Positions 1 through 64,000 of a DNA stretch of 64,000 nt are shown here, one piece after another. Position 1 is the stretch's first letter. Each line of letters opens with the position of its first letter. The notes beneath the pieces are model-generated. The model saw nothing but the letters and a program-made list of their open reading frames with translations, was not told the DNA's origin and ran no database searches. This stretch comes from Clostridia bacterium (lineage in GTDB: Bacteria > Bacillota > Clostridia > UBA1381): NCBI GenBank assembly GCA_017415105.1, contig JAFQJD010000018.1, positions 62,001 to 126,000 on the forward strand, written 5' to 3'. Made by a program: the position numbers and the translations under genes.

Positions 1-40
1 TAACTAAGAAAAAATAGGAAAAAAATAAGAATTATTGCCC

Positions 41-70
41 GTGACAGTTTTTTGCTATATATGATATAAT
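41..70 (+). promoter_or_regulatory. SigA-type promoter of the propeller gene
   Basis: GTGACA at 41-46 and TATAAT at 65-70 are 18 bases apart, with a TGA extension just before the -10 box. The GTG start of the next gene is 37 bases further on. Confidence 0.6.
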
Positions 71-106
71 TCAAAATGAATATATCAATAATTGGAGGGA
101 ACCATT

Positions 107-3100
107 GTGAAGAGAACAATAATTTCTGTATTTTTGACGATTAGTTTAATTATGCCGTTTGCATCAGTATTTAATATTTCATTTGCAAAATCAGGCGACA
201 CAATAAAGGGTAATCCGGTTTCAATATATGATTCCATTACCGGATGCACGTATAATTACATCAACTTCAACGGAGAGGAATTGTTACGCCCATATATGGG
301 AATGCAGTCATGGACCACAGATGGAAAAGGCTTTGTTTGTGGTGTGCAGGGCAAGACAATGGAGACCGGAACAATTTATGTTTATAATACTGAAACAAAT
401 GAATTTACTGTAGTAGGAACCGGTAATGTGTATACAACTCATATTGAAGCTGTTATCGGTACAGATAACTGTGTATATTACTCAAGTGATAGTGATATTT
501 TCAGATACAATATCAAGACAAAAGAAACAACAGTAGTTTTACCGTCGACAATGGGCTTTGACCCGATTGCACTGACAATTTCAAACGATTGTCAGTATAT
601 TTCATTTTCTTCAGGTATTAACAAAGATTATTGGTGTGATGAAGGAGAGACAGCTATATTCAGATATAATATTCCTAAAAAAGAAATAGAGTGTCTTACA
701 CACAAATTTGAATATTCCAACTTTTTAACCCACCAGCAGATAAATCCGGACAACCCTGATATAGTGTTTTTTGCTCATGAGGCAGTTATAGGAGACGGTG
801 AAGGTGAAGTGCCAAACTATTGGTCTATTTATGACCGTGAATGGTCTGCTGATTTTAACACAGGCGAGATTAAAAATGTGTTTAAGCAGGGCAAAACAGA
901 TTCTGATACATGCATTCTTTTCACCACGCACGAATCTTGGAGTGCAAGCGGAAAGTATTTATATATCAACTGCTACAGTAATGAAAACGAAAACGGAAAA
1001 GGCAAATGTATAATCCGTTGCTATCCCGACGGCTCACACCGTGAGTTTTTGACGAATACTCATTCAAATCCGGATCTAAGTGTTGACCATGCTATGGCAA
1101 GCGGTGATGATAAGTTTACAGTAGTTGATTCAAATGGTGGCAGATATGTTTATGTGTTGAGTAATGACACATACGAGCAGTTCCCGATTTACTACAGTGC
1201 AACCGGACATATGGAAACAGATGAAAACGGCAATGCAACTTCAGTAGACAAAGGTCATCCATATCATCCGCATCCGAACGTTGCGAGAAATCATTATAAG
1301 GTGGATTGGGGCATGGAGCACGAAGGCGTAGTCGGTATTGCATGGTATGATTTTACTGAAATTGCACGCAACGATGTTGCAAGCGGAGGACGCTATCCGG
1401 TTAATGAATATATAGACAGAGTAAGCTATAGCGGTCTTGACTGTGCAACTGAAGATATAGTATATCATGGAAAAGAAGCAAACCACGCTGTAAGCGATAA
1501 GTATCTTTATTATGACATAAATGAAATAGTAGTTGACGGAGTGAATGAGGACATAACCTTGTCTTTTGACTATTTTGACAATACGACTAACGACCTTAAT
1601 TTGATTTATACAGACGGGGTTGTTACAGATAACGACTTTGCAGACTCTGAAGATGCAAAAATCACCATAAAACGTACAGGAACAAATGAATGGATACACA
1701 AAGAAATTAAAATTAATGGTAACTTCGAAAATATAAATCCATACCGTACAGATTTCAAGATAGGAGGTAGTGCAGATACATATATATCAAATCTTGAGGT
1801 AAAAGGTGCACCCGATGCATCAGAAATTTATGCAGGCGGTGACGGAACAAAAGAAAACCCATATCAGATTGCGAATGTAGAGCAGTTGAAATACTTTACC
1901 AATTCTGTAAGAACAACAACTGATAAAACAGAGGTAGATTCAAATATATCATATACTGCAACTAAAGTATCAGATACGAGTGTAACAGCAACTTATGCAC
2001 CGAAAAGGTATCATGTTTTTACGGACAAATATTTTGAACTTACTGACGATATTAACCTTAGCGGTGAAACGTGGACACCTGTCGGAAATCTGGTAAATGT
2101 ATTTAACGGACACTTTGACGGAAACGGTCATGTTATCTCAAACATTTATATCGACGGCACGAAACCGGTACAGTTTGAAAGATACGCATTCTTTGGTGCA
2201 ACGGGTGCGGATGCTGAAATTACAAATCTCGGTCTTGAAAAACTGACTAACAAATTCAAATGCCTTGATAGTGAATATTCTGCAACGATAAATAATGAGG
2301 CTTATACATACACAGACCGCCTTGTTGGCTGTGCAGGTTTCGTATCATCATATGCCGGCGGAACATTTAGAAACTGTTATTTGAAAAATGCGGAAATAAG
2401 AGACCTTTCTCCCAGAATGAGTAGCGCCGGAACAGGTGGATTTTTCGGACTTGGTTACGGTACAGTTAAAGCAACAGCGGAGAATGGGTACAACGCAATG
2501 ACTGTGACAAATTGTTATGTCAACGGTGCAATGTTGCGTTCACATTCATATTCGTATGGATTTATTGCCTATGATGTAAAGCCAAATACAGTCAATCAGC
2601 TCGATGATAATGATGTGTACCATATAACAAAAACATTGAAGAATTGTTATACTGCCAATATAAGAAGAGGATATTATGACAACAACTCTCTATATGACAA
2701 AAACGGATTAATATATGATGGACTAATGTATCCTTTTACAGGAACCGGCTTTAAAACAACATATATAAATTGTTATACGACCTCAAAAGGTGAGCAAACT
2801 GATACAAGCGGTATATCAGAAGTATCCGATCGTGCTTTAACACCAACAGCTATAGAGACGCTTAATGCTGGTCTTGTTGATAACAGTAATTTTTATACTG
2901 ATGTTAAAGAAAAAAATAACGGTTATCCAATTCACACCGATATGTCAGCCCTTGATATATGGGACGGAACAACTGATAAAAAACCGAAGGGCAAGGGTAC
3001 AGAAGAAAATCCGTATCTTATTTCTACAAAAGAAGAACTTGTATGGTTTGGAAATTCTGTAAATACGATTTCCGATGAGGGAATTGAAAATGGTTATACA

Positions 3101-4384
3101 AGTGAGGCTGACTCGTATTTTAAACTTATTTCTGACATCGACCTTGAAGGAAATGAATGGGAGCCAGTAGGAAACACCAAGGTCGCATTTAAAGGACATT
3201 TTGACGGCAACGGACACGTTATAAAGAATTTCAAAATCAGAAGTTTTGAAGAGAACTATACAGAGGCTTACGCAACTGCTGATGCAACAGAGAAATCTAA
3301 ATTCTGTACCGATAAAATATATAAATATATAGGATTTTTTGGCAGAACTACAAAAGGTGCCGTTGTATCAAATCTTGGTATTGAAAACGCAAAAATAAAC
3401 TTCTGGAGTCATGACTATTACTATGAACTAAAAGTTGATGAATCGGGTGTTGTAACTGATAAAAATTCGATAAGAGCTGCAGATACTGGCGGTATGGTGG
3501 GTTATGCTTTCGGTGGACAGTTCATAAACTGCTATGTAAAAAACTGTGAAATAAAAAATATGCAACGTAGTATCCGTGATTCCGGTGTTGCCGGATTTGC
3601 CGGATTGGCAAGTTGGGATGCAAGCTTTATCGGATGCTATGTCAAAAATGCTGTGCTCTCTTCAAGTATCTATACTACGATATCCGGTTTTGCAAATAAT
3701 ATCGCAAATTCAGTAACATGTACTGATTGCTATGTATCAAATGTTATGGAAGACAGATCATCTTATTTCTCGGTGCTATCGACCGCATACGGTTTTGCCA
3801 AAGGAGATGCCAGTGCAAAGATAACACAATGTTATTCTGATATGACAGATTTTGCGTCCGAAGCAAGCGGTGCTGAGGGATACAATTCTAATAGATCTCT
3901 CGGAATTGTATCAACTACTGATGATCCTGTTACAAAAGAGGAAATAGAAAACGGTGTTACAGCTAACCAAAATCTCATAGCGGATACATCCGATAATTTT
4001 AATGACGGATATCCCGTATGCGTGTGGCAAAACGTACTGTTTAAAAACTACGTTTTCAGCACGATAAAAGATGGTGTGTCTGAGCAGTGGTTTGTTTCTG
4101 ACAGCGTTATTGACGAGGTATCGTTCTACAAGAACAGAGCAGTTTCCGATTGCTATATGTATACTGTTCTTTATGATAAAAGCGATAACGACCGTATGCT
4201 TGGATGTTCAATTGATTTTATAGATGATAGCGAGCTATCCGCAAAATCAACACATACAATTAAATTGAGTACACCTATAACTGTGCCTGATGCAGACACA
4301 ACGAGGTACGCATTAAAGCTAATATTTACAAACGGTGAAAAGACATTCACACCGATTTGTGATAATTTTGAATATTTTGAATAA
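107..4384 (+). CDS. Secreted PL22-like (oligogalacturonate lyase family) beta-propeller with GLUG-like repeats
   Basis: The product has 1425 residues. The start is taken as GTG 107 because GGAGGG (94-99) sits seven bases before it; a TTG at 92 lies ahead of that site. Residues 1-27 form a signal peptide ending SFA. Residues about 50-430 are a WD-like propeller with tryptophan/aspartate-rich blades, and T208-H209-Q210-Q211 followed by NPDNPD and a later AHE resembles the signature of PL22 oligogalacturonate lyases, which act on pectin fragments. A jelly-roll-like linker follows. Two copies of a module beginning GDGTKENPYQI (about 575) and GKGTEENPYLI (about 959), each containing GHFDGNGHVI, look like GLUG/beta-helix repeats used in adhesion or substrate binding. 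There is no SLH anchor. Family PL22 enzymes are normally single-domain and intracellular or periplasmic, so the secreted fusion is odd. Catalytic activity is inferred; a non-catalytic binding propeller is the alternative. Confidence 0.6.
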   Translation: MKRTIISVFLTISLIMPFASVFNISFAKSGDTIKGNPVSIYDSITGCTYNYINFNGEELLRPYMGMQSWTTDGKGFVCGVQGKTMETGTIYVYNTETNEFTVVGTGNVYTTHIEAVIGTDNCVYYSSDSDIFRYNIKTKETTVVLPSTMGFDPIALTISNDCQYISFSSGINKDYWCDEGETAIFRYNIPKKEIECLTHKFEYSNFLTHQQINPDNPDIVFFAHEAVIGDGEGEVPNYWSIYDREWSADFNTGEIKNVFKQGKTDSDTCILFTTHESWSASGKYLYINCYSNENENGKGKCIIRCYPDGSHREFLTNTHSNPDLSVDHAMASGDDKFTVVDSNGGRYVYVLSNDTYEQFPIYYSATGHMETDENGNATSVDKGHPYHPHPNVARNHYKVDWGMEHEGVVGIAWYDFTEIARNDVASGGRYPVNEYIDRVSYSGLDCATEDIVYHGKEANHAVSDKYLYYDINEIVVDGVNEDITLSFDYFDNTTNDLNLIYTDGVVTDNDFADSEDAKITIKRTGTNEWIHKEIKINGNFENINPYRTDFKIGGSADTYISNLEVKGAPDASEIYAGGDGTKENPYQIANVEQLKYFTNSVRTTTDKTEVDSNISYTATKVSDTSVTATYAPKRYHVFTDKYFELTDDINLSGETWTPVGNLVNVFNGHFDGNGHVISNIYIDGTKPVQFERYAFFGATGADAEITNLGLEKLTNKFKCLDSEYSATINNEAYTYTDRLVGCAGFVSSYAGGTFRNCYLKNAEIRDLSPRMSSAGTGGFFGLGYGTVKATAENGYNAMTVTNCYVNGAMLRSHSYSYGFIAYDVKPNTVNQLDDNDVYHITKTLKNCYTANIRRGYYDNNSLYDKNGLIYDGLMYPFTGTGFKTTYINCYTTSKGEQTDTSGISEVSDRALTPTAIETLNAGLVDNSNFYTDVKEKNNGYPIHTDMSALDIWDGTTDKKPKGKGTEENPYLISTKEELVWFGNSVNTISDEGIENGYTSEADSYFKLISDIDLEGNEWEPVGNTKVAFKGHFDGNGHVIKNFKIRSFEENYTEAYATADATEKSKFCTDKIYKYIGFFGRTTKGAVVSNLGIENAKINFWSHDYYYELKVDESGVVTDKNSIRAADTGGMVGYAFGGQFINCYVKNCEIKNMQRSIRDSGVAGFAGLASWDASFIGCYVKNAVLSSSIYTTISGFANNIANSVTCTDCYVSNVMEDRSSYFSVLSTAYGFAKGDASAKITQCYSDMTDFASEASGAEGYNSNRSLGIVSTTDDPVTKEEIENGVTANQNLIADTSDNFNDGYPVCVWQNVLFKNYVFSTIKDGVSEQWFVSDSVIDEVSFYKNRAVSDCYMYTVLYDKSDNDRMLGCSIDFIDDSELSAKSTHTIKLSTPITVPDADTTRYALKLIFTNGEKTFTPICDNFEYFE

Positions 4385-4391
4385 GCATAAG

Positions 4392-4421
4392 GAGCCGGAA
4401 CTTTTGTTCCGGTTCTTTTTT
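4392..4421 (+). terminator. Rho-independent terminator after the propeller gene
   Basis: A nine-pair stem (4392-4400 with 4407-4415, one G-T pair) and six-base loop is followed by six T residues. Confidence 0.85.
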
Positions 4422-4458
4422 GTGTTAAATGCGAATATAGTATATAGGTGATACTGAA

Positions 4459-5241
4459 ATGAAAATACTAATAAATCCGCTTACTGTCCTGATGTTTGGG
4501 GTTGTTACGGTTACAGGTAACTTAAAGCTTTATATAATGGCATATTGTGTTATGGCACTGCATGAACTATCACACTTGTGTGCAGCGATCCTTATCGGCC
4601 TGAAACCGCAAAGTATTACTTTTTCACCGTTTGGTGTACATTTACGACTTGACTGCAAAATAATAAACTCAATAACAGACGAGATTATTCTATATTCTGC
4701 GGGTCCGTTGATTAATGCAGTTTTTGCCCTTATCGCGTTGGCATTTAAGATGCCTGATATGTACAGACTTAATACGGTTTTATTCATAATGAATGTTTTG
4801 CCCATATTGCCGCTTGACGGGGGTATGATAGCTGTTCAACTATTATCATTAAGATACGGTAACAGAAACGCAAAGCGGCTTTTAAATGCTTTTTCAGTGA
4901 CACTTGGGATTCTGTTCTTACTTGCTGCGTGTTATAGTGTATATATAGGTTGTATAAATATTTCTCTTTTTATAATTGCAGTTTTATTTATAGGAAATAT
5001 ACTGACATCAAAGGAAATGTACGATACCGACTTTATAAATGCAATAAGCTCTAAAAAGAAACGCAGTAACAGAACAAACATGGTGGTAATTGACGATACA
5101 TTCACGGTTGCTGATGCTTTAAAAACTTTTTCACCGGCATATACTACTGTTGGGCTGGTCATTGACAAAAACAATGAAATAACAGAGATTTTATCCGAAA
5201 AAGAAATACTTAAAGGTATTGACGGATTTTCCTATCTATGA
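4459..5241 (+). CDS. M50 (site-2 protease, SpoIVFB-like) membrane metalloprotease
   Basis: This 260-residue polytopic membrane protein carries the zinc-binding motif HELSH (H35-E36...H39) in a hydrophobic segment and the partner motif LPILPLDGG, with D120 as the third metal ligand. Both are diagnostic of intramembrane site-2 proteases. The last 60 residues (TFTVADALKTF... to the end) look like half of a CBS-type domain, as in SpoIVFB, which cleaves pro-sigma-K during sporulation. The neighbouring spoIIM-like and dacF genes suit a sporulation role, but no SpoIVFA partner is adjacent, so the substrate is open. It is followed after 32 bases by a small DUF3006-like gene. Confidence 0.85.
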   Translation: MKILINPLTVLMFGVVTVTGNLKLYIMAYCVMALHELSHLCAAILIGLKPQSITFSPFGVHLRLDCKIINSITDEIILYSAGPLINAVFALIALAFKMPDMYRLNTVLFIMNVLPILPLDGGMIAVQLLSLRYGNRNAKRLLNAFSVTLGILFLLAACYSVYIGCINISLFIIAVLFIGNILTSKEMYDTDFINAISSKKKRSNRTNMVVIDDTFTVADALKTFSPAYTTVGLVIDKNNEITEILSEKEILKGIDGFSYL

Positions 5242-5273
5242 TAAAATTAAAGAAAAATTAACGGAGATAAAAC

Positions 5274-5441
5274 ATGGAACCAAAAGATTACATTGTATCA
5301 AGGATTGAGGGTGAATACGCGTATCTTACCGATATAAACAGCGGTAATGAGGTTTTTATTGCACTGGCTCTTTTACCTCAGGGTGCGGATGTTGGAAGCA
5401 AAATTCACGAAGAAATGTTCGAATATACTATAGCTGATTAA
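5274..5441 (+). CDS. Small DUF3006-like protein
   Basis: This 55-residue protein starts at ATG 5274 behind ACGGAGATA. The pattern of a short basic start, RIEGEYA, a mid-protein LLPQGADVGSKI and an acidic tail matches DUF3006, a family of small beta-barrel-like proteins common in Firmicutes. Function is unknown. It sits between the M50 protease and the SGNH esterase in the same direction with short gaps, so it is probably co-transcribed with both. Confidence 0.7.
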   Translation: MEPKDYIVSRIEGEYAYLTDINSGNEVFIALALLPQGADVGSKIHEEMFEYTIAD

Positions 5442-5454
5442 AGGAGAAAAAACA

Positions 5455-6522
5455 ATGAGTAAGATTACCGAGGTAGATAAGAATCTTAAAATCGAAACAA
5501 AAATCGAAAAAGATGACATAGTTTTCTATAACGCACTTGAGGAGCCGTTTAAAATTTACGGAATTTATCACGAGAACGGAAGATTCCGTCGTATGCCCGA
5601 AAGTGTTGCAAAAGCGACAAGTGATGGCGTGCTTGCATTGCACGCAAATACTGCCGGTGGACGTGTACGGTTTAAAACTGACAGTCCATACATTGCCATA
5701 AACGCAGTTATGGATAATCCCAGTATATTCCCGCACTGTGCCGCAACAGGTACGGCAGGATTTGACCTTTACCGTAAAAAAGACGGCAAGGATGAATATT
5801 TAAGAACTTTCACCCCGCCTGCGTGGGATGCTGCAACTGATATTAAAGACGGTTACGAGAGTGTAATCGATATGTCAGAGACGGGTTTCTTTGAATACAC
5901 TATCAATTTCCCGACCTACAGTGATGTAAAGATGCTTTATATCGGACTTGCAGAAGGTTCAAAATTAGAATCACCGACACCATACAAATATGAAAAGCCT
6001 ATTATATATTACGGCTCATCAATCACACAGGGCGGATGCTCTGCAAGACCTGGAATTACATACCAGAGCTATATAACAAGACGTTTTGACTATGACCATA
6101 TAAATCTCGGTTTTTCAGGCAGTGCAAAGGCAGAGCCTGAAATGATTGAGTATATAAAGAATCTTGATATGTCAATTTTCGTTTATGACTATGACCACAA
6201 CGCACCGTCAGTTGAACATTTAAGAAACACTCACGAGGTGATGTTTAAGGCTATACGCGAGGCACAGCCGGAGTTACCGATAATAATGATGTCAAGACCT
6301 GTATATTACCTGAGTGAGAGCGAAAAGGAACGTCTGGAGATAATTAAGACAACATATAACAATGCAATTGCAAACGGTGATAGAAATGTATATTTAATCG
6401 AAGGTCCCGAGCTTATGAAATATGCAAAGAACGAAGGAACTGTTGACGGATGTCACCCAAATGACCTCGGCTTTGCTTCAATGGCAAAGGTGCTTGGCGA
6501 TTTCCTTGAAAAACTGATATAA
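5455..6522 (+). CDS. SGNH/GDSL-type esterase with N-terminal jelly-roll domain
   Basis: The product has 355 residues and no signal peptide, so it is cytoplasmic. The start follows AAAGGAG. Residues about 20-180 form the beta-sandwich that precedes the hydrolase domain in the SGNH_hydro_N/GDSL_3 architecture. Block I is YGSSIT with S189 as the predicted nucleophile, and block V is D331-G-C-H334 as the Asp/His pair. Related enzymes remove acetyl groups from plant or microbial sugars; here the substrate is inferred only. Its gene ends at a clear terminator. Confidence 0.8.
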   Translation: MSKITEVDKNLKIETKIEKDDIVFYNALEEPFKIYGIYHENGRFRRMPESVAKATSDGVLALHANTAGGRVRFKTDSPYIAINAVMDNPSIFPHCAATGTAGFDLYRKKDGKDEYLRTFTPPAWDAATDIKDGYESVIDMSETGFFEYTINFPTYSDVKMLYIGLAEGSKLESPTPYKYEKPIIYYGSSITQGGCSARPGITYQSYITRRFDYDHINLGFSGSAKAEPEMIEYIKNLDMSIFVYDYDHNAPSVEHLRNTHEVMFKAIREAQPELPIIMMSRPVYYLSESEKERLEIIKTTYNNAIANGDRNVYLIEGPELMKYAKNEGTVDGCHPNDLGFASMAKVLGDFLEKLI

Positions 6523-6527
6523 TATTA

Positions 6528-6550
6528 CCCGGGAGAATTCCCGGGTTTTT
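6528..6550 (+). terminator. Terminator after the SGNH esterase
   Basis: The stem is CCCGGG (6528-6533) with CCCGGG (6540-6545), and a T run follows to 6550. Confidence 0.85.
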
Positions 6551-6561
6551 TAAATATATAA

Positions 6562-6590
6562 TTGACAATTTACGGTAATTATTATATAAT
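6562..6590 (+). promoter_or_regulatory. Consensus SigA promoter of galM
   Basis: TTGACA (6562-6567) and TATAAT (6585-6590) are separated by exactly 17 bases; both boxes are perfect consensus. The galM start is 35 bases downstream behind AAAGGGAG. Confidence 0.9.
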
Positions 6591-6625
6591 ATTATCTATA
6601 AAATTAAAATTAAAGGGAGATTACT

Positions 6626-7657
6626 ATGTCAATTTTAAAAAACAAATACGGCACATTAGCTGACGGCAGAGATGTATATGAATATACATTAACTAACGGT
6701 AACGTAACTGCACAGGTTATTAACTACGGCGGTATCATAACAAAGCTTATAACAAAGGATAAAAACGGTATTGATACTGACGTAATTTTAGGAAGAGCAA
6801 ATCTTGATGAGTATCTTGACAATGACGGATACTTAAATGCCGCTATAGGCCGTTTTGCAAACAGAATTGCAAAGTGTAAGTTTGATATTAACGGTACTAC
6901 ATATACTGTAGGTCAGAATGACGGTAACAACAGCCTTCACGGTGGCGTTACAGGCTTTGATAAGAAGCTGTGGGATGTAGAGGAAATAGAGAGTGAAAAT
7001 GCAATTGTTTTGAGCTACACAGCAGCTGACGGTGAAGAAGGATTCCCGGGCAAGCTTGATGTTAAAATTAAGTATTCAGTAACAGCCCAAAATGGTCTTA
7101 AGCTCGAATATTGGGCAGTTTCAGACAAGGATACGGTATGTAACCTTACAAACCATGCATACTTTAATATGAATGGCTATAAGGGCGGCAAGATATACGA
7201 TCATATGTTGCAGATGAATTCACACTTCTTTACACCGAATACTGATGAGTGTATGCCTACAGGAGAGGTTTTATCGGTAAAGGGTACACCGTTTGATTTC
7301 ACAACCGAAAAAGCAATGGGCGAGGGAATGAAGTCAGATTATCCACAGGTTAAGATGTTCGGTGGATTTGACCACAATTTTGTTCTTGACGGATTCGGAC
7401 TTCGTAAGGTTCTTACTGTTAAGGGCGATAAGACCGGTATCACAATGGAAATGATTACAAACCAGCCCGGTGTACAAATTTATACAGCAAATATGCTTAA
7501 GAGTGCAAATAAGGGCGATTATGAGAACGGTATGCACGAGGGCTTCTGTCTTGAAACACAGGTATTTCCGGATTGCGTAAACTTCAGTCACTTCCCGACA
7601 GCTCTACTCAAAAAAGGCGAGGAATATTGCCATATCACCGAATACAGATTTGTATAA
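6626..7657 (+). CDS. galM: Aldose 1-epimerase (mutarotase)
   Basis: The 343-residue length is typical. It interconverts alpha and beta anomers of free aldoses such as galactose in the cytoplasm. The protein starts with the usual IXXYGGXXTXL strand, contains the GRFANRIA and NNSLHGG segments, the NLTNHAYFN segment with the catalytic histidine, and GFCLETQVFPD with the catalytic glutamate near the C-terminus. It stands alone under its own strong promoter, not in a Leloir operon, so it may serve several sugars released by the glycan-degrading enzymes of this window. Confidence 0.93.
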   Translation: MSILKNKYGTLADGRDVYEYTLTNGNVTAQVINYGGIITKLITKDKNGIDTDVILGRANLDEYLDNDGYLNAAIGRFANRIAKCKFDINGTTYTVGQNDGNNSLHGGVTGFDKKLWDVEEIESENAIVLSYTAADGEEGFPGKLDVKIKYSVTAQNGLKLEYWAVSDKDTVCNLTNHAYFNMNGYKGGKIYDHMLQMNSHFFTPNTDECMPTGEVLSVKGTPFDFTTEKAMGEGMKSDYPQVKMFGGFDHNFVLDGFGLRKVLTVKGDKTGITMEMITNQPGVQIYTANMLKSANKGDYENGMHEGFCLETQVFPDCVNFSHFPTALLKKGEEYCHITEYRFV

Positions 7658-7683
7658 ATATATTCAAATTTGGCGATAACACT

Positions 7684-7707
7684 GTCGATTTTTGTATAAA
7701 AATCGAC
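7684..7707. repeat. Perfect 10-bp inverted repeat before the aminotransferase promoter
   Basis: GTCGATTTTT (7684-7693) and its exact complement (7698-7707) flank a four-base spacer. The repeat lies directly against the -35 box at 7708. No T run follows the right arm, so a terminator for galM is less likely than an operator, but neither is proven. Confidence 0.6.
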
Positions 7708-7736
7708 TTGTAAGACTGAGTAATTTATTGTATAAT
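7708..7736 (+). promoter_or_regulatory. SigA-type promoter of the aminotransferase gene
   Basis: TTGTAA (7708-7713) and TATAAT (7731-7736) are 17 bases apart. Transcription would begin well downstream of a TTG at 7692, which supports the later ATG start of the gene. Confidence 0.7.
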
Positions 7737-7772
7737 AATACAGTAAACCATCTACATCAAGGAGGATTTTGG

Positions 7773-9056
7773 ATGTTATATAATGAGATGACTAAGGCGG
7801 AGCTTTTAGAATTGAGAAATGGGCTTATGTCTTTGTATGAGGAGAAAAAAGGACTTGGGCTCAACCTCAGTATGGCACGCGGAAAGCCGTCAAAACAGCA
7901 GCTTGAGCTTTCTATGCCGATGCTTAATGTGCTAAATGATAGTACAGCATTTGTCGGCGAGGATAAGTTTGACGTAAGAAACTACGGTGTACTTTCGGGT
8001 ATTAAGGAGGCGAAAAAGTTTTTTGCCGATATTCTTGAAGTTAAACCGGAAAATATAGTTCTTTACGGAAGTGCATCACTTACTTTGATGTATGATACTA
8101 TTTCAAGAGCATATATTAAGGGTATTCTTGGCTCAACTCCGTGGAGTAAGCTTGACAAGGTAAAGTTTTTGTGCCCTGTACCGGGTTATGACCGTCATTT
8201 TACTATATGCGAGTTTTTTGGTATTGAAATGATAAATATACCTATGGACGAAAATGGTCCTGATATGGATATGGTAGAAAAGCTTGTCTCAGAGGATGCA
8301 TCAATCAAAGGCATATGGTGTGTGCCGAAATACTCAAATCCGTCAGGTTATGTTTATAGTGATGAGGTTGTAAAGCGTTTTGCGTCACTTAAACCTGCAG
8401 CAGAGGATTTCAGAATATTCTGGGATAACGCATACATTATTCATCATCTCTATCCTGAAAAGCCTGCAAAGCTTTTAAATATTGTTGAAGAGTGTGAAAA
8501 AGCAGGAAATCCTGATATGGTATATGAATTCACATCAACTTCAAAGGTTACCTTTGCAGGAGCCGGTATTTCAGCAATGGCGGCATCTGAAAGAAACATT
8601 AAATCTGCTGTTGAAATGATGAATGCACAGATAATAAGCCACGATAAACTTAACCAGTTAAGACACGTTCTGTTCCTGCCGACGATGGATGCGGTAGAGA
8701 AGCATATGGCAAAGCATGCCGATATTATGCGTCCGAAGTTTGAGGCGGTACTTGATATACTTGATAAGGAGCTTGGTAGCCTTGGAATTGCTGAGTGGAC
8801 GAAACCTATGGGCGGATACTTCATTGGTTTTGATGCAATGGAGGGTTGTGCAAAGAAAATAGTTTCAATGTGTGCCGATGCCGGTGTTGTTATGACTGAT
8901 GCCGGAGCAACATATCCCTATGGTAATGACCCAAAGGATTCCAATATCCGAATTGCACCGTCATTCCCGGAAATTGACGAGCTCATGGAGGCTGCAGAGA
9001 TTTTTGTGATTTGTGTAAAGATTGCAAGTATTGACAAAATTCTTGATACAAAATAA
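7773..9056 (+). CDS. Class I/II PLP-dependent aminotransferase (aspartate aminotransferase-like, Aminotran_MocR family)
   Basis: The start is ATG 7773 because AAGGAGG (7759-7765) precedes it by seven bases; the product has 427 residues. The N-terminus with LNLSMARGKPS is typical of the PF12897 family (stand-alone MocR-type aminotransferases, often aspartate/glutamate specific). Other fold-type I features are the PGYDRHF segment, CVPKYSNPSGYVYSDE, the FWDNAYIIHH strand with the PLP aspartate, and TSTSKVTFAGAG with the Schiff-base lysine. It lacks the DNA-binding domain of true MocR regulators. It is likely cytoplasmic amino-acid metabolism; the exact amino donor cannot be read from the sequence. 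A terminator follows. Confidence 0.85.
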   Translation: MLYNEMTKAELLELRNGLMSLYEEKKGLGLNLSMARGKPSKQQLELSMPMLNVLNDSTAFVGEDKFDVRNYGVLSGIKEAKKFFADILEVKPENIVLYGSASLTLMYDTISRAYIKGILGSTPWSKLDKVKFLCPVPGYDRHFTICEFFGIEMINIPMDENGPDMDMVEKLVSEDASIKGIWCVPKYSNPSGYVYSDEVVKRFASLKPAAEDFRIFWDNAYIIHHLYPEKPAKLLNIVEECEKAGNPDMVYEFTSTSKVTFAGAGISAMAASERNIKSAVEMMNAQIISHDKLNQLRHVLFLPTMDAVEKHMAKHADIMRPKFEAVLDILDKELGSLGIAEWTKPMGGYFIGFDAMEGCAKKIVSMCADAGVVMTDAGATYPYGNDPKDSNIRIAPSFPEIDELMEAAEIFVICVKIASIDKILDTK

Positions 9057-9062
9057 TTTAAT

Positions 9063-9095
9063 GGCACTGTATCGAAAGATGCAGTGTCTTTTTTT
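9063..9095 (+). terminator. Terminator after the aminotransferase gene
   Basis: An 11-pair stem with two G-T pairs and a GAAA tetraloop is followed by seven T residues. Confidence 0.88.
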
Positions 9096-9151
9096 ATTGT
9101 TTTGTGCATAAAATGGTTTTGTCAGCAGTTTATTTTGCAGGGGTGGGGAAA

Positions 9152-9730
9152 GTGTTTTTAACTAACAAAAAAATAATCACAATATGGTATATGGTAGCTA
9201 TGGTGTTTATTGCAGCAGGTGTGGTAACAGGTGTACTGTATTATGTTTATAATTTTTTGAAAACGGCTGAGATAAAAAATTATCTTGACGGTTATACTAA
9301 TTCATTGAGAAACGGTATGAATCTCAGCAACCTTGTTAAAACGGCTTTGAAAAGTAATTCGTTTTTGTTTTTTGCGATTGCTCTTTCATCCTTTTTCAGA
9401 TTTGGTCCTTTTGTCTCGGGATTTTTTCTGATACGAAAAGGTTTTATAAGTGCATTTACAACAGCGGCAATGATAGATGTGTATGGATTTAGTGGACTTA
9501 TTCTGGCAGGTGGCTCGTTTATTCAGATAGTTTTACTTATACCAATTCTTGCGGTTTTTGCAGCAGCGTCTGTTTTTTGTTCAAAAAACAGACACTCGTT
9601 TGAAAAAAGAGATAAAATTATTTACATAATATTTTTGGCAATTGTTTTTACAATATTTTGTAGTTGTGCATTGCTTGAGGGGATAATAACCACTACATTT
9701 ATGAAATGGCTTGCTTTTAGGGTGACATAA
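9152..9730 (+). CDS. spoIIM: SpoIIM-like (DUF95 family) membrane protein
   Basis: The start is set at GTG 9152 because a G-rich site (AGGGGTGG, ending about 9147) precedes it; an ATG at 9104 lacks a site. The 192 residues have about five membrane segments with the layout of SpoIIM: an N-terminal helix (IWYMVAMVFIAAGVV), a loop, then paired helices with FFRFGPFVSGFFLIRKGF in the middle. SpoIIM is part of the DMP complex that drives engulfment by peptidoglycan degradation and recruits SpoIID and SpoIIP. The assignment rests on topology, size and position: in Bacillus and many Clostridia spoIIM lies just ahead of xerD and dacF, exactly as here. A generic stage II family membrane protein is the alternative. 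Confidence 0.65.
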   Translation: MFLTNKKIITIWYMVAMVFIAAGVVTGVLYYVYNFLKTAEIKNYLDGYTNSLRNGMNLSNLVKTALKSNSFLFFAIALSSFFRFGPFVSGFFLIRKGFISAFTTAAMIDVYGFSGLILAGGSFIQIVLLIPILAVFAAASVFCSKNRHSFEKRDKIIYIIFLAIVFTIFCSCALLEGIITTTFMKWLAFRVT

Positions 9731-9767
9731 AACCGGATTTTGTTTACAAAAAAATTGAAAAAAGGGC

Positions 9768-9795
9768 TTTACAAATCGAAAAATTGTGTTATAAT
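9768..9795 (+). promoter_or_regulatory. SigA-type promoter of xerD
   Basis: TTTACA (9768-9773) and TATAAT (9790-9795) are 16 bases apart, within the gap between the spoIIM-like gene and xerD. Confidence 0.6.
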
Positions 9796-9882
9796 ATAAA
9801 AGCAACATTTCTGTAATGTTTTTGAAAAGAAAGTTACAATTTTGAATTGTTTTATATAACTAATGTGAGAGGAAAGATACTA

Positions 9883-10767
9883 ATGAATGCATATATCGGA
9901 GAATATACCGATTTTATGAGAAATACCTGTCATAAATCTGCCAATACGGTTGAATCATACAAGCGTGATGTGACGCAGTATGTTACATATTTAAGTGAGT
10001 TGGGTATTTCAAATATTAAGAATACAACACAGACAAATGTATTGTCATATATAATGCTTCTGCAGAAGATGGGCAGAGCCACATCGACTGTTTCAAGAGT
10101 AATTGCGTCAATACGTTCATATTATCTCTATCTATTGAGAAACGGACAGGTTAATGCTGATCCGACAGTCACACTGTCATCGCCGCGTATTGAAAAGAAA
10201 CCCCCTCATGCACTGACAAACGGTGAAATAACACTTCTTTTAGAACAGCCAAAGCTGAGCGATAACAAGGGTATCCGTGACAAAGCAATGCTTGAGCTTT
10301 TGTATGCTACAGGTATACGTGTAAGCGAGCTTATCGGGCTTGACGTATCTGATGTTAACTTGTCAATGGGATATATCAGATGTTCGAATAATAAAAGTGA
10401 GCGTCTTATACCGGTAGGCAACAAGGCAGTTGATTCATTAAAGCTTTATCTTGAAAAAGCACGTATCGAGATGCTGAAGGATGTAAGGGAAACCGCACTT
10501 TTTGTAAACAGAATGGGTGACAGAATTTCACGTCAGGGCTTCTGGAAGATAATAAAACACTATCAGGAAACATCGGGGATTGAATGTGAAATAACACCAC
10601 ATTCATTGAGACACTCATTTGCAGCACATCTTATACAAAACGGTGCTGACCTTGAATCGTTAAAATCAATGATGGGGCATTCTGATATTTCATCTACTCA
10701 GGTTTATACTTGTTTTCTTGATGATAATATAAAGCGTGTTTATGAGAAAACGCATCCAAGAGCATAA
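9883..10767 (+). CDS. xerD: Tyrosine recombinase XerD
   Basis: The start is ATG 9883 behind GAGAGGA; the 294 residues match the normal XerD length. Residues 1-85 form the SAM-like core-binding domain. The catalytic domain shows R146 in TGIRVSEL, the H240-S-L-R243 motif, H266 in MGHSDI and nucleophile Y275 in TQVYT. It resolves chromosome dimers at dif with XerC during division. The position between spoIIM-like and dacF genes is conserved in Firmicutes and argues for the housekeeping recombinase and not a phage integrase. Confidence 0.92.
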   Translation: MNAYIGEYTDFMRNTCHKSANTVESYKRDVTQYVTYLSELGISNIKNTTQTNVLSYIMLLQKMGRATSTVSRVIASIRSYYLYLLRNGQVNADPTVTLSSPRIEKKPPHALTNGEITLLLEQPKLSDNKGIRDKAMLELLYATGIRVSELIGLDVSDVNLSMGYIRCSNNKSERLIPVGNKAVDSLKLYLEKARIEMLKDVRETALFVNRMGDRISRQGFWKIIKHYQETSGIECEITPHSLRHSFAAHLIQNGADLESLKSMMGHSDISSTQVYTCFLDDNIKRVYEKTHPRA

Positions 10768-10827
10768 AAGTGAATATTTTAGCATATTCTTGCTTTAGAA
10801 TAATAATCACAAAAGGAGTGTTTATTT

Positions 10828-11961
10828 ATGAAAGCAAGGGTATGCTTTTTTGTTATGAGCTTTGTTATGTTATTTGTAACGGTGGCAAAAGCAGAAAATA
10901 CGCAAATGGACGGAGTTGATGCAAAATCATACATTCTTATTGAACAGTCAACGGGCAGGGTATTATCAGAAGGTAATGCAGATGAGAGGCTGCCAATTGC
11001 AAGTGTTACTAAGGTAATGACGATGCTACTCATTATGGAGGCAATAGAGGACGGGAAAATTGATTTTGATGATATGGTAACAGTAAGCGAAAATGCGATG
11101 AGTTACGGTGGCTCAACGATGTTTCTGGAAGCAGGGGAACAATTATCTGTTCACGATATGTTAAAAGGCATAGCAGTAGCCTCGGCAAACGATGGCTGCG
11201 TTGCGATGGCAGAACATCTTACTGGTAGTGAAAGTGCGTTTATTGAACTGATGAACAAGCGTGCAAAAGAACTCGGAATGGAAAACACGAATTTTATAAA
11301 TACCAATGGACTTGACGAAGAAAATCACTATTCATCCGCACGCGATGTTGCACTTATGTCACGTGAGCTTTTAAATCATCCGAAAATAACTGAATATACC
11401 TCTATATGGACAGATGAGCTTCGTGGCGGAAAGTTTCAGCTTGCCAATACGAATAAGCTGATACGCTTTTATACGGGTGCAAACGGGCTTAAAACCGGCT
11501 CCACCTCTCAGGCGTTATGCTGTCTTAGTGCATCGGCAATACGTAGCGATATGCAGCTTATAGCCGTGGTATTAGGTGCTCCTACATCTGACAAACGGTT
11601 TTCATCAGCTCGTGCGTTGCTTGATTACGGATTTGCAAACTATAAAATAAATAAACTTGTTTCCGAAAATGAAAAAATCTGTTCTGCTGATATTATTAAC
11701 GGAACAGATGATACGGTTAAAGCAATAGCGAAAGAGGGAAGAACTGCACTTTCAGAAAAAAACAATAATAATGAAATCAAGAAACGAGTATTCGTGGATG
11801 AAGATATAAAAGCACCTGTAAATAAAGGCGACGTATTAGGCTATGTAGAGTTTGTTACTGATGGAAAAGTTATAGATAAAGTTGACATAATATCTGAAAA
11901 AGCTGTCAAAAAGAAAGGAATCGGAGCAATAATTAAAGATATTGTTGTTGGTTTTATGTAA
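10828..11961 (+). CDS. dacF: D-alanyl-D-alanine carboxypeptidase (DacF/PBP5 family)
   Basis: The product has 377 residues, with a signal peptide (MKARVCFF... ending AKA) and a start behind AAAGGAG. The three serine-peptidase motifs are S59-V-T-K62, S119-A-N121 and K222-T-G. The C-terminal 110 residues form a beta-sandwich and end with an amphipathic, basic helix that would hold the protein to the membrane. It trims the terminal D-Ala from peptidoglycan stem peptides and so limits cross-linking, a job DacF performs during spore cortex formation. In Bacillus the spoIIA operon follows dacF; here a P-loop/Asp23 protein gene does. Confidence 0.9.
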   Translation: MKARVCFFVMSFVMLFVTVAKAENTQMDGVDAKSYILIEQSTGRVLSEGNADERLPIASVTKVMTMLLIMEAIEDGKIDFDDMVTVSENAMSYGGSTMFLEAGEQLSVHDMLKGIAVASANDGCVAMAEHLTGSESAFIELMNKRAKELGMENTNFINTNGLDEENHYSSARDVALMSRELLNHPKITEYTSIWTDELRGGKFQLANTNKLIRFYTGANGLKTGSTSQALCCLSASAIRSDMQLIAVVLGAPTSDKRFSSARALLDYGFANYKINKLVSENEKICSADIINGTDDTVKAIAKEGRTALSEKNNNNEIKKRVFVDEDIKAPVNKGDVLGYVEFVTDGKVIDKVDIISEKAVKKKGIGAIIKDIVVGFM

Positions 11962-12041
11962 AAATAGAAAAAACTCTGTACAAAAAGGGAAGTTTGTGAT
12001 AAAATAAACAGAAAGGAAATTACGACGGGAGTACACAAGAG

Positions 12042-12860
12042 ATGAACGTAATTGCATTTGTAGGGCCGAGCGGTACGGGGAAAAGTTATCGTTCACTTAT
12101 AATAGCAAAAGAGAATAATGCAGACGGTATAATAGATGACGGACTTCTGATTTCTCAGGGTAAGGTCATTGCAGGCACATCTGCCAAGAAAGAAGATACT
12201 CGTATTGCTTCTGTTAAGCATGCACTTTTTATACCGCCGAAGTATGCACACGAGATGCGTTCCGCTCTGAAAAAATCAAAGATAAAAAAGCTTATGATTT
12301 TAGGCACATCCGAGAATATGGCAGAGAAAATCGCAAAACGTCTTGAGGTTGGCCCGATAGAGCAATTTATACACATTGAAGATGTCGCAACAGAAGATGA
12401 GATTGCAATGGCGAACAGGATGCGAATGGAGGATGGAAAACACGTTATTCCTGTGCCTACTTTTGAAATACAGAAAGATTTTTCGGGCTATTTTCTGCAT
12501 CCATTAAGACGTTTTCAACCAAATCTTGATGTTGAAGAAAAAACAGCCGAAGCTGATAAATCAATTGTACGACCGACATTTTCGTATATGGGCGACTTTG
12601 TCATTTCGGATGAGGTAGTAATACAGCTTGCAATTCATGAAGCGATGAAGGTTCAAGGCATCCACAAGATTAACAACATAAATGTCCGTAAAACAAACCA
12701 CGGTGCTCATATTGATATTACAGCAACGGTTAAGTACGGATGTCACGTGCCCACGGTATGCCGTCGTGCACAGCAGCTTATACGCCATACCATAGAGGAG
12801 CTTGCCTCGGTAAATGTACGTCGGGTACATTTTCTGGTACGTAATTTATATATAGATTAA
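12042..12860 (+). CDS. P-loop NTPase fused to an Asp23/Gls24-like domain
   Basis: This 272-residue protein has a Walker A motif, G8-P-S-G-T-G-K-S15, and a roughly 150-residue kinase-like or AAA-like fold with IIDDGLLI as a possible metal-binding strand. The last 110 residues (from SYMGDFVISDEVV) have the VIQLAIHEAMKVQGI helix and the repeated strands of the Asp23/Gls24 family, known from alkaline-shock and envelope-stress proteins. No lid or base-specificity motifs are visible, so the nucleotide substrate is unknown. It lies 80 bases after dacF and 20 bases before ilvB in one direction. A role in cell-envelope stress is a guess from the C-terminal domain. Confidence 0.7.
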   Translation: MNVIAFVGPSGTGKSYRSLIIAKENNADGIIDDGLLISQGKVIAGTSAKKEDTRIASVKHALFIPPKYAHEMRSALKKSKIKKLMILGTSENMAEKIAKRLEVGPIEQFIHIEDVATEDEIAMANRMRMEDGKHVIPVPTFEIQKDFSGYFLHPLRRFQPNLDVEEKTAEADKSIVRPTFSYMGDFVISDEVVIQLAIHEAMKVQGIHKINNINVRKTNHGAHIDITATVKYGCHVPTVCRRAQQLIRHTIEELASVNVRRVHFLVRNLYID

Positions 12861-12880
12861 AAGATACGAAGGAGATAATA

Positions 12881-14551
12881 ATGCAGTTAACAGGAGCACA
12901 GATACTAATAGAATGTATGAAAGAGCAGGGGGTTGACACCATTTTCGGATACCCAGGCGGTGCTATATTAAACGTATATGATGAGCTTTATAAGCACAGT
13001 GATGAAATAAGACACGTTCTTGTGTCACACGAGCAGGGTGCATCCCATGCTGCAGACGGTTATGCGAGAGCAACAGGTAGGGTAGGAGTATGTTTTGCAA
13101 CATCAGGTCCGGGTGCAACAAACCTTGTAACGGGTCTTGCTACGGCAAATATTGACTCAATTCCCGTTGTGGCAATTACGTGTAATGTAGGCACATCACT
13201 TCTTGGCAAGGACAGCTTTCAGGAGGTAACAATTTCAGAGGTTGTAAAACCCGTTACAAAGGAAAGCCATATTGTAACTGATGTAAATGAGCTTGCGGAC
13301 ACTATAAGAAATGCATTCTATACTGCAATGAGTGGCAGACGCGGTCCTGTTCTGATAGATATACCAAAGGATGTCACTGCGAATATGGCAGAATATACAC
13401 AAAAAACACCAAAGAAGCCTGTAGCTGTAAGTAAGACTATAGATAAAGAATCACTTAAAAGATGTGCAGAGCTTATCAATGCATCGGAAAAACCGTATAT
13501 TTTTGTCGGCGGCGGTGTTATTTCAGCTGATGCATCCGGAGAACTTAAAGAGTTTGCATATAAAATTGATGCACCTGTATGCGATACACTAATGGGTAAA
13601 GGTGCATTTGACGGTACAGATGAGAGATATACCGGAATGCTTGGTATGCACGGAACAAAAACGTCTAATTTTGGTGTAAGTAAATGCGATTTGCTTATTG
13701 CAATCGGTGCAAGATTTTCGGACCGTGTTTATGGTAATGCAAATAATTTTGCTCCGAATGCAAAGATTATACATATAGACATTGATAAAAAAGAAATCGG
13801 TAAAAATGTGCGTGCTGATGAATGTGTAATCGGCGATGCAAAAGAGATATTAAAGGAGCTTAATAAGCTTGTTGTTACTGCTTCTCATACAGAGTGGCGT
13901 AAAGAAATTTCAGAAATGACTGAAAAATTCCCGCTAATGTATGATAAAAATGTGCTTACGGGTCCCGGTGCAATATCAGAAATCTATCGTCAGACAAACG
14001 GTGATGCGATTATATCAACAGAGGTTGGTCAGCATCAGATGTGGTCTGCACAGTTCTACAAATTTAAAGCTCCGCGTCAGTTTCTGTCATCCGGAGGTCT
14101 TGGTACAATGGGCTACGGACTTGGTGCTGCATTGGGTGCAAAATCTGCATTCCCTGAAAAAACAGTTATCAATATAGCAGGTGATGGTGGTTTCAGAATG
14201 AATATGAACGAGCTTGCTACAGCATCAAGAAATAATATTTCGGTTATTGAAGTCATAATCAATAATAAGGTTTTAGGTATGGTACGTCAGTGGCAGAATT
14301 TGTTCTACGGACAGCGTTATTCGCATACAATCCTTGATGATGGTGTTGATTTTGTAAAGATTGCTCAAGCACTTGGATGTGTTGGTATGCGTGCAGAAAC
14401 TCCAGAAGAATTTTCGGAAGCTCTGAGAACTGCACTTACACTTAATAAGCCGGTTGTTATTGATTGCCGTATTGATAAGGATGACAAGGTGTATCCTATG
14501 GTTGCACCCGGAGAGTCGATTTCCAAGGCTTTTGATGCGACTGATATGTAA
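12881..14551 (+). CDS. ilvB: Acetolactate synthase, catalytic subunit
   Basis: The 556-residue protein is of normal length for the large subunit. It condenses two pyruvates to 2-acetolactate, or pyruvate with 2-oxobutyrate, in branched-chain amino-acid synthesis. It has the three ThDP-enzyme domains: the Pyr domain with catalytic E51 in SHEQGASHAADGYARATG, a central FAD/Rossmann domain (IFVGGGVI, IAIGARFSDR), and the PP domain with the GDG...N cofactor motif near residue 433 (AGDGGFRMNMNEL). The start follows GAAGGAG. No regulatory subunit gene (ilvN) or other ilv/leu gene is adjacent, so either the subunit lies elsewhere or this isolated copy works alone. A terminator follows. Confidence 0.92.
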   Translation: MQLTGAQILIECMKEQGVDTIFGYPGGAILNVYDELYKHSDEIRHVLVSHEQGASHAADGYARATGRVGVCFATSGPGATNLVTGLATANIDSIPVVAITCNVGTSLLGKDSFQEVTISEVVKPVTKESHIVTDVNELADTIRNAFYTAMSGRRGPVLIDIPKDVTANMAEYTQKTPKKPVAVSKTIDKESLKRCAELINASEKPYIFVGGGVISADASGELKEFAYKIDAPVCDTLMGKGAFDGTDERYTGMLGMHGTKTSNFGVSKCDLLIAIGARFSDRVYGNANNFAPNAKIIHIDIDKKEIGKNVRADECVIGDAKEILKELNKLVVTASHTEWRKEISEMTEKFPLMYDKNVLTGPGAISEIYRQTNGDAIISTEVGQHQMWSAQFYKFKAPRQFLSSGGLGTMGYGLGAALGAKSAFPEKTVINIAGDGGFRMNMNELATASRNNISVIEVIINNKVLGMVRQWQNLFYGQRYSHTILDDGVDFVKIAQALGCVGMRAETPEEFSEALRTALTLNKPVVIDCRIDKDDKVYPMVAPGESISKAFDATDM

Positions 14552-14558
14552 TAATTCT

Positions 14559-14584
14559 GGCGACAGATGTCTGTCGCCGTTTTT
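14559..14584 (+). terminator. Terminator after ilvB
   Basis: The nine-pair stem GGCGACAGA (14559-14567) with its exact complement (14570-14578) is followed by GTTTTT. The next gene starts 15 bases later. Confidence 0.85.
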
Positions 14585-14598
14585 GATAGGAGAACGAT

Positions 14599-16155
14599 AT
14601 GATAAGAATATCAAATATTAACTATCCATTGACACTTGATGAGGCAAATCTGCCGGAGTTTGTTGCAAAAAAATATAAACTTTCTGATATAAAAAATTTC
14701 AGAATAGTTAAGCAGTCAATAGACGCAAGAAAGAAAAATGATATTCATTATGTTTACACTGTTGATATATCCGCCGATAATGAGGACAAGCTTATACGAA
14801 AAAACAAAAATTTCACTAAAGCCGTATTGAGTTCTTACAGATTGCCCGAATGTGACAGAAAGGGTAAAACAGTAGTTATTGCAGGCTTTGGCCCTGCGGG
14901 TATTATGTGTGCACACGCACTTTCAAAAACGGGATTTAAAGTAATAGTTCTTGAGCGTGGAGAGGCAGTTGATGAACGCATTAAATCGGTTGACCGACTG
15001 AAAAAAGAAGGTGTTTTAAATCCTGAATCAAATATACAGTTCGGCGAAGGCGGTGCAGGTACCTTTTCGGACGGAAAACTCACAACGGGAGTTAATGACG
15101 AAAGAATAGCATACATTCTTGATGAATTTGCACATCACGGTGCACCACAGGAAATAACCTACCGTGCAAAACCGCATATCGGAACAGACAAGCTCCGTGA
15201 GATGGTTAAATCCTTCCGTGAGGATATAATCAGCATGGGTGGCGAAATACGGTTTTCACATAAGCTTACGGGAATAAATGTTAAGAATGGGAAACTTGTT
15301 TCTTTAACAGTTAATGATGATTATGAGATAGAAACAGATACACTTGTTCTTGCAACAGGACACAGTGCACGTGATATATTTAAAATGATGAAAAACCTTG
15401 GTGCTGATATGGAACGCAAGGTTTTTGCAATCGGTGCACGAATTGAGCATCTGCAGGATAAAATAAACTTCGCACAGTACGGTGATGCAAAGGACCTTTT
15501 ACCGCCTGCAGATTATAAACTTGCGGTTAAAACACCGTCGGGCAGAAATGTTTATACCTTCTGTATGTGTCCGGGCGGAGAAGTGGTTGCATCGGCATCT
15601 GAAGAGGGCGGAGTTGTAACCAATGGTATGAGCTACTTTGCACGTGATGGCAAAAACGCAAACAGTGCTTTGCTCGTTAATGTAACACCCGAGGATTTGC
15701 CGGGTGATGATGTGCTTGAAGGGTGTAAATTCCAAAGAGAAATAGAGAAAAAAGCATATGATTTGTGTGGCGGATATTATGCTCCGTGTCAGACTGTAGG
15801 CGATTTTCTTTTTGACAATGGATGTTTGGCGGAAGTTGAGGCGACATATGAGCCTGGCGTAAAAATGTGCAAGTTAGACGAGCTATTGCCGGGATTTGTA
15901 ACAGATGCGATGCGTGAGGCGTTGCCGCTTCTTGATAAAAAGCTAAATGGCTTTGCAGATAACGGTGCAGTCCTTACAGCACCGGAAACACGCTCATCAT
16001 CACCGGTCAGGATTGTACGTGATGCCGTGACTTTGATGTCAGATATATCAGGAGTATACCCATGCGGTGAGGGTGCAGGGTATGCCGGCGGAATAATGAC
16101 CGCAGCAATTGACGGAATTAAAGTAGCAGAAGCTATTATTCGTAAGGAGAATTAA
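14599..16155 (+). CDS. FAD-dependent oxidoreductase (COG2509 family)
   Basis: This cytoplasmic protein has 518 residues, starts behind TAGGAG, and has an N-terminal 90-residue alpha/beta domain with RKKNDIHYVY. A dinucleotide-binding motif, GFGPAGIMCAHAL, begins near residue 96 and VLERGEAVDER follows. The segments SNIQFGEGGAGTFSDGKL and VLATGHSARDIF, and a C-terminal second nucleotide strand with GVYPCGEGAGYAGGIMTAA, are typical of COG2509, a widespread but functionally uncharacterised family. The substrate cannot be inferred. It is followed after one base by a DMT transporter gene, so the two are probably one transcript. Confidence 0.85.
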   Translation: MIRISNINYPLTLDEANLPEFVAKKYKLSDIKNFRIVKQSIDARKKNDIHYVYTVDISADNEDKLIRKNKNFTKAVLSSYRLPECDRKGKTVVIAGFGPAGIMCAHALSKTGFKVIVLERGEAVDERIKSVDRLKKEGVLNPESNIQFGEGGAGTFSDGKLTTGVNDERIAYILDEFAHHGAPQEITYRAKPHIGTDKLREMVKSFREDIISMGGEIRFSHKLTGINVKNGKLVSLTVNDDYEIETDTLVLATGHSARDIFKMMKNLGADMERKVFAIGARIEHLQDKINFAQYGDAKDLLPPADYKLAVKTPSGRNVYTFCMCPGGEVVASASEEGGVVTNGMSYFARDGKNANSALLVNVTPEDLPGDDVLEGCKFQREIEKKAYDLCGGYYAPCQTVGDFLFDNGCLAEVEATYEPGVKMCKLDELLPGFVTDAMREALPLLDKKLNGFADNGAVLTAPETRSSSPVRIVRDAVTLMSDISGVYPCGEGAGYAGGIMTAAIDGIKVAEAIIRKEN

Positions 16156-16156
16156 A

Positions 16157-17029
16157 ATGTTAATTAAAAATAAAACTGCCAAAGGAGCATTGTGCATTAT
16201 CCTTTCTGCATTTTTCTTCGCACTGATGGGACTTTTTGTACAGCTTTCCGGTGATTTACCGTCGTTTCAGAAAAGCTTTTTTAGAAACGCAGTTGCGGCT
16301 GTAGTTGCAGGTGTTATTCTTATAAAAGAGGGCGGCGGATTTAAGTGGAAAGAGGGGAGTCTTTTATACCTTGTCCTGCGGGCAGTGTTTGGTACAGTTG
16401 GTGTGCTTTGTAATTTCTATGCACTTGACCATATGATTTTATCGGATGCATTGATGCTCAATAAGCTTTCTCCGTTCTTTGCGGTTATTCTGTCTTATTT
16501 TGTACTGCGTGAAAAAATCGGTATGTTTCAATTGTCTATGGTGTTACTTGCATTTTTCGGAAGTCTTTTTATAATCAAACCAACGCCCGAACTCTTAAAC
16601 CCTGCAAGCATTATGGGATTATTAGGTGGGCTTGGTGCAGGTGCAGCATATACAATGGTACGAAAACTCACAGGAATAGGTGAGAGGAAAACATATATAG
16701 TGTTTTTCTTTTCGGCATTTTCGTGTTTGTGTCTGTTACCGTGGCTTATATTCAATTATACTTCAATGACGTTTATTCAGACACTGTATCTGATTTTGGC
16801 AGGCGTATGTGCAGCTCTCGGACAGTTTTCGATTACTGCGGCATATTCGTATGCACCTGCACGTGAAATTTCTGTATACGACTATACACAGATAATTTTC
16901 TCAACTCTGATGAGTTTGATTGTTTTCGGAACAGTACCGGATTTGTTGAGTGTAACAGGGTATGTCATTATATGTTCAGCAACGGTCGCTATGTTTTTTA
17001 AGAACAGAAAAATATCAAATAATTCTTGA
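16157..17029 (+). CDS. DMT-superfamily (EamA) transporter
   Basis: The product has 290 residues with about ten transmembrane helices in two EamA halves (first half ends near YFVLREKIG, second begins near MGLLGGLGAGAAYTMVRKL). Family members export amino acids, metabolites or nucleotide sugars; the substrate is unknown. The start follows AAGGAG one base after the FAD oxidoreductase stop, indicating translational coupling. The TGA stop codon (17027-17029) lies inside the -35 box of the next promoter. Confidence 0.85.
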   Translation: MLIKNKTAKGALCIILSAFFFALMGLFVQLSGDLPSFQKSFFRNAVAAVVAGVILIKEGGGFKWKEGSLLYLVLRAVFGTVGVLCNFYALDHMILSDALMLNKLSPFFAVILSYFVLREKIGMFQLSMVLLAFFGSLFIIKPTPELLNPASIMGLLGGLGAGAAYTMVRKLTGIGERKTYIVFFFSAFSCLCLLPWLIFNYTSMTFIQTLYLILAGVCAALGQFSITAAYSYAPAREISVYDYTQIIFSTLMSLIVFGTVPDLLSVTGYVIICSATVAMFFKNRKISNNS

Positions 17030-17054
17030 CATATTTTACTATATTTGTTATAAT
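17026..17054 (+). promoter_or_regulatory. Consensus SigA promoter of the antiporter gene
   Basis: TTGACA (17026-17031) and TATAAT (17049-17054) have a 17-base spacer and both are perfect consensus. The -35 box overlaps the stop codon of the transporter gene. Transcription would start near 17061, which rules out the ATG at 17026 as the antiporter start. Confidence 0.9.
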
Positions 17055-17091
17055 CGGTGAAGTTGGAATTTTTTTAGGGGGAAGTGTGAAA

Positions 17092-18384
17092 ATGGGAACA
17101 TTATTATCTGTATCAATTGCACTTTTGGCAGGGCTTATAATGACAAGAGTATTTAAGCCGTTTAAGCTGCCGTCAGTAACGGCATACCTTATAGCAGGTG
17201 TGTTAATCGGCCCATATTGTATGGGTGCATTGGGCATTGAGGGGCTTGGATTTAACTCTCACGAAGCTGTGAGCAGACTGTCTCTTATTTCGGAGGTTGC
17301 ATTAGGTTTTATTGCGTTTTCTATCGGAAACGAGTTTATATTAAGTGATTTAAAGAAAACAGGAAAGCAGGCATTGGTTATCGGTATTTTTCAGGCTGTG
17401 GCGGCTACTTTATTGGTAGATGTTGCACTTTTTGCTCTGCATCTTGCAATGCCTGAAAAGCTCACAGTAGCACAGACTATAACACTTGGTGCTATTGCAA
17501 CTGCAACAGCACCGGCGGCGACTTTAATGGTAGTACGCCAGTATAAAGCAAAAGGTCCGCTCACAAAACTGCTTTTGCCTATCGTTGCACTTGACGATGC
17601 GGTGGGTCTTGTTGTTTTTGCTGTATCATTCGGAATAGCAAAAACTCTCATATCCGGAACCGTGGATTTTGTTTCTATATTTATAAACCCGCTTGTAGAA
17701 ATAGTATGTTCGCTTGCTTTAGGTGCAGTTATGGGTTGGATTTTAACACAGCTTGAAAAACTGTTCAACTCCAACACAAACCGCTTAAATCTGACAATTG
17801 CAGTGGTATTTCTGACTGCATCACTGTCTATGATAGATTTTCATATCGGGCAGGTGCATATAAGCTTTTCATCACTTCTTACGTGTATGATGCTCGGAAC
17901 AATATTCTGTAACATATGTCCTTTGTCGCACGACCTTATGGCATCAGCTGATAAATGGACATCACCGCTTTTTGCACTGTTTTTTGTAATCAGTGGTGCT
18001 GAGCTTGAGTTAAGTGTATTTACTGACTGGGCAATTGTTGTTATAGGCGTAGTATATATAATTTCACGTTCAATTGGTAAGTATACCGGAGCATTTGCGA
18101 GTGCAAAGCTTACAAAGTGTGCTCCGCAAATATGCAAATATCTTGGTATAACACTTCTTCCGCAGGCAGGTGTTGCACTTGGTATGTGTACAACGGCAAT
18201 GCAACTCGGAGCAGAGGGTGCACTTATACGTAACATAACTTTGTTTGCCGTGCTTATATATGAGCTGTTCGGACCACTCTTTACGCGTCAGGCACTTCAG
18301 GCAGCAGGCGAGATTCATCCAAAACCGCACGAGGTTATACACCGCAGAAACAAAAAGCTGGAAGATGCCAAAAACAGAGACTAA
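17092..18384 (+). CDS. Cation:proton antiporter, CPA2 family
   Basis: The protein has 430 residues from ATG 17092; GTG 17086 is also possible because the site AGGGGG (17076-17081) lies between the two optimal spacings. It has about 12 transmembrane helices with the Na+/H+ exchanger fold: TAYLIAGVLIGP in helix 2, GFIAFSIGNEF, the discontinuous-helix segment ATATAPAATLMVVRQY, and ALDDAVGLVVFA with the paired aspartates of the ion site. It lacks the RCK/TrkA-N domain of KefB/KefC. It likely exchanges Na+ or K+ for H+ across the membrane. It is transcribed from its own promoter. Confidence 0.85.
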   Translation: MGTLLSVSIALLAGLIMTRVFKPFKLPSVTAYLIAGVLIGPYCMGALGIEGLGFNSHEAVSRLSLISEVALGFIAFSIGNEFILSDLKKTGKQALVIGIFQAVAATLLVDVALFALHLAMPEKLTVAQTITLGAIATATAPAATLMVVRQYKAKGPLTKLLLPIVALDDAVGLVVFAVSFGIAKTLISGTVDFVSIFINPLVEIVCSLALGAVMGWILTQLEKLFNSNTNRLNLTIAVVFLTASLSMIDFHIGQVHISFSSLLTCMMLGTIFCNICPLSHDLMASADKWTSPLFALFFVISGAELELSVFTDWAIVVIGVVYIISRSIGKYTGAFASAKLTKCAPQICKYLGITLLPQAGVALGMCTTAMQLGAEGALIRNITLFAVLIYELFGPLFTRQALQAAGEIHPKPHEVIHRRNKKLEDAKNRD

Positions 18385-18386
18385 CC

Positions 18387-18425
18387 AAAAAACACATATC
18401 TTCTTATTGATGATATGTGTTTTTT
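18387..18425. terminator. Bidirectional terminator between antiporter and CYTH genes
   Basis: A 14-base arm (18387-18400) and its exact complement (18412-18425) flank an 11-base loop; A and T runs at the ends serve both strands. The right arm is also coding sequence of the CYTH gene, whose stop codon lies in the loop. Confidence 0.88.
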
Positions 18426-18958
18426 AATCTTGTAATAAATCTTGAGTATTTTCCGGGCGTTGCAGTATTAAAAAGCACACCGGTTTCAGATAGTTTTTCC
18501 AAAAGGGTGTCTGGAATAGGTTTTGTGTACTCGATTTCAATCTCGTAATCAGTTATATCAAGATAAGTGCTCTTATCAAGACAAATCTCAACACCGTCGC
18601 AGAACATAAAGCTGTGCCTTAATGTTGTAAGCTCACCTATAAGCGATGCTGTAGTTTTAATGCCGGTAAAAGAAAGCATCTCGGGTTCTGAAAAGTTATT
18701 GGGGATACAATCAATATTAAATTCCGTTTCTTCGGCAACCTGTAAGGCATCGTGTTTTCCAAGATGTTTTTTTACCTGAACTATGTGTCTGTTGTCTATA
18801 GTTCTTATTCGGAATGTAATACCGTGTTTTTTGAGAATATTATCAGGTGCAATATAGTAGCTGTTTGTCTGCTCCTTGATACTGTTCCATAAAAACATAT
18901 TTTTCAAAACATTGTATTGCTTTTCATCAAGCATTGATTTGAGTTCAGTTTCAAGCAT
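18404..18958 (-). CDS. CYTH-domain phosphohydrolase/cyclase-like protein
   Basis: The product has 184 residues; the start is the ATG at 18958 because GAGGAGA precedes it on this strand. The family signature E3-T-E-L-K7 (ExExK) opens the protein, followed by alternating charged strands (FRIRTID, IVQVKKH, EIEIEY) that build the triphosphate tunnel of CYTH enzymes. Members include triphosphatases (thiamine triphosphate, inorganic triphosphate) and adenylate cyclases; which one this is cannot be told. It follows DUF4250 and tRNA-Gly in the same direction. The last six codons double as one arm of the terminator. Confidence 0.85.
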   Translation of the reverse strand: MLETELKSMLDEKQYNVLKNMFLWNSIKEQTNSYYIAPDNILKKHGITFRIRTIDNRHIVQVKKHLGKHDALQVAEETEFNIDCIPNNFSEPEMLSFTGIKTTASLIGELTTLRHSFMFCDGVEICLDKSTYLDITDYEIEIEYTKPIPDTLLEKLSETGVLFNTATPGKYSRFITRLKNTYHQ

Positions 18959-18972
18959 ATGTTGTCTCCTCG

Positions 18973-19149
18973 TTATATAAACTGATTTCTCTCTTCGGAA
19001 TAGAGATATCCGACAGAACCGCATTTCTTTATAAGCTTTGCCTTATCAGCTTCTAAATCGTCGCACAACTCATCAAGTGATTTATAAATATCACGTAGCT
19101 TTGTATTCAGAAAACTAAGCAAAATTATCGGATCGTTTGGTAAAGCCAT
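18973..19149 (-). CDS. DUF4250-family small protein
   Basis: This is a 58-residue protein starting MALPNDPIILLSFLNTKLRD; this opening, then SLDELCDDL and a C-terminal GYLYSEERNQF, matches DUF4250, a short conserved family in Firmicutes and Bacteroidetes with no known function. The start ATG at 19149 follows AAAGGAG. It lies 14 bases ahead of the CYTH gene and behind the terminator of tRNA-Gly, so it may be read from tRNA readthrough or from an unseen promoter. Confidence 0.85.
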   Translation of the reverse strand: MALPNDPIILLSFLNTKLRDIYKSLDELCDDLEADKAKLIKKCGSVGYLYSEERNQFI

Positions 19150-19167
19150 AATTAACTCCTTTCGCAG

Positions 19168-19194
19168 AAAAAAAGGAATCCGATCGGATTCCTT
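19168..19194 (-). terminator. Terminator of tRNA-Gly
   Basis: A 22-base perfect palindrome (19173-19194) is followed on the minus strand by a run of T residues. It sits directly between the tRNA and the DUF4250 gene. Confidence 0.85.
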
Positions 19195-19198
19195 GTAT

Positions 19199-19273
19199 TG
19201 GAGCGGAAGACGAGATTCGAACTCGCGACGTTCACCTTGGCAAGGTGACGCTCTACCACTGAGCCACTCCCGC
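19199..19273 (-). tRNA. tRNA-Gly (anticodon GCC), CCA encoded
   Basis: The minus strand folds as a cloverleaf: acceptor GCGGGAG pairing with CUUCCGC (one G-U pair), D arm GGCUCAGUGGUAGAGC, anticodon loop CUUGCCAAG (GCC), T arm GCGAGUUCGAAUCUCGU, discriminator U and encoded CCA. Its length is 75 bases. A consensus promoter and a terminator frame it. Confidence 0.95.
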
Positions 19274-19301
19274 ATATACTGTTGCCCTAACAACATTTGA
19301 T

Positions 19302-19330
19302 ATTATAGCACAGGGGAACTGATTTGTCAA
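19302..19330 (-). promoter_or_regulatory. Consensus promoter of tRNA-Gly
   Basis: On the minus strand TTGACA (19330-19325) and TATAAT (19307-19302) have a 17-base spacer. Upstream of the -35 box is a T7A7 palindrome (19332-19349) that looks like an UP element. Confidence 0.9.
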
Positions 19331-19350
19331 CACTTTTTTTAAAAAAAGTC

Positions 19351-19383
19351 AAAAAAATTTTCAGGCAGAAAATTGCCTGAAAA
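19351..19383 (-). terminator. Terminator of the dUTPase gene
   Basis: TTTTCAGGCA (19358-19367) and its exact complement (19374-19383) flank a six-base loop; a run of T residues follows on the minus strand. Confidence 0.85.
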
Positions 19384-19388
19384 TCCTG

Positions 19389-19895
19389 TTATTTTGTCGT
19401 TGAACCAAAACCGCCGTTTCTTATGCCGTCTGTATCATCATCAAGCGTAATACCGTATTCTACGAATATACCCTGACAGAAACCTTCACCTGGCTTTAAT
19501 GATACAGTTTTATTTTCATTTGAATCATTCGTTATACGGCAGAAAATATGACCTTCGTTGTCACTGTAATAGTAATCGCTGTCGATTATTCCTACAGTGT
19601 TATTGAGCTGTAGCCTGAATTTAAAACCCAGTCCGCTTCTGGGGTATAGCTTAAGCACCCAGCCATTTTCTATCCATGCACGTATTCCGGTAGGAATTTT
19701 AACAGTTTCTCCGGGGGCGAGTGTTATATCGCACGGTGTGAAGAAATCATATCCTGCAGAACCCGTTGTGGCACGCTTAGGGAGCTTAATATTATCGTAT
19801 ATTGCTTTTATGTCAGTAAACTGTGGGAAGTCTGATTCAAAGGCTGATTTGAAATTTTCAAAGCTGACCTTTTCAAATTTTGCAACTTTTTTCAT
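19389..19895 (-). CDS. dut: dUTP diphosphatase (trimeric dUTPase)
   Basis: This 168-residue cytoplasmic enzyme hydrolyses dUTP to dUMP and pyrophosphate, keeping uracil out of DNA. All five motifs are present in order: A47-G-Y-D50-FF, PRSGLGF, GIIDSDYY, PGEGFCQGIF and the C-terminal GGFGSTTK. The N-terminus is about 20 residues longer than the usual bacterial enzyme and motif 2 has GLGF where many have GLA. It has its own promoter and terminator. Confidence 0.93.
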   Translation of the reverse strand: MKKVAKFEKVSFENFKSAFESDFPQFTDIKAIYDNIKLPKRATTGSAGYDFFTPCDITLAPGETVKIPTGIRAWIENGWVLKLYPRSGLGFKFRLQLNNTVGIIDSDYYYSDNEGHIFCRITNDSNENKTVSLKPGEGFCQGIFVEYGITLDDDTDGIRNGGFGSTTK

Positions 19896-19927
19896 AGCAT
19901 TATTCCTCTCTGGTATAGTATAGTTAC

Positions 19928-19956
19928 ATTATACTATATTTTTTTCGGAAAATCAA
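19928..19956 (-). promoter_or_regulatory. Promoter of the dUTPase gene
   Basis: On the minus strand TTGATT (19956-19951) and TATAAT (19933-19928) are 17 bases apart. Confidence 0.75.
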
Positions 19957-19993
19957 GGATTATCGGTAAACGGCGAAAAAAAGAATGTTTTTG

Positions 19994-20022
19994 TTGATTT
20001 TTATATTATAATATGATATAAT
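19994..20022 (+). promoter_or_regulatory. Promoter of the proA-mazF run
   Basis: TTGATT (19994-19999) and TATAAT (20017-20022) are 17 bases apart with a TGA extension before the -10 box. No further strong promoter was seen before mazF, so this may drive the whole run. Confidence 0.65.
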
Positions 20023-20061
20023 TCTTGTATGTAATTTTTTGAAATATAAGGAAGATGAGTA

Positions 20062-21312
20062 ATGAGCGAGCTTATAACAAAATGTACTGCTGCAAAGGAT
20101 GCGGCACAAAAGCTTGTAAGTGTGTCAACAACAGAGAAAAACGATGCACTTAAAGCGATTGCAAAAGCACTTACAGACAGAGCAGACGAAATATTATCAG
20201 CGAACATAATCGATATAGAGAATGCAAAGAAAAACGGTACGCGTGAGGCTATGATTGACAGGCTTACGCTTACTCAGGAGAGAATCATATCAATTGCCGA
20301 AGGTGTTTGCGAGGTGGCCGCGTTGAACGATCCTATAGGCGAAGTCATAAATATGACGAAACGCCCTAACGGACTTATGATAGGCAAAAAACGTGTTCCT
20401 ATGGGAGTTATCGGAATTATATATGAAGCACGCCCGAATGTAACAGTAGATGCGGCGGTTTTATGCCTTAAAACATCTAATGCCTGCATATTGCGAGGCG
20501 GAAGCGAGGCTATAAATTCCAATAAAGCAATAATGCGTGTTATGCAGGATGCGGCATATTCCTGCGGAATTCCGGAGGGCACACTTAATATAATTGAAGA
20601 TACATCGCGTGAAACTGCAACAGCACTTATGAAGATGAACGGCTATATTGATATGCTCATACCACGTGGCGGAAAGGGTCTTATAAAGAGTGTTGTTGAA
20701 AATGCAACAGTTCCCGTGGTTGAAACTGCGGCAGGTAATTGCCACGTATATGTTGACGAATTCGCAGACCTTGATATGGCAACAGAGATTGTAATGAATG
20801 CAAAGGTACAGAGACCGTCAGTATGTAATGCGGCAGAAACTTTGCTTATCAATAGCAAAATTGCAGATAAGTTTATTCCTGTTATTTTTAGAAAGCTTAT
20901 TGATGCAGGTGTTGAGATACGTGCAGATGAAGCATCAAAAAAAATATATCCTGACGGAGTAACTACAGCGACAGAGGAAGATTACTACACTGAATATAAT
21001 GACTATATTATTTCTGTAAAGGTTGTAGACGGAGTTAGCGATGCAATAGACCACATAAATAAATATAACACAAAACATTCCGAGGCAATTATAACCGACA
21101 GCTATGAGAATGCACAGAAGTTTTTAAATGAAGTGGATGCGGCGGCTGTCTATGTTAATGCATCAACACGTTTTACTGACGGATTTGAATTCGGGTTCGG
21201 TGCAGAAATCGGGATAAGCACTCAGAAAATGCACGCACGTGGTCCTATGGGACTTGAAGCATTAACATCCATAAAATATGTTGTGTATGGCTCAGGTCAG
21301 GTGCGTAGCTGA
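20062..21312 (+). CDS. proA: Glutamate-5-semialdehyde dehydrogenase (gamma-glutamyl phosphate reductase)
   Basis: The 416 residues are the typical length. It reduces gamma-glutamyl phosphate to the semialdehyde with NADPH in proline synthesis. The aldehyde-dehydrogenase fold is clear: PMGVIGIIYEARPNVTVDAA, NACILRGGSEA, PRGGKGLI, the catalytic cysteine C255 in RPSVCNAAET, and FGFGAEIGISTQKMHARGPMG near the end. The start follows AAGGAAG. The partner kinase gene proB is not adjacent, which is unusual. Confidence 0.93.
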   Translation: MSELITKCTAAKDAAQKLVSVSTTEKNDALKAIAKALTDRADEILSANIIDIENAKKNGTREAMIDRLTLTQERIISIAEGVCEVAALNDPIGEVINMTKRPNGLMIGKKRVPMGVIGIIYEARPNVTVDAAVLCLKTSNACILRGGSEAINSNKAIMRVMQDAAYSCGIPEGTLNIIEDTSRETATALMKMNGYIDMLIPRGGKGLIKSVVENATVPVVETAAGNCHVYVDEFADLDMATEIVMNAKVQRPSVCNAAETLLINSKIADKFIPVIFRKLIDAGVEIRADEASKKIYPDGVTTATEEDYYTEYNDYIISVKVVDGVSDAIDHINKYNTKHSEAIITDSYENAQKFLNEVDAAAVYVNASTRFTDGFEFGFGAEIGISTQKMHARGPMGLEALTSIKYVVYGSGQVRS

Positions 21313-21325
21313 TAAGGAGAAGATA

Positions 21326-21916
21326 ATGAAAATCATTGTTGCAACTAAAAACAAAAACAAAGTGCGTGAAATTACAGACGTGTTTTCGCCACTGGGCTTT
21401 GAAGTGGTTTCTCAGACGGATGCAGGGATTGATATTGATGTTGAGGAAACGGGCGATACATTTGAGAAAAATGCATTGATTAAAGCAAGAGCAATAGCTT
21501 TAGTTTGTGATGATTACGTACTTGCAGACGATTCGGGGCTGTGTGTTGATGCCTTAGACGGACGTCCGGGCGTGTACAGTGCACGATATGCCGGTGAGGG
21601 AGCTACAGATAAGGATAAATACACAAAGCTTCTGACAGAGCTCGGTGATGAAAAAAACCGACGTGCGAAGTTTGTTACAAGTATGGCGTTTATTACACCG
21701 GACGGTGCTGAAATCATAACAAACGGAGAGGTTATTGGAAAAATAACAAAAGAGCCTGCAGGAGATGGTGGTTTCGGATATGATCCGGTCTTCTACAGTG
21801 ATGAGCTTGAAAAAACATTTGGCGAGGCAACACTCGAAGAAAAAAATACTGTTTCACACAGAAGCCGTGCTTTAAAAGCACTGTATGATATATTATCAGG
21901 AGAGGAAAAGGAATAA
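21326..21916 (+). CDS. rdgB: XTP/dITP diphosphatase (RdgB/HAM1)
   Basis: The start is ATG 21326 after AAGGAGA; the product has 196 residues. It removes non-canonical purine triphosphates (ITP, dITP, XTP) to monophosphates. Family motifs are ATKNKNKVREI at the N-terminus, DDSGLCVDALDGRPGVYSARYAG in the middle, GGFGYDPVF and SHRSRAL at the C-terminal end. It lies 13 bases after proA. Its stop codon shares one base with the start of the next gene. Confidence 0.93.
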   Translation: MKIIVATKNKNKVREITDVFSPLGFEVVSQTDAGIDIDVEETGDTFEKNALIKARAIALVCDDYVLADDSGLCVDALDGRPGVYSARYAGEGATDKDKYTKLLTELGDEKNRRAKFVTSMAFITPDGAEIITNGEVIGKITKEPAGDGGFGYDPVFYSDELEKTFGEATLEEKNTVSHRSRALKALYDILSGEEKE

Positions 21917-22473
21917 TGGATATATTTATTGAAGAACTAGTAAAAAAAAGAAGAGAAAGCAAGGATTATGCTGTTCTTGCAGTATTGATTCTTGGCGGAT
22001 TGATTATAAGTGTTGCACTTATATTACTGATGCTATATGCCACTCTAGCTTTAGGCGAGCTTTCACAGATTGCGGGTAGTATAGGTATGCTTCTTATAGC
22101 TGCTGCGTGGTATGCTGTTTTTTATATTTATAATTCAAGCAGTATAGAGTATGAATATATCGTTGTCAACAATAATCTTGACATAGACAAGATAATGGCA
22201 AAGAAACGCAGAAAAAATGTGATTGAGCTTGATATAAAAAACGCAACAGTTATGGCATGCATAGATGACGAAGAAAATAATTTTGTTTATAAAAATATAA
22301 ACAGTTCAGTGAAAGTGCTGGATTTGAGTGCGAAAAATCCTAATCTGTACACTTATTTTATAGACTACAGTACAGACGGAAAAAGAGAAATTATTCTGTT
22401 TCAGCCAACCTCAAAAATGGTTGAGGCTCTATGGAAATTTAATCCTAAAGCTGTGAAGAAATATAATATATAA
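21916..22473 (+). CDS. Uncharacterised two-helix membrane protein (DUF6106-like)
   Basis: This 185-residue protein has a charged N-terminus (FIEELVKKRRESKD), two transmembrane helices at about 19-42 and 52-72, and a cytoplasmic beta-rich domain that resembles a PH-like fold with YEYIVVNNNLDIDKI. It resembles the small family DUF6106 of Clostridia from memory, which has no known function. The ATG overlaps the rdgB stop codon by one base, so translation is coupled. Confidence 0.55.
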   Translation: MDIFIEELVKKRRESKDYAVLAVLILGGLIISVALILLMLYATLALGELSQIAGSIGMLLIAAAWYAVFYIYNSSSIEYEYIVVNNNLDIDKIMAKKRRKNVIELDIKNATVMACIDDEENNFVYKNINSSVKVLDLSAKNPNLYTYFIDYSTDGKREIILFQPTSKMVEALWKFNPKAVKKYNI

Positions 22474-22492
22474 CCCGAAAGGGAGTGGGAAT

Positions 22493-24037
22493 ATGTTAAA
22501 GGCCTGTTATGCAGAAGAAATGCGTAATCTTGACCGTGCGGCAACGGAAATTGGTAAGATACCAAGCATTCTTTTGATGGAGAATGCGGCGTTGGCGTGT
22601 GTTAATGAACTGAAAAAAGATTTTGATGTTTCAAAATGCAGTGTTGCAATCTTTTGCGGTAAAGGCAATAATGGCGGTGATGGGCTTGCAATAGCAAGGC
22701 ATCTTTATAATGCTGGTGTTAAAGTGAACATTTTCCTTGTAAGCGGAAATGATTTTTCAGGTGACGCAAAAATCAACTACGATATAGTTAATGCTATGGA
22801 TGTTCCCGTAGATACTGTTACGGATACTGAGGACTTTGAATACGTTATACGTTCTTATGATATAGTTATTGATGCAATTCTCGGTACAGGGATAAGCGGT
22901 GATGTAAGAGGGTTGATATTTGACGTTATAAGGCTCATAAATGAGAATGCACGTTATGTGATGGCGGTTGATGTTCCGAGCGGCATAAACAGCGATAGCG
23001 GCGAAATATGCGGTATTTGTATTAATGCAGATAAGACCGTAACCTTTGCGGCATACAAAACAGGTATGTTTATGTATCCTGCGGCTGATTCTGTAGGTGA
23101 GGTTGTTGTTGCACCGATTTCTATTCCGAAAACTGTTGTTAATTCGCAGAATCTGCAGATAAATGTTACTGATGCAGATTTTGTCAGAAATGTGATACCC
23201 GGACGTAGCAATAACTCACAAAAAGGCGATTACGGAAAACTACTTATCATTGCCGGTTCAAAGGGTATGACGGGTGCGGCGTATCTTGCAGCAGAGTCTG
23301 CTCTTAAAAGCGGAGCCGGTCTTATAACACTTGCTTGCCCCGAAAGCATTAACACTGTTCTTGAAAGCAAAACAACCGAAGTAATGACATTGCCGGTTGC
23401 TGATAACAACGGGCATATATCATATCTCGCATCGTCGGTTCTTACGGCAAAAGCAAACGAAGCAGATGCTGTGTTGATTGGCCCCGGACTTGGACGGTCT
23501 GAAGATGTTTTGGAAATAGTTAAGGTATTGTTAAAAGAATGTGATGTTCCGGTTATAGTAGATGCAGATGCTTTGTTTGCGGTTGCAAATGATAAAGATA
23601 TGTTAAAAGATGCCTCTTGTGACCTGGTTTTCACTCCTCACGCAATGGAAATGGCAAGGCTTACAGGGCTTGATATTTCGTATATAGAGGAAAACAGAAT
23701 TGATATTTCTCGCGAGTATTCGGAGGAAACAGGGGTAGTACTTCTTCTTAAAGGACATCATTCAATTGTAACAGCACCAAGCCTTCTGCAATATATTAAT
23801 AATACGGGTAATCCCGGAATGGCATCAGGCGGAAGCGGTGATGTGCTTGCCGGAATTGTATCAGCACTCGTAGCAAGAGGTATCAGGATAGATTATGCAG
23901 CAGCTGCTGCAGCATATATTCATGGTTTGGCAGGGGATATAGCTAAAGAATATTATGGTGAAGAGTCGTTGAGTGCCGAAAATATTCTTGAATGCATACC
24001 CGAAGCATATTGCCGTATATTACAAGTAGACAAATAA
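22493..24037 (+). CDS. nnr: Bifunctional NAD(P)HX epimerase/dehydratase
   Basis: The product has 514 residues. It repairs hydrated NADH and NADPH. The N-terminal YjeF_N epimerase domain (about 1-215) has GKGNNGGDGLAIARHL and DAILGTGISGDVRG; the C-terminal ADP-dependent dehydratase domain, a ribokinase-like fold (about 225-510), has GSKGMTGAAYLAAESALKSG, the VIVDADAL strand and the NPGMASGGSGDVLAG motif with the catalytic aspartate. The start follows GGGAG. Position just before alr is common in Firmicutes. Confidence 0.93.
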   Translation: MLKACYAEEMRNLDRAATEIGKIPSILLMENAALACVNELKKDFDVSKCSVAIFCGKGNNGGDGLAIARHLYNAGVKVNIFLVSGNDFSGDAKINYDIVNAMDVPVDTVTDTEDFEYVIRSYDIVIDAILGTGISGDVRGLIFDVIRLINENARYVMAVDVPSGINSDSGEICGICINADKTVTFAAYKTGMFMYPAADSVGEVVVAPISIPKTVVNSQNLQINVTDADFVRNVIPGRSNNSQKGDYGKLLIIAGSKGMTGAAYLAAESALKSGAGLITLACPESINTVLESKTTEVMTLPVADNNGHISYLASSVLTAKANEADAVLIGPGLGRSEDVLEIVKVLLKECDVPVIVDADALFAVANDKDMLKDASCDLVFTPHAMEMARLTGLDISYIEENRIDISREYSEETGVVLLLKGHHSIVTAPSLLQYINNTGNPGMASGGSGDVLAGIVSALVARGIRIDYAAAAAAYIHGLAGDIAKEYYGEESLSAENILECIPEAYCRILQVDK

Positions 24038-24073
24038 TAAATTTTATGTTAACATAGATGTGAGGTATTTGAA

Positions 24074-25234
24074 ATGGAAAAAAGAACGTGGGCAGAGATA
24101 AATCTTGATGCTCTCACGCACAACATAAAAGAAATACGTAGGGTAACTAACCCTGATGCACAGATTATGGCGGTTGTGAAAGCAGATGCATATGGTCACG
24201 GCGTTGCAGAGTGTGCTGAGCTGTTACTCGCAAACGGTGCTGACAGATTGGGTGTTGCAACTCTTAATGAGGCTATAGAATTAAGACGTCTGTTTTATGA
24301 TGTTCCCATTCTTATTCTTGGCTCAAGCATAGAAAGTGAAACAGACGAGTTGGTTAAAAATGATATTATCCCAAACGTATATATGACAGAGTTTGCACAA
24401 GCTTTATCTGCTTCTTCGGTAAAGCTTAAAAAGACTGTGAAAGTGCATATCAAGCTTGATACGGGAATGTCAAGAATAGGCTTTCCGGTAAATGATGATG
24501 ACAACGGTGCAGTTATAGATGAAATTCTGTCAATAAGCAAGCTTCCGATGCTTGAAATAGAAGGAATTTTCTCACACTTTGCAACTTCTGATGAAGTTGA
24601 TGAAAGCTATACCCATCTTCAGTTTAAAAGGTTTATGTCAGTATGTAACGAACTTGAGGAAAAAGGACTTAAAATTCCTATCAAGCATATATGTAACAGT
24701 GCCGGCATAATGATGTATCCGGAGTACCATCTTGATATGGTTCGCCCCGGTGTCATTCTCTACGGGATGTATCCGTCAGACAGTGTAGACAAAGAAAGAC
24801 TTGATTTAAAGTATGTTATGTCTTTGAAATCAGTAATAACATACGTAAAGGATATAGAGCCCGGCAGAGGCGTAAGCTACGGTAAAGAATACATAGCCGA
24901 TGGTGAGGCAAAAATAGCCACCGTTCCCATCGGTTATGCAGACGGATATTTAAGAGCACTCGCAAAAGAGGCAAAAATAGCGGTCGGGGGCAAAAAATTC
25001 CCGATTGCGGGAAGAATATGTATGGATCAATGTATGATTGATGTCACAGGTGTCAATAATATTAACAGAGGTGACGAAGCCCTGATATTTGGCGACGGTG
25101 CTGTTACGGTAGACGACATCGCCGGATGGCTCGGGACAATCAATTACGAGGTTACATGCATGCTTGGCCACAGAGTTCCAAGAATTTACAAGCGGAACGG
25201 AAAAACTGTGAAAGTTCTTGAGTATCTTCTGTAA
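24074..25234 (+). CDS. alr: Alanine racemase
   Basis: The 386 residues are typical. It makes D-alanine for peptidoglycan using PLP. K36 in VVKADAYGHG is the Schiff-base lysine, and Y269 in RGVSYGKEY the second catalytic base. The fold starts with WAEINLDALTHNI, and the C-terminal domain has GRICMDQCMIDVT. It is followed directly by mazE and mazF, the same order as alrA-ndoAI-ndoA in Bacillus. Confidence 0.95.
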   Translation: MEKRTWAEINLDALTHNIKEIRRVTNPDAQIMAVVKADAYGHGVAECAELLLANGADRLGVATLNEAIELRRLFYDVPILILGSSIESETDELVKNDIIPNVYMTEFAQALSASSVKLKKTVKVHIKLDTGMSRIGFPVNDDDNGAVIDEILSISKLPMLEIEGIFSHFATSDEVDESYTHLQFKRFMSVCNELEEKGLKIPIKHICNSAGIMMYPEYHLDMVRPGVILYGMYPSDSVDKERLDLKYVMSLKSVITYVKDIEPGRGVSYGKEYIADGEAKIATVPIGYADGYLRALAKEAKIAVGGKKFPIAGRICMDQCMIDVTGVNNINRGDEALIFGDGAVTVDDIAGWLGTINYEVTCMLGHRVPRIYKRNGKTVKVLEYLL

Positions 25235-25259
25235 ATATCGATGAAAGGAGCTGGAGGCT

Positions 25260-25418
25260 TTGTCACACACCGACAAGAATAATAAGGACATAATTAACGA
25301 GCTTAAAAACGGTTATATTGAAATGTCTGAACTTAATCTTGAAGAGGCAAATTTAAGTTTAGAGTCTGATAATGAAGCTTATCAGGCATACGAGCAAAAA
25401 TTGACGGAGTGTGAATAA
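25260..25418 (+). CDS. mazE: Truncated MazE/NdoAI-type antitoxin (toxin-binding tail only)
   Basis: The product has 52 residues from TTG 25260, with AAAGGAG ending nine bases earlier. Residues 13-45 (NELKNGYIEMSELNL..., then acidic helix) resemble the C-terminal tail of Bacillus NdoAI, the part that wraps around the MazF dimer and blocks its RNA site. The ribbon-helix-helix DNA-binding domain that normally forms the first 50 residues is absent: an in-frame TGA at 25242-25244 closes the frame upstream. The protein is very acidic. It probably still neutralises the toxin but could not autoregulate the operon. The gene lies four bases before mazF. Confidence 0.8.
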   Translation: MSHTDKNNKDIINELKNGYIEMSELNLEEANLSLESDNEAYQAYEQKLTECE

Positions 25419-25421
25419 AGA

Positions 25422-25766
25422 TTGACAGTAAAAAGGGGAGATATTTATTATGCCGACCTGAGCCCCGTTGTAGGCAGTGAGCAGGGCGGAATACGTCCCG
25501 TGCTCATTGTGCAGAACGATGTGGGCAATAAATACAGTCCCACAATTATTGCAGCAGCCATTACGAGTAAAATCAATAAGGCTAAAATGCCTACTCATAT
25601 AGAGCTGTCTGCAAATGAATACGGACTCAACAAGGATTCGGTAGTGTTACTTGAGCAGATAAGAACTATTGATAAACAAAGATTAAAAGAGAAAATCGGC
25701 AAGCTTGATGCTGATATGATGACAAGGGTTGATAAGGCATTGTTTATCAGCTTCGGAATGGCATAA
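25422..25766 (+). CDS. mazF: MazF/NdoA-type endoribonuclease toxin
   Basis: The product has 114 residues from TTG 25422 with GGAGTG ahead. It is nearly colinear with Bacillus Endo[49 protein letters not shown], and [13 protein letters not shown]. It cleaves mRNA at short specific sites when free of antitoxin. The conserved catalytic arginine (in GGIRP) and threonine (in AAAIT) are present, so the toxin should be active. It ends the alr operon at a bidirectional terminator. Confidence 0.94.
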
Positions 25767-25793
25767 AGCTTGCGGTTACATATACCAAAGATG

Positions 25794-25826
25794 AAAAATG
25801 GTGTTGCATTGTGCAACACCATTTTT
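25794..25826. terminator. Bidirectional terminator between mazF and uvrA
   Basis: A 15-base arm (25794-25808) and its exact complement (25812-25826) flank a three-base loop, with A and T runs at the ends. Confidence 0.9.
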
Positions 25827-25829
25827 GCG

Positions 25830-28652
25830 TTATAGTATTTTATTAAGATAATGACCGGTGTAGGATTCTTTGACTTTTGCAACGGCTTCCGGAGTTCCTG
25901 ATGCGACAATTGTTCCGCCACCGTCACCGCCCTCAGGGCCGAGGTCTACGATGTAGTCAGCGGTTTTTATTACATCGAGGTTATGCTCAATTACAATAAC
26001 CGTATTACCTCCCTCAACAAGTCGATCAAGAACATCGATAAGTTTCTTTACATCGTCTGTATGAAGTCCTGTCGTTGGCTCGTCAAGAATATATATTGTT
26101 CTGCCGGTAGACCGTTTTGAAAGTTCTGTTGCAAGCTTTACTCGCTGTGCCTCGCCACCCGAAAGGGTAGTGGAGCTTTGACCGAGCTTTACATAACCAA
26201 GACCTACTTCTGCTATTGTTTCAAGTCTGCGTTGTAGCTTCGGGATATTTTTAAAGAATTCAACTCCTTCATCGACTGTCATTTCGAGCACGTCATATAT
26301 TGATTTACCTTTATACTTAACCTCAAGTGTCTCCCTGTTGTATCGTTTTCCGCGACATACCTCGCAGGGGACATATACATCCGAAAGAAAGTTCATTTCA
26401 ATCTTTACGATACCGTCACCGGTACATGCCTCACACCGTCCGCCCTTGACATTGAAACTGAAACGGCTTGATTTATAACCACGCACCTTTGCCTCATTTG
26501 TAGATGCGAAAACATCACGGATATCTGTGAATAGGTTAGTATATGTTGCAGGGTTTGAACGTGGAGTTCTGCCAATCGGGCTCTGGTTAATATCAATAAC
26601 CTTGTCAAGCTCGTCTATGCCAAGAATTTCTTTGTGTGCTCCTGGATGAGTATTTGCACCGTTAAGCTTGTGTGCAAGGCTCTTATATAAAATTTCATTA
26701 ACCAGTGAGCTTTTACCAGAACCTGATACACCTGTAACACAAGTTAAAACACCGGTGGGGAACTTGACATTGATGTTTTTCAGGTTGTTTTCAGATGCAC
26801 CCTTGACGGTTATCCAGCCTTTTGGCTTACGTCGTGACTTGGGGACAGGAATTTCAAGCTCACCACTTAAATATTTACCCGTAATTGATTCGGGAAAGTC
26901 AGAAAGCTCTTTTGCTGTTCCTTCACCAACGATTTTGCCACCGTGTATTCCTGCACCCGGACCAACATCGACAATGTGGTCTGCGGCAAGCATTGTATCG
27001 GTATCGTGTTCAACCACGATTACGGTGTTGCCAAGGTCACGTAGGTGCTCCAGTGTTCCGATTAGTCTGTCATTATCACGCTGATGCAGACCGATACTCG
27101 GCTCATCAAGAATATACAAAACTCCCGTAAGTCCTGAACCTATCTGTGTTGCAAGACGTATTCTCTGTGCTTCACCGCCCGAAAGTGTTCCTGCAGAACG
27201 TGAAAGGGTGAGATAATCAAGACCCACATCAAGCAAAAACTGCAATCTTGACTTGATTTCCTTTATAATCTGATTTGCAATAATCATTTCACGGTCTGTG
27301 AAAGTGAGCGAATTTATAAACGTCATTTCGTCTTTGACAGACATTAATGTAAATTCATAAATATTCTTTCCGCCGACAGTAACTGCAAGTATTTCATCAT
27401 TAAGACGTGCTCCGTGACACTTAGGACACGTTATATCGCTCATATAACGGCTTATATCACTTCTTGCGTACTCTGATGACGGCTTGTCATATCTGCGTTG
27501 CAGGTTTGTTATAATGCCCTCAAACGGCATTTCATAAGTGCCGTGACCGTATGCACGGCTGTAGTTCATTTTAAGTTTTTCTTCACCCGTACCGTAAAGA
27601 ATGGCATTTTTCGCATCATCCGGTATATCCTTATAAGGAGTGTTTATATCAAATCCATATTTATCGGCAATTGCATTGTATGCCATATATGCAATGCTTG
27701 ACGGGTCTTCATAGTTATTCCAACCGCTGCAACGGATTGCTCCGGTAATCAAAGAAGCATTTTTGTCAACAACAACGAGGTCAGGGTCAATTTTAAACAA
27801 TGCTCCAAGACCGTCGCAGTGCGGGCAGGCACCAAACGGGTTATTGAAAGAGAACAGTCTCGGCTCAAGCTCAGGCATACTGATGCCACACTCATCGCAG
27901 GCGTAGCTTTGCGAAAACTTCATACTTTCTCCGCCTACAACCTCTATCACAACAACATCTCCCGATAATTTCAGTGCAGTTTCAATAGAATCGCTTAAAC
28001 GTGATTCTATATCATCCTTTATTATGAGTCGGTCAATTACAATTTCAATATTGTGCTTAAAAGTTTTTTTCAGTGTTGGCGGTTCTGAAACGTCGTACAT
28101 TTCACCGTCAACCTTCATTCTGACATAACCGCTTTTTTTAGCATTTTCAAATACGTTTTTATGCTCGCCCTTTTTTGCTGTAACAACAGGTGCAAGAATC
28201 TGTATTCTTGACCTTTCAGGCAACTCCATAATTTTATCGGTAATCTGGTCAACTGTCTGTTTCTTTACCTCCTTACCGCACTTCGGGCAGTGGGGGATTC
28301 CTATTCTTGCATATAAAAGTCGCAGATAGTCGTATATCTCGGTTACTGTACCGACTGTAGAACGCGGGTTCTTTGATGTGGTTTTCTGATCAATACTGAT
28401 TGCAGGCGAAAGTCCCTCAATATAATCCACATCGGGCTTGTCCATCTGTCCGAGAAACATTCTTGCATATGAAGAAAGCGACTCAACATATCGTCTTTGT
28501 CCTTCGGCATAGATTGTGTCAAATGCAAGTGAGCTTTTGCCTGAGCCCGAAAGTCCTGTCAGTACAACAAGCTTTTCGCGTGGGATATTAACAGAAATAT
28601 TTTTCAGGTTATGCACACGTGCACCTTGTATTTTTATCTCGTTGTTTTTCAT
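25830..28652 (-). CDS. uvrA: UvrABC excinuclease subunit A
   Basis: The product has 940 residues, the normal length. It is the DNA damage sensor of nucleotide excision repair that loads UvrB. The first ATP-binding half starts with [30 protein letters not shown], has a zinc module with paired CPKC/CDEC motifs, and the ABC signature [12 protein letters not shown]; the second half has [14 protein letters not shown], a second zinc module (CEAC...CEVC) and a second [12 protein letters not shown]. Start ATG is preceded by AGAGGT. It lies 11 bases after the small unknown gene in a uvrB-orf-uvrA operon. Confidence 0.97.
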
Positions 28653-28663
28653 TTTCTACCTCT

Positions 28664-29044
28664 TTAATTTATATAAAATGTACCTGTTTCGTTACGCCTT
28701 TTAAGCGTTTCACGTTTAAAACCCATCATTCGTTCTTTGTCGGCTGTCATTGCAGCTTCAAAGAGGAATTTAACGATGTCATTTTCGCAATACAGTAATT
28801 CAGCTGTGTTTGTTATTTCTACACGGTCGCTTTCGTCAAAATTACGTATATCAATAATTTCAGCTTTTACACCAAGATTAAGAAAGAGAGCTTCCTCTGT
28901 ATCACGAAAATCTTCTTCGGGAGTATTAACGTCAGCAAAACAGATAAACTCAAGTGCTTCATCCTCGTAGAGATAAAGCACAGGAGTGAGTATTCTGTCA
29001 AGTATAATATTAACTGCATCAGTAAGTGTTACTTCATCAATCAT
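28664..29044 (-). CDS. Uncharacterised 126-residue protein between uvrB and uvrA
   Basis: The ATG at 29044 overlaps the uvrB stop codon (ATGATTGA), so translation is coupled. It is soluble, acidic and mixed alpha/beta, with hydrophobic strands ([28 protein letters not shown]) and a basic C-terminal tail ([13 protein letters not shown]). The fold might be nucleotidyltransferase-like, but the GSxxxG...DxD motif is missing. I do not recognise a family. Its fixed place inside a repair operon suggests a DNA-repair-linked or merely translationally coupled role. Confidence 0.7.
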
Positions 29045-30998
29045 TTTCAAGATATTCCTTTTCAATTCGTTTTATTGCATCTCTGTACTGTGCCGCTTTT
29101 TCAAATTCGAGGTTTTCTGCAGCGTTAAGCATCATAGCCTCAAGCTCTGCAATCTGTGCACGTATATCAGTTGCTGTGTGGCTGATTTCTGACTTGACAG
29201 CTTCCATAGGCTCTAAGATTTCACGTATGTCCTTCTTGATTGTTTTAGGCACAATACCGTGTTCTTCGTTAAATGCAATCTGCAGACTGCGACGGCGGTT
29301 TGTTTCATCAATCGCACGTTGCATTGAGCCGGTAACGGTATCAGCATACATAACCACACGTCCCTCGGCATTTCGTGCCGCACGTCCGATTGTCTGAATG
29401 AGTGACATCTCGCTACGCAAAAAGCCTTCCTTGTCAGCGTCCAAAATTGCAACAAGAGCTACCTCCGGAATGTCAAGACCTTCACGCAAAAGGTTTATTC
29501 CGACGAGCACGTCATATACTCCAAGTCGCAAATCCTTGATTATTTCGGTACGTTCAATAGTTTTGATTTCAGAGTGCATATATGTCACCTTGATGCCGAT
29601 TTCTTTCAGATAATCGGTAAGGTCCTCTGCCATTTTCTTTGTAAGAGTGGTAACGAGTGTACGCATACCTTTTTCAGTGACAGACTGTATCTCCGATATC
29701 AAATCATCAATCTGATGGTTTGTCGGTTTGATTTCAATGACCGGGTCAAGAAGTCCTGTCGGGCGTATAACCTGTTCAGCAACAACAGTTGAGTGTTCTT
29801 TTTCATATTCGCCCGGAGTTGCACTTGTAAAGATGACGCTTGAAAGCCTTTTTTCAAACTCGTCAAATTTCAACGGTCTGTTATCAAATGCACTTGGCAG
29901 ACGGAATCCGTATTTGACAAGTGTTTCTTTTCTTGCACGGTCGCCGTTATACATACCACGTACCTGTGGCAGAGTAACGTGCGATTCATCTATTATCATA
30001 AGATAATCATCAGGAAAATAGTCAAGCAAAGTGTAGGGGGCAGAACCCTCGCTGCGTCCGCTTATGTGACGCGAATAGTTTTCAATACCCTGACAGAATC
30101 CGATTTCCTGCATCATTTCAAGGTCGTAAAGTGTCCTCTGTTCAATTCTCTGTGCCTCAATAAGTAAATCACGTTCTTTGAAGTACTTTACACGTTCGTG
30201 CATTTCTTCTTCAATGGCTGCCATTGCGAGCATCATTTTCTCTGCTGTTGTAACGTAGTGTGATGCAGGCATAATAACAACGTGTTTATATATACCCACA
30301 ACCTCTCCGGTAACGACATTGATTTCGCAAATTCGTTCAATTTCATCACCAAAGAATTCGACACGCAGTGCGTTTTCACCATTGTTTGACGGAAAAATCT
30401 CAACAACGTCACCACGCACACGGAATTTGTTACGCACAAAGTTAATATCGTTTCTTTCGTACTGCATCTCAACAAGCTTTTTCAGAATTTCGTCACGGTC
30501 ACGTTCCATACCGACACGAAGCGAAAGCATCATATTCTTGTAGTCGTCCGGATCACCAAGACCGTATATGCATGATACACTCGAAACTATAAGAACGTCC
30601 TTTCTTTCAAACAACGCAAATGTTGCACTGTGACGAAGCTTATCGAGGTTTTCGTTTGTCATTGCATCTTTTTCTATATAGGTATCGGTCTGCGGTAGAT
30701 AAGCCTCCGGCTGATAATAGTCATAATAGCTCACGAAGAACTCAACACAGTTATTAGGAAAGAACTCCTTAAACTCACTGCATAGCTGTGCGGCAAGTGT
30801 TTTGTTGTGTGCAAGAACAATTGTTGGCTTGTTGACCGATGCAATAATGTTTGCCATAGTAAAAGTTTTACCGGAGCCGGTAACGCCTAATAGTGTCTGA
30901 AACTTTTCACCGCTCTTGAGTCCATTAACAAGCTTTTCTATAGCTTGTGGCTGATCTCCTGAGGGTGCAAAAGGGGATACGAGTTCAAATTTTTCCAC
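29037..30998 (-). CDS. uvrB: UvrABC excinuclease subunit B
   Basis: The start is GTG 30998 because GGAGGT lies seven bases ahead; an ATG 15 bases further upstream is part of the ribosome-site region. The product has 653 residues. It is a DEAD-like helicase core that verifies DNA damage and hands over to UvrC. Walker A is G38-V-T-G-S-G-K-T45, then [12 protein letters not shown] (beta-hairpin), [51 protein letters not shown], and a C-terminal UvrB/UvrC motif from about 610. It is the first gene of the operon. Confidence 0.97.
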
Positions 30999-31030
30999 AG
31001 CAAACACCTCCATAAATATGTACTCTTATA

Positions 31031-31059
31031 ATTTTACCAAAAATCGTTCAGAAATGCAA
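31031..31059 (-). promoter_or_regulatory. Candidate promoter of the uvrB operon
   Basis: On the minus strand TTGCAT (31059-31054) and TAAAAT (31036-31031) are 17 bases apart, about 30 bases before the GTG start. No full LexA box is seen. Confidence 0.5.
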
Positions 31060-31101
31060 TACAAAAACAACAAAAATATTATTTACCACCGCTAAATGTT
31101 A

Positions 31102-31130
31102 TTGACAAAACGGGAATAATATGTTATACT
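31102..31130 (+). promoter_or_regulatory. Promoter of tRNA-Ser
   Basis: TTGACA (31102-31107) and TATACT (31125-31130) are 17 bases apart, ending 12 bases before the tRNA. Confidence 0.85.
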
Positions 31131-31142
31131 GATTAGAGTTAC

Positions 31143-31232
31143 GGAGAGGTGGCCGAGTGGTCGAAGGCGCAGCATTGGAAATGCTGTAGCGGGGTAACTC
31201 GCTCGTGGGTTCGAATCCCATCCTCTCCTCCA
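31143..31232 (+). tRNA. tRNA-Ser (anticodon GGA), long variable arm, CCA encoded
   Basis: The 90-base sequence folds with acceptor GGAGAGG/CCTCTCC, D arm with GGCCGAGTGGTCGAAGGC, anticodon stem-loop CAGCA-TTGGAAA-TGCTG (GGA), a long variable arm typical of serine, and T arm GTGGG-TTCGAAT-CCCAT. The discriminator base is U, followed by encoded CCA. Most bacterial tRNA-Ser have G at that position. Confidence 0.93.
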
Positions 31233-31355
31233 AAAAATAAACCTAAAATGGCTTGGTTGTGCGATTTTATAATGTGAGATGGTGCTTTAATGAAATTCTC
31301 ACAAAATAAATTATGATACCGAATATCGGTATTTATCGGTACTTATTGCTACTTT

Positions 31356-31379
31356 TGGCAGTCAAAATGGCAGTCAAAA
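31356..31379. repeat. Tandem 12-bp direct repeat
   Basis: TGGCAGTCAAAA occurs twice back to back (31356-31367, 31368-31379). Such short repeats near a tRNA 3' end can be integrase arm sites; this is conjecture. Confidence 0.65.
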
Positions 31380-31446
31380 TTCAAGAAATTTTACCACGTA
31401 AACATATAAATTATTCCTTTAAAAGAAAACATAATCGTAAAAAATA

Positions 31447-31484
31447 GGGTAGAGAATTCGATTTTTCTCTACCCTTAAATTTTT
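31447..31484 (+). terminator. Orphan terminator-like hairpin
   Basis: GGGTAGAGAA (31447-31456) pairs exactly with 31465-31474 across an eight-base loop, followed by TTAAATTTTT. No gene lies immediately upstream other than tRNA-Ser 215 bases back, so it may be a leftover of a lost gene or a late tRNA terminator. Confidence 0.6.
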
Positions 31485-31534
31485 AGCAGTTACTTCTGCA
31501 CTCGAATGGGTTTTTAGTTATTTAGTTGGCGAAT

Positions 31535-31594
31535 TATAGAAATGACGTATGGCGCGAACTGTTTAAAACATGGAACCACACCAACGAAAAGTAA
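31535..31594 (+). pseudogene. 3' relic of a capA-like gene
   Basis: The frame ending at TAA 31592-31594 reads DVWRELFKTWNHTNEK (31544-31591). The intact capA-like protein just downstream ends DMWRGLIKTWNHTNEK. Thirteen of 16 residues match and the stop codon aligns. Nothing capA-like is visible upstream of about 31535, so only the tail survives of a former tandem copy. Confidence 0.8.
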
Positions 31595-31607
31595 TAAGCA
31601 TACACTT

Positions 31608-31638
31608 TTTTCCTGTTTTGGGTGCATTTTTTCTTGTT
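31608..31638. promoter_or_regulatory. Direct-repeat operator at the capA promoter
   Basis: TTTTCCTGTT (31608-31617) and TTTTCTTGTT (31629-31638) are offset by exactly 21 bases, nine of ten bases matching. The second copy overlaps the -35 box. The spacing is that of AraC-family half-sites. Confidence 0.55.
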
Positions 31639-31662
31639 CTGCATATTCTTTTTTGATATTAT
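31634..31662 (+). promoter_or_regulatory. Promoter of the capA-like gene
   Basis: TTGTTC (31634-31639) and TATTAT (31657-31662) have a 17-base spacer. The sequence from GGTGCA (31621) through TGCA (31640-31643) is nearly identical to the promoter at 40231-40253. Confidence 0.6.
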
Positions 31663-31698
31663 AAAATTAATAGAATTGTACAAAGCGAGGTTTCGGGT

Positions 31699-32793
31699 AT
31701 GAAAACATTATTATTGGGAGATTTATCACCGACACAAGTTACAGAGCCGTTTTTTCAGAATGGCGATACACAAGCATTGTTATCAGATGCAGTATCTTTA
31801 TTTGATGGCAATGATTTTATATTAGTAAATCTTGAATGTGCATTGACTGACTGTGAACAGGAAATAAAGAAAATAGGTCCGGCGCTTAAATCCGGCAAGG
31901 GTACGGCAACAACACTGAAAAAACTCAATGTTGACTGTTGTGGTCTTAGCAATAACCACATTTTTGATTTCGGCAAAAAAGGCGTACAGGATACAATAGA
32001 GGCTCTTAGTGATGTCGGGATAGCATATACAGGCTTTGGTGACAGCTACGAAGATTCGAGAAAAAACCATATTGTTAAAAAGGACGGAGAACGTGTATGC
32101 GTTATTGCAGTATGTGAGCACGAATATTCTTTTGCACTTCCGGACAGAATGGGTTCAAGACCGTTTGATGAGTATAATACAATTGAGGACATAAGAGCCG
32201 CAAAAGTAGAAAATGACAGGGTTATTGTCACATATCATGGCGGTAAGGAATACTGTCGGTATCCGTCACCAAGGCTTCACAAGGCCTGCCGTGCAATGAT
32301 AAGAGCAGGTGCGGATGTTGTATTATGTCAGCACAGCCATTGTATCGGATGCTATGAGGAGTATGAGGGCGGACACATCCTTTACGGACAGGGGAACTTT
32401 CATTTCGTAAAGCCGGCAGGAATAAACACGCCCGAAGGCTGGGAAAGCTCGCTTGCAGTCAAATATGACACAAAAACCAATGAAATTGAATTTATTCCTA
32501 TGGTTACATATGAAAATAAAGGAATGACACTTGCAAAGGGCGAGGAAAAGGATAATATTTTAAAGGCGTTTGAAGCACGTAATGCCGAGCTTGCAAACGG
32601 TGAATGGGAAGCAAAATGGCACGAGTTCTGTCTTTCAGACAAGGATTTCTATTTTGATGTAATCAAAAACGCCTGCAAACCCGATTCAACAGAGCTTGAT
32701 CTTCAATTTTTTGCGGCATGCCTTACTTGTGAAGCACACACAGATATGTGGCGTGGGCTTATAAAGACATGGAACCACACAAACGAAAAATAA
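31699..32793 (+). CDS. CapA-family metallophosphoesterase-like protein
   Basis: The product has 364 residues and no signal peptide. It belongs to the CapA/PgsA family of calcineurin-like folds: GDLSPTQV at the start, NLECALTD, GLSNNHIFDFGKKGVQDTIEAL, then VIVTYHGGKEY, VLCQHSHCIGCYEEYEGGHILYGQGNFHF carrying the His metal ligands. The family is named for polyglutamate capsule synthesis but many cytoplasmic members sit in sugar or cell-wall clusters with no proven activity. Here it opens a run with a serine hydrolase and shares a promoter element with nagA and the secreted enzymes, so a glycan-related phosphoesterase or hydrolase role is more likely than capsule synthesis. Confidence 0.8.
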   Translation: MKTLLLGDLSPTQVTEPFFQNGDTQALLSDAVSLFDGNDFILVNLECALTDCEQEIKKIGPALKSGKGTATTLKKLNVDCCGLSNNHIFDFGKKGVQDTIEALSDVGIAYTGFGDSYEDSRKNHIVKKDGERVCVIAVCEHEYSFALPDRMGSRPFDEYNTIEDIRAAKVENDRVIVTYHGGKEYCRYPSPRLHKACRAMIRAGADVVLCQHSHCIGCYEEYEGGHILYGQGNFHFVKPAGINTPEGWESSLAVKYDTKTNEIEFIPMVTYENKGMTLAKGEEKDNILKAFEARNAELANGEWEAKWHEFCLSDKDFYFDVIKNACKPDSTELDLQFFAACLTCEAHTDMWRGLIKTWNHTNEK

Positions 32794-32807
32794 AACGGAG
32801 TATCTAT

Positions 32808-34286
32808 ATGAACTATTCGACACCTGAAAAAGAGGGTATTAAATCATCATATATAAAAGAATACATAAAAAAGCTTGAGGAGTACAATCTGTCAACGCAC
32901 AGTCTTGTGATAATGCGTCATGGAAAAGTTATTTTTGAGCATTACTGGGCACCGTTTCACAAGGATTATCTGCACCGAATGTATTCGGTAACCAAGAGTT
33001 TTGTTGCACTTGCAATAGGCTTTTTGGAGCAGGACGGTAAGATAAATCTTGATGATAAGATAGCAAAATATTTTCCGGAAGAGATTAAAAATCAACTGAA
33101 TAAATATATGCATAATCAGTCAATCCGCGATATGCTTATGATGTCAACGGCAATTCCTGTGCGTTACTGGCTATACCCGAGAATTGATGACAGAGTACAG
33201 TTTTATTTTGAGAATGATACAAAGACTTACCGTCCGGCAGGTACAACCTTTGAATATGACAGTGAAGGTTCATTTATAATGGGTGCATTAGTAGAACGTG
33301 TGACGGGTAAAACACTTATGGAATATCTGCGTGAGAAGTGTCTTGACAAAATAGGCTTTTCTGAGGAAGCATATATGCTCAAATGCCCGGGGGGACACTC
33401 GTGGGGTGATTCGGCACTTATCTGTACCTCACACGACCTTGCTCTTGCTGCACAGTTTACATTAAACGGTGGAAAATGGAATGGCGAGCAACTCCTGAAT
33501 GAGAATTATGTAAAAACTGCCACATCAAAGCTTATTGACAACAATGTTGAGGGTATGGTATCATACAAAAGCTTTGGTTACGGCTATCAGTTCTGGAGAA
33601 CATATGATAACTCATATTTCTTTAACGGTATGGGCTGTCAGTTTGCAATATGCACACCTGATAAGGATATGGTAATGGTATATACCGGTGATAATCAGAG
33701 TAAAATCCCTGACCTTGCAAAGGATGTTGTAATAAGAAACTACTTTGAAATGATTGTGCGTAAGGTAGAGGATAAAGAGCTTTCCGATATTGGTGAAAAC
33801 GAAGAACTCAAAGAGTATGCAAAACCACTTGAGCTTGCAACTGCAAGAGGAGATAAATATAAGCCGATGCAGGACAAGATAAACGGTGTAACATACAAAA
33901 TAGACGATAATAAGAACGGTATCACAGAGTGGAAGCTTCACTTTGATGGCAATAAAGGCAAAATCTGTTACAAAAATGCACAGGGCTATAAAGAAATCCC
34001 GTTTGGAATGTGCGAAAACGAGTTTTCACAATTCCCAGAGGAGGGGTATGCCGGAGAGATTGGCTCAGTTAAAGGAGACAGGCTGTATGAATGTGCATCA
34101 TCTGCGGCGTGGGTAAGTGATAATCAGCTTTTTATAAAGGTGCAGATAATAGATATATATTTCGGTAGGCTTAACATCACAGTCGGTTTTAATGATGATG
34201 GAAAAATGGGTGTCTATATGAACAAAACTGCTGAGGATTTCCTTGACGAATATCAGGGATATCTATGCGGAACGCCGATGGAATAA
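32808..34286 (+). CDS. Serine hydrolase of the class C beta-lactamase family
   Basis: The start is ATG 32808 after ACGGAG, 14 bases behind the capA-like stop; the product has 492 residues. The SxxK motif is S60-V-T-K63 in YSVTKSFVALAIGFLEQDGKINLDD, and YDSEGSFIMGALVERVTGKTL supplies the tyrosine motif. The last 130 residues are a beta-rich extension. There is no signal peptide, so it acts in the cytoplasm. Members are esterases, amidases or D-aminopeptidases; true antibiotic resistance is unlikely. With the CapA-like partner it may deacylate imported saccharides; this is inference. Confidence 0.85.
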   Translation: MNYSTPEKEGIKSSYIKEYIKKLEEYNLSTHSLVIMRHGKVIFEHYWAPFHKDYLHRMYSVTKSFVALAIGFLEQDGKINLDDKIAKYFPEEIKNQLNKYMHNQSIRDMLMMSTAIPVRYWLYPRIDDRVQFYFENDTKTYRPAGTTFEYDSEGSFIMGALVERVTGKTLMEYLREKCLDKIGFSEEAYMLKCPGGHSWGDSALICTSHDLALAAQFTLNGGKWNGEQLLNENYVKTATSKLIDNNVEGMVSYKSFGYGYQFWRTYDNSYFFNGMGCQFAICTPDKDMVMVYTGDNQSKIPDLAKDVVIRNYFEMIVRKVEDKELSDIGENEELKEYAKPLELATARGDKYKPMQDKINGVTYKIDDNKNGITEWKLHFDGNKGKICYKNAQGYKEIPFGMCENEFSQFPEEGYAGEIGSVKGDRLYECASSAAWVSDNQLFIKVQIIDIYFGRLNITVGFNDDGKMGVYMNKTAEDFLDEYQGYLCGTPME

Positions 34287-34412
34287 ATGGAGAATTTGAA
34301 AAATGTATCGGAAATTTTGGCCGCATACATTTTGGATAATCCAATAAATTTCGCCAAATATGGAAAATAAGTAAAAAAATATGTAAAATACGTACGGATT
34401 ATAACAAAAACA

Positions 34413-34442
34413 TTTACAAAATATTTTGTGTAATGATATAAT
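34413..34442 (+). promoter_or_regulatory. Promoter of the AraC-family gene
   Basis: TTTACA (34413-34418) and TATAAT (34437-34442) have an 18-base spacer and a TGA extension. It lacks the TTTTCTTGTT element seen at the three other promoters. Confidence 0.65.
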
Positions 34443-34493
34443 TAAAATAAGAGTTGTGACGGTTTGATAAAGATTTGAGAAGGAGAAAATGCT

Positions 34494-35318
34494 ATGGAAA
34501 TAATTCATGGAAATGACTATGGCGAAATGGGCTGCAGGGTTATGACTCATCACCCTTGTGTGCTCCCGCTTCAGTGGCATGAAAATTATGAACTATGTGA
34601 GCTTATGAATAAGCCATGCCGTTTTTTGGTTGACGGTCAGTATATTGATGCTCAAAAGGGAGATATTCTTTGTATTCCCGAAAGAGATGTGCATGGATAT
34701 TTCGTTGATGCAGAAGAAACAAAGTTCCGCATAATTCAGTTCTCGACAAAAATATTTCTAAACACAAATTTTTCTATCAAACCGATAAAAGCACATATAA
34801 CAGCGGGTGAAATAGATGCAATTGCGGGACTTCGTGAGAAGATTGACCATCTGACCGCAATTCTTGAAAAAGAAAGTCGTGGCTCAGAGATAAAAAACAA
34901 TCCGTTTTTCTCAATGGTTTGTGAATCAATCTATTTTCTTCTCATGCGTCATTTCCCTGCCGAAGGCGACCGGAAAATATCGCGTTTTGATCGCGAATTG
35001 TTCTTTAAGGTTATCGAATATGTGAATAATCATTATATGGAGGATGTAAATATCAATTCAGTTGCGGAGCAGATGTGTATTTCAAGAAACCGTCTTGTGA
35101 GAATGTTTGAATTATATTCGGGCAGATCACTCAAATATTATATTGATGAGCTTCGTATAGCCCATGCGAACAGGCTGTTAAATCAGGGTAGCAATGTAAC
35201 TGAAGCGGCAATAGGCAGCGGTTATCAGTGTATACGCACATTTAATAATGTATATAAAACCCATATGGGGTTAACTCCGTCAGAATATATAAAAGTGCAC
35301 GTTAAAAATAAGGTTTGA
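34494..35318 (+). CDS. AraC-family transcriptional regulator
   Basis: The product has 274 residues. Residues 1-150 are a cupin-type sensor domain (HENYELCELMNKPCRFLVDG, GDILCIPERDVHGYFVD). Residues about 170-270 hold two helix-turn-helix motifs: MEDVNINSVAEQMCISRNRLVRMFELYSG and VTEAAIGSGYQCIRTFNNVYKTHMGLTPSEYI. Such proteins sense a sugar and activate promoters through direct repeats. The location between the capA pair and nagA, and the 21-base repeats overlapping -35 boxes at 31.6, 35.4 and 40.2 kb, make it the likely regulator of the cluster. The start follows GAAGGAG. Confidence 0.9.
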   Translation: MEIIHGNDYGEMGCRVMTHHPCVLPLQWHENYELCELMNKPCRFLVDGQYIDAQKGDILCIPERDVHGYFVDAEETKFRIIQFSTKIFLNTNFSIKPIKAHITAGEIDAIAGLREKIDHLTAILEKESRGSEIKNNPFFSMVCESIYFLLMRHFPAEGDRKISRFDRELFFKVIEYVNNHYMEDVNINSVAEQMCISRNRLVRMFELYSGRSLKYYIDELRIAHANRLLNQGSNVTEAAIGSGYQCIRTFNNVYKTHMGLTPSEYIKVHVKNKV

Positions 35319-35349
35319 TGATTTGACGGTATTAAATGTGCTGTGCAAA

Positions 35350-35380
35350 AATTCCGGTTTTGTGACTGAATTTTCTTGTT
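35350..35380. promoter_or_regulatory. Direct-repeat operator at the nagA promoter
   Basis: AATTCCGGTT (35350-35359) and TTTTCTTGTT (35371-35380) are offset by 21 bases; six of ten bases match and the second copy is identical to the elements at 31629 and 40239. Confidence 0.5.
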
Positions 35381-35404
35381 TAGCCAATTTAGCTGTGCTA
35401 TAAT
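35376..35404 (+). promoter_or_regulatory. Promoter of nagA-nagB
   Basis: TTGTTT (35376-35381) and TATAAT (35399-35404) have a 17-base spacer; the spacer shares AATTTA and GCTNTG with the 40.2-kb promoter. Confidence 0.7.
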
Positions 35405-35430
35405 GTACGAAACAGAGGTAAGAAATTGAA

Positions 35431-36642
35431 ATGAGAACAAAAATTAAAAATGCGGTATTTGTAACAGAAACACTTGAGACTGATAAATACCTTTATATAA
35501 AAAACGGCGTTATAGATGCTTTTACAGACGATGAACTTGACTATGACTGTGAAATTGATGCAGAGGGTCTTTATGTGTCACCGGGATTTATTGATATACA
35601 TACTCACGGTGCCGGAGGGTACGATTTTGGGGACGGAGAAGTTTCAGATATAAAAAATGCGGCATACACCCACGCAACATACGGAACAACCACAATTTTT
35701 CCGACCTGCACATCTTCTTCAACAGAAGATACACTTAAGTTTATAAAAAACGTAAAAGCGGCAATGGAAGACAACGAACCGGGTTTGCCCAATATTGCAG
35801 GAGCACATCTTGAGGGACCTTATTTTGCAGATGCACAAAGGGGAGCACAGAATCCTGAACACATAAAAGCACCGTGCCGTAGTGAATATACGGAATTTGT
35901 AAAGAACGGCAGGGGTGCAGTAAGAAGAATCAGCTTTGCACCCGAGCTTCCCGGAAGCGAAGAACTCTGCGAATTCCTTACAGAAAACGGCATAGTGGCA
36001 TCATTCGGTCATACAGATGCAATCTATCAGGAAATCAAGCGACTTATTAAAAAGGGCTGTAAGCTTGCAACGCATCTGTATTCCGGAATGAACGGAGTTA
36101 CACGCCGTAATTGTTACAGAAAACTCGGTGCAGTAGAAACTGCATTCTTAGAGGATGATGTATATGTTGAAATCATTGCTGACGGCATACACCTTCCGCC
36201 CGAGCTTTTAAAGCTTATATACAAGATTAAGGGGCCTGATAGGATAAGTCTTGTTACCGACTCGATGAGAGGTGCAGGGAAGGGCGAGGGCGAATCAGTT
36301 CTTGGCCCGAAAAACGATCCGACAAGTATGAAATGTATCATAAAAGACGGTGTTGCTTTCCTTACAGATATGACGGCTTTTGCCGGAAGCGTGGCAACAA
36401 CTGACCGTCTTGTAAGAGTTATGAATAAGTCTGTAGGAATCCCGCTTTGTGAGTGTATAAAAATGATGACAAAAACACCAGCAAAGATAATGGGACTTGC
36501 TGACAGAGGTGCTATTAAAGAAGGCTACATCGCTGATTTAGTATTCTTTGATGAAGATATAAACATTAAAAAAGTTATTCTGCAGGGTGTGGAATTAAAA
36601 GAACAGAAAGGACTAAGAAACAATGGAAATCAGAATTTGTAA
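35431..36642 (+). CDS. nagA: N-acetylglucosamine-6-phosphate deacetylase
   Basis: The product has 403 residues. It removes acetate from GlcNAc-6-phosphate. The amidohydrolase TIM barrel starts with FIDIHTHGAGGYDFGDG (H57, H59), then IAGAHLEGPYFADAQRGAQ with the metal glutamate, SFGHTDA, KLATHLYSGMNG, and LVTDSMRGAG with the catalytic aspartate. The gene overlaps nagB by 20 bases, so the two enzymes are coupled. Together they feed amino sugars into glycolysis. Confidence 0.93.
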   Translation: MRTKIKNAVFVTETLETDKYLYIKNGVIDAFTDDELDYDCEIDAEGLYVSPGFIDIHTHGAGGYDFGDGEVSDIKNAAYTHATYGTTTIFPTCTSSSTEDTLKFIKNVKAAMEDNEPGLPNIAGAHLEGPYFADAQRGAQNPEHIKAPCRSEYTEFVKNGRGAVRRISFAPELPGSEELCEFLTENGIVASFGHTDAIYQEIKRLIKKGCKLATHLYSGMNGVTRRNCYRKLGAVETAFLEDDVYVEIIADGIHLPPELLKLIYKIKGPDRISLVTDSMRGAGKGEGESVLGPKNDPTSMKCIIKDGVAFLTDMTAFAGSVATTDRLVRVMNKSVGIPLCECIKMMTKTPAKIMGLADRGAIKEGYIADLVFFDEDINIKKVILQGVELKEQKGLRNNGNQNL

Positions 36643-37360
36643 AGACAGTGAGTCACTTGGCAAGAGTGCAGCAGCACACGTAGCAAAGATTTTGCGTGAG
36701 TGTATAGCGGAAAAAGGCAGTGCAAGAATACTCCTTTCAACCGGTGCGTCTCAGTTTGACACAATCAAGGCACTTGTTGCAGAAAAGGATATAAAGTGGG
36801 AATGTGTTGAAATGTTCCACCTTGACGAGTATGTTGATTTGCCTGAAACACACGGTGCAAGCTTCAGAAAGTATCTTAAGGAGCGATTTGTTGAAAAGGT
36901 TGGCACGCTTAAGGCTGCACACTTTGTAGACGGAACAAAGGAATGCATTTCAAAGCTTACAGAGGAAATCAGAAAATCACCGATAGATATCGGTCTTATC
37001 GGAATAGGCGAAAACGGACATATCGCATTCAATGACCCTCCGGCTGACTTTGACACAAAGGAAGCATACATAATCGTTAACCTTGACGAAAGATGCAAGA
37101 AACAGCAGATGGGCGAGGGTTGGTTTGCGACAATTGACGATGTTCCGAAGCAAGCGGTTTCAATGACAGCATATCAGATTATGCAGTGTGAGAGAATAGT
37201 ATCATGCGTACCGTATAAAGTAAAGGCAGACGCTGTTGAAAAGACACTCCACGCAAAGGAAACTACAAATATTGTTCCTGCAACACTTCTTAAGGAACAC
37301 AAGGACTTCATTCTTTACCTTGATAGTGACAGTGCTTCAGGCATAACTGACATATTTTAA
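36623..37360 (+). CDS. nagB: Glucosamine-6-phosphate deaminase
   Basis: The product has 245 residues. It converts glucosamine-6-phosphate to fructose-6-phosphate and ammonia. Motifs are LSTGASQFDTIKAL, the catalytic region EMFHLDEYVDLP (D68, E69), and GLIGIGENGHIAFNDPP with the ring-opening histidine. The family also includes 6-phosphogluconolactonases, but the nagA partner and ENGHIAFNDP segment decide for NagB. The start lies inside nagA behind AAAGGA. Confidence 0.92.
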   Translation: MEIRICKDSESLGKSAAAHVAKILRECIAEKGSARILLSTGASQFDTIKALVAEKDIKWECVEMFHLDEYVDLPETHGASFRKYLKERFVEKVGTLKAAHFVDGTKECISKLTEEIRKSPIDIGLIGIGENGHIAFNDPPADFDTKEAYIIVNLDERCKKQQMGEGWFATIDDVPKQAVSMTAYQIMQCERIVSCVPYKVKADAVEKTLHAKETTNIVPATLLKEHKDFILYLDSDSASGITDIF

Positions 37361-37370
37361 GCAATAATAC

Positions 37371-37398
37371 AAAAAATGTAGTTTTTACTGCATTTTTT
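37371..37398 (+). terminator. Terminator after nagB
   Basis: An 11-base stem with one G-T pair (37371-37381 with 37388-37398), six-base loop and terminal T run. Confidence 0.75.
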
Positions 37399-37459
37399 GT
37401 GCCTTTTGGGGTATTACGCAAGCAGTTGCATCAAAAGAAACACAAGGAGAGATTGCAGT

Positions 37460-40150
37460 ATGGCTAAAAAGACAGTTAAATTTGGAGAAGCTACTTTTTT
37501 GCAGGTTTTCACAGGAAATGTTGACCCTTTTTATGAAAAACAACCGTCTCCCGATTTTATAGAGGACCTAAAAAAACCGGTACACGAAATAAAGCCTGAC
37601 GGTTTTGGCAAAAGAGAAATGGAAGTCGGAGAAATTGATATGAGGGGGATGTACCTTGATATATTGTTTCCGGATGATGAGGGTTTGATTGAAACAGCAA
37701 TTAAAGATTTTGAACACTTCCTTGATGTATATGAAATAGGCGGAAAAAAGTATGCCATAAAACTTATAAAGGATAAGACAACGTGTTTTGAGGAGCACAG
37801 AATTACAGTGAAACCCGATGGCTGTACAATAGCTGCAGACGATACAGAGGGTATAAGACGTGCCCTTGTGCATCTTGAGGATTTAATAATAAAATCAGAA
37901 GGTGCATATCTGGAAGAAACTGACATAACAAGACGTCCTGTAATTAAATCAAGAATCACAAGAGGCTTTTTCAGCCCCACAAACCGTCCGCCGAAAAACA
38001 TAGATGAGCTTTGGGATGATATAGACTACTACCCGGATGAATACTTAAATCGTCTTGCACACGACGGGAATAACGGCATCTGGATATATACGCATTTTAA
38101 GGACCTTATTCCTTCGACGGTTATCCCCGAATACGGTGATGGCTCGGCAAGACGAATAGAAAAACTAAAAAATGTTGTTAAAAAGTGTGCTCGGTACGGC
38201 GTTAAGGTCTATGTCTTTGCCGTTGAGCCTTGGGGACTTGCGGAAGATTTACATGATAAATACCGCGATCTCTTAGGCTCACCCGGCTTTGACAGACCGG
38301 CGTTTTGTACACGTTCAGAACGTGGCAGAGAGTATTGCATAGAATCTGTGCAGTGGCTTTTTGAGCAGGTTCCGGAACTTGGCGGATATATTGATATAAC
38401 CGCAGGAGAAAGAGTTACCAGCTGTGCATCAGTCGGACACATTGAGCTTTGCCCGAGATGCAGTAAGTATTCACGTGGTGAAACACTTGCATATACGGCC
38501 GACCTTATAAGAGAGGGAATGCGACGTGCAGGTGCAAAGGGCGAGTTTATAAGCTGGAGTTACGGCCACAGAGTATGGGATTTTGATGATATAAGAGAGT
38601 ATGTAAAAAAGTGTCCTGACGATGTAATGCTTATGCAGAATTTTGAGGATGTCGGTTATAACGAGCAGTTAGGTAAGAATCGTTTTGCAGAGGACTACTG
38701 GTTGTCATATCCCGGCCCGTCTTATATGTTTGAAGAAACGGCTAAAACAGCAAACAAGCACAATAAGCATCTCTATGCAAAAATGCAGGTATGCTGCTCG
38801 CACGAGCTTGCATCAATGCCGTATATACCGGTTCCGGGACTTGTGTTCCGCAAATACAAAGGTGCATATAAGTGGGGCGTAGAGGGAATACTGCAGTGCT
38901 GGTATTTCGGTAATTACCCATCAATAATGAGTAAAGCAGCAGGAGAACTGTCGTTTATGGAGGACTTTTCAAGTGAGGACAATTTTCTGTTGTATCTTGC
39001 AGGTATCTGCTACGGAAAATCAAACGCTTCCGGGGTCGCAGAGGCATGGAGGCATTTTGCTGACGGCTATCGCAACTACCCCACTAACGTAATGATGAGC
39101 TATTACGGACCTATGCACGATGGCGTAACGTGGGAATTACAGCTTAAGCCGAAGAATTTGCCGTTGCCCAGAACATGGCGGCTTACAGACAGAGCCAACG
39201 GTGATGTTATGGGTGATGCTATGCTTTGCGGACACACATACGATGAAATTATTGAGCTCTCACGCAGAATGAAAGAAGGATGGGAAAAAGGAATAGAGGT
39301 TCTGCCACGTGGTATAACCGGCGAGATGGAAACTGTAGCAGACGGTCTTAAGGTGCTTTTCAGATGCGGACTTAATATTCTTGAGTTTTACAGACTTCGT
39401 GAAAAGCTCGGATATGGCGAAGGGGATGCTGCACAGATTCTCAAACGTATGCGTGAAATAGTCTGCGAGGAAATAGAAAACAGCAGGGAAATGATTAAAA
39501 TCTGCCATAAGGATGCAAGGCTCGGATATCATTCGGAAGCAGAAGGCTTTAAGTTCTTTCCAGAAAAAATAGAGTTCCGTATAGACCAGCTTAAAAAGCT
39601 TCTTGAAACTGAATTTGAGGAAGTCGCAAAGCGGATTGAAGACGGTTTGATACCGCTTGAGTTTTACGGAACAGCCGGTAAAAAAATATATAAGATTACA
39701 TCATCACACGAAACTGCTGAGACTGAAAAAATCGACGGTAAGGGTAGCTTTAAAATGTACACACAGGACGGTGATTTACATCTTGATATAGAAGCACAGC
39801 CCGAAAACAGTATCATACTTTGCTTTGAGCATAACCTGATGCATCCGGAAAGCGAGATACATATCACACCGGACGGCGAGGTGTTTATACCGGGTTCGAT
39901 TTCGGTATATGTTCCGTTATACGGAGAAGAAATACAAAAAGAGTGTGACAGATATAGGGTAAAAAGAACGCCTGACGGATTCAAGGTAGTGTTGCCGAAA
40001 GAAAACTTTAGTTTTGCACAGGCAGGAACACCTTTCAGAATGTGTCTTAAAATAGACAAGGTCTCTTGGACTAAAGAGGAAAATCCTACGTATACACTTG
40101 GTAAGGACAATTATTCGCACGGCGAATTTGGCTGGCTCATAGTCGAATAA
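37460..40150 (+). CDS. Large cytoplasmic glycoside-hydrolase-like protein (GH20/GH163-like architecture)
   Basis: The start is ATG 37460 after AAGGAGAG; the product has 896 residues without a signal peptide. Residues about 90-160 (KLIKDKTTCFEEHRITVKPDG, then DTEGIRRALVHLEDLI) resemble the small alpha/beta domain in front of GH20, GH67 and GH163 barrels. Residues about 170-560 have the strand and loop pattern of a TIM barrel (ITRGFFSP, NGIWIYTHF, KVYVFAVEPWG, GEFISWSYGHRVWDF, HLYAKMQVCCSHEL), with several conserved Glu/Asp candidates such as ITAGER, but I cannot name the catalytic pair. The remaining 300 residues are helical then beta-rich. Placement after nagA-nagB suggests it frees N-acetylhexosamine or a related unit from imported oligosaccharides. 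A terminator follows. Confidence 0.6.
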   Translation: MAKKTVKFGEATFLQVFTGNVDPFYEKQPSPDFIEDLKKPVHEIKPDGFGKREMEVGEIDMRGMYLDILFPDDEGLIETAIKDFEHFLDVYEIGGKKYAIKLIKDKTTCFEEHRITVKPDGCTIAADDTEGIRRALVHLEDLIIKSEGAYLEETDITRRPVIKSRITRGFFSPTNRPPKNIDELWDDIDYYPDEYLNRLAHDGNNGIWIYTHFKDLIPSTVIPEYGDGSARRIEKLKNVVKKCARYGVKVYVFAVEPWGLAEDLHDKYRDLLGSPGFDRPAFCTRSERGREYCIESVQWLFEQVPELGGYIDITAGERVTSCASVGHIELCPRCSKYSRGETLAYTADLIREGMRRAGAKGEFISWSYGHRVWDFDDIREYVKKCPDDVMLMQNFEDVGYNEQLGKNRFAEDYWLSYPGPSYMFEETAKTANKHNKHLYAKMQVCCSHELASMPYIPVPGLVFRKYKGAYKWGVEGILQCWYFGNYPSIMSKAAGELSFMEDFSSEDNFLLYLAGICYGKSNASGVAEAWRHFADGYRNYPTNVMMSYYGPMHDGVTWELQLKPKNLPLPRTWRLTDRANGDVMGDAMLCGHTYDEIIELSRRMKEGWEKGIEVLPRGITGEMETVADGLKVLFRCGLNILEFYRLREKLGYGEGDAAQILKRMREIVCEEIENSREMIKICHKDARLGYHSEAEGFKFFPEKIEFRIDQLKKLLETEFEEVAKRIEDGLIPLEFYGTAGKKIYKITSSHETAETEKIDGKGSFKMYTQDGDLHLDIEAQPENSIILCFEHNLMHPESEIHITPDGEVFIPGSISVYVPLYGEEIQKECDRYRVKRTPDGFKVVLPKENFSFAQAGTPFRMCLKIDKVSWTKEENPTYTLGKDNYSHGEFGWLIVE

Positions 40151-40160
40151 ACTGATAAAT

Positions 40161-40189
40161 ATCCCCTCGTACAGAAGGGGATGTTTTTT
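40161..40189 (+). terminator. Terminator after the large glycosidase-like gene
   Basis: ATCCCCT (40161-40167) pairs with AGGGGAT (40176-40182), followed by six T residues. Confidence 0.85.
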
Positions 40190-40217
40190 GTGCAAATTTA
40201 CTTTTAAATTAACATTT

Positions 40218-40248
40218 TTTTCTGAGATTTGGTGCAAATTTTCTTGTT
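40218..40248. promoter_or_regulatory. Direct-repeat operator at the secreted-enzyme promoter
   Basis: TTTTCTGAGA (40218-40227) and TTTTCTTGTT (40239-40248) are offset by 21 bases and share TTTTCT. A further GTGCAAATTT copy at 40190-40199 lies 42 bases upstream of the one at 40232-40241, four helical turns. Confidence 0.5.
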
Positions 40249-40272
40249 ATGCAATTTATGCTATGTTATAAT
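40244..40272 (+). promoter_or_regulatory. Promoter of the secreted-enzyme operon
   Basis: TTGTTA (40244-40249) and TATAAT (40267-40272) have a 17-base spacer. A 136-base leader follows before the first gene; no riboswitch fold is obvious in it. Confidence 0.72.
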
Positions 40273-40408
40273 TATAATAGAGTATGTTCGTTATATTTAA
40301 CGAGCGTTTAAAATACTAATTTATGGATTAAATTTCCTATATTATTTTAAGTCAGAATATGTTAAAATTAACTTGAGTTTTTATTAATACAAAAAGGAGG
40401 AATGCATT

Positions 40409-43400
40409 TTGAAGAAGAATGTAAAACAGATTTTATCGCGAATTGCTGCATCATTTCTTGCTATGACAGTGGTAATGGGAACCGTAACTGTTCCTATAGG
40501 TTCTGCTGTGAGTTTGAGTGAGATAATTATTGACGAAAATTTTGACAGTATGCAGACAGGTGTAATACCTGAAGGGTTTGAGGCTTCAGGCGATGGCGGT
40601 ACCGCCACAGTTGGTAGCTATATGAATAAAACCGGTGTGGCAATTAAAAACGAGAGTGAAGGTAAATACGTAATGTTATCCAAATCCTTTGACACGATAA
40701 CTAACGGTGTGTTTGACCTATCGTTCAACTTCCTGCAACCACAGACTGCGAGCGAGGCAGTGATTTTGTCACTTTATAATGCAGAGGGCAGTGAGTTTGT
40801 GAAGCTTACCACAAATAACGGAGCTGTGTATCTTGAAAACTCCGGTACTAATGAGTTGGTAATTCCAAGCTATCAGGTAGACCGTTGGTACGGCTTCCAT
40901 TTATTGGTTAATACCGTAACAGGCTTGTGTGAGGTTTTTGTTGACGGAAACCTTAAGCTTGAAACCACTGTAACCAATGCTTCATCAACACTGAACAAAG
41001 TCGGTTTCTACACTGTGTATTCACCTGGCTTCTACATAGACGACCTCCATCTTGTTAAAAACACTAATACCGACAGATTGGTAATTGAAGGCCCGCAGTT
41101 TGTATCAGTTCCGAAATACGGTGCAAATGAATACAAAATTAAGGCTTGCATGAAGGACGGGAATAATACATCGCTTACAGAAACTCCCATTGCATGGGAA
41201 ATCGTAAACAACAACGGTGCTGACCTTACAGGTGTTGACTTTGTTGTGAGCGATGATTATGGTATGGAAGGCACACTTATTATTACATCGGATGCAATGT
41301 ACCGTGGTATTGTTGAGCTGAAGTCTACATATACAGGTGAGGGTTCAGAACAGGGTGCTCCTACAGCGTCACATTATGTAACGCTTATGGACGAAACAAT
41401 CCAATCACTTGAAATTACCGGTGCACCGAGAATCAAGAACGGACTTACCCGGAAAGAGAGAACATATGAAGTAATTGCAACTGACAATCTTGATAAAACA
41501 ATAAATCGTGTTGATACCACATGGTATCTCGGAGATGGTGCACCATCATATGTAAGTATAGATGACGACGGTGTTCTGCAGGTTTCAGATACTATTGAAA
41601 AAGATGTGCATATAGAAATCTGCGTTAAGGCGGACGGTGCATCCGAGCCTGCAAAAAAGACAGTAATTCTTCAGACGGCGGAGAATTATGATGATGACGT
41701 ATTCCGTCTTGACATCTATAAAAAATCTATGGATACTCTGATAAAGCTTTATTCAGATCCATACAGCAAGTCACCACTCCTTTTGAGTTATCTTGATGTA
41801 AGAACAATGAAACCGCTTGAGTGGCAGCAGGTTCTGGGTCAGCCCACACTTGCACAGTCAAACCTTGCAACCGACAGTATGGTATACAGATGTATGGATT
41901 ACCTTTCAGAGTTTACAGGTGATCCGAAATACAAAGAGCGTGTAGATGCAGTATATCAATGGCATCTTGACTATGGCCTCTCAGAAAACTTTATGGGTTA
42001 CTGGGGTGGACACGCAGCTATAAACCTGAAGGACCTTAAGCCGATACTTGCACCTATGAACTATAACACACACGAGTTCAAGGAGCATTATATGTACTGG
42101 GATCCGTTCTACAGACTCGATCCCGAGGCAGGCTATAAGCTTTGTCGTAACGTAGTCCTTGCTCATATTACCGACTGGCAGTATATGCTTTCAAACCGTC
42201 ATGCAAGCTACTCAAAAGAGCTTGACACATCAATGTGGACTAACCTTGATGCCTTTGCAAATGATTACGGAATCATTCCCACAACAAAGGAACAGCCGTT
42301 TAAAAATATGGGCTGTGACATGGAGCACGCGGCAGGATCAATTGTAAGATTTACAGGCGATGAATACGCAAGAGAATGGGGTTTGCGTATATTTAAAATG
42401 TACGCAGAGGCAGCAAACCCTGTGACAAATATAATGCCTTCGGTTTATACAACAGGTAAGGATGCAGAGGGTGTAAAAGACCCGGATGTGGAGTTTGCCA
42501 ATACCTTCTATCCGTATAAATGGTATGAGATTGACGATATCGATGAGGCCTATACTACGGTTGCATACGGTGACAGATTTGTAAACCAGTTTGGAGAAGA
42601 CCTTGTTGCACAGGGATTCTATGATGAATCTGTTCTGGAACCGGGTAACGTTACACTTGCAGAAGGGTATTACAAAAACAGCTTCCAGACCAACTACATG
42701 ATATCTGATCTGGGTTTTGCAAAGGAATTGGGAACAGATACTCCCGAGGGAAGATACATAGTTGAAAAGGTAGTAAAGATGATAGAAGGATATCTTGACT
42801 ATGCATGGATAAAAGGAAGCAACAAATTCAGATACATAATGGCAGACGGAACAGATATATCTGACTTTGTACCCAACCGTAGCGGATATTACGGCAACTA
42901 CTACAACCGAGGCGAAAAGCTTGGTCACTATACCGTGGGTTCAAGCAATGTTGAAGGATGTATAATGGCTTACCTTGAAGCGAAAAAACGTGACGACCTT
43001 CAGGTACAAGCTGAAAAGATATATGAATTCATCAACTTTATGGCTGAGGAAGTTCTTGACTGGGGTAAGCTCGGCGGCGAAGAGATCGGCGATGAAGATA
43101 TGGAGCTTAACTATGCAACAACCGATTCAGCTTATACGAGTGTGCTTTCACTTACAGAGCTTTACTATGCAACCGGCAATATGGAATTTCTTGACCTTGC
43201 ACGAGTTGTTGCAAACAACTTTATAAAATCGCATTATAAGTGGGGTATGCTCATATCCAACACGTCAGCCAGCTCATCACCCGGAAGTCAGTATGTTCTG
43301 ACACTCCTAAACGGTGCAAAGTATTATTATGCATTGGCATTCCTTGAGGGTGCTATCCGCGGTGATGAAGACCTTGTACAGCATGTGAGAATAATGGGTA

Positions 43401-43744
43401 GTGGATACCATGACCAGATGGTATTCGAAAACGGTGAAACAAAGAGAGACTACGACGGTACTAACTTTGCAAAAATGACAAGCCCGAGTATCTTTGTTCA
43501 GGATATCGTATTTGAGGAGGAGAGCATAAACCTTAAAAAAGGCGAGAAAACAACTCCGAAATATTCGGTGCTTCCCAAAGATGCATCAAACAAGAGTGTG
43601 ACCTTCTGGATAACAAACAATAACGTTGCAACTCTCAACCGTGTGACCGGCGAGATAACAGCAGTATCACCCGGAACAACAGAGCTTATTGCAATATCCG
43701 GCGATTTGAAGGTCAATAAGACTTTGACAATAACCGTCAAATAA
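40409..43744 (+). CDS. Secreted multidomain toroid/lyase-like enzyme with Big_2 domain
   Basis: The product has 1111 residues from TTG 40409, eight bases behind AAAGGAGG. A signal peptide (residues 1-34) is followed by a LamG-like jelly roll (about 35-215), Ig-like domains (about 215-430), then a long helical region (about 440-1000) with the repeating aromatic-rich helices of an alpha/alpha toroid (SLLSYLDV-like, YMYWDPFYRLDPEAGYK, ITDWQYMLSNRHASY). Toroids of this kind occur in pectate, heparin and alginate lyases and in GH105-type enzymes, but I cannot assign a family. Residues about 1030-1111 are a Big_2 Ig domain (INLKKGEKTTPKYSVLP...). There is no SLH anchor of its own; the two following proteins have one. 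Confidence 0.6.
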   Translation: MKKNVKQILSRIAASFLAMTVVMGTVTVPIGSAVSLSEIIIDENFDSMQTGVIPEGFEASGDGGTATVGSYMNKTGVAIKNESEGKYVMLSKSFDTITNGVFDLSFNFLQPQTASEAVILSLYNAEGSEFVKLTTNNGAVYLENSGTNELVIPSYQVDRWYGFHLLVNTVTGLCEVFVDGNLKLETTVTNASSTLNKVGFYTVYSPGFYIDDLHLVKNTNTDRLVIEGPQFVSVPKYGANEYKIKACMKDGNNTSLTETPIAWEIVNNNGADLTGVDFVVSDDYGMEGTLIITSDAMYRGIVELKSTYTGEGSEQGAPTASHYVTLMDETIQSLEITGAPRIKNGLTRKERTYEVIATDNLDKTINRVDTTWYLGDGAPSYVSIDDDGVLQVSDTIEKDVHIEICVKADGASEPAKKTVILQTAENYDDDVFRLDIYKKSMDTLIKLYSDPYSKSPLLLSYLDVRTMKPLEWQQVLGQPTLAQSNLATDSMVYRCMDYLSEFTGDPKYKERVDAVYQWHLDYGLSENFMGYWGGHAAINLKDLKPILAPMNYNTHEFKEHYMYWDPFYRLDPEAGYKLCRNVVLAHITDWQYMLSNRHASYSKELDTSMWTNLDAFANDYGIIPTTKEQPFKNMGCDMEHAAGSIVRFTGDEYAREWGLRIFKMYAEAANPVTNIMPSVYTTGKDAEGVKDPDVEFANTFYPYKWYEIDDIDEAYTTVAYGDRFVNQFGEDLVAQGFYDESVLEPGNVTLAEGYYKNSFQTNYMISDLGFAKELGTDTPEGRYIVEKVVKMIEGYLDYAWIKGSNKFRYIMADGTDISDFVPNRSGYYGNYYNRGEKLGHYTVGSSNVEGCIMAYLEAKKRDDLQVQAEKIYEFINFMAEEVLDWGKLGGEEIGDEDMELNYATTDSAYTSVLSLTELYYATGNMEFLDLARVVANNFIKSHYKWGMLISNTSASSSPGSQYVLTLLNGAKYYYALAFLEGAIRGDEDLVQHVRIMGSGYHDQMVFENGETKRDYDGTNFAKMTSPSIFVQDIVFEEESINLKKGEKTTPKYSVLPKDASNKSVTFWITNNNVATLNRVTGEITAVSPGTTELIAISGDLKVNKTLTITVK

Positions 43745-43761
43745 CAGAAAGGGGATAGAAT

Positions 43762-46407
43762 ATGAAAAGAATAATAGCATCATTACTTGCATTTAGTATG
43801 ATGTTCAGCTTCTGGACATTTGCTCATGCAGAAAATGAAGAAACAAGCTATTCTGATGCAATGAACTTGATGTACGACCTCGGAATAGTTACAGGCTATG
43901 AGGACGGAAGTTTACGTCCTGATAACAATATCACCCGTATGGAATTCGTTACAATGGCATTAAGACTTATGGGCCATTACAATGTAGACGAGTCATATGC
44001 AGAAAATAACATTTTTGAGGACGTAACGGGCGATTTGTGGGGAGCAAAGAACATCAATCTTTCACACCAGCTCGGTCTTGTTGACGGACATACAGATACA
44101 ATCTTTGCACCGAATGATAACGTAACAGTCAATCAGGCTGCAAAGGTGATTATATGTATCCTTGGCTACAAGACAATAGCAGAAAAAGAAGGCTATCCTA
44201 ACGGATACGTTTCAATCGGAACAGACCTTTCATTATTTGACAATGTGGGCATAGGCGAAAGACCTGCTACACGTGACGATGTTGCAAAGCTTATGGCAAA
44301 CGCACTCGATGCAAATATGATGAAGGCTAAGTATCAGGCAGACGGCACTGTTGATTATGTAGAATCAGACAAAACCCTGCTTGAGGAAATGGGAATCGAA
44401 AAGAGACGTGGTGTTGTTTATTCAGTTCCCGGCATAGATATCGGTACAGGCAGAAGTCTTGAAGAAAACCAGGTAATTGTTGGCGATACTCTCTATGAAA
44501 CAACAAAGACGGCAATTTATGACGAAATCGGTTCAGAGCTTGAAATATGGGTTGTTACCGAGACAGAATCATTTGTTCCGGCAATAGTTCATTACGAGAA
44601 AAGACCGACAGAAACAGAGCTTACAATTCCGGCATACAGCATATCTCCGGCAACTACTGCGAGTGAGTTTGTATATCTGAATGAGTCAAACGATAAAAAG
44701 ACAATTTCGCTTTCTGATAAGACAATTTTCATCTATAACGGACAGCTTCTCACAACCGGACAGGTAACAGCTGATAAGCTTAAGCCCGCAATGGGATATG
44801 TTGTACTTAAAAACTACAAAAACAGTGAGTTCCCGGTAGTTATGATATGGAGCTTTGAGAACTATGTTGTAAAGACTGTAAAGAATGGTGCTGTAATATA
44901 TGATACATTCGGCAAGAAGCTTGAAATCGATGAGGACAAGACAAAAACAGTCCTGCTTGATAATCAGGCAATATCACTTGAGAATATTGAAGCCGGAGAC
45001 ATATTGAGTGTTGCGGTAAGCCCGAACGGTGAGAGCTACAGAATATATGTAAGCCGTGACTTTATGGATGGAACAATTGAGAAGGTCCGCACAAACTCGG
45101 ATAAAGAAATCATATACACAATCGGCGGTGCTGATTACTATGTTGCAGGCAACTACCAGAAATATGTAGAGGAGAACTCAACAAAGGTAAAAGAACTCTA
45201 CACCGGCGACCATACAACATTCTACTTTGACTATTTCGGAAATATTGCATATACAGATGCGGTTTATGAGCTTCCGTCAATTAAGTATGGCTATGTCGTA
45301 GACGCAGAATATGACAATATTGAAGAAGTTCTCTATGTAGAGCTTATGAACGACTCAAACTCATTTGAGCGTTTCAGAGTTGACCCGGATGAGGGTTCAA
45401 AAATAGGTGTTTTCAAGAACGGAAGCTATACTATAAACAAAAAGAACCTTACAGCAGTTTGTAATGAGCTTATAAAAGACTACGGTATAAAAAGACAGCT
45501 TGTAAAATACAATCCGTCAGCGGACGGACTCCTGAGAGAATTCTATCTCTTGGATACATCGGGCACAAGTGATATATGGGGCAAGAGCAAGGGCAACAAA
45601 ACCTCAATGACTTATGCCAACGGTACGCTCGATGGTGAGTATACAATTGATGCCAACACAATAGCATTTTACATACCCAACACAGGAAATGATACAGAGC
45701 TCTTTAAATCAGGCAGAGCAGTAACATTGATTTCATCATCAGCATCAAAGGTACAGTTGTATGATATTATCGACAACCGTGTAGGTGTTGTAATTCTGTG
45801 TGGCGACGAAAAAGGTACAACAGGCTACAAGTACATAATTGATATGACAAACGACCCGATAATGCTCGTTGAAGAAATAGCAACCCACGTTGTAGACGAC
45901 GAAGAAGTTGTTTATATGAGTGGCTGGCAGGATGGAAAGCAGGTAACAGTTAATTTTTCAAAAACACTTGAAAAGAATTCAGAGGATATATCAACCATAG
46001 CTCCGGGTATGCTTGTTCAGTATAAACTGAACAGTGACACACGCTCACGTGCGGAGACTTCGGATGAGCCTTCAAGAGTTATCCTGTTCCGTAAGATTAT
46101 GGATATGAATCAGCAGTTTGAGCCGTACCAGACATGGAATATGAAAAATGACTGGATGGCATCAGCACAGTTAAGATATGCTTATGGAACAGTGAAGTCT
46201 TACAGTATGCCTAATATGGTTCTTGATTGTGGTGAGGGAGAGCATCATCTTGCTGCACTCTCAATAGACGACAGTGTGAACGTAATCCGCTGGAACCGTC
46301 AGGAAAACCGTGGTGAAAGGGTTACTATCTATGACGTTTTAGTCAATGATATGATACTTGTAAGAACAAGACATAATGTCACAAAAGACATATACATTTT
46401 TGAATAA
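43762..46407 (+). CDS. Surface-layer-homology protein with large unknown domain
   Basis: The product has 881 residues. A signal peptide ends at A23 (TFAHA). Two clear SLH repeats (about 28-75, with GYEDGSLRPDNNITRMEFV; about 90-140, with GHTDTIFAPNDNVTVNQAAKV) and a weaker third (ERPATRDDVAKLM) anchor the protein to secondary wall polymer at its N-terminus. The remaining 660 residues are beta-rich, with no recognised enzyme motif. The start follows AAGGGG, 17 bases after the upstream gene, so it is co-transcribed. A scaffold or binding role for the neighbouring enzymes is inferred. Confidence 0.75.
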   Translation: MKRIIASLLAFSMMFSFWTFAHAENEETSYSDAMNLMYDLGIVTGYEDGSLRPDNNITRMEFVTMALRLMGHYNVDESYAENNIFEDVTGDLWGAKNINLSHQLGLVDGHTDTIFAPNDNVTVNQAAKVIICILGYKTIAEKEGYPNGYVSIGTDLSLFDNVGIGERPATRDDVAKLMANALDANMMKAKYQADGTVDYVESDKTLLEEMGIEKRRGVVYSVPGIDIGTGRSLEENQVIVGDTLYETTKTAIYDEIGSELEIWVVTETESFVPAIVHYEKRPTETELTIPAYSISPATTASEFVYLNESNDKKTISLSDKTIFIYNGQLLTTGQVTADKLKPAMGYVVLKNYKNSEFPVVMIWSFENYVVKTVKNGAVIYDTFGKKLEIDEDKTKTVLLDNQAISLENIEAGDILSVAVSPNGESYRIYVSRDFMDGTIEKVRTNSDKEIIYTIGGADYYVAGNYQKYVEENSTKVKELYTGDHTTFYFDYFGNIAYTDAVYELPSIKYGYVVDAEYDNIEEVLYVELMNDSNSFERFRVDPDEGSKIGVFKNGSYTINKKNLTAVCNELIKDYGIKRQLVKYNPSADGLLREFYLLDTSGTSDIWGKSKGNKTSMTYANGTLDGEYTIDANTIAFYIPNTGNDTELFKSGRAVTLISSSASKVQLYDIIDNRVGVVILCGDEKGTTGYKYIIDMTNDPIMLVEEIATHVVDDEEVVYMSGWQDGKQVTVNFSKTLEKNSEDISTIAPGMLVQYKLNSDTRSRAETSDEPSRVILFRKIMDMNQQFEPYQTWNMKNDWMASAQLRYAYGTVKSYSMPNMVLDCGEGEHHLAALSIDDSVNVIRWNRQENRGERVTIYDVLVNDMILVRTRHNVTKDIYIFE

Positions 46408-46419
46408 GGAGGGACTGCA

Positions 46420-49400
46420 ATGAAGAAAATTCTATCTGTAATATTGAGCATAGTCATTGCTACTGCTACTTTACCTATAGCATATGCAAGCGGTTATGCC
46501 ATAAACAACTGGAATGGATTTAAAGGAGACGGTGTTACAGTTGCTAACCCAGACCCTGCGGCAGACTCAGATGATGACGTTGTAAAATTTGTAGTGGGTG
46601 AGGCAGCAACGCTTTCACTTCCGGAATCTGTATATGGAAATATGCTTGTATCATTTGATTTCTATGCAGAAAGTGAGCAGGATTCAGAAATCAACGTACT
46701 TGCATCTGATGATACCGTCATGGGTACATTCGCACTTGCATCAGACGGCACTGCGGGAGCAGAGGCGTATGAGACAGGCAAGTGGCAGACAGCAAAAATT
46801 CTTGTATTCCCCGACGGTAAGATATACAGAGCATACCTTAATGACGTATTCGTTGGCGAGGGAACTATTGATGAAGCATCATTGGCTTGCTCAAAGCTTG
46901 GATTTACAGCAGGCGGTGTTCTATATATAAACAATATTGATGTTTCAGAATACGCACTCCCGCTATGGGCAGATTCAATGCTTAAAACTGTTTACAAGAA
47001 CGACAGTGCAGTAACAGTTGATGCGGCACATCCGTTATTTACGACAGTTTCTGTTGAAAATGCAATAATCGAGGCGAAAATTGATGCAACAGCGATTGAT
47101 GGCGGAAGCCTTTCTTTGACACTTGGTGCAGATAACGGCGAGGGCGTAAAGGTTCTCAATATAAGCGGTACAGAAATCCCCGAGGGTGAATTCACCGTTA
47201 AAGTAAATGTGAGCACAGATTCACAGACAGCAGACGTATATGTTGGCGAGACAAAGGTATCTGAATTCCCTGTATCACTTCTTTCTGCCGACAAAACTCC
47301 GGCAACAGAGATAGGCGAGATAACCTTGGAGGTTACAGGTGAGGGCAGTGTATCTGTAAAGAGCCTTTATGTAAAAGAACAGAGCGAGATTAAAAATCCT
47401 GCAGGTGAGTCAACGAAGATTCTTTACGAAGAAAACTTTAACAATGCAACTGTAGGCTCACCCGTTCCGTACTTTGAAGAGCTTGGTGCATTTACAAAGA
47501 TGGGTGTATCATTCACAACAGTAGATGCAACAACAGGTCATTCAACATCAAATGTTGGTATGTTGAAGCAGAAACACTACTATTCAGGAAACACACTTTA
47601 TCGTTTCAACGATGACGGAACTGCTGATACAGAAGCACAAGGCTTCGCTTCAGGTATCGCTGATACATGGTACAGATACGACCTTTCCGAAAAGGCAGAG
47701 GGCATAGACAATATCACATTGAAGTTTAAATACTACAATGCAATGAATGCCAACTCTTCAGCAGACAATAAGGGTGTAATCCGTGAACGTTTGTTTGCAG
47801 GTTTCGGAACCGGTGATGCAACAAACGGTACAGGTCAGCTTTCGCCTACATCGAAAACAAGTGTTTCGTATTATTTAAATCCCGGTAATCAGTATGCGTA
47901 CTTCCTTGTAAACGGATCAAGCTCCAATGGAGTAAAAGGAACAAAAATTGCATCAAATATCGGTAGAAAATGGCTGGATGCAGAAATTAACATCGAGGAA
48001 AATGCAGACGGAACTGCTACTGTAACAATGAAGGGACAGGACAAAGACGGCAATATGCAGACGGAAACCGGTACAATAGCAGAATTCCCGGTAATCAGAA
48101 ACCTTTCATTCGAGATTCAGCGTGAATACGGCGGTAAGTTCTACATCGACGATATCGAGGTTTCAACAATCGTTACAAGAGACGAGGACGAGTACTATAC
48201 AGAAGCAGAGCTTATGGATATCTCATCAGCTGTTACAGATTCTGTATATACAAACGATATAACAAGAGTAGCGGTAGATGTTGAAGAACCCGATATGCCC
48301 GATGGCACATTCTCGGAGACAATCGAAAACAACAAAACAACATATTACAGCAACGACTTCAGTACAATGGGTGTTTACGGCTTTGAAGAGTCGGAAAACC
48401 TTGAAGCGGCGGCAGTATATGCCGATAATATGGGTTCGGTTATGAGCCTTACTCAGAAAGAGGCAGGAAGTCCTGCAAAGGCTGTATATAAAATAGGAAG
48501 CATCACAGATACATGGGACGGCACAGTTGATACATCGTGGTATGATGCATCGGCTGAGGGCTATGAAATCTGGTCAGGTGCAGACCTTGCAGGTTTGAGA
48601 AAGCTTGTAAATGATACAAAGGTAGACTTTACAGGTAAAACCGTTAAGCTTATGGCAAACATCGACCTTGACAATAAGAACTGGACACCGATTGGTACAG
48701 GTATTGATTCAAATGGCTTTAAGGGTACATTTGACGGTAACGGTCATGAAATCAGAAACCTTAATGTAAGAGAAACAGTTAAGGATTCAGAGAGTAACAC
48801 AAGATACTTCGGCCTTTTCGGTAGAGCAGAAGGACGTATTGCAAACCTCGGCATTAACGGTGCAAAGGTTATAATAACCTCTTACACAATAAAGCCGATG
48901 CATCTTGCAGCACTTGCTTCGTACTTCCAGGGTACAATGGAAAGCTGTTACGTTATAGGTGCAGAGGTTAAGGAGGTTCGTCCGGAAGATGTAGAAAAGC
49001 AGATTAAGTGGATTAAGGACGGCGGTACATGGGCATATAACCGTGACCACGTAGCTGTGCTTGTTGCAAATCTTGCTGCTTCATCAACAGTAAACGGCTG
49101 TTACACAAGAGATGTTAATATCTATGCATCATGGCATTCAATTTCATCTCCGTTCGTTGGTATGTCAAACGGTTCATCAGGCAAGCTTAACTATATCAAG
49201 AACTCATACGCCGCAGCTCCGTTTACATATACAACAAACCCTGCAACGGGTGAACGCGGACGAGTTTATACAATGACTGCAAAGTCAACAAACTCGAACA
49301 CCATAGGTATAAACAACTACATCACACATACAGTTGAGGATTACCGCAGCAAGCCGGGCACTCCGACAGCTGATATCTTCGGTAACGGTTTCTCAACACT

Positions 49401-52400
49401 TGACACTCAGAGTGGTGAAATAGCAACTGTATCAGCAGGTGCATTGGGTGAGTCATTAAAGAGCGCAAACCTTTATGCAGATGATATTGCTAATGTAAAT
49501 GCAGGACACCCGATACTAAAGAGCCAGAGACTCGCAGTTGATGCAGATGAAATGAACATCGCATTTGAGGCAATGGTTCCGACGGGCAGTGATGCAGACC
49601 TTGTTCTCTATTCAGGTAACGAGGTTGCAAAGACAATCAGCCTTACTGACCTTGCAGATAACGAATGGAAAACAATCGACCTTGCATTCAGAAATGGTAC
49701 ATATATCCCGACTATAAACGGAGTGCCGGGTGAAGCTGTCGAGTTTGAGTCGGCTAATGACGGCGTAAGCGAATTTGCATTCGTTGTTAATAACGGCACA
49801 GCTTATATTGAAAATCTTATGATTTATAAGGACAGTGCCGAGCTTCTTAAAAAGAAAATCAACAAGATAATGGCAGACATCTATGAGCAGGTACCCGAAT
49901 ATCCGGTGCTTAACGAGAGTCTGACACTACCTGAAACTGTTGACGGCTATTTAGTAACATGGAAGAGCTCAAACAAGAGCTATGTAACAGACAAGGGTGA
50001 AATTCTTGCGCGCAAGGATTGTACAATGCCGATAAGCTTAACGGCAACAATTACACTCGATCCTGCAAATGCAGATTATGCACCGGCAGATGCAAATGTA
50101 ACATTTAACTTTATGCTTGCACCGGCGGATATCACAGACGATGAAAAAATTGTTGACGGTATCATAGCAGACATTATTAACGGTACATATCTAACAGAGG
50201 AAAAGCATGAAGCTATAACAAAAGACCTTAACACTCTCCCGACAGAGTGGGACGGTGCAACAATTACATGGGAAGCTACAGGCGATGCGATGGATGATGA
50301 GGGTAAAATAACAATACCCGAAACAGACAATGCAGATGTAACACTTAGTGCAACCATAGTACTTGGTGACGTAGAAAAGACTGAAACCCTGAACTTCACA
50401 GTTCTTTCTTATGAGAACATACTCAAAAATGCATCAGATGCTATTACATACGAGCTTATAAACGGTGCTGACGGAAATATGGTTAAGAAAAACCTAAATT
50501 TCCCAAAAACAGGTCTTTACGGCACAGAAATTGAATGGTCATCAAACAGAACTGACCTCATAACCGACAGAGGCTTCCTCATGGAAATCAATGATGAGGA
50601 ATATGTTACAATTACTGTTACAGTAGCAAAGGACGGCAGAAGCACAACAAAGGATATTCCGTTCGTAACATACATTTCACCGACTGTAAAGCTTGCGGCA
50701 GATATGGCTGAAGTTACAGTACCTGAAGAGACCTCTGAAAATATGGAACTTGATACTGTAGGTGACATTTACGGCTCAACAATCACATGGGCATCAAACA
50801 GCACTTATGCTCAGGTGAACGGTGCGAGAATAAACATAACACGTCCTGAATATGTGGTAGGTGACACAACTGTAACGCTTACTGCTACATTCGAGATTGA
50901 CGGTGTCACTGTGAGTAAGGACTACGATGTACTGATCAAGTGCCTGCCATCAAATGAAACATTAATTCAGGCAGAGCTTGATAAGATTGATTTTTCGGAT
51001 ATATCTGATGAATCAGAAGCAGCAGTGCAGGGAAATCTTCACCTTGTATATGACTTCCCGTACGGTATAACACCTACGTGGACATCAGATGCACATGAAG
51101 AGGGAATTGTAACAAACGACGGTATTGTAACACGTCCGGCAATTGGCGAGCCGGATAAAGCGGTTACAATGACACTTAAGCTTGAGCGTGGCGGCGTTGA
51201 GCTTTCAAAGGATATTCCGTTCACCGTAAAGGCATACGGCACAACGCAGGAAATCCTTGACTATGCAAAAGCACAGCTTAACTTCAGAGTGTTGAGTGAC
51301 GACCCGATTAACCTTGTTGTTGACGATTTATTCCTGCCCAAAGCATGGAAGTTCGGAACAGAAATTTCGTGGACATCAGACAGTAATCTGATTAAGGTTG
51401 AAGAGGGAACCGGTGGTAACTATAAGGGAACAGTTACACTTGCGGAGTTCGGAACAACGAACACTCCGGTAAAGCTTACTGCAACAATAACCTATGACGG
51501 GCAGACTGTTACAAAGGATTTCTATGTAACAGTCGGTGAACATCACGGTTATGAGCCACTTATCAATACAGACTTTGAAATGCTTACACGTGGTGTTAAC
51601 TACGCCGCAGACAGAAACAACCTTGGTGGCGGACAGTATGAGCACAATAACCTTTATCAGGTAACCGTTCCGGAAGCTGATCCGGTAAATGGTGAAAATA
51701 CAGCACTTAAGATATATAAGACTTCGGATATGCCGCACATTGACGGTGGTAACTCGTGGGCATTCTTCCGTACTGTTGCAGCACAGCGTCGTGCCGGAAT
51801 AATCAGAATTGAACAGGATATATATCTGGAGAGTATGCCTAATCTGACATACAGAATAGTTGGTTCAGTCGGTGGCGGTAAGGACGGCAACTACGAGGAA
51901 ATAAATGTTAATATCAATAAGGATGGCGAAATATATCAGTGGAAGAGCGATTACACTGCTTCAAAGAAGATAGAATTCGGAAAGTGGAATACTCTTGCAA
52001 TTGAGTTCAGCACATACGAGAAGTGGATTGATATATACCTCAACGGTGATCTTGTGTTGGATAATGCACCATTCCAGTGGAATAAGGATGGTACAAATAT
52101 CTCGGCACTGAAGATCAAGTTTAACCCCGGTGCTGATAAGGTAACTACTGCAAATGATACACACACCCTGTATATTGATGATTTGAAGGTTTTGAGAAAA
52201 GTAGACTATTCAGGTGAGATGGCAGCTGCTGCAAAGGATCTCGAGGTTGGATTCCTTGCAGCACAGAATATCAACGAAATCACAAGCAATGTTGTAATCC
52301 CTGACCTTTCAAAGTATGAGCTTGAGGTATCAGGCACATCTTCAAACACTAATGTTGTAGCAAATGACGGAACAGTTACAAGACCGGCAAGCGATACCGA

Positions 52401-53484
52401 AGTAGAATACACAGTTAAGCTTTCAAGTGAGTTTGGCGGTGTAAGAGAACGTACATTTAAACTATTGGTTAAGGGTTCGGACTTTACACCGGGCGTATCA
52501 GGCGGTACGGTAACTGATGCAGAGAAGGTTCTTTCAGATATCAACAGTGCAATCACAGAGCTTAAGAACAACCACACATTAAACTATGTGACAGGTAACC
52601 TCACGTTACCGACAACTGCTCCGAAGGGTAGCACAATCACATGGAAGAGCCTTAATACATCTGTTGTTTCAAACAGTGGTGCAGTAACTCGTCCGAGTGC
52701 TGATACTACAGTTACTATTATTGCTACAGCTACACTAAACGGTATAAGCGAAAGAAAAGAAGTTCAGATCACTGTAAAGGCAGGCACACAGTCCGGTCCG
52801 GTAATAATTCCGGGTGCAGGTGCAGGTACAACAGGTAGTAATTCAGGCGGCGGTCTTTCGGGCGTAATGCCTTATGAGCCTCCAAAGACGACTGAAACAC
52901 AAACGCCGTCTGAAATTCCTACTACATCAGTTGGATTTGTGGATATTACAAACCACTGGGCAAAGGATTACATAACGGAACTCTATAATGCAGGCGTTAT
53001 AAACGGCGTTTCAGAGACTGAATTTGCACCGAATGACTCAATTTCAAGAGAGGCATTCCTCACAATGCTAATCCGTGCACTTGGAAACGAGCTTGATGCT
53101 GATTACGGCGAAGTATTTGACGATGTTAAACCGGATGACTGGTATTATCAGTATGTAATGGAAGGCTATAAGATGGGTATCGTAAACGGTACTTCAATGA
53201 CAGAATTCGGCACAGGCGCAAACATTTCAAGACAGGATCTGTGTACAATGATTGCACGTGCACTTGAGTCAGAGGGAATAGAGATGGATGCGGAGACTGC
53301 ATCAGAATTTGCGGATAACATCCTTATAGAAATCTATGCAAAGGATGCCGTATACGGTTTGCAGAATCTTGGCATTATCAATGGTAAAGATAACAACTAT
53401 TTCGATCCGACAGGCGTAGCTACACGTGCAGAGGCTGCAAAGATTATGGCAGGACTTATGGCTGTTCTTGCAGAAGCTGAATAA
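46420..53484 (+). CDS. Giant secreted SLH protein with eight Ig-like repeats
   Basis: The product has 2354 residues. A signal peptide ends near A23. Domains in order: an N-terminal module (about 25-185), a second jelly-roll module (about 330-590), a GLUG-like segment with GTFDGNGHEIRNL (about 770), a laminin-G-like domain (about 1030-1135), six atrophied-Big (aBig_2) repeats at about 1139, 1237, 1330, 1420, 1510 and 1607, a second LamG-like domain (about 1711-1925), two more Ig repeats at about 1930 and 2032, a Gly/Ser/Pro linker, and three C-terminal SLH repeats (about 2169-2354). No catalytic motif is seen. The first two modules recur in the esterase at the end of this window. It is probably a surface-anchored carbohydrate-binding scaffold. 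The start follows AAGGAGGG. Confidence 0.75.
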   Translation: MKKILSVILSIVIATATLPIAYASGYAINNWNGFKGDGVTVANPDPAADSDDDVVKFVVGEAATLSLPESVYGNMLVSFDFYAESEQDSEINVLASDDTVMGTFALASDGTAGAEAYETGKWQTAKILVFPDGKIYRAYLNDVFVGEGTIDEASLACSKLGFTAGGVLYINNIDVSEYALPLWADSMLKTVYKNDSAVTVDAAHPLFTTVSVENAIIEAKIDATAIDGGSLSLTLGADNGEGVKVLNISGTEIPEGEFTVKVNVSTDSQTADVYVGETKVSEFPVSLLSADKTPATEIGEITLEVTGEGSVSVKSLYVKEQSEIKNPAGESTKILYEENFNNATVGSPVPYFEELGAFTKMGVSFTTVDATTGHSTSNVGMLKQKHYYSGNTLYRFNDDGTADTEAQGFASGIADTWYRYDLSEKAEGIDNITLKFKYYNAMNANSSADNKGVIRERLFAGFGTGDATNGTGQLSPTSKTSVSYYLNPGNQYAYFLVNGSSSNGVKGTKIASNIGRKWLDAEINIEENADGTATVTMKGQDKDGNMQTETGTIAEFPVIRNLSFEIQREYGGKFYIDDIEVSTIVTRDEDEYYTEAELMDISSAVTDSVYTNDITRVAVDVEEPDMPDGTFSETIENNKTTYYSNDFSTMGVYGFEESENLEAAAVYADNMGSVMSLTQKEAGSPAKAVYKIGSITDTWDGTVDTSWYDASAEGYEIWSGADLAGLRKLVNDTKVDFTGKTVKLMANIDLDNKNWTPIGTGIDSNGFKGTFDGNGHEIRNLNVRETVKDSESNTRYFGLFGRAEGRIANLGINGAKVIITSYTIKPMHLAALASYFQGTMESCYVIGAEVKEVRPEDVEKQIKWIKDGGTWAYNRDHVAVLVANLAASSTVNGCYTRDVNIYASWHSISSPFVGMSNGSSGKLNYIKNSYAAAPFTYTTNPATGERGRVYTMTAKSTNSNTIGINNYITHTVEDYRSKPGTPTADIFGNGFSTLDTQSGEIATVSAGALGESLKSANLYADDIANVNAGHPILKSQRLAVDADEMNIAFEAMVPTGSDADLVLYSGNEVAKTISLTDLADNEWKTIDLAFRNGTYIPTINGVPGEAVEFESANDGVSEFAFVVNNGTAYIENLMIYKDSAELLKKKINKIMADIYEQVPEYPVLNESLTLPETVDGYLVTWKSSNKSYVTDKGEILARKDCTMPISLTATITLDPANADYAPADANVTFNFMLAPADITDDEKIVDGIIADIINGTYLTEEKHEAITKDLNTLPTEWDGATITWEATGDAMDDEGKITIPETDNADVTLSATIVLGDVEKTETLNFTVLSYENILKNASDAITYELINGADGNMVKKNLNFPKTGLYGTEIEWSSNRTDLITDRGFLMEINDEEYVTITVTVAKDGRSTTKDIPFVTYISPTVKLAADMAEVTVPEETSENMELDTVGDIYGSTITWASNSTYAQVNGARINITRPEYVVGDTTVTLTATFEIDGVTVSKDYDVLIKCLPSNETLIQAELDKIDFSDISDESEAAVQGNLHLVYDFPYGITPTWTSDAHEEGIVTNDGIVTRPAIGEPDKAVTMTLKLERGGVELSKDIPFTVKAYGTTQEILDYAKAQLNFRVLSDDPINLVVDDLFLPKAWKFGTEISWTSDSNLIKVEEGTGGNYKGTVTLAEFGTTNTPVKLTATITYDGQTVTKDFYVTVGEHHGYEPLINTDFEMLTRGVNYAADRNNLGGGQYEHNNLYQVTVPEADPVNGENTALKIYKTSDMPHIDGGNSWAFFRTVAAQRRAGIIRIEQDIYLESMPNLTYRIVGSVGGGKDGNYEEINVNINKDGEIYQWKSDYTASKKIEFGKWNTLAIEFSTYEKWIDIYLNGDLVLDNAPFQWNKDGTNISALKIKFNPGADKVTTANDTHTLYIDDLKVLRKVDYSGEMAAAAKDLEVGFLAAQNINEITSNVVIPDLSKYELEVSGTSSNTNVVANDGTVTRPASDTEVEYTVKLSSEFGGVRERTFKLLVKGSDFTPGVSGGTVTDAEKVLSDINSAITELKNNHTLNYVTGNLTLPTTAPKGSTITWKSLNTSVVSNSGAVTRPSADTTVTIIATATLNGISERKEVQITVKAGTQSGPVIIPGAGAGTTGSNSGGGLSGVMPYEPPKTTETQTPSEIPTTSVGFVDITNHWAKDYITELYNAGVINGVSETEFAPNDSISREAFLTMLIRALGNELDADYGEVFDDVKPDDWYYQYVMEGYKMGIVNGTSMTEFGTGANISRQDLCTMIARALESEGIEMDAETASEFADNILIEIYAKDAVYGLQNLGIINGKDNNYFDPTGVATRAEAAKIMAGLMAVLAEAE

Positions 53485-53512
53485 TGTAAGACAATTATGT
53501 TATGACACAACC

Positions 53513-53538
53513 GAAAGGGCTGGTTCATCAGCCCTTTC
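53513..53538 (+). other. Hairpin between the giant SLH gene and the first GH3 gene
   Basis: GAAAGGGCTG (53513-53522) and its exact complement (53529-53538) flank a six-base loop. No T run follows, so it is not a classical terminator; it may lower readthrough or protect the upstream mRNA. Confidence 0.6.
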
Positions 53539-53559
53539 ATAATAAAGAAGGGTAAAACA

Positions 53560-55173
53560 ATGAAAGAATTAAAATTTGAAGAGTTATCGGTAAAACAGAA
53601 GCTTGGTATGGTTATGTGCGGTCTTATTCCGGCCGAAAACCGTACAGAAGAGAATGATGAGTACGTGCTTGACTTAATCCGTAACCACTGTCTGGGAGCA
53701 GTATGGGTAAACCACAAGACAAAAGACGTGGAAAAAATTATGGCAAGAATTAAAGAAGCTGCCGACTATCCTATCCTGATTTTAACAGACGCAGAAAGCG
53801 GAATGGGCGATTATATTATCGGTAAGCATAATAACCTTGGTATGGCAGACAGCGAGGAGCTTGCATACGCTTTCGGAAAGATTACAGCTATTGAGGCAAG
53901 AAAAATGGGATATAACGTAGTTTGTAACCCTATTCTTGATATAAAAAATTATTGTGCGATCTGCGGAACCAATATCCGTGCAATAGGTTCCGATAAATAC
54001 AGAGTGGCAGAGCTGGCAAAAGCAGAGGCACAGGGTATGCATGACGGTGGTGTTTTAACTGTTGGTAAACACTATCCGAGCCCGAATAAAAAACCGGAGG
54101 GCAGAATTATTGACTCACATATGGCAGAAGCAGTAGGCTATGAAACCGAAGAAGAGCTTATTGAGAATTGTTTGTATGCATATAAGGAGCTTTCGGATGC
54201 AGGTGTTCTTGACGGTATTATGACAGCTCACACAAGAATGATAAATATTGATGATAAATATCCGACATCACTTTCAAAGAAGGTTATAAGCCTCATAAGA
54301 GAGCAGGGCTTTGACGGCTTTATTATTACTGATGCACTTTCAATGATGGGCGTTGTTGCGAAGTTCGGTCTTACAGACCCGAAAGGAATGTGTATTGAAG
54401 CAGGTAACGACCTTTCACTTTGCTGGACAAGTAAGACATGGGAAGGCTTTGATGCTATCTGCGATTGCTATGAAAGAGGTCTTATATCTGACGAAAGACT
54501 TGACGAGGCAACAAAGAAGGTTCTTGAGATGCATCACAGAGTAATGGAGCTTGAACCGAAATTCGATGACCTCACAGATGAGGATATAGCACAATTTGAA
54601 AGATTGGGCACTGATTCTATTTACGCAAAAATAGATGACGGAATAAACCCGGCAATTTCAAAGGACGGAAAGCATTACTTTATCGTTCTTACCGGTAATG
54701 GAACACAGATCAATGAGGCAGGAAAGGTTGATGTTGCTACATTTGCCGGAAACATCTGGCATGGAGGCTGGTATGACACCAGCAGAATATTGGGTAAAAT
54801 CACTGATATGTTCCCCAATTCCGAGGCTGTAGCAATAGAAGAATATCCGTCACCAAATTATGTTCAGAAAACTCTGCAGGATGCGGCAAAATATGATGAT
54901 GTAATATTGATAACATATCAGGATGCACAGGCTTATGCGGGAAGAGAATGTCTGACAGCAAGAATTGTTTCAATGGTAGATTGTATGCAGGTTACGGATT
55001 CTGTAAGTGCAGTTGTACATTTCGGAAACCCATATGTTCTTGAGGATTTGGTTCATATTCCGCGTATTATTGTAGGCCCAACTTCAAGAGGCGGCGTGGA
55101 TGCCGCATTTGAAGTTCTTGTCGGCAACTACCCTGCAAAGGGCAAGCTTACATATGATGTAAAATTTGAATGA
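53560..55173 (+). CDS. GH3-family glycosidase, copy 1 (beta-N-acetylhexosaminidase-like)
   Basis: The product has 537 residues, cytoplasmic. The GH3 barrel (about 1-330) starts with SVKQKLGMVMCGLI, has ILTDAESGMG, VLTVGKHYPS with K170-H171, the D185-S186-H187 triad of NagZ-type enzymes, GIMTAHTRM, and the nucleophile D258 in FDGFIITDALSMMG. The GHG found after KHFP in NagZ is replaced by a shorter loop. The C-terminal 200 residues form the alpha/beta sandwich found in many GH3 enzymes. A DSH loop points to N-acetylhexosaminides; other beta-glycosides cannot be excluded. It follows the giant SLH gene and has a near-duplicate directly downstream. Confidence 0.85.
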   Translation: MKELKFEELSVKQKLGMVMCGLIPAENRTEENDEYVLDLIRNHCLGAVWVNHKTKDVEKIMARIKEAADYPILILTDAESGMGDYIIGKHNNLGMADSEELAYAFGKITAIEARKMGYNVVCNPILDIKNYCAICGTNIRAIGSDKYRVAELAKAEAQGMHDGGVLTVGKHYPSPNKKPEGRIIDSHMAEAVGYETEEELIENCLYAYKELSDAGVLDGIMTAHTRMINIDDKYPTSLSKKVISLIREQGFDGFIITDALSMMGVVAKFGLTDPKGMCIEAGNDLSLCWTSKTWEGFDAICDCYERGLISDERLDEATKKVLEMHHRVMELEPKFDDLTDEDIAQFERLGTDSIYAKIDDGINPAISKDGKHYFIVLTGNGTQINEAGKVDVATFAGNIWHGGWYDTSRILGKITDMFPNSEAVAIEEYPSPNYVQKTLQDAAKYDDVILITYQDAQAYAGRECLTARIVSMVDCMQVTDSVSAVVHFGNPYVLEDLVHIPRIIVGPTSRGGVDAAFEVLVGNYPAKGKLTYDVKFE

Positions 55174-55176
55174 TTT

Positions 55177-55201
55177 AAAGGGACTGAATAAGTCCCTTTT
55201 T
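55177..55201 (+). terminator. Terminator after the first GH3 gene
   Basis: AAAGGGACT (55177-55185) pairs exactly with 55191-55199 across a five-base loop and ends in a T run. Confidence 0.85.
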
Positions 55202-55211
55202 CAGTGCTCAA

Positions 55212-55242
55212 AATCCTAATTTGAAGTTGCAATTTCCTATTT
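55212..55242. promoter_or_regulatory. Possible direct-repeat operator before the second GH3 gene
   Basis: AATCCTAATT (55212-55221) and TTTCCTATTT (55233-55242) are offset by 21 bases with seven of ten matches; the second copy resembles TTTTCTTGTT. A -10-like TAAGAT lies at 55263-55268. This is weaker than the other three sites. Confidence 0.3.
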
Positions 55243-55303
55243 ATTTTTGTTTGTGGATGTGTTAAGATACTTATATAGTGATACTCGAGGGAGGAGTTTA
55301 TAA

Positions 55304-56914
55304 ATGAAAGAATTAAAATTTGAAGAGCTATCAGTGAAACAGAAGCTCGGTATGGTTATGTGCGGTCTTATTCCGTGCGAAAACCGTACAGAGGAAAACG
55401 ATGAATATGTTCTTGACTTAATCCGAAACCACTGCCTTGGTGCTGTATGGGTAAACCCCAGCACAAAAGACGTTGACAAGATTATGGCAAGAATTAAAGA
55501 AGTTGCCGATTATCCTATTCTTATATTAACAGACGCAGAAAGCGGAATGGGCGATTACAAGATAGGTAAGCACAACAATCTTGGTATGACAGATAACGAA
55601 GAGCTTGCATATACTTTCGGAAAGATTACTGCAATACAAGCAAGAAAGATGGGCTATAACGTGGTTTGTAATCCTGTTATTGATATGATAGACCGTTGCG
55701 GAATATGCGGTGCGAATGTACGTCACATGGGCTCTGATAAATATAGAGTAGCTGCGTTGGCAAAAGCAGAAGCACAAGGTATGCATGACGGCGGAGTATT
55801 AACAGTAGGCAAGCATTATCCGAGTGCCAACAAGTCTGAAGGCAGACCGATTGACTCGCATATGGCAGAAAGACTGGCACTTGAAACAAAAGAAGAGCTT
55901 GTTGATTACAATTTATATCCGTATATTGAACTTTCAAAGGCAGGAGTTCTTGATGGTATTATGACCGGACATGTAAGAATGCCGAATATTGATCCTGATT
56001 ATCCGGCTTCACTTTCAAAGAAAGTAATCAATGTAATAAAAGAACAGGGCTTTGACGGCTTTATTATTACGGACGCTCTGTCGATGATGGGCGTTGTAGC
56101 AAAGTTCGGTCTTACAGACCCGAAGGGTATGTGTATTGAAGCAGGTAACGACCTTTCACTTTGCTGGACGGCTCAGACAAAGGAAGGCTTTGATGCTATC
56201 TGCGATTGCTACGAAAGAGGTCTTATCTCTGATGAGAGACTTGACGAGGCAACAAAGAAAGTCCTTGAAATGCATCACAGAGTTATGGAGCTTGAGCCGA
56301 AGTTTACAGAGATAACAGAAGAGGATAAAGCGAACTTCAAAAGAATAGGCACTGATTCTATTTTTGCAAAAATAGATGACGGAATAAATCCGGCAATTTC
56401 AAAGGACGGTAAGCATTTCTTTTTAGTTCTTACCGGTAACGAGACAGATATCAATACTGCCGGAAAGGTTGATGTTGCTACATTTGCCGGAAACATCTGG
56501 CACGGCGGCTGGTACGATATCCAGAGAATATTAGGAAAACTTGAGGATATGTTCCCGAATTCCAAAGCAATAGCAATAAGAGAATATCCGTCCGGTAGTG
56601 ATATTCAGAAACATCTGGAGGATGCGGCAAATTATGATGATGTAATCTTTGTAACATATCAGGATGCGGCGGCTTATGTGGGAAGAGAGTGTCTGACATC
56701 AAGAATTGTATCTATGATAGATGCATTGCAGGTTACAGGCTCCGTAAGCGCAGTTGTGCATTTTGGAAACCCGTTTGTTCTTGAAGATTTGACTCATATT
56801 CCGCGTATTATCGTTGGTCCGACTTCAAAAGGTGGCGTGGATGCGGCATTTGAAGTTCTTGTGGGAGATTATCCGGCAAAGGGCAAGCTTACATACGATG
56901 TAAATTTTGAATAA
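55304..56914 (+). CDS. GH3-family glycosidase, copy 2 (beta-N-acetylhexosaminidase-like)
   Basis: The product has 536 residues with the same architecture as the first copy: DSH at 184-186, nucleophile D257 in FIITDALSMMG, and a C-terminal alpha/beta sandwich. One residue is lost in the loop after KHYPS. The start follows GGGAGGAG. Unlike copy 1 it is followed without a gap by the ASRT-domain gene (its stop shares a base with an ATG), so this copy belongs to the ASRT-isomerase operon. Divergence in the substrate loop suggests a different leaving group or linkage. Confidence 0.85.
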   Translation: MKELKFEELSVKQKLGMVMCGLIPCENRTEENDEYVLDLIRNHCLGAVWVNPSTKDVDKIMARIKEVADYPILILTDAESGMGDYKIGKHNNLGMTDNEELAYTFGKITAIQARKMGYNVVCNPVIDMIDRCGICGANVRHMGSDKYRVAALAKAEAQGMHDGGVLTVGKHYPSANKSEGRPIDSHMAERLALETKEELVDYNLYPYIELSKAGVLDGIMTGHVRMPNIDPDYPASLSKKVINVIKEQGFDGFIITDALSMMGVVAKFGLTDPKGMCIEAGNDLSLCWTAQTKEGFDAICDCYERGLISDERLDEATKKVLEMHHRVMELEPKFTEITEEDKANFKRIGTDSIFAKIDDGINPAISKDGKHFFLVLTGNETDINTAGKVDVATFAGNIWHGGWYDIQRILGKLEDMFPNSKAIAIREYPSGSDIQKHLEDAANYDDVIFVTYQDAAAYVGRECLTSRIVSMIDALQVTGSVSAVVHFGNPFVLEDLTHIPRIIVGPTSKGGVDAAFEVLVGDYPAKGKLTYDVNFE

Positions 56915-56931
56915 TGAAGGGAGAATTTGTT

Positions 56932-57300
56932 ATGGGAAAGAAAGATTGGAGCATAGTTGACGGATATCGTCCGCCTCTTAAAAAGGGTGATGCAACAGAT
57001 TATAAAGGACACGAGTGCGTTCTGATTTTAAACAGAACAGAGCAGGATGCACATTGTCTGATTGATATTTATTTTGAGGATAAACCTCCGGTTAAGGGTA
57101 TTGAGTTTACAGCACCTGCCGAGAGAATAAGTACATTCTATACAGACAATGAGGAGCTTTTAGGTAAAGCAGGTCTTGAGATTATGCAGCAGTATGCTAT
57201 GCATATTTCAAGCGATACCGAAATTGTTGTGCAGTACGGCAGAATGGATGTAAACCAGGATAACCTTGCGTATATGGTTACACTGGGCTACGGAGAATAA
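56932..57300 (+). CDS. ASRT-family (sensory rhodopsin transducer-like) small-molecule-binding protein
   Basis: The start is ATG 56932 because AAGGGAG lies eight bases ahead; an ATG at 56914 has no site. The product has 122 residues: WSIVDGYRPP, GHECVLILNRTEQDAHCLIDIYFED, PPVKGIEFTAPAER and IVVQYGRMD follow the pattern of the Anabaena sensory rhodopsin transducer family (PF07100), a beta-sandwich. The family extends far beyond rhodopsin-bearing organisms and is predicted to bind small molecules. No rhodopsin is present here. In this operon a sugar-binding or mutarotase-like accessory role is more likely than signalling. Confidence 0.85.
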   Translation: MGKKDWSIVDGYRPPLKKGDATDYKGHECVLILNRTEQDAHCLIDIYFEDKPPVKGIEFTAPAERISTFYTDNEELLGKAGLEIMQQYAMHISSDTEIVVQYGRMDVNQDNLAYMVTLGYGE

Positions 57301-57312
57301 TGGAGGATTATT

Positions 57313-58356
57313 ATGACTAAAATAAACACGGTTCTTGGAGAGATAACAAGAGATGAGCTTGGTGTAATAGCACCGCACGAGCATTGCTTTATTGATGTCA
57401 CTTTTGAGGAGATTCCGCCGAAAACCGAGGAGGAAAAAGAGCTCTTCTACTCAAAGGTAGCAATTGACAACATTGATATTTTGAGAAGAAATCCGTTCCT
57501 TGTAAAGGACAATATGATACTTGACGATGTTGATATTGCAGTAAATGAAGTAAAAAGATTCAAAAAGGCAGGCGGCGATACTATTGTTGACCTTACCACT
57601 ATCGGAATTAAGCGTGACTTTAAAAAAATCCGTGAGGTAAGTGAACGCAGTGGTGTTAATATCATAGCAGGAAGCGGTCTTTACACAGGTCTCTCAATTC
57701 CGAAGCCATATTCGGAAATGAACGAGGACCAGATTGCCCAGATGATGATTAAGGAAATCAAATACGGTGATGAAGAAACAGGAATAAAGCCCGGCGTAAT
57801 TGGTGAGATAGGCACAAGTGCAACTATTGAGCCGTTAGAGACAAAATCACTTCGTGCTGCGGCGTTTGCTAATCTTGAAACACATCTGCCTATCTATATC
57901 CATACATATTCATGGTCACAGGCATCGCTTGAGGCTGTTGATATTCTTACAGCCGAGGGTGTGAGACCGGATCAGATTTGCATATGTCATCTTGACGTTG
58001 AATTTGATCACGATTACCTTGAAAAAGTGTTTGACAAGGGCGTTTATGCTATGTTTGACAACTTCGGCAAGGAGTATTATTTTACTGCTCAGGATGCAGT
58101 GTTTGCAGGCGGTCCGTTTGAGACTGACCTTGATCGTGTTCGTATGATAATCCGTATGATTAAGGAAAACCATACAGACAGACTGATGCTCGCAACTGAT
58201 GTATGTCTGAAATCGCTGTTGCATACATATGGTGGCTGGAGCTATGACCATATATTCACAAACATTATGCCTATGATGGAAAATGAGGGCATAAGTAAGG
58301 AAGATATTGACACAATTATACATAAGAATCCGACAGAATTCATTTGTTCAAGATAA
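57313..58356 (+). CDS. Phosphotriesterase-family (PTE/Php-like) metal hydrolase
   Basis: The product has 347 residues. The amidohydrolase-fold metal site shows H22-E-H24 in APHEHCFID, E165 in GEIGTS where the two-metal bridge is a glutamate (Php type) instead of a carboxylated lysine, histidines in PIYIHTYS and ICICHLD, and an aspartate in LATDVCLKSLL. Family members include lactonases and phosphodiesterases. Between an ASRT protein and a sugar isomerase, a sugar-lactone or sugar-phosphate ester substrate is plausible. The start follows TGGAGG. Confidence 0.85.
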   Translation: MTKINTVLGEITRDELGVIAPHEHCFIDVTFEEIPPKTEEEKELFYSKVAIDNIDILRRNPFLVKDNMILDDVDIAVNEVKRFKKAGGDTIVDLTTIGIKRDFKKIREVSERSGVNIIAGSGLYTGLSIPKPYSEMNEDQIAQMMIKEIKYGDEETGIKPGVIGEIGTSATIEPLETKSLRAAAFANLETHLPIYIHTYSWSQASLEAVDILTAEGVRPDQICICHLDVEFDHDYLEKVFDKGVYAMFDNFGKEYYFTAQDAVFAGGPFETDLDRVRMIIRMIKENHTDRLMLATDVCLKSLLHTYGGWSYDHIFTNIMPMMENEGISKEDIDTIIHKNPTEFICSR

Positions 58357-58374
58357 GAAAAGGAGAGAAATAAA

Positions 58375-59877
58375 ATGGAAAATGAGTTTATAACATCTTT
58401 TGAAGTAGCAGATGGCGGTGCGGTTGGTGACATCGTATCAAGAGACCGCAAAGATGCAAGAAAGAGACTTAAAGTAGGTCTTTTGCCACTTTCATGGTTT
58501 GAGTGGTGGCCGATGTATCCTGAAAGCGGGCTTAAAGAAAAAATCCAGAGCGACAGCGATAAGTTCGTTGAGATAATGCAGAAAAAGTTCGGCGATAAAT
58601 ATCAGCTTGTTGTTCCTGAAAAGCACGTTGACACGCTTGATAAGGCGTTTGATATGGGTGAGTATTTTAAACGTGAGGGCGTTGATGCCGTAATTATAGA
58701 TGAGTCAACATATATTACTGACTTTATCCCGATTCAGGCTATTGATGCACTTGGTAATATCCCGATTATTCTGTTCGTTACACAGGCAACAGACAACCTA
58801 TGGGATACAATGTGTAACACAGATGTTATCCGCTTTGAGGGACTTGTGGGTAACACACAGCTTGCAGGTGCATTCAAGAAAATGGGACGTTCGTACAAGG
58901 CAGTAGTCGGCTCGCTTGAGGATAATGAAGCGTTTGAAGAAATCGGCAGACACTTAAAGGTTTTACAGCTGATTGAGGATTTGAAGTACATGGATATCGG
59001 CTTTGTGGGCCATACATTCCGCGGAATGTACGATATCGAAGTAGACAAAACAAAGATAAAGGGAGTATTCGGACCTAACGTTTTGTACCTTGATGTCAAC
59101 CACCTTATAGGTATCTGGGAAGCACTTACAGATGATGAGATTTCAGATTATGTCGCAACAATCAAGAAAGAACTTCCGTACAGAATCGAGGGTATTGACG
59201 AGGAGGATATACGAAAGTCAGTATCAGTCGGACTTGCTGTAAAGAAGCTCATAAAGCAGTTCAATATTGACGGACTTACACTTTTGGGACAGCACCATGT
59301 TGAGGTTGCAACACGTGCATCGGCTGACCTTTCATTCTACTGTGCTGAAAACGATGGCTGTATGACAAGCCACGAGGGCGACCTTGCAAACCTTGTTATG
59401 AAGTATATTCTTAACAAGCTCACAGGCGATTTGCCGGTATTTTTGGAGTGGTCAGCGTTTGATATTGCAACAGACACTCTTTTATTAACACATCACGGCG
59501 TTGTTGATCCGAAAATCCATGCAGCAGACCAGAACAAGTGCCGAATTACTCCGTCACCGGAAAAATGGGACTTTACAGGTCACGGTATGTCAGTTGAGTA
59601 TATGTCAAAGCCGGGTAAGGTTACACTTGCTTGTCTTATTGACGATAAAGAAGGCTGGAAGTTGTTGCTTTCAGGCGGTGAGTGTCTTGAGCTTGCACAG
59701 GCGCCGAGCTTTGCACCGCAGTTCAGATTCAAGCACGAATCACTTACTGTTAAGGAATACATAAAGGAAATAGTCGAAGAGGGCGTTGCACACCACGTAT
59801 GTCTTGTTTACGGCGACTATCGTGAGGATTTAAGACTTTATGCTAAATATGCAGGCTTGAAAACTGTTGAAATATAA
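58375..59877 (+). CDS. L-fucose/L-arabinose isomerase-fold protein
   Basis: The product has 500 residues. It has the FucI/AraA three-domain layout: N-terminal Rossmann-like region (LKVGLLPLSWFEWWPMYPES, DAVIIDESTYITDFIP), a middle domain with IGFVGHTFRGMYDIEVD, and a C-terminal barrel with E and H metal-ligand candidates (TSHEGDLANL, LLTHHGVVDP, GHGMSVEYM). Enzymes of the fold interconvert aldoses and ketoses using Mn2+. The sugar is unknown, and residues diverge from both FucI and AraA. The start follows AAAGGAG 18 bases after the phosphotriesterase stop. Confidence 0.8.
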   Translation: MENEFITSFEVADGGAVGDIVSRDRKDARKRLKVGLLPLSWFEWWPMYPESGLKEKIQSDSDKFVEIMQKKFGDKYQLVVPEKHVDTLDKAFDMGEYFKREGVDAVIIDESTYITDFIPIQAIDALGNIPIILFVTQATDNLWDTMCNTDVIRFEGLVGNTQLAGAFKKMGRSYKAVVGSLEDNEAFEEIGRHLKVLQLIEDLKYMDIGFVGHTFRGMYDIEVDKTKIKGVFGPNVLYLDVNHLIGIWEALTDDEISDYVATIKKELPYRIEGIDEEDIRKSVSVGLAVKKLIKQFNIDGLTLLGQHHVEVATRASADLSFYCAENDGCMTSHEGDLANLVMKYILNKLTGDLPVFLEWSAFDIATDTLLLTHHGVVDPKIHAADQNKCRITPSPEKWDFTGHGMSVEYMSKPGKVTLACLIDDKEGWKLLLSGGECLELAQAPSFAPQFRFKHESLTVKEYIKEIVEEGVAHHVCLVYGDYREDLRLYAKYAGLKTVEI

Positions 59878-59890
59878 AGGGGGAAGTAAA

Positions 59891-60691
59891 ATGGCAAATT
59901 TGAGAGATAAAATGTGGATGCTCGGCGAAACACCGGGTTCACATCATAAGTGGGCTCCGTACAATCTGCCGGGTGTAAACACAATGACACCGATGGAAGG
60001 GCTTGAGTTCTTCGGTGTTAAAAACCTTTGCCGTATGAAAATGAAAAGTGACGGCGACCTCAGCTATGTTACAGATGACCTTATCAGGGACGAAAAGGGT
60101 ATTATGGACAGACTCAGCCTTTCACTTACAGGTGCAGGTGAAAGACCGATTGATGCGGATAAAGACACTCTTGATGAAATTCTTGAAGTTGGCAGAAAGG
60201 AAAAGAGACTTGTTTCTGCAATCAACGACGATTTTTTCCACGGCGAACGTCCTAAAATCTATACTCCGGATGTACTTGCAACACAGCGTGAAACACTGCA
60301 CACAGCGATTGATCATCCGATTGAGTTCTGGTCAGTAGTTTATGAGAGATCATATCTTGCAAATGAGGATGTGTATGCTCACGCAAAGGAATTTGACCTG
60401 ACAACATTCTGGATATGGTATGCAGAGAATATCAAAGACATCAAAAAGTATTTTGAATGGGGAAAGAGCCTCACAAAGGAAGGAAGAATTATCCTTGGTA
60501 TTTATATGTGGGACTACGGCAACGGTGCACCTGTTCCTGATGATTTAATGAAATATCAGCTTGATTTTGCGTATGAAAAGCTGGTATCGGGCGAAGCAGA
60601 GGGACTTATGCTCCACTCAAGCAATAATGCGGATATAGGACTTAAAGCTACTGATATTACTCAGGAATGGCTTAAGGAAATGATTAAATAA
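59891..60691 (+). CDS. Uncharacterised TIM-barrel-like protein of the ASRT-isomerase operon
   Basis: The start is ATG 59891 behind AGGGGGAAG; the product has 266 residues and no signal peptide. Alternating strands and helices (GVKNLCRMKM, RLSLSLTGAG, KRLVSAINDDF, EFWSVVYERSY, LTTFWIWYAENI, GRIILGIYMWDYGNG, GLMLHSSNNAD) look like a beta/alpha barrel. Asp and Glu residues at strand ends suggest a hydrolase or aldolase-type active site, but no known motif is met. I do not recognise the family. It lies 13 bases after the isomerase gene and is closed by a terminator, so it is the last gene of the operon. Confidence 0.6.
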   Translation: MANLRDKMWMLGETPGSHHKWAPYNLPGVNTMTPMEGLEFFGVKNLCRMKMKSDGDLSYVTDDLIRDEKGIMDRLSLSLTGAGERPIDADKDTLDEILEVGRKEKRLVSAINDDFFHGERPKIYTPDVLATQRETLHTAIDHPIEFWSVVYERSYLANEDVYAHAKEFDLTTFWIWYAENIKDIKKYFEWGKSLTKEGRIILGIYMWDYGNGAPVPDDLMKYQLDFAYEKLVSGEAEGLMLHSSNNADIGLKATDITQEWLKEMIK

Positions 60692-60702
60692 TAGAATATA
60701 TT

Positions 60703-60728
60703 AAAATGCAGCAAACCGCTGCATTTTT
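60703..60728 (+). terminator. Terminator after the ASRT-isomerase operon
   Basis: AAAATGCAGC (60703-60712) pairs exactly with 60718-60727 across a five-base loop, ending in five T residues. Confidence 0.88.
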
Positions 60729-60889
60729 GCTTTTCAATATTAAATGATACCTTTCAAAGTCGGATTTGTCAAGAAATTTTATGTTATATTACATTCAATA
60801 AAGGGCATAAAGGTGTTAATATTATTTTGTGGGAGAATTTCTGTTTTTAATTCTTCAGAGAGATAAATAATTAAAAAGGAGATATTGAT

Positions 60890-63800
60890 ATGAAAAGACT
60901 AATATCCTTGATACTTAGTGTTATGCTTATGTTCAGCGGAATTACCGTAGCAAATGCAGATGCAACGGCAGTTGGTATAGGCATCAACCGTTGGAACGGA
61001 TTTGTCGGTGGCGGTGTGACAACACTGAATCCTACAGATAATTCCGATGATGTAGTAAAACTCACTGCAGGCGAAGAAACGACACTTTCACTTGATAATT
61101 CTGTAAGCGGGAATATGCTTATTACTGTTGAGGTTTATGCAGAATCAGCACAAAATTCAACGATTACCGCACTTGCTTCAGACGCAACTACAGTTATGGG
61201 AAGTTTTACGACTGCAAATACTAAATTTGAAACCGGAAAATGGCAGACTGCCAAAATACTTGTATTTCCGAATGGTAAAATATACAGAACATACCTTAAT
61301 GATAGCTACCTTGGTGAGGGCGAAATTTCAGGTGTGTCATTGAGCCTTGGGGAAATCAAATTCAGTGCAGGCGGAACTCTTTACATAAACAATATTTCTG
61401 TTTATGACTATACTACACCCGTTTTGGAGAATTCAAAGCTGAGAACTGTTTATAGCAGTAATTTTGCAGGAACAACAAGCACAACCAATAAAATCAGCAG
61501 TGTTGACGGTTGGAGTTGTAATGCGTCAGACAGTACGATAGGATACTATCTTGTACCCGATCCGAAAAACAGCAGTGAAAATGCTGTAAAAATTGCAAGA
61601 ACTGCAACAAGCGGATCAACTAACCGTTTTGCAAAAGGAATAAACTTCGCAAACGCTTCTTATGAAATGAAGCTATACATTCCGTCAAAGCTTGATGATG
61701 GTGCGACAGACAACCCTGTAAACTTTAAAATGTTCGTAAGAACCGATAACTCGGTTAATCCAACAACTGTTTGGATACGCTCTAATGGTGCTGCAACTAT
61801 AGGCATACCTGAGGTTGGCAGATTTACTGCACCTCTTGATGAATGGTTCACATTAAAGCTGAACATAAACATGGACGCGCAGACAATTGACGTTTATGTG
61901 GGCGATGAAAAGGTATCTGATGAGTCAATTTCTCTTTTAAAGGCTGACGGGACACCTGCAACAAAGTGTACAGAAATAGATTTGGAGGTACCGAGAGAAA
62001 ACAGTAGCGGTATTGCATATTTTAAGGACATTGCTATAAATGAGCAAAATCCTGTAAAAATAGAGGCAAAAGCTGATAAAACCATAATCTATGAGCAGAA
62101 CTTCAATGACGAAGCGGTTGGTGCAAATGTTCCGGGCTTTACACACGGATCAAGACTTGAGGCGGACACTGCACTGACATTTACTACAGCAGCAGGTGCA
62201 GCAGGCTCAACAAGCCGTGTGGGTATGCTTTATGACCCGTCATATACGGATGCAACTGCATACCGTTATACCGATGCAGGAGAAACAGATACAACTGCCA
62301 TTAAGAAGGACTATAAGAGTCAGGAATGGTGGTCGTATGATATTTCAGAAAAAACGGCAAATCTGGATAACATCACATTAAGTTTTAAATATTACAATGC
62401 AAAAAATGTCGGCAACCACGAAAAGTACAGTTGGGCATTGAGCCGTGACCACTTATTTGCAGGCTTTGCAACCGGTATGGGCGATACTGCAACCGGTAAT
62501 ATGTATTACACCGGAGCAAGCAGTATAGCGATGTATATGAAACCCGGCAACCAGAAGGTTGCACTTATGCAGAATGCTTCAAGATCAAATGGTACGAATG
62601 TTCCAATCAGTGTAGGTGCGTGGAAAGATTTATCTTTGACAATTACTAAAAATGCTGACAATACAGCTACTGCGAAAATCAAATCAGAAGCAACAGAGGA
62701 TACATATTCTCTTACAAGCTTCCCGACAATCAGTAAGCTGTCATTCCAACTTGATGAACTTTACGGCGGAAAATACTACATTGATGATATAGAAGTGTAT
62801 TCAGCACAATACACGGAGGAAGTTCTTTATACAGAAAGCGAGCTTAAGGATATAAGCACAGCTACAATTATTCCAGTATATACAAATACCATTACAAGAA
62901 ATAATGTACCTACATTTACAATAGACGGAATTAACTTCTCGGACGGCACCGCAAATGTCAGTACAGAAAACGCTGTTTCAAGTGTAGCTGTTACACAGTG
63001 GAAAAACCTTGATGAAAATGTAAATGCGTGGCTGTATACTGCCGTATATAATGCAGAGGGCAGACTTCTTAAAGCACAGAAGCAGGAGCTTACAGCACAG
63101 GCACTTACAGAAAAGGGTACAGTAGATATAGATGATATTTCCTGCGACGGAGCAGAGTATGCAAAAGCATTCATATGGTCAGATGACCTTGCACCTCTTG
63201 CAGAGGGATACTTTGTCGGAAAGAAAATAACCGTATGGATTGCAGGCTCATCTACTGCACAGGACTATCCTGCCGAAAGATATCCGCAGGCTGGCTGGGG
63301 ACAGATGATAGACCCGTATTTTTATGAAAACTCGGTAACTGTTAACAATAAGGCTGTTGGCGGAAGAAGCTCAAAGTCATTTATTCAGGAAGGCAGACTT
63401 GATGAAATCCTTGCAAGCGGACAGTCGGGCGATTATCTCTTTGTATGGTTCGGCGGAAACGATGCATCAAAGAAAGGTATGCTTGAGTATACAGACCCGA
63501 CACTTGGCTGGGACGTTGTTGATTCCAACCCCGACGGATACAGTGAGGATGCAAGCTATAAATATTATCTAAAGCAGTATGTTGACGGTGCAAGGGCAAA
63601 GGGTATGATACCTGTATTTGTTACAGTTCTTCCAATGTATAGCGAAAGAAACGGTCAATATGTCGGCAGCAACTATGCCGCAGAACACGTAGAGGCAATG
63701 ATTAACCTTGGTGAAGAGCTCGGTGTTCCGGTTTCAAACGTTAATTCGAAGTTTATCAATGCTATGGAGTCAATGAGTCTGGAAGAAGTGAAAAAGCACT

Positions 63801-64000
63801 ATATGATATTTAAGTTCGCAGACTATGCAAATGACCCGAAATTCAGCCCCGATTATCATATTGCATCAGGCAATTATGACGCAGAAACTGACCTTTATTA
63901 TGATAATGTTCACATCACTGAGCTTGGAGCTGACCTTTGTGCAAAATTCATTGCAGATGACATCAAAAATATGCCGATTGGCTTGTCAAATTATATTAAA
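60890..64000 (+). CDS. Secreted CE12-like (rhamnogalacturonan acetylesterase-type) SGNH esterase, 3' end beyond the window
   Basis: ATG 60890 follows AAAAGGAG and the frame is open to the last base (1037 codons), so the stop lies beyond the window. A signal peptide ends at ANA (residue 23). Residues about 30-185 (INRWNGFVGGGVTTLNP, ETGKWQTAKILVFPNGKIYR) and a later jelly-roll module (about 400-630) match the first two modules of the giant SLH protein. Residues about 780-1020 are an SGNH hydrolase: AGSSTAQDY with nucleophile S788, NKAVGGRSSKSF, FVWFGGND, and D1005-N-V-H1008, the pattern of carbohydrate esterase family 12. It likely deacetylates pectin (rhamnogalacturonan) outside the cell. An SLH or Ig anchor may lie past the window edge. 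Confidence 0.8.
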   Translation, partial: MKRLISLILSVMLMFSGITVANADATAVGIGINRWNGFVGGGVTTLNPTDNSDDVVKLTAGEETTLSLDNSVSGNMLITVEVYAESAQNSTITALASDATTVMGSFTTANTKFETGKWQTAKILVFPNGKIYRTYLNDSYLGEGEISGVSLSLGEIKFSAGGTLYINNISVYDYTTPVLENSKLRTVYSSNFAGTTSTTNKISSVDGWSCNASDSTIGYYLVPDPKNSSENAVKIARTATSGSTNRFAKGINFANASYEMKLYIPSKLDDGATDNPVNFKMFVRTDNSVNPTTVWIRSNGAATIGIPEVGRFTAPLDEWFTLKLNINMDAQTIDVYVGDEKVSDESISLLKADGTPATKCTEIDLEVPRENSSGIAYFKDIAINEQNPVKIEAKADKTIIYEQNFNDEAVGANVPGFTHGSRLEADTALTFTTAAGAAGSTSRVGMLYDPSYTDATAYRYTDAGETDTTAIKKDYKSQEWWSYDISEKTANLDNITLSFKYYNAKNVGNHEKYSWALSRDHLFAGFATGMGDTATGNMYYTGASSIAMYMKPGNQKVALMQNASRSNGTNVPISVGAWKDLSLTITKNADNTATAKIKSEATEDTYSLTSFPTISKLSFQLDELYGGKYYIDDIEVYSAQYTEEVLYTESELKDISTATIIPVYTNTITRNNVPTFTIDGINFSDGTANVSTENAVSSVAVTQWKNLDENVNAWLYTAVYNAEGRLLKAQKQELTAQALTEKGTVDIDDISCDGAEYAKAFIWSDDLAPLAEGYFVGKKITVWIAGSSTAQDYPAERYPQAGWGQMIDPYFYENSVTVNNKAVGGRSSKSFIQEGRLDEILASGQSGDYLFVWFGGNDASKKGMLEYTDPTLGWDVVDSNPDGYSEDASYKYYLKQYVDGARAKGMIPVFVTVLPMYSERNGQYVGSNYAAEHVEAMINLGEELGVPVSNVNSKFINAMESMSLEEVKKHYMIFKFADYANDPKFSPDYHIASGNYDAETDLYYDNVHITELGADLCAKFIADDIKNMPIGLSNYIK

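Follow-up and report, generated by a model that had tools for sequence, protein, structure and literature searches.

A protein of a rhodopsin-transducer family (ASRT) that lies, with no rhodopsin, among carbohydrate enzymes raises the question of which compound such an operon handles and what the ASRT protein contributes to it. The locus is part of a window of 64,000 nucleotides, the whole stretch of DNA that we analysed, from a Clostridia bacterium whose assembly amounts to 1.8 Mb in 40 contigs. The original prediction, made from the sequence alone, read its five genes as a sugar catabolic pathway in which a glycosidase frees a sugar that is then bound, hydrolysed and isomerised. Sugar processing is well supported by our results, but neither that order of events nor a substrate is; the operon probably processes an unusual sugar, perhaps an acylated or amino sugar.

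Operon layout

The five genes were found as plus-strand open reading frames separated by gaps of 0–18 nt (Table 1), and their Pfam matches and structure models agree with the identities initially proposed. Each start is preceded by a purine-rich stretch that resembles a ribosome-binding site. The likely start of the ASRT gene is 56932 (122 amino acids), which yields the family-like beginning MGKKDW and has a better ribosome-binding stretch than 56914, and the barrel gene likely starts at ATG 59891, for which the ORF list has TTG 59867. The predicted boundaries are correct, because a terminator-like hairpin is present on each side. The upstream hairpin, AAAGGGACT-GAATA-AGTCCCTTT with a T run, was missed by a pattern scan and detected by folding; it lies between the operon and a second GH3 gene, whose product is 82.9% identical to the operon GH3. 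Judged by this layout, the genes form a single operon and would be co-transcribed. Their order recurs in other genomes and is therefore not due to chance. The operon contains neither a transporter nor a regulator of its own. It is flanked by genes for very large secreted proteins (46420–53484 and 60890–64000) with closely similar starts (GYAINNWNGFKGDGVT / GIGINRWNGFVGGGVT), and these thus appear to be paralogous surface proteins.

Table 1. Features of the operon and its surroundings; positions refer to the window unless a locus is named.
Feature	Position	Strand	Basis
GH3 paralogue (537 aa), NagZ-like motif KH...DSH, separate upstream unit	53560..55173	+	PF00933, 132 bits
Terminator-like hairpin between the two GH3 genes	about 55177..55200	+	fold -13.4 kcal/mol, z -4.2
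GH3 glycosidase (536 aa), beta-N-acetylhexosaminidase-like	55304..56914	+	PF00933; nearest 6k5j; TDA and DSH motifs
ASRT/ASRAH-domain protein (ORF 128 aa)	56914..57300	+	PF07100; homologous to 2ii7, 1nc7
Phosphotriesterase-family (PTE) metal hydrolase (347 aa)	57313..58356	+	PF02126; conserved ligands; 3k2g/9efa
AraA/FucI-fold isomerase (500 aa)	58375..59877	+	model fold; aligned metal-ligand positions
TIM-barrel protein outside known families (266 aa)	59891..60691	+	AlphaFold2 model
Terminator-like hairpin closing the operon	60703..60727	+	fold z -4.2
M24 protein (example)	L101:7731-8918		Asp metal ligands replaced

Isomerase and PTE-family hydrolase

The model of the isomerase (pLDDT 89) aligns with E. 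coli AraA (4f2d) with a VIA Z of 32.5 over 460 residues and with L-fucose isomerase with a Z of 29.3. Profile alignment to AraA places the metal ligands at E334, E358, H374 and H473/H474, positions that are invariant across 21 diverse relatives and match E306, E333, H350 and H450, which we take to be the metal ligands of E. coli AraA. The fold and the Glu/Glu/His/His set assign the protein to the AraA/FucI superfamily, as had been predicted, and it is probably an active enzyme of the aldose-ketose isomerase type. It is nonetheless a subfamily separate from AraA, with which it shares 16% identity; its score against the curated AraA equivalog is 52.6 bits, far from the cut-off of 622. In Pfam, Arabinose_Iso_C is matched slightly above and Fucose_iso_C below the cut-off. 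The best NCBIfam match is another member of the superfamily, the sulfoquinovose isomerase SftI, but its 86 bits remain below the cut-off of 700 and sulfo-sugar genes were not recognised in the isomerase operons.

The PTE-family protein matches PF02126 with 228.6 bits. Its metal ligands H22, H24, E165, H197, H226 and D296 are 100% conserved among 29 aligned sequences and follow the family pattern of four His, a bridging Lys/Glu and an Asp, which suggests that it is probably an active metal hydrolase. With the PTE-related proteins (3k2g, 9efa and PTER) it shares full-length similarity, the six ligands and Glu as the bridging residue, whereas it stays well below the NCBIfam equivalog cut-offs. 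Its earlier description as lactonase-like must be regarded as a guess, since it reaches 99 of the 630 bits required by the phospho-furanose lactonase model NF045706 and the solved proteins most closely related to it (3k2g and 9efa) belong to a branch that includes an amidase. This amidase, mammalian PTER, hydrolyses N-acetyltaurine (PMC11374699), and an amidase or deacylase role is therefore as open to the window enzyme as a lactonase role.

GH3 enzyme and barrel protein

The operon GH3 carries the GH3 N domain (PF00933, 134.8 bits) with an Asp nucleophile motif and a D-S-H acid/base motif, and its nearest solved chain is a GH3 beta-N-acetylglucosaminidase (6k5j, E 7e-29). The NagZ-type loop KHFPGHG is altered to KHYPSANKSEG, and the score against the NagZ-type equivalog PRK05337 (95 bits) does not reach the cut-off of 207; the protein is therefore labelled NagZ-like rather than NagZ. 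It probably resembles beta-N-acetylhexosaminidases, an activity predicted from these similarities. No GH3 gene was found near any of 80 other isomerase loci, which marks it as a local addition outside the core.

The last protein had been described as belonging to no recognisable family, and indeed no Pfam or NCBIfam family was matched above cut-off, nor did its profile find anything significant among PDB sequences. Structure prediction and fold search yielded a glycosidase-like beta/alpha (TIM) barrel (AlphaFold2 model, pLDDT 91.2, pTM 0.90). The best VIA-align score was obtained with GH164 (Z 15.5), followed by GH5_18 and glucuronidases (Z about 15), all at low identity, and Foldseek matches were weak and mixed. 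Compared with the TIM-barrel glycosidases GH164, GH5_18 and GH113, the overall barrel shape is the same (Z 14–15), but identity is at most 15% and the alignment does not place the canonical catalytic Glu pair in the barrel protein. Among 20 aligned relatives, W9, E36, D113, D114, W147, Y151, D169, W174 and Y205 are conserved and likely mark a putative functional site; the conserved acids E36, D113, D114, D169 and D208 include no visible canonical catalytic pair. The protein is thus glycosidase-like in shape and could be another barrel enzyme. The family is rare, because it occurs in 12 of the 391 class-sample genomes and, at E 1e-12, in none of the 298 genomes that accompany the window genome in a 299-genome phylum-wide sample. 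Barrel genes adjoin PTE and M24 genes in five further genomes (L016, L081, L082, L086 and L087) and an M24 gene at a second locus of the window genome (L008).

ASRT protein

The ASRT protein matches PF07100 over profile positions 1–118 of 119 with 101.8 bits (gathering score 25), and family membership is based here on this score. It resembles Anabaena ASRT (2ii7) and TM1070, and 1nc7 is also homologous. H33, E34 and N40 are invariant in 28 operon copies, but the SHExxCxxN signature is incomplete in all of them, as its Cys is replaced by Met, Leu or Ile. According to De Souza, Iyer and Aravind (2009; PMC2739507), the His and Cys of this signature touch the ligand in the Thermotoga protein, and the replacement suggests a different ligand contact in the operon ASRTs.

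In that article, stand-alone ASRT proteins were placed in sugar operons and sugar sensing was proposed. Reading the genes around the operon bears out the claim of a rhodopsin-independent ASRT among sugar enzymes and agrees with the 2009 argument. Both sets share a rhodopsin-free, stand-alone ASRT with a conserved H-E...N strand, located beside a sugar isomerase and carbohydrate enzymes. However, the neighbourhoods described there contain an isomerase with aldolase and kinase, a monosaccharide ABC transporter and a dehydratase/oxidase, whereas kinase and aldolase were not recognised in the window operon. Conversely, PTE, M24, Amidohydro_2 pairs and deacetylases, which are present in the operons described here, go unmentioned in the parts of PMC2739507 covered here. 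Another ASRT operon of the window genome (L007, contig C1) consists of M24, ASRT, creatininase, DUF4432 and GH3 genes, and a further ASRT copy adjoins M24 at L009.

Conserved neighbourhood across bacteria

Scanning 84,980 species genomes for relatives of the isomerase yielded 80 loci from at least eight phyla, including Clostridia, Paenibacillaceae, Chloroflexota, Lentisphaerota, Planctomycetota, Armatimonadota, Acidobacteriota, Spirochaetota, Bacteroidota and Verrucomicrobiota. Partners in the 77 operon runs (74 without L077, L078 and L079, which repeat contigs already scanned, the window included) were M24 (39), Amidohydro_2 (33), PTE (29), ASRT (29), PIG-L (18), AraC (18), ABC permeases (16), polysaccharide deacetylase (16) and SGNH esterase (10), together with sugar ABC transporter genes. 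A kinase or aldolase was not recognised in these operons. Of the 80 isomerase genes, 31 have an ASRT gene nearby, compared with 0.13–0.2 expected from the class-sample density and 3.1 from the window-genome density; these expectations ignore relatedness, and the P values are only indicative because the loci are related.

The association of ASRT, PTE and isomerase, whose absence elsewhere would have spoken against the predicted pathway, is thus widely conserved. The locus with 84% isomerase identity (L101) has the order ASRT-LacI-M24-PTE-isomerase-barrel; L096 preserves ASRT-PTE-isomerase within barrel-ASRT-PTE-isomerase-NagB-GH20-GH20-NagA-GH20, and L095 reads barrel-barrel-PTE-isomerase. The closest relatives of the window operon retain PTE and isomerase with ASRT and/or barrel, and the complete set GH3-ASRT-PTE-isomerase-barrel occurs in the window only.

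Adjacent Amidohydro_2 pairs were found at 25 loci (e.g. L077, L108, L120 and L149), and in 24 of the 25 one copy keeps the D-x-H-x-H metal motif while the other is without it, which makes a catalytic/non-catalytic heteromer likely. In all 34 aligned M24 copies, both prolidase-type Asp metal ligands are replaced (by Ala, Thr or others) while His and Glu are kept, and these metal-less proteins may perform non-peptide chemistry. Loci with PTE/Amidohydro_2 and loci with PIG-L/deacetylase fall on the two sides of one branch of the isomerase tree. A repeated mutual replacement of the two hydrolase modules was rejected, since one change suffices on this tree; the module-exclusivity P of 3e-6 therefore cannot be read as independent events, and the single switch is weak evidence for shared deacylation.

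A 674-residue protein that matches neither Pfam nor NCBIfam is encoded in 16 operon runs (L108:5253-7277 and 15 other loci). At L080 (G115, contig C17, positions 1-16706) the same genes seem to be repeated almost perfectly in inverted orientation, possibly as an assembly palindrome.

Substrate hints

PIG-L proteins and polysaccharide deacetylases are N-deacetylase families, and their metal residues are conserved in the operon partners. The window itself contains, 18–20 kb upstream of the operon, a NagA above the TIGR00221 cut-off and a NagB-like gene. Such genes adjoin the isomerase in L096 and L161, and a NagB-like gene does so at L164, in total only 2–3 of 80 loci. The GH3 type, the deacetylase-type partners and these NagA/NagB neighbours favour a sugar that is N-acetylated or acylated, each being a modest hint. 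The sugar could plausibly come from a plant glycan, because a pectate-lyase-domain protein (40409-43744) and secreted proteins with SLH and GDSL domains are also encoded in the window. A GxDLY + GDSL_3 esterase (5455-6522), located about 50 kb upstream and adjacent to an aldose 1-epimerase, shares its Pfam architecture with the SGNH gene found in L077-type operons.

Proposed pathway and alternatives

The explanation that we place first, at about even confidence, is a cytoplasmic operon dedicated to one unusual sugar, likeliest N-acetylated or otherwise acylated, from a plant or host glycan. The GH3 enzyme would cut a beta-linked, probably N-acetylhexosaminyl, end off an imported oligosaccharide, and on the sugar thus released the PTE-family enzyme would hydrolyse either an acyl linkage (amide or ester) or a lactone. 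Aldose–ketose interconversion of the product would fall to the AraA-fold enzyme, which would use a divalent metal, while the barrel protein might bind or cut a further sugar linkage. The ASRT protein may bind the substrate or an intermediate and adjust the enzymes, serving in sensing rather than in light transduction. The chemistry, the order of the steps and the substrate are what we infer from gene content and similarity. Several points argue against this course: GH3 is missing at all other isomerase loci, NagA/NagB are few, the single switch between hydrolase modules speaks only weakly for shared deacylation, no kinase or aldolase was recognised, the window operon lacks its own transporter and regulator, and the ASRT Cys is replaced.

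A neutral-sugar route, with the PTE protein as a sugar lactonase and the isomerase acting on a rare pectin aldose or deoxysugar that carries no acyl or amino group, seems unlikely, although lactonases do exist in the PTE family (the NCBIfam model matched with 99 bits) and sugar lactonases in the Amidohydro_2 families, and the pectate-lyase-domain protein upstream would fit such a source. Opposed to it are the large distance of the PTE protein from the lactonase cut-off, the deacetylase-type partners in one clade, and the operon runs, in which a lactone-making sugar dehydrogenase was not recognised as a recurrent partner.

It is less probable still that PTE, M24 and amidohydrolase target an amide or a ring that contains nitrogen, for example a sugar–amino acid conjugate, of which the isomerase takes the remainder. 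The loss of both Asp ligands in the 34 aligned M24 copies would suit such chemistry, as would the weak model matches of one M24 to ectoine hydrolase and DMSP lyase (both M24 enzymes that do not act on peptides), the creatininase-family genes near M24 in L007, L097 and L098, and the amidase activity of PTER on N-acetyltaurine (PMC11374699); however, the window operon has no M24, and amino-acid genes are not constant neighbours. That the genes were assembled without a common pathway is highly improbable: barrel and GH3 are variable members and the full set is confined to the window, but ASRT-PTE-isomerase recurs in order in L096, ASRT-LacI-M24-PTE-isomerase in L101, and the core extends across phyla.

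We also tentatively consider a widespread and undescribed pathway for acylated or amino sugars, in which metal-less M24, an ASRT sensor and the AraA-fold isomerase would form the core and the ASRT protein would be a metabolite-responsive enzyme subunit. A lineage-specific deacylating module would complete it, either PTE with the catalytic/non-catalytic amidohydrolase pair or PIG-L with polysaccharide deacetylase.

Significance

The occurrence of ASRT in sugar operons was already reported in 2009 (PMC2739507). New is a distinct and widespread gene set in which the partners are PTE, M24 and either amidohydrolase or deacetylase, and in which no kinase or aldolase was recognised. A search of the open-access literature found no report of this combination, only the 2009 ASRT paper (PMC2739507) and, separately, PTER. 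Paenibacillus strains, gut Clostridia, Lentisphaerota, Planctomycetota and Acidobacteriota all carry the same set, which points to a common component of glycans; its breakdown route is not described in the open-access literature searched. The ASRT family was named after the light sensor of one cyanobacterium, and copies exist in bacteria that have no rhodopsin. Testable enzymes that accompany ASRT in a conserved operon provide a short list of candidate ligands and thus a concrete route to learning the function of this family.
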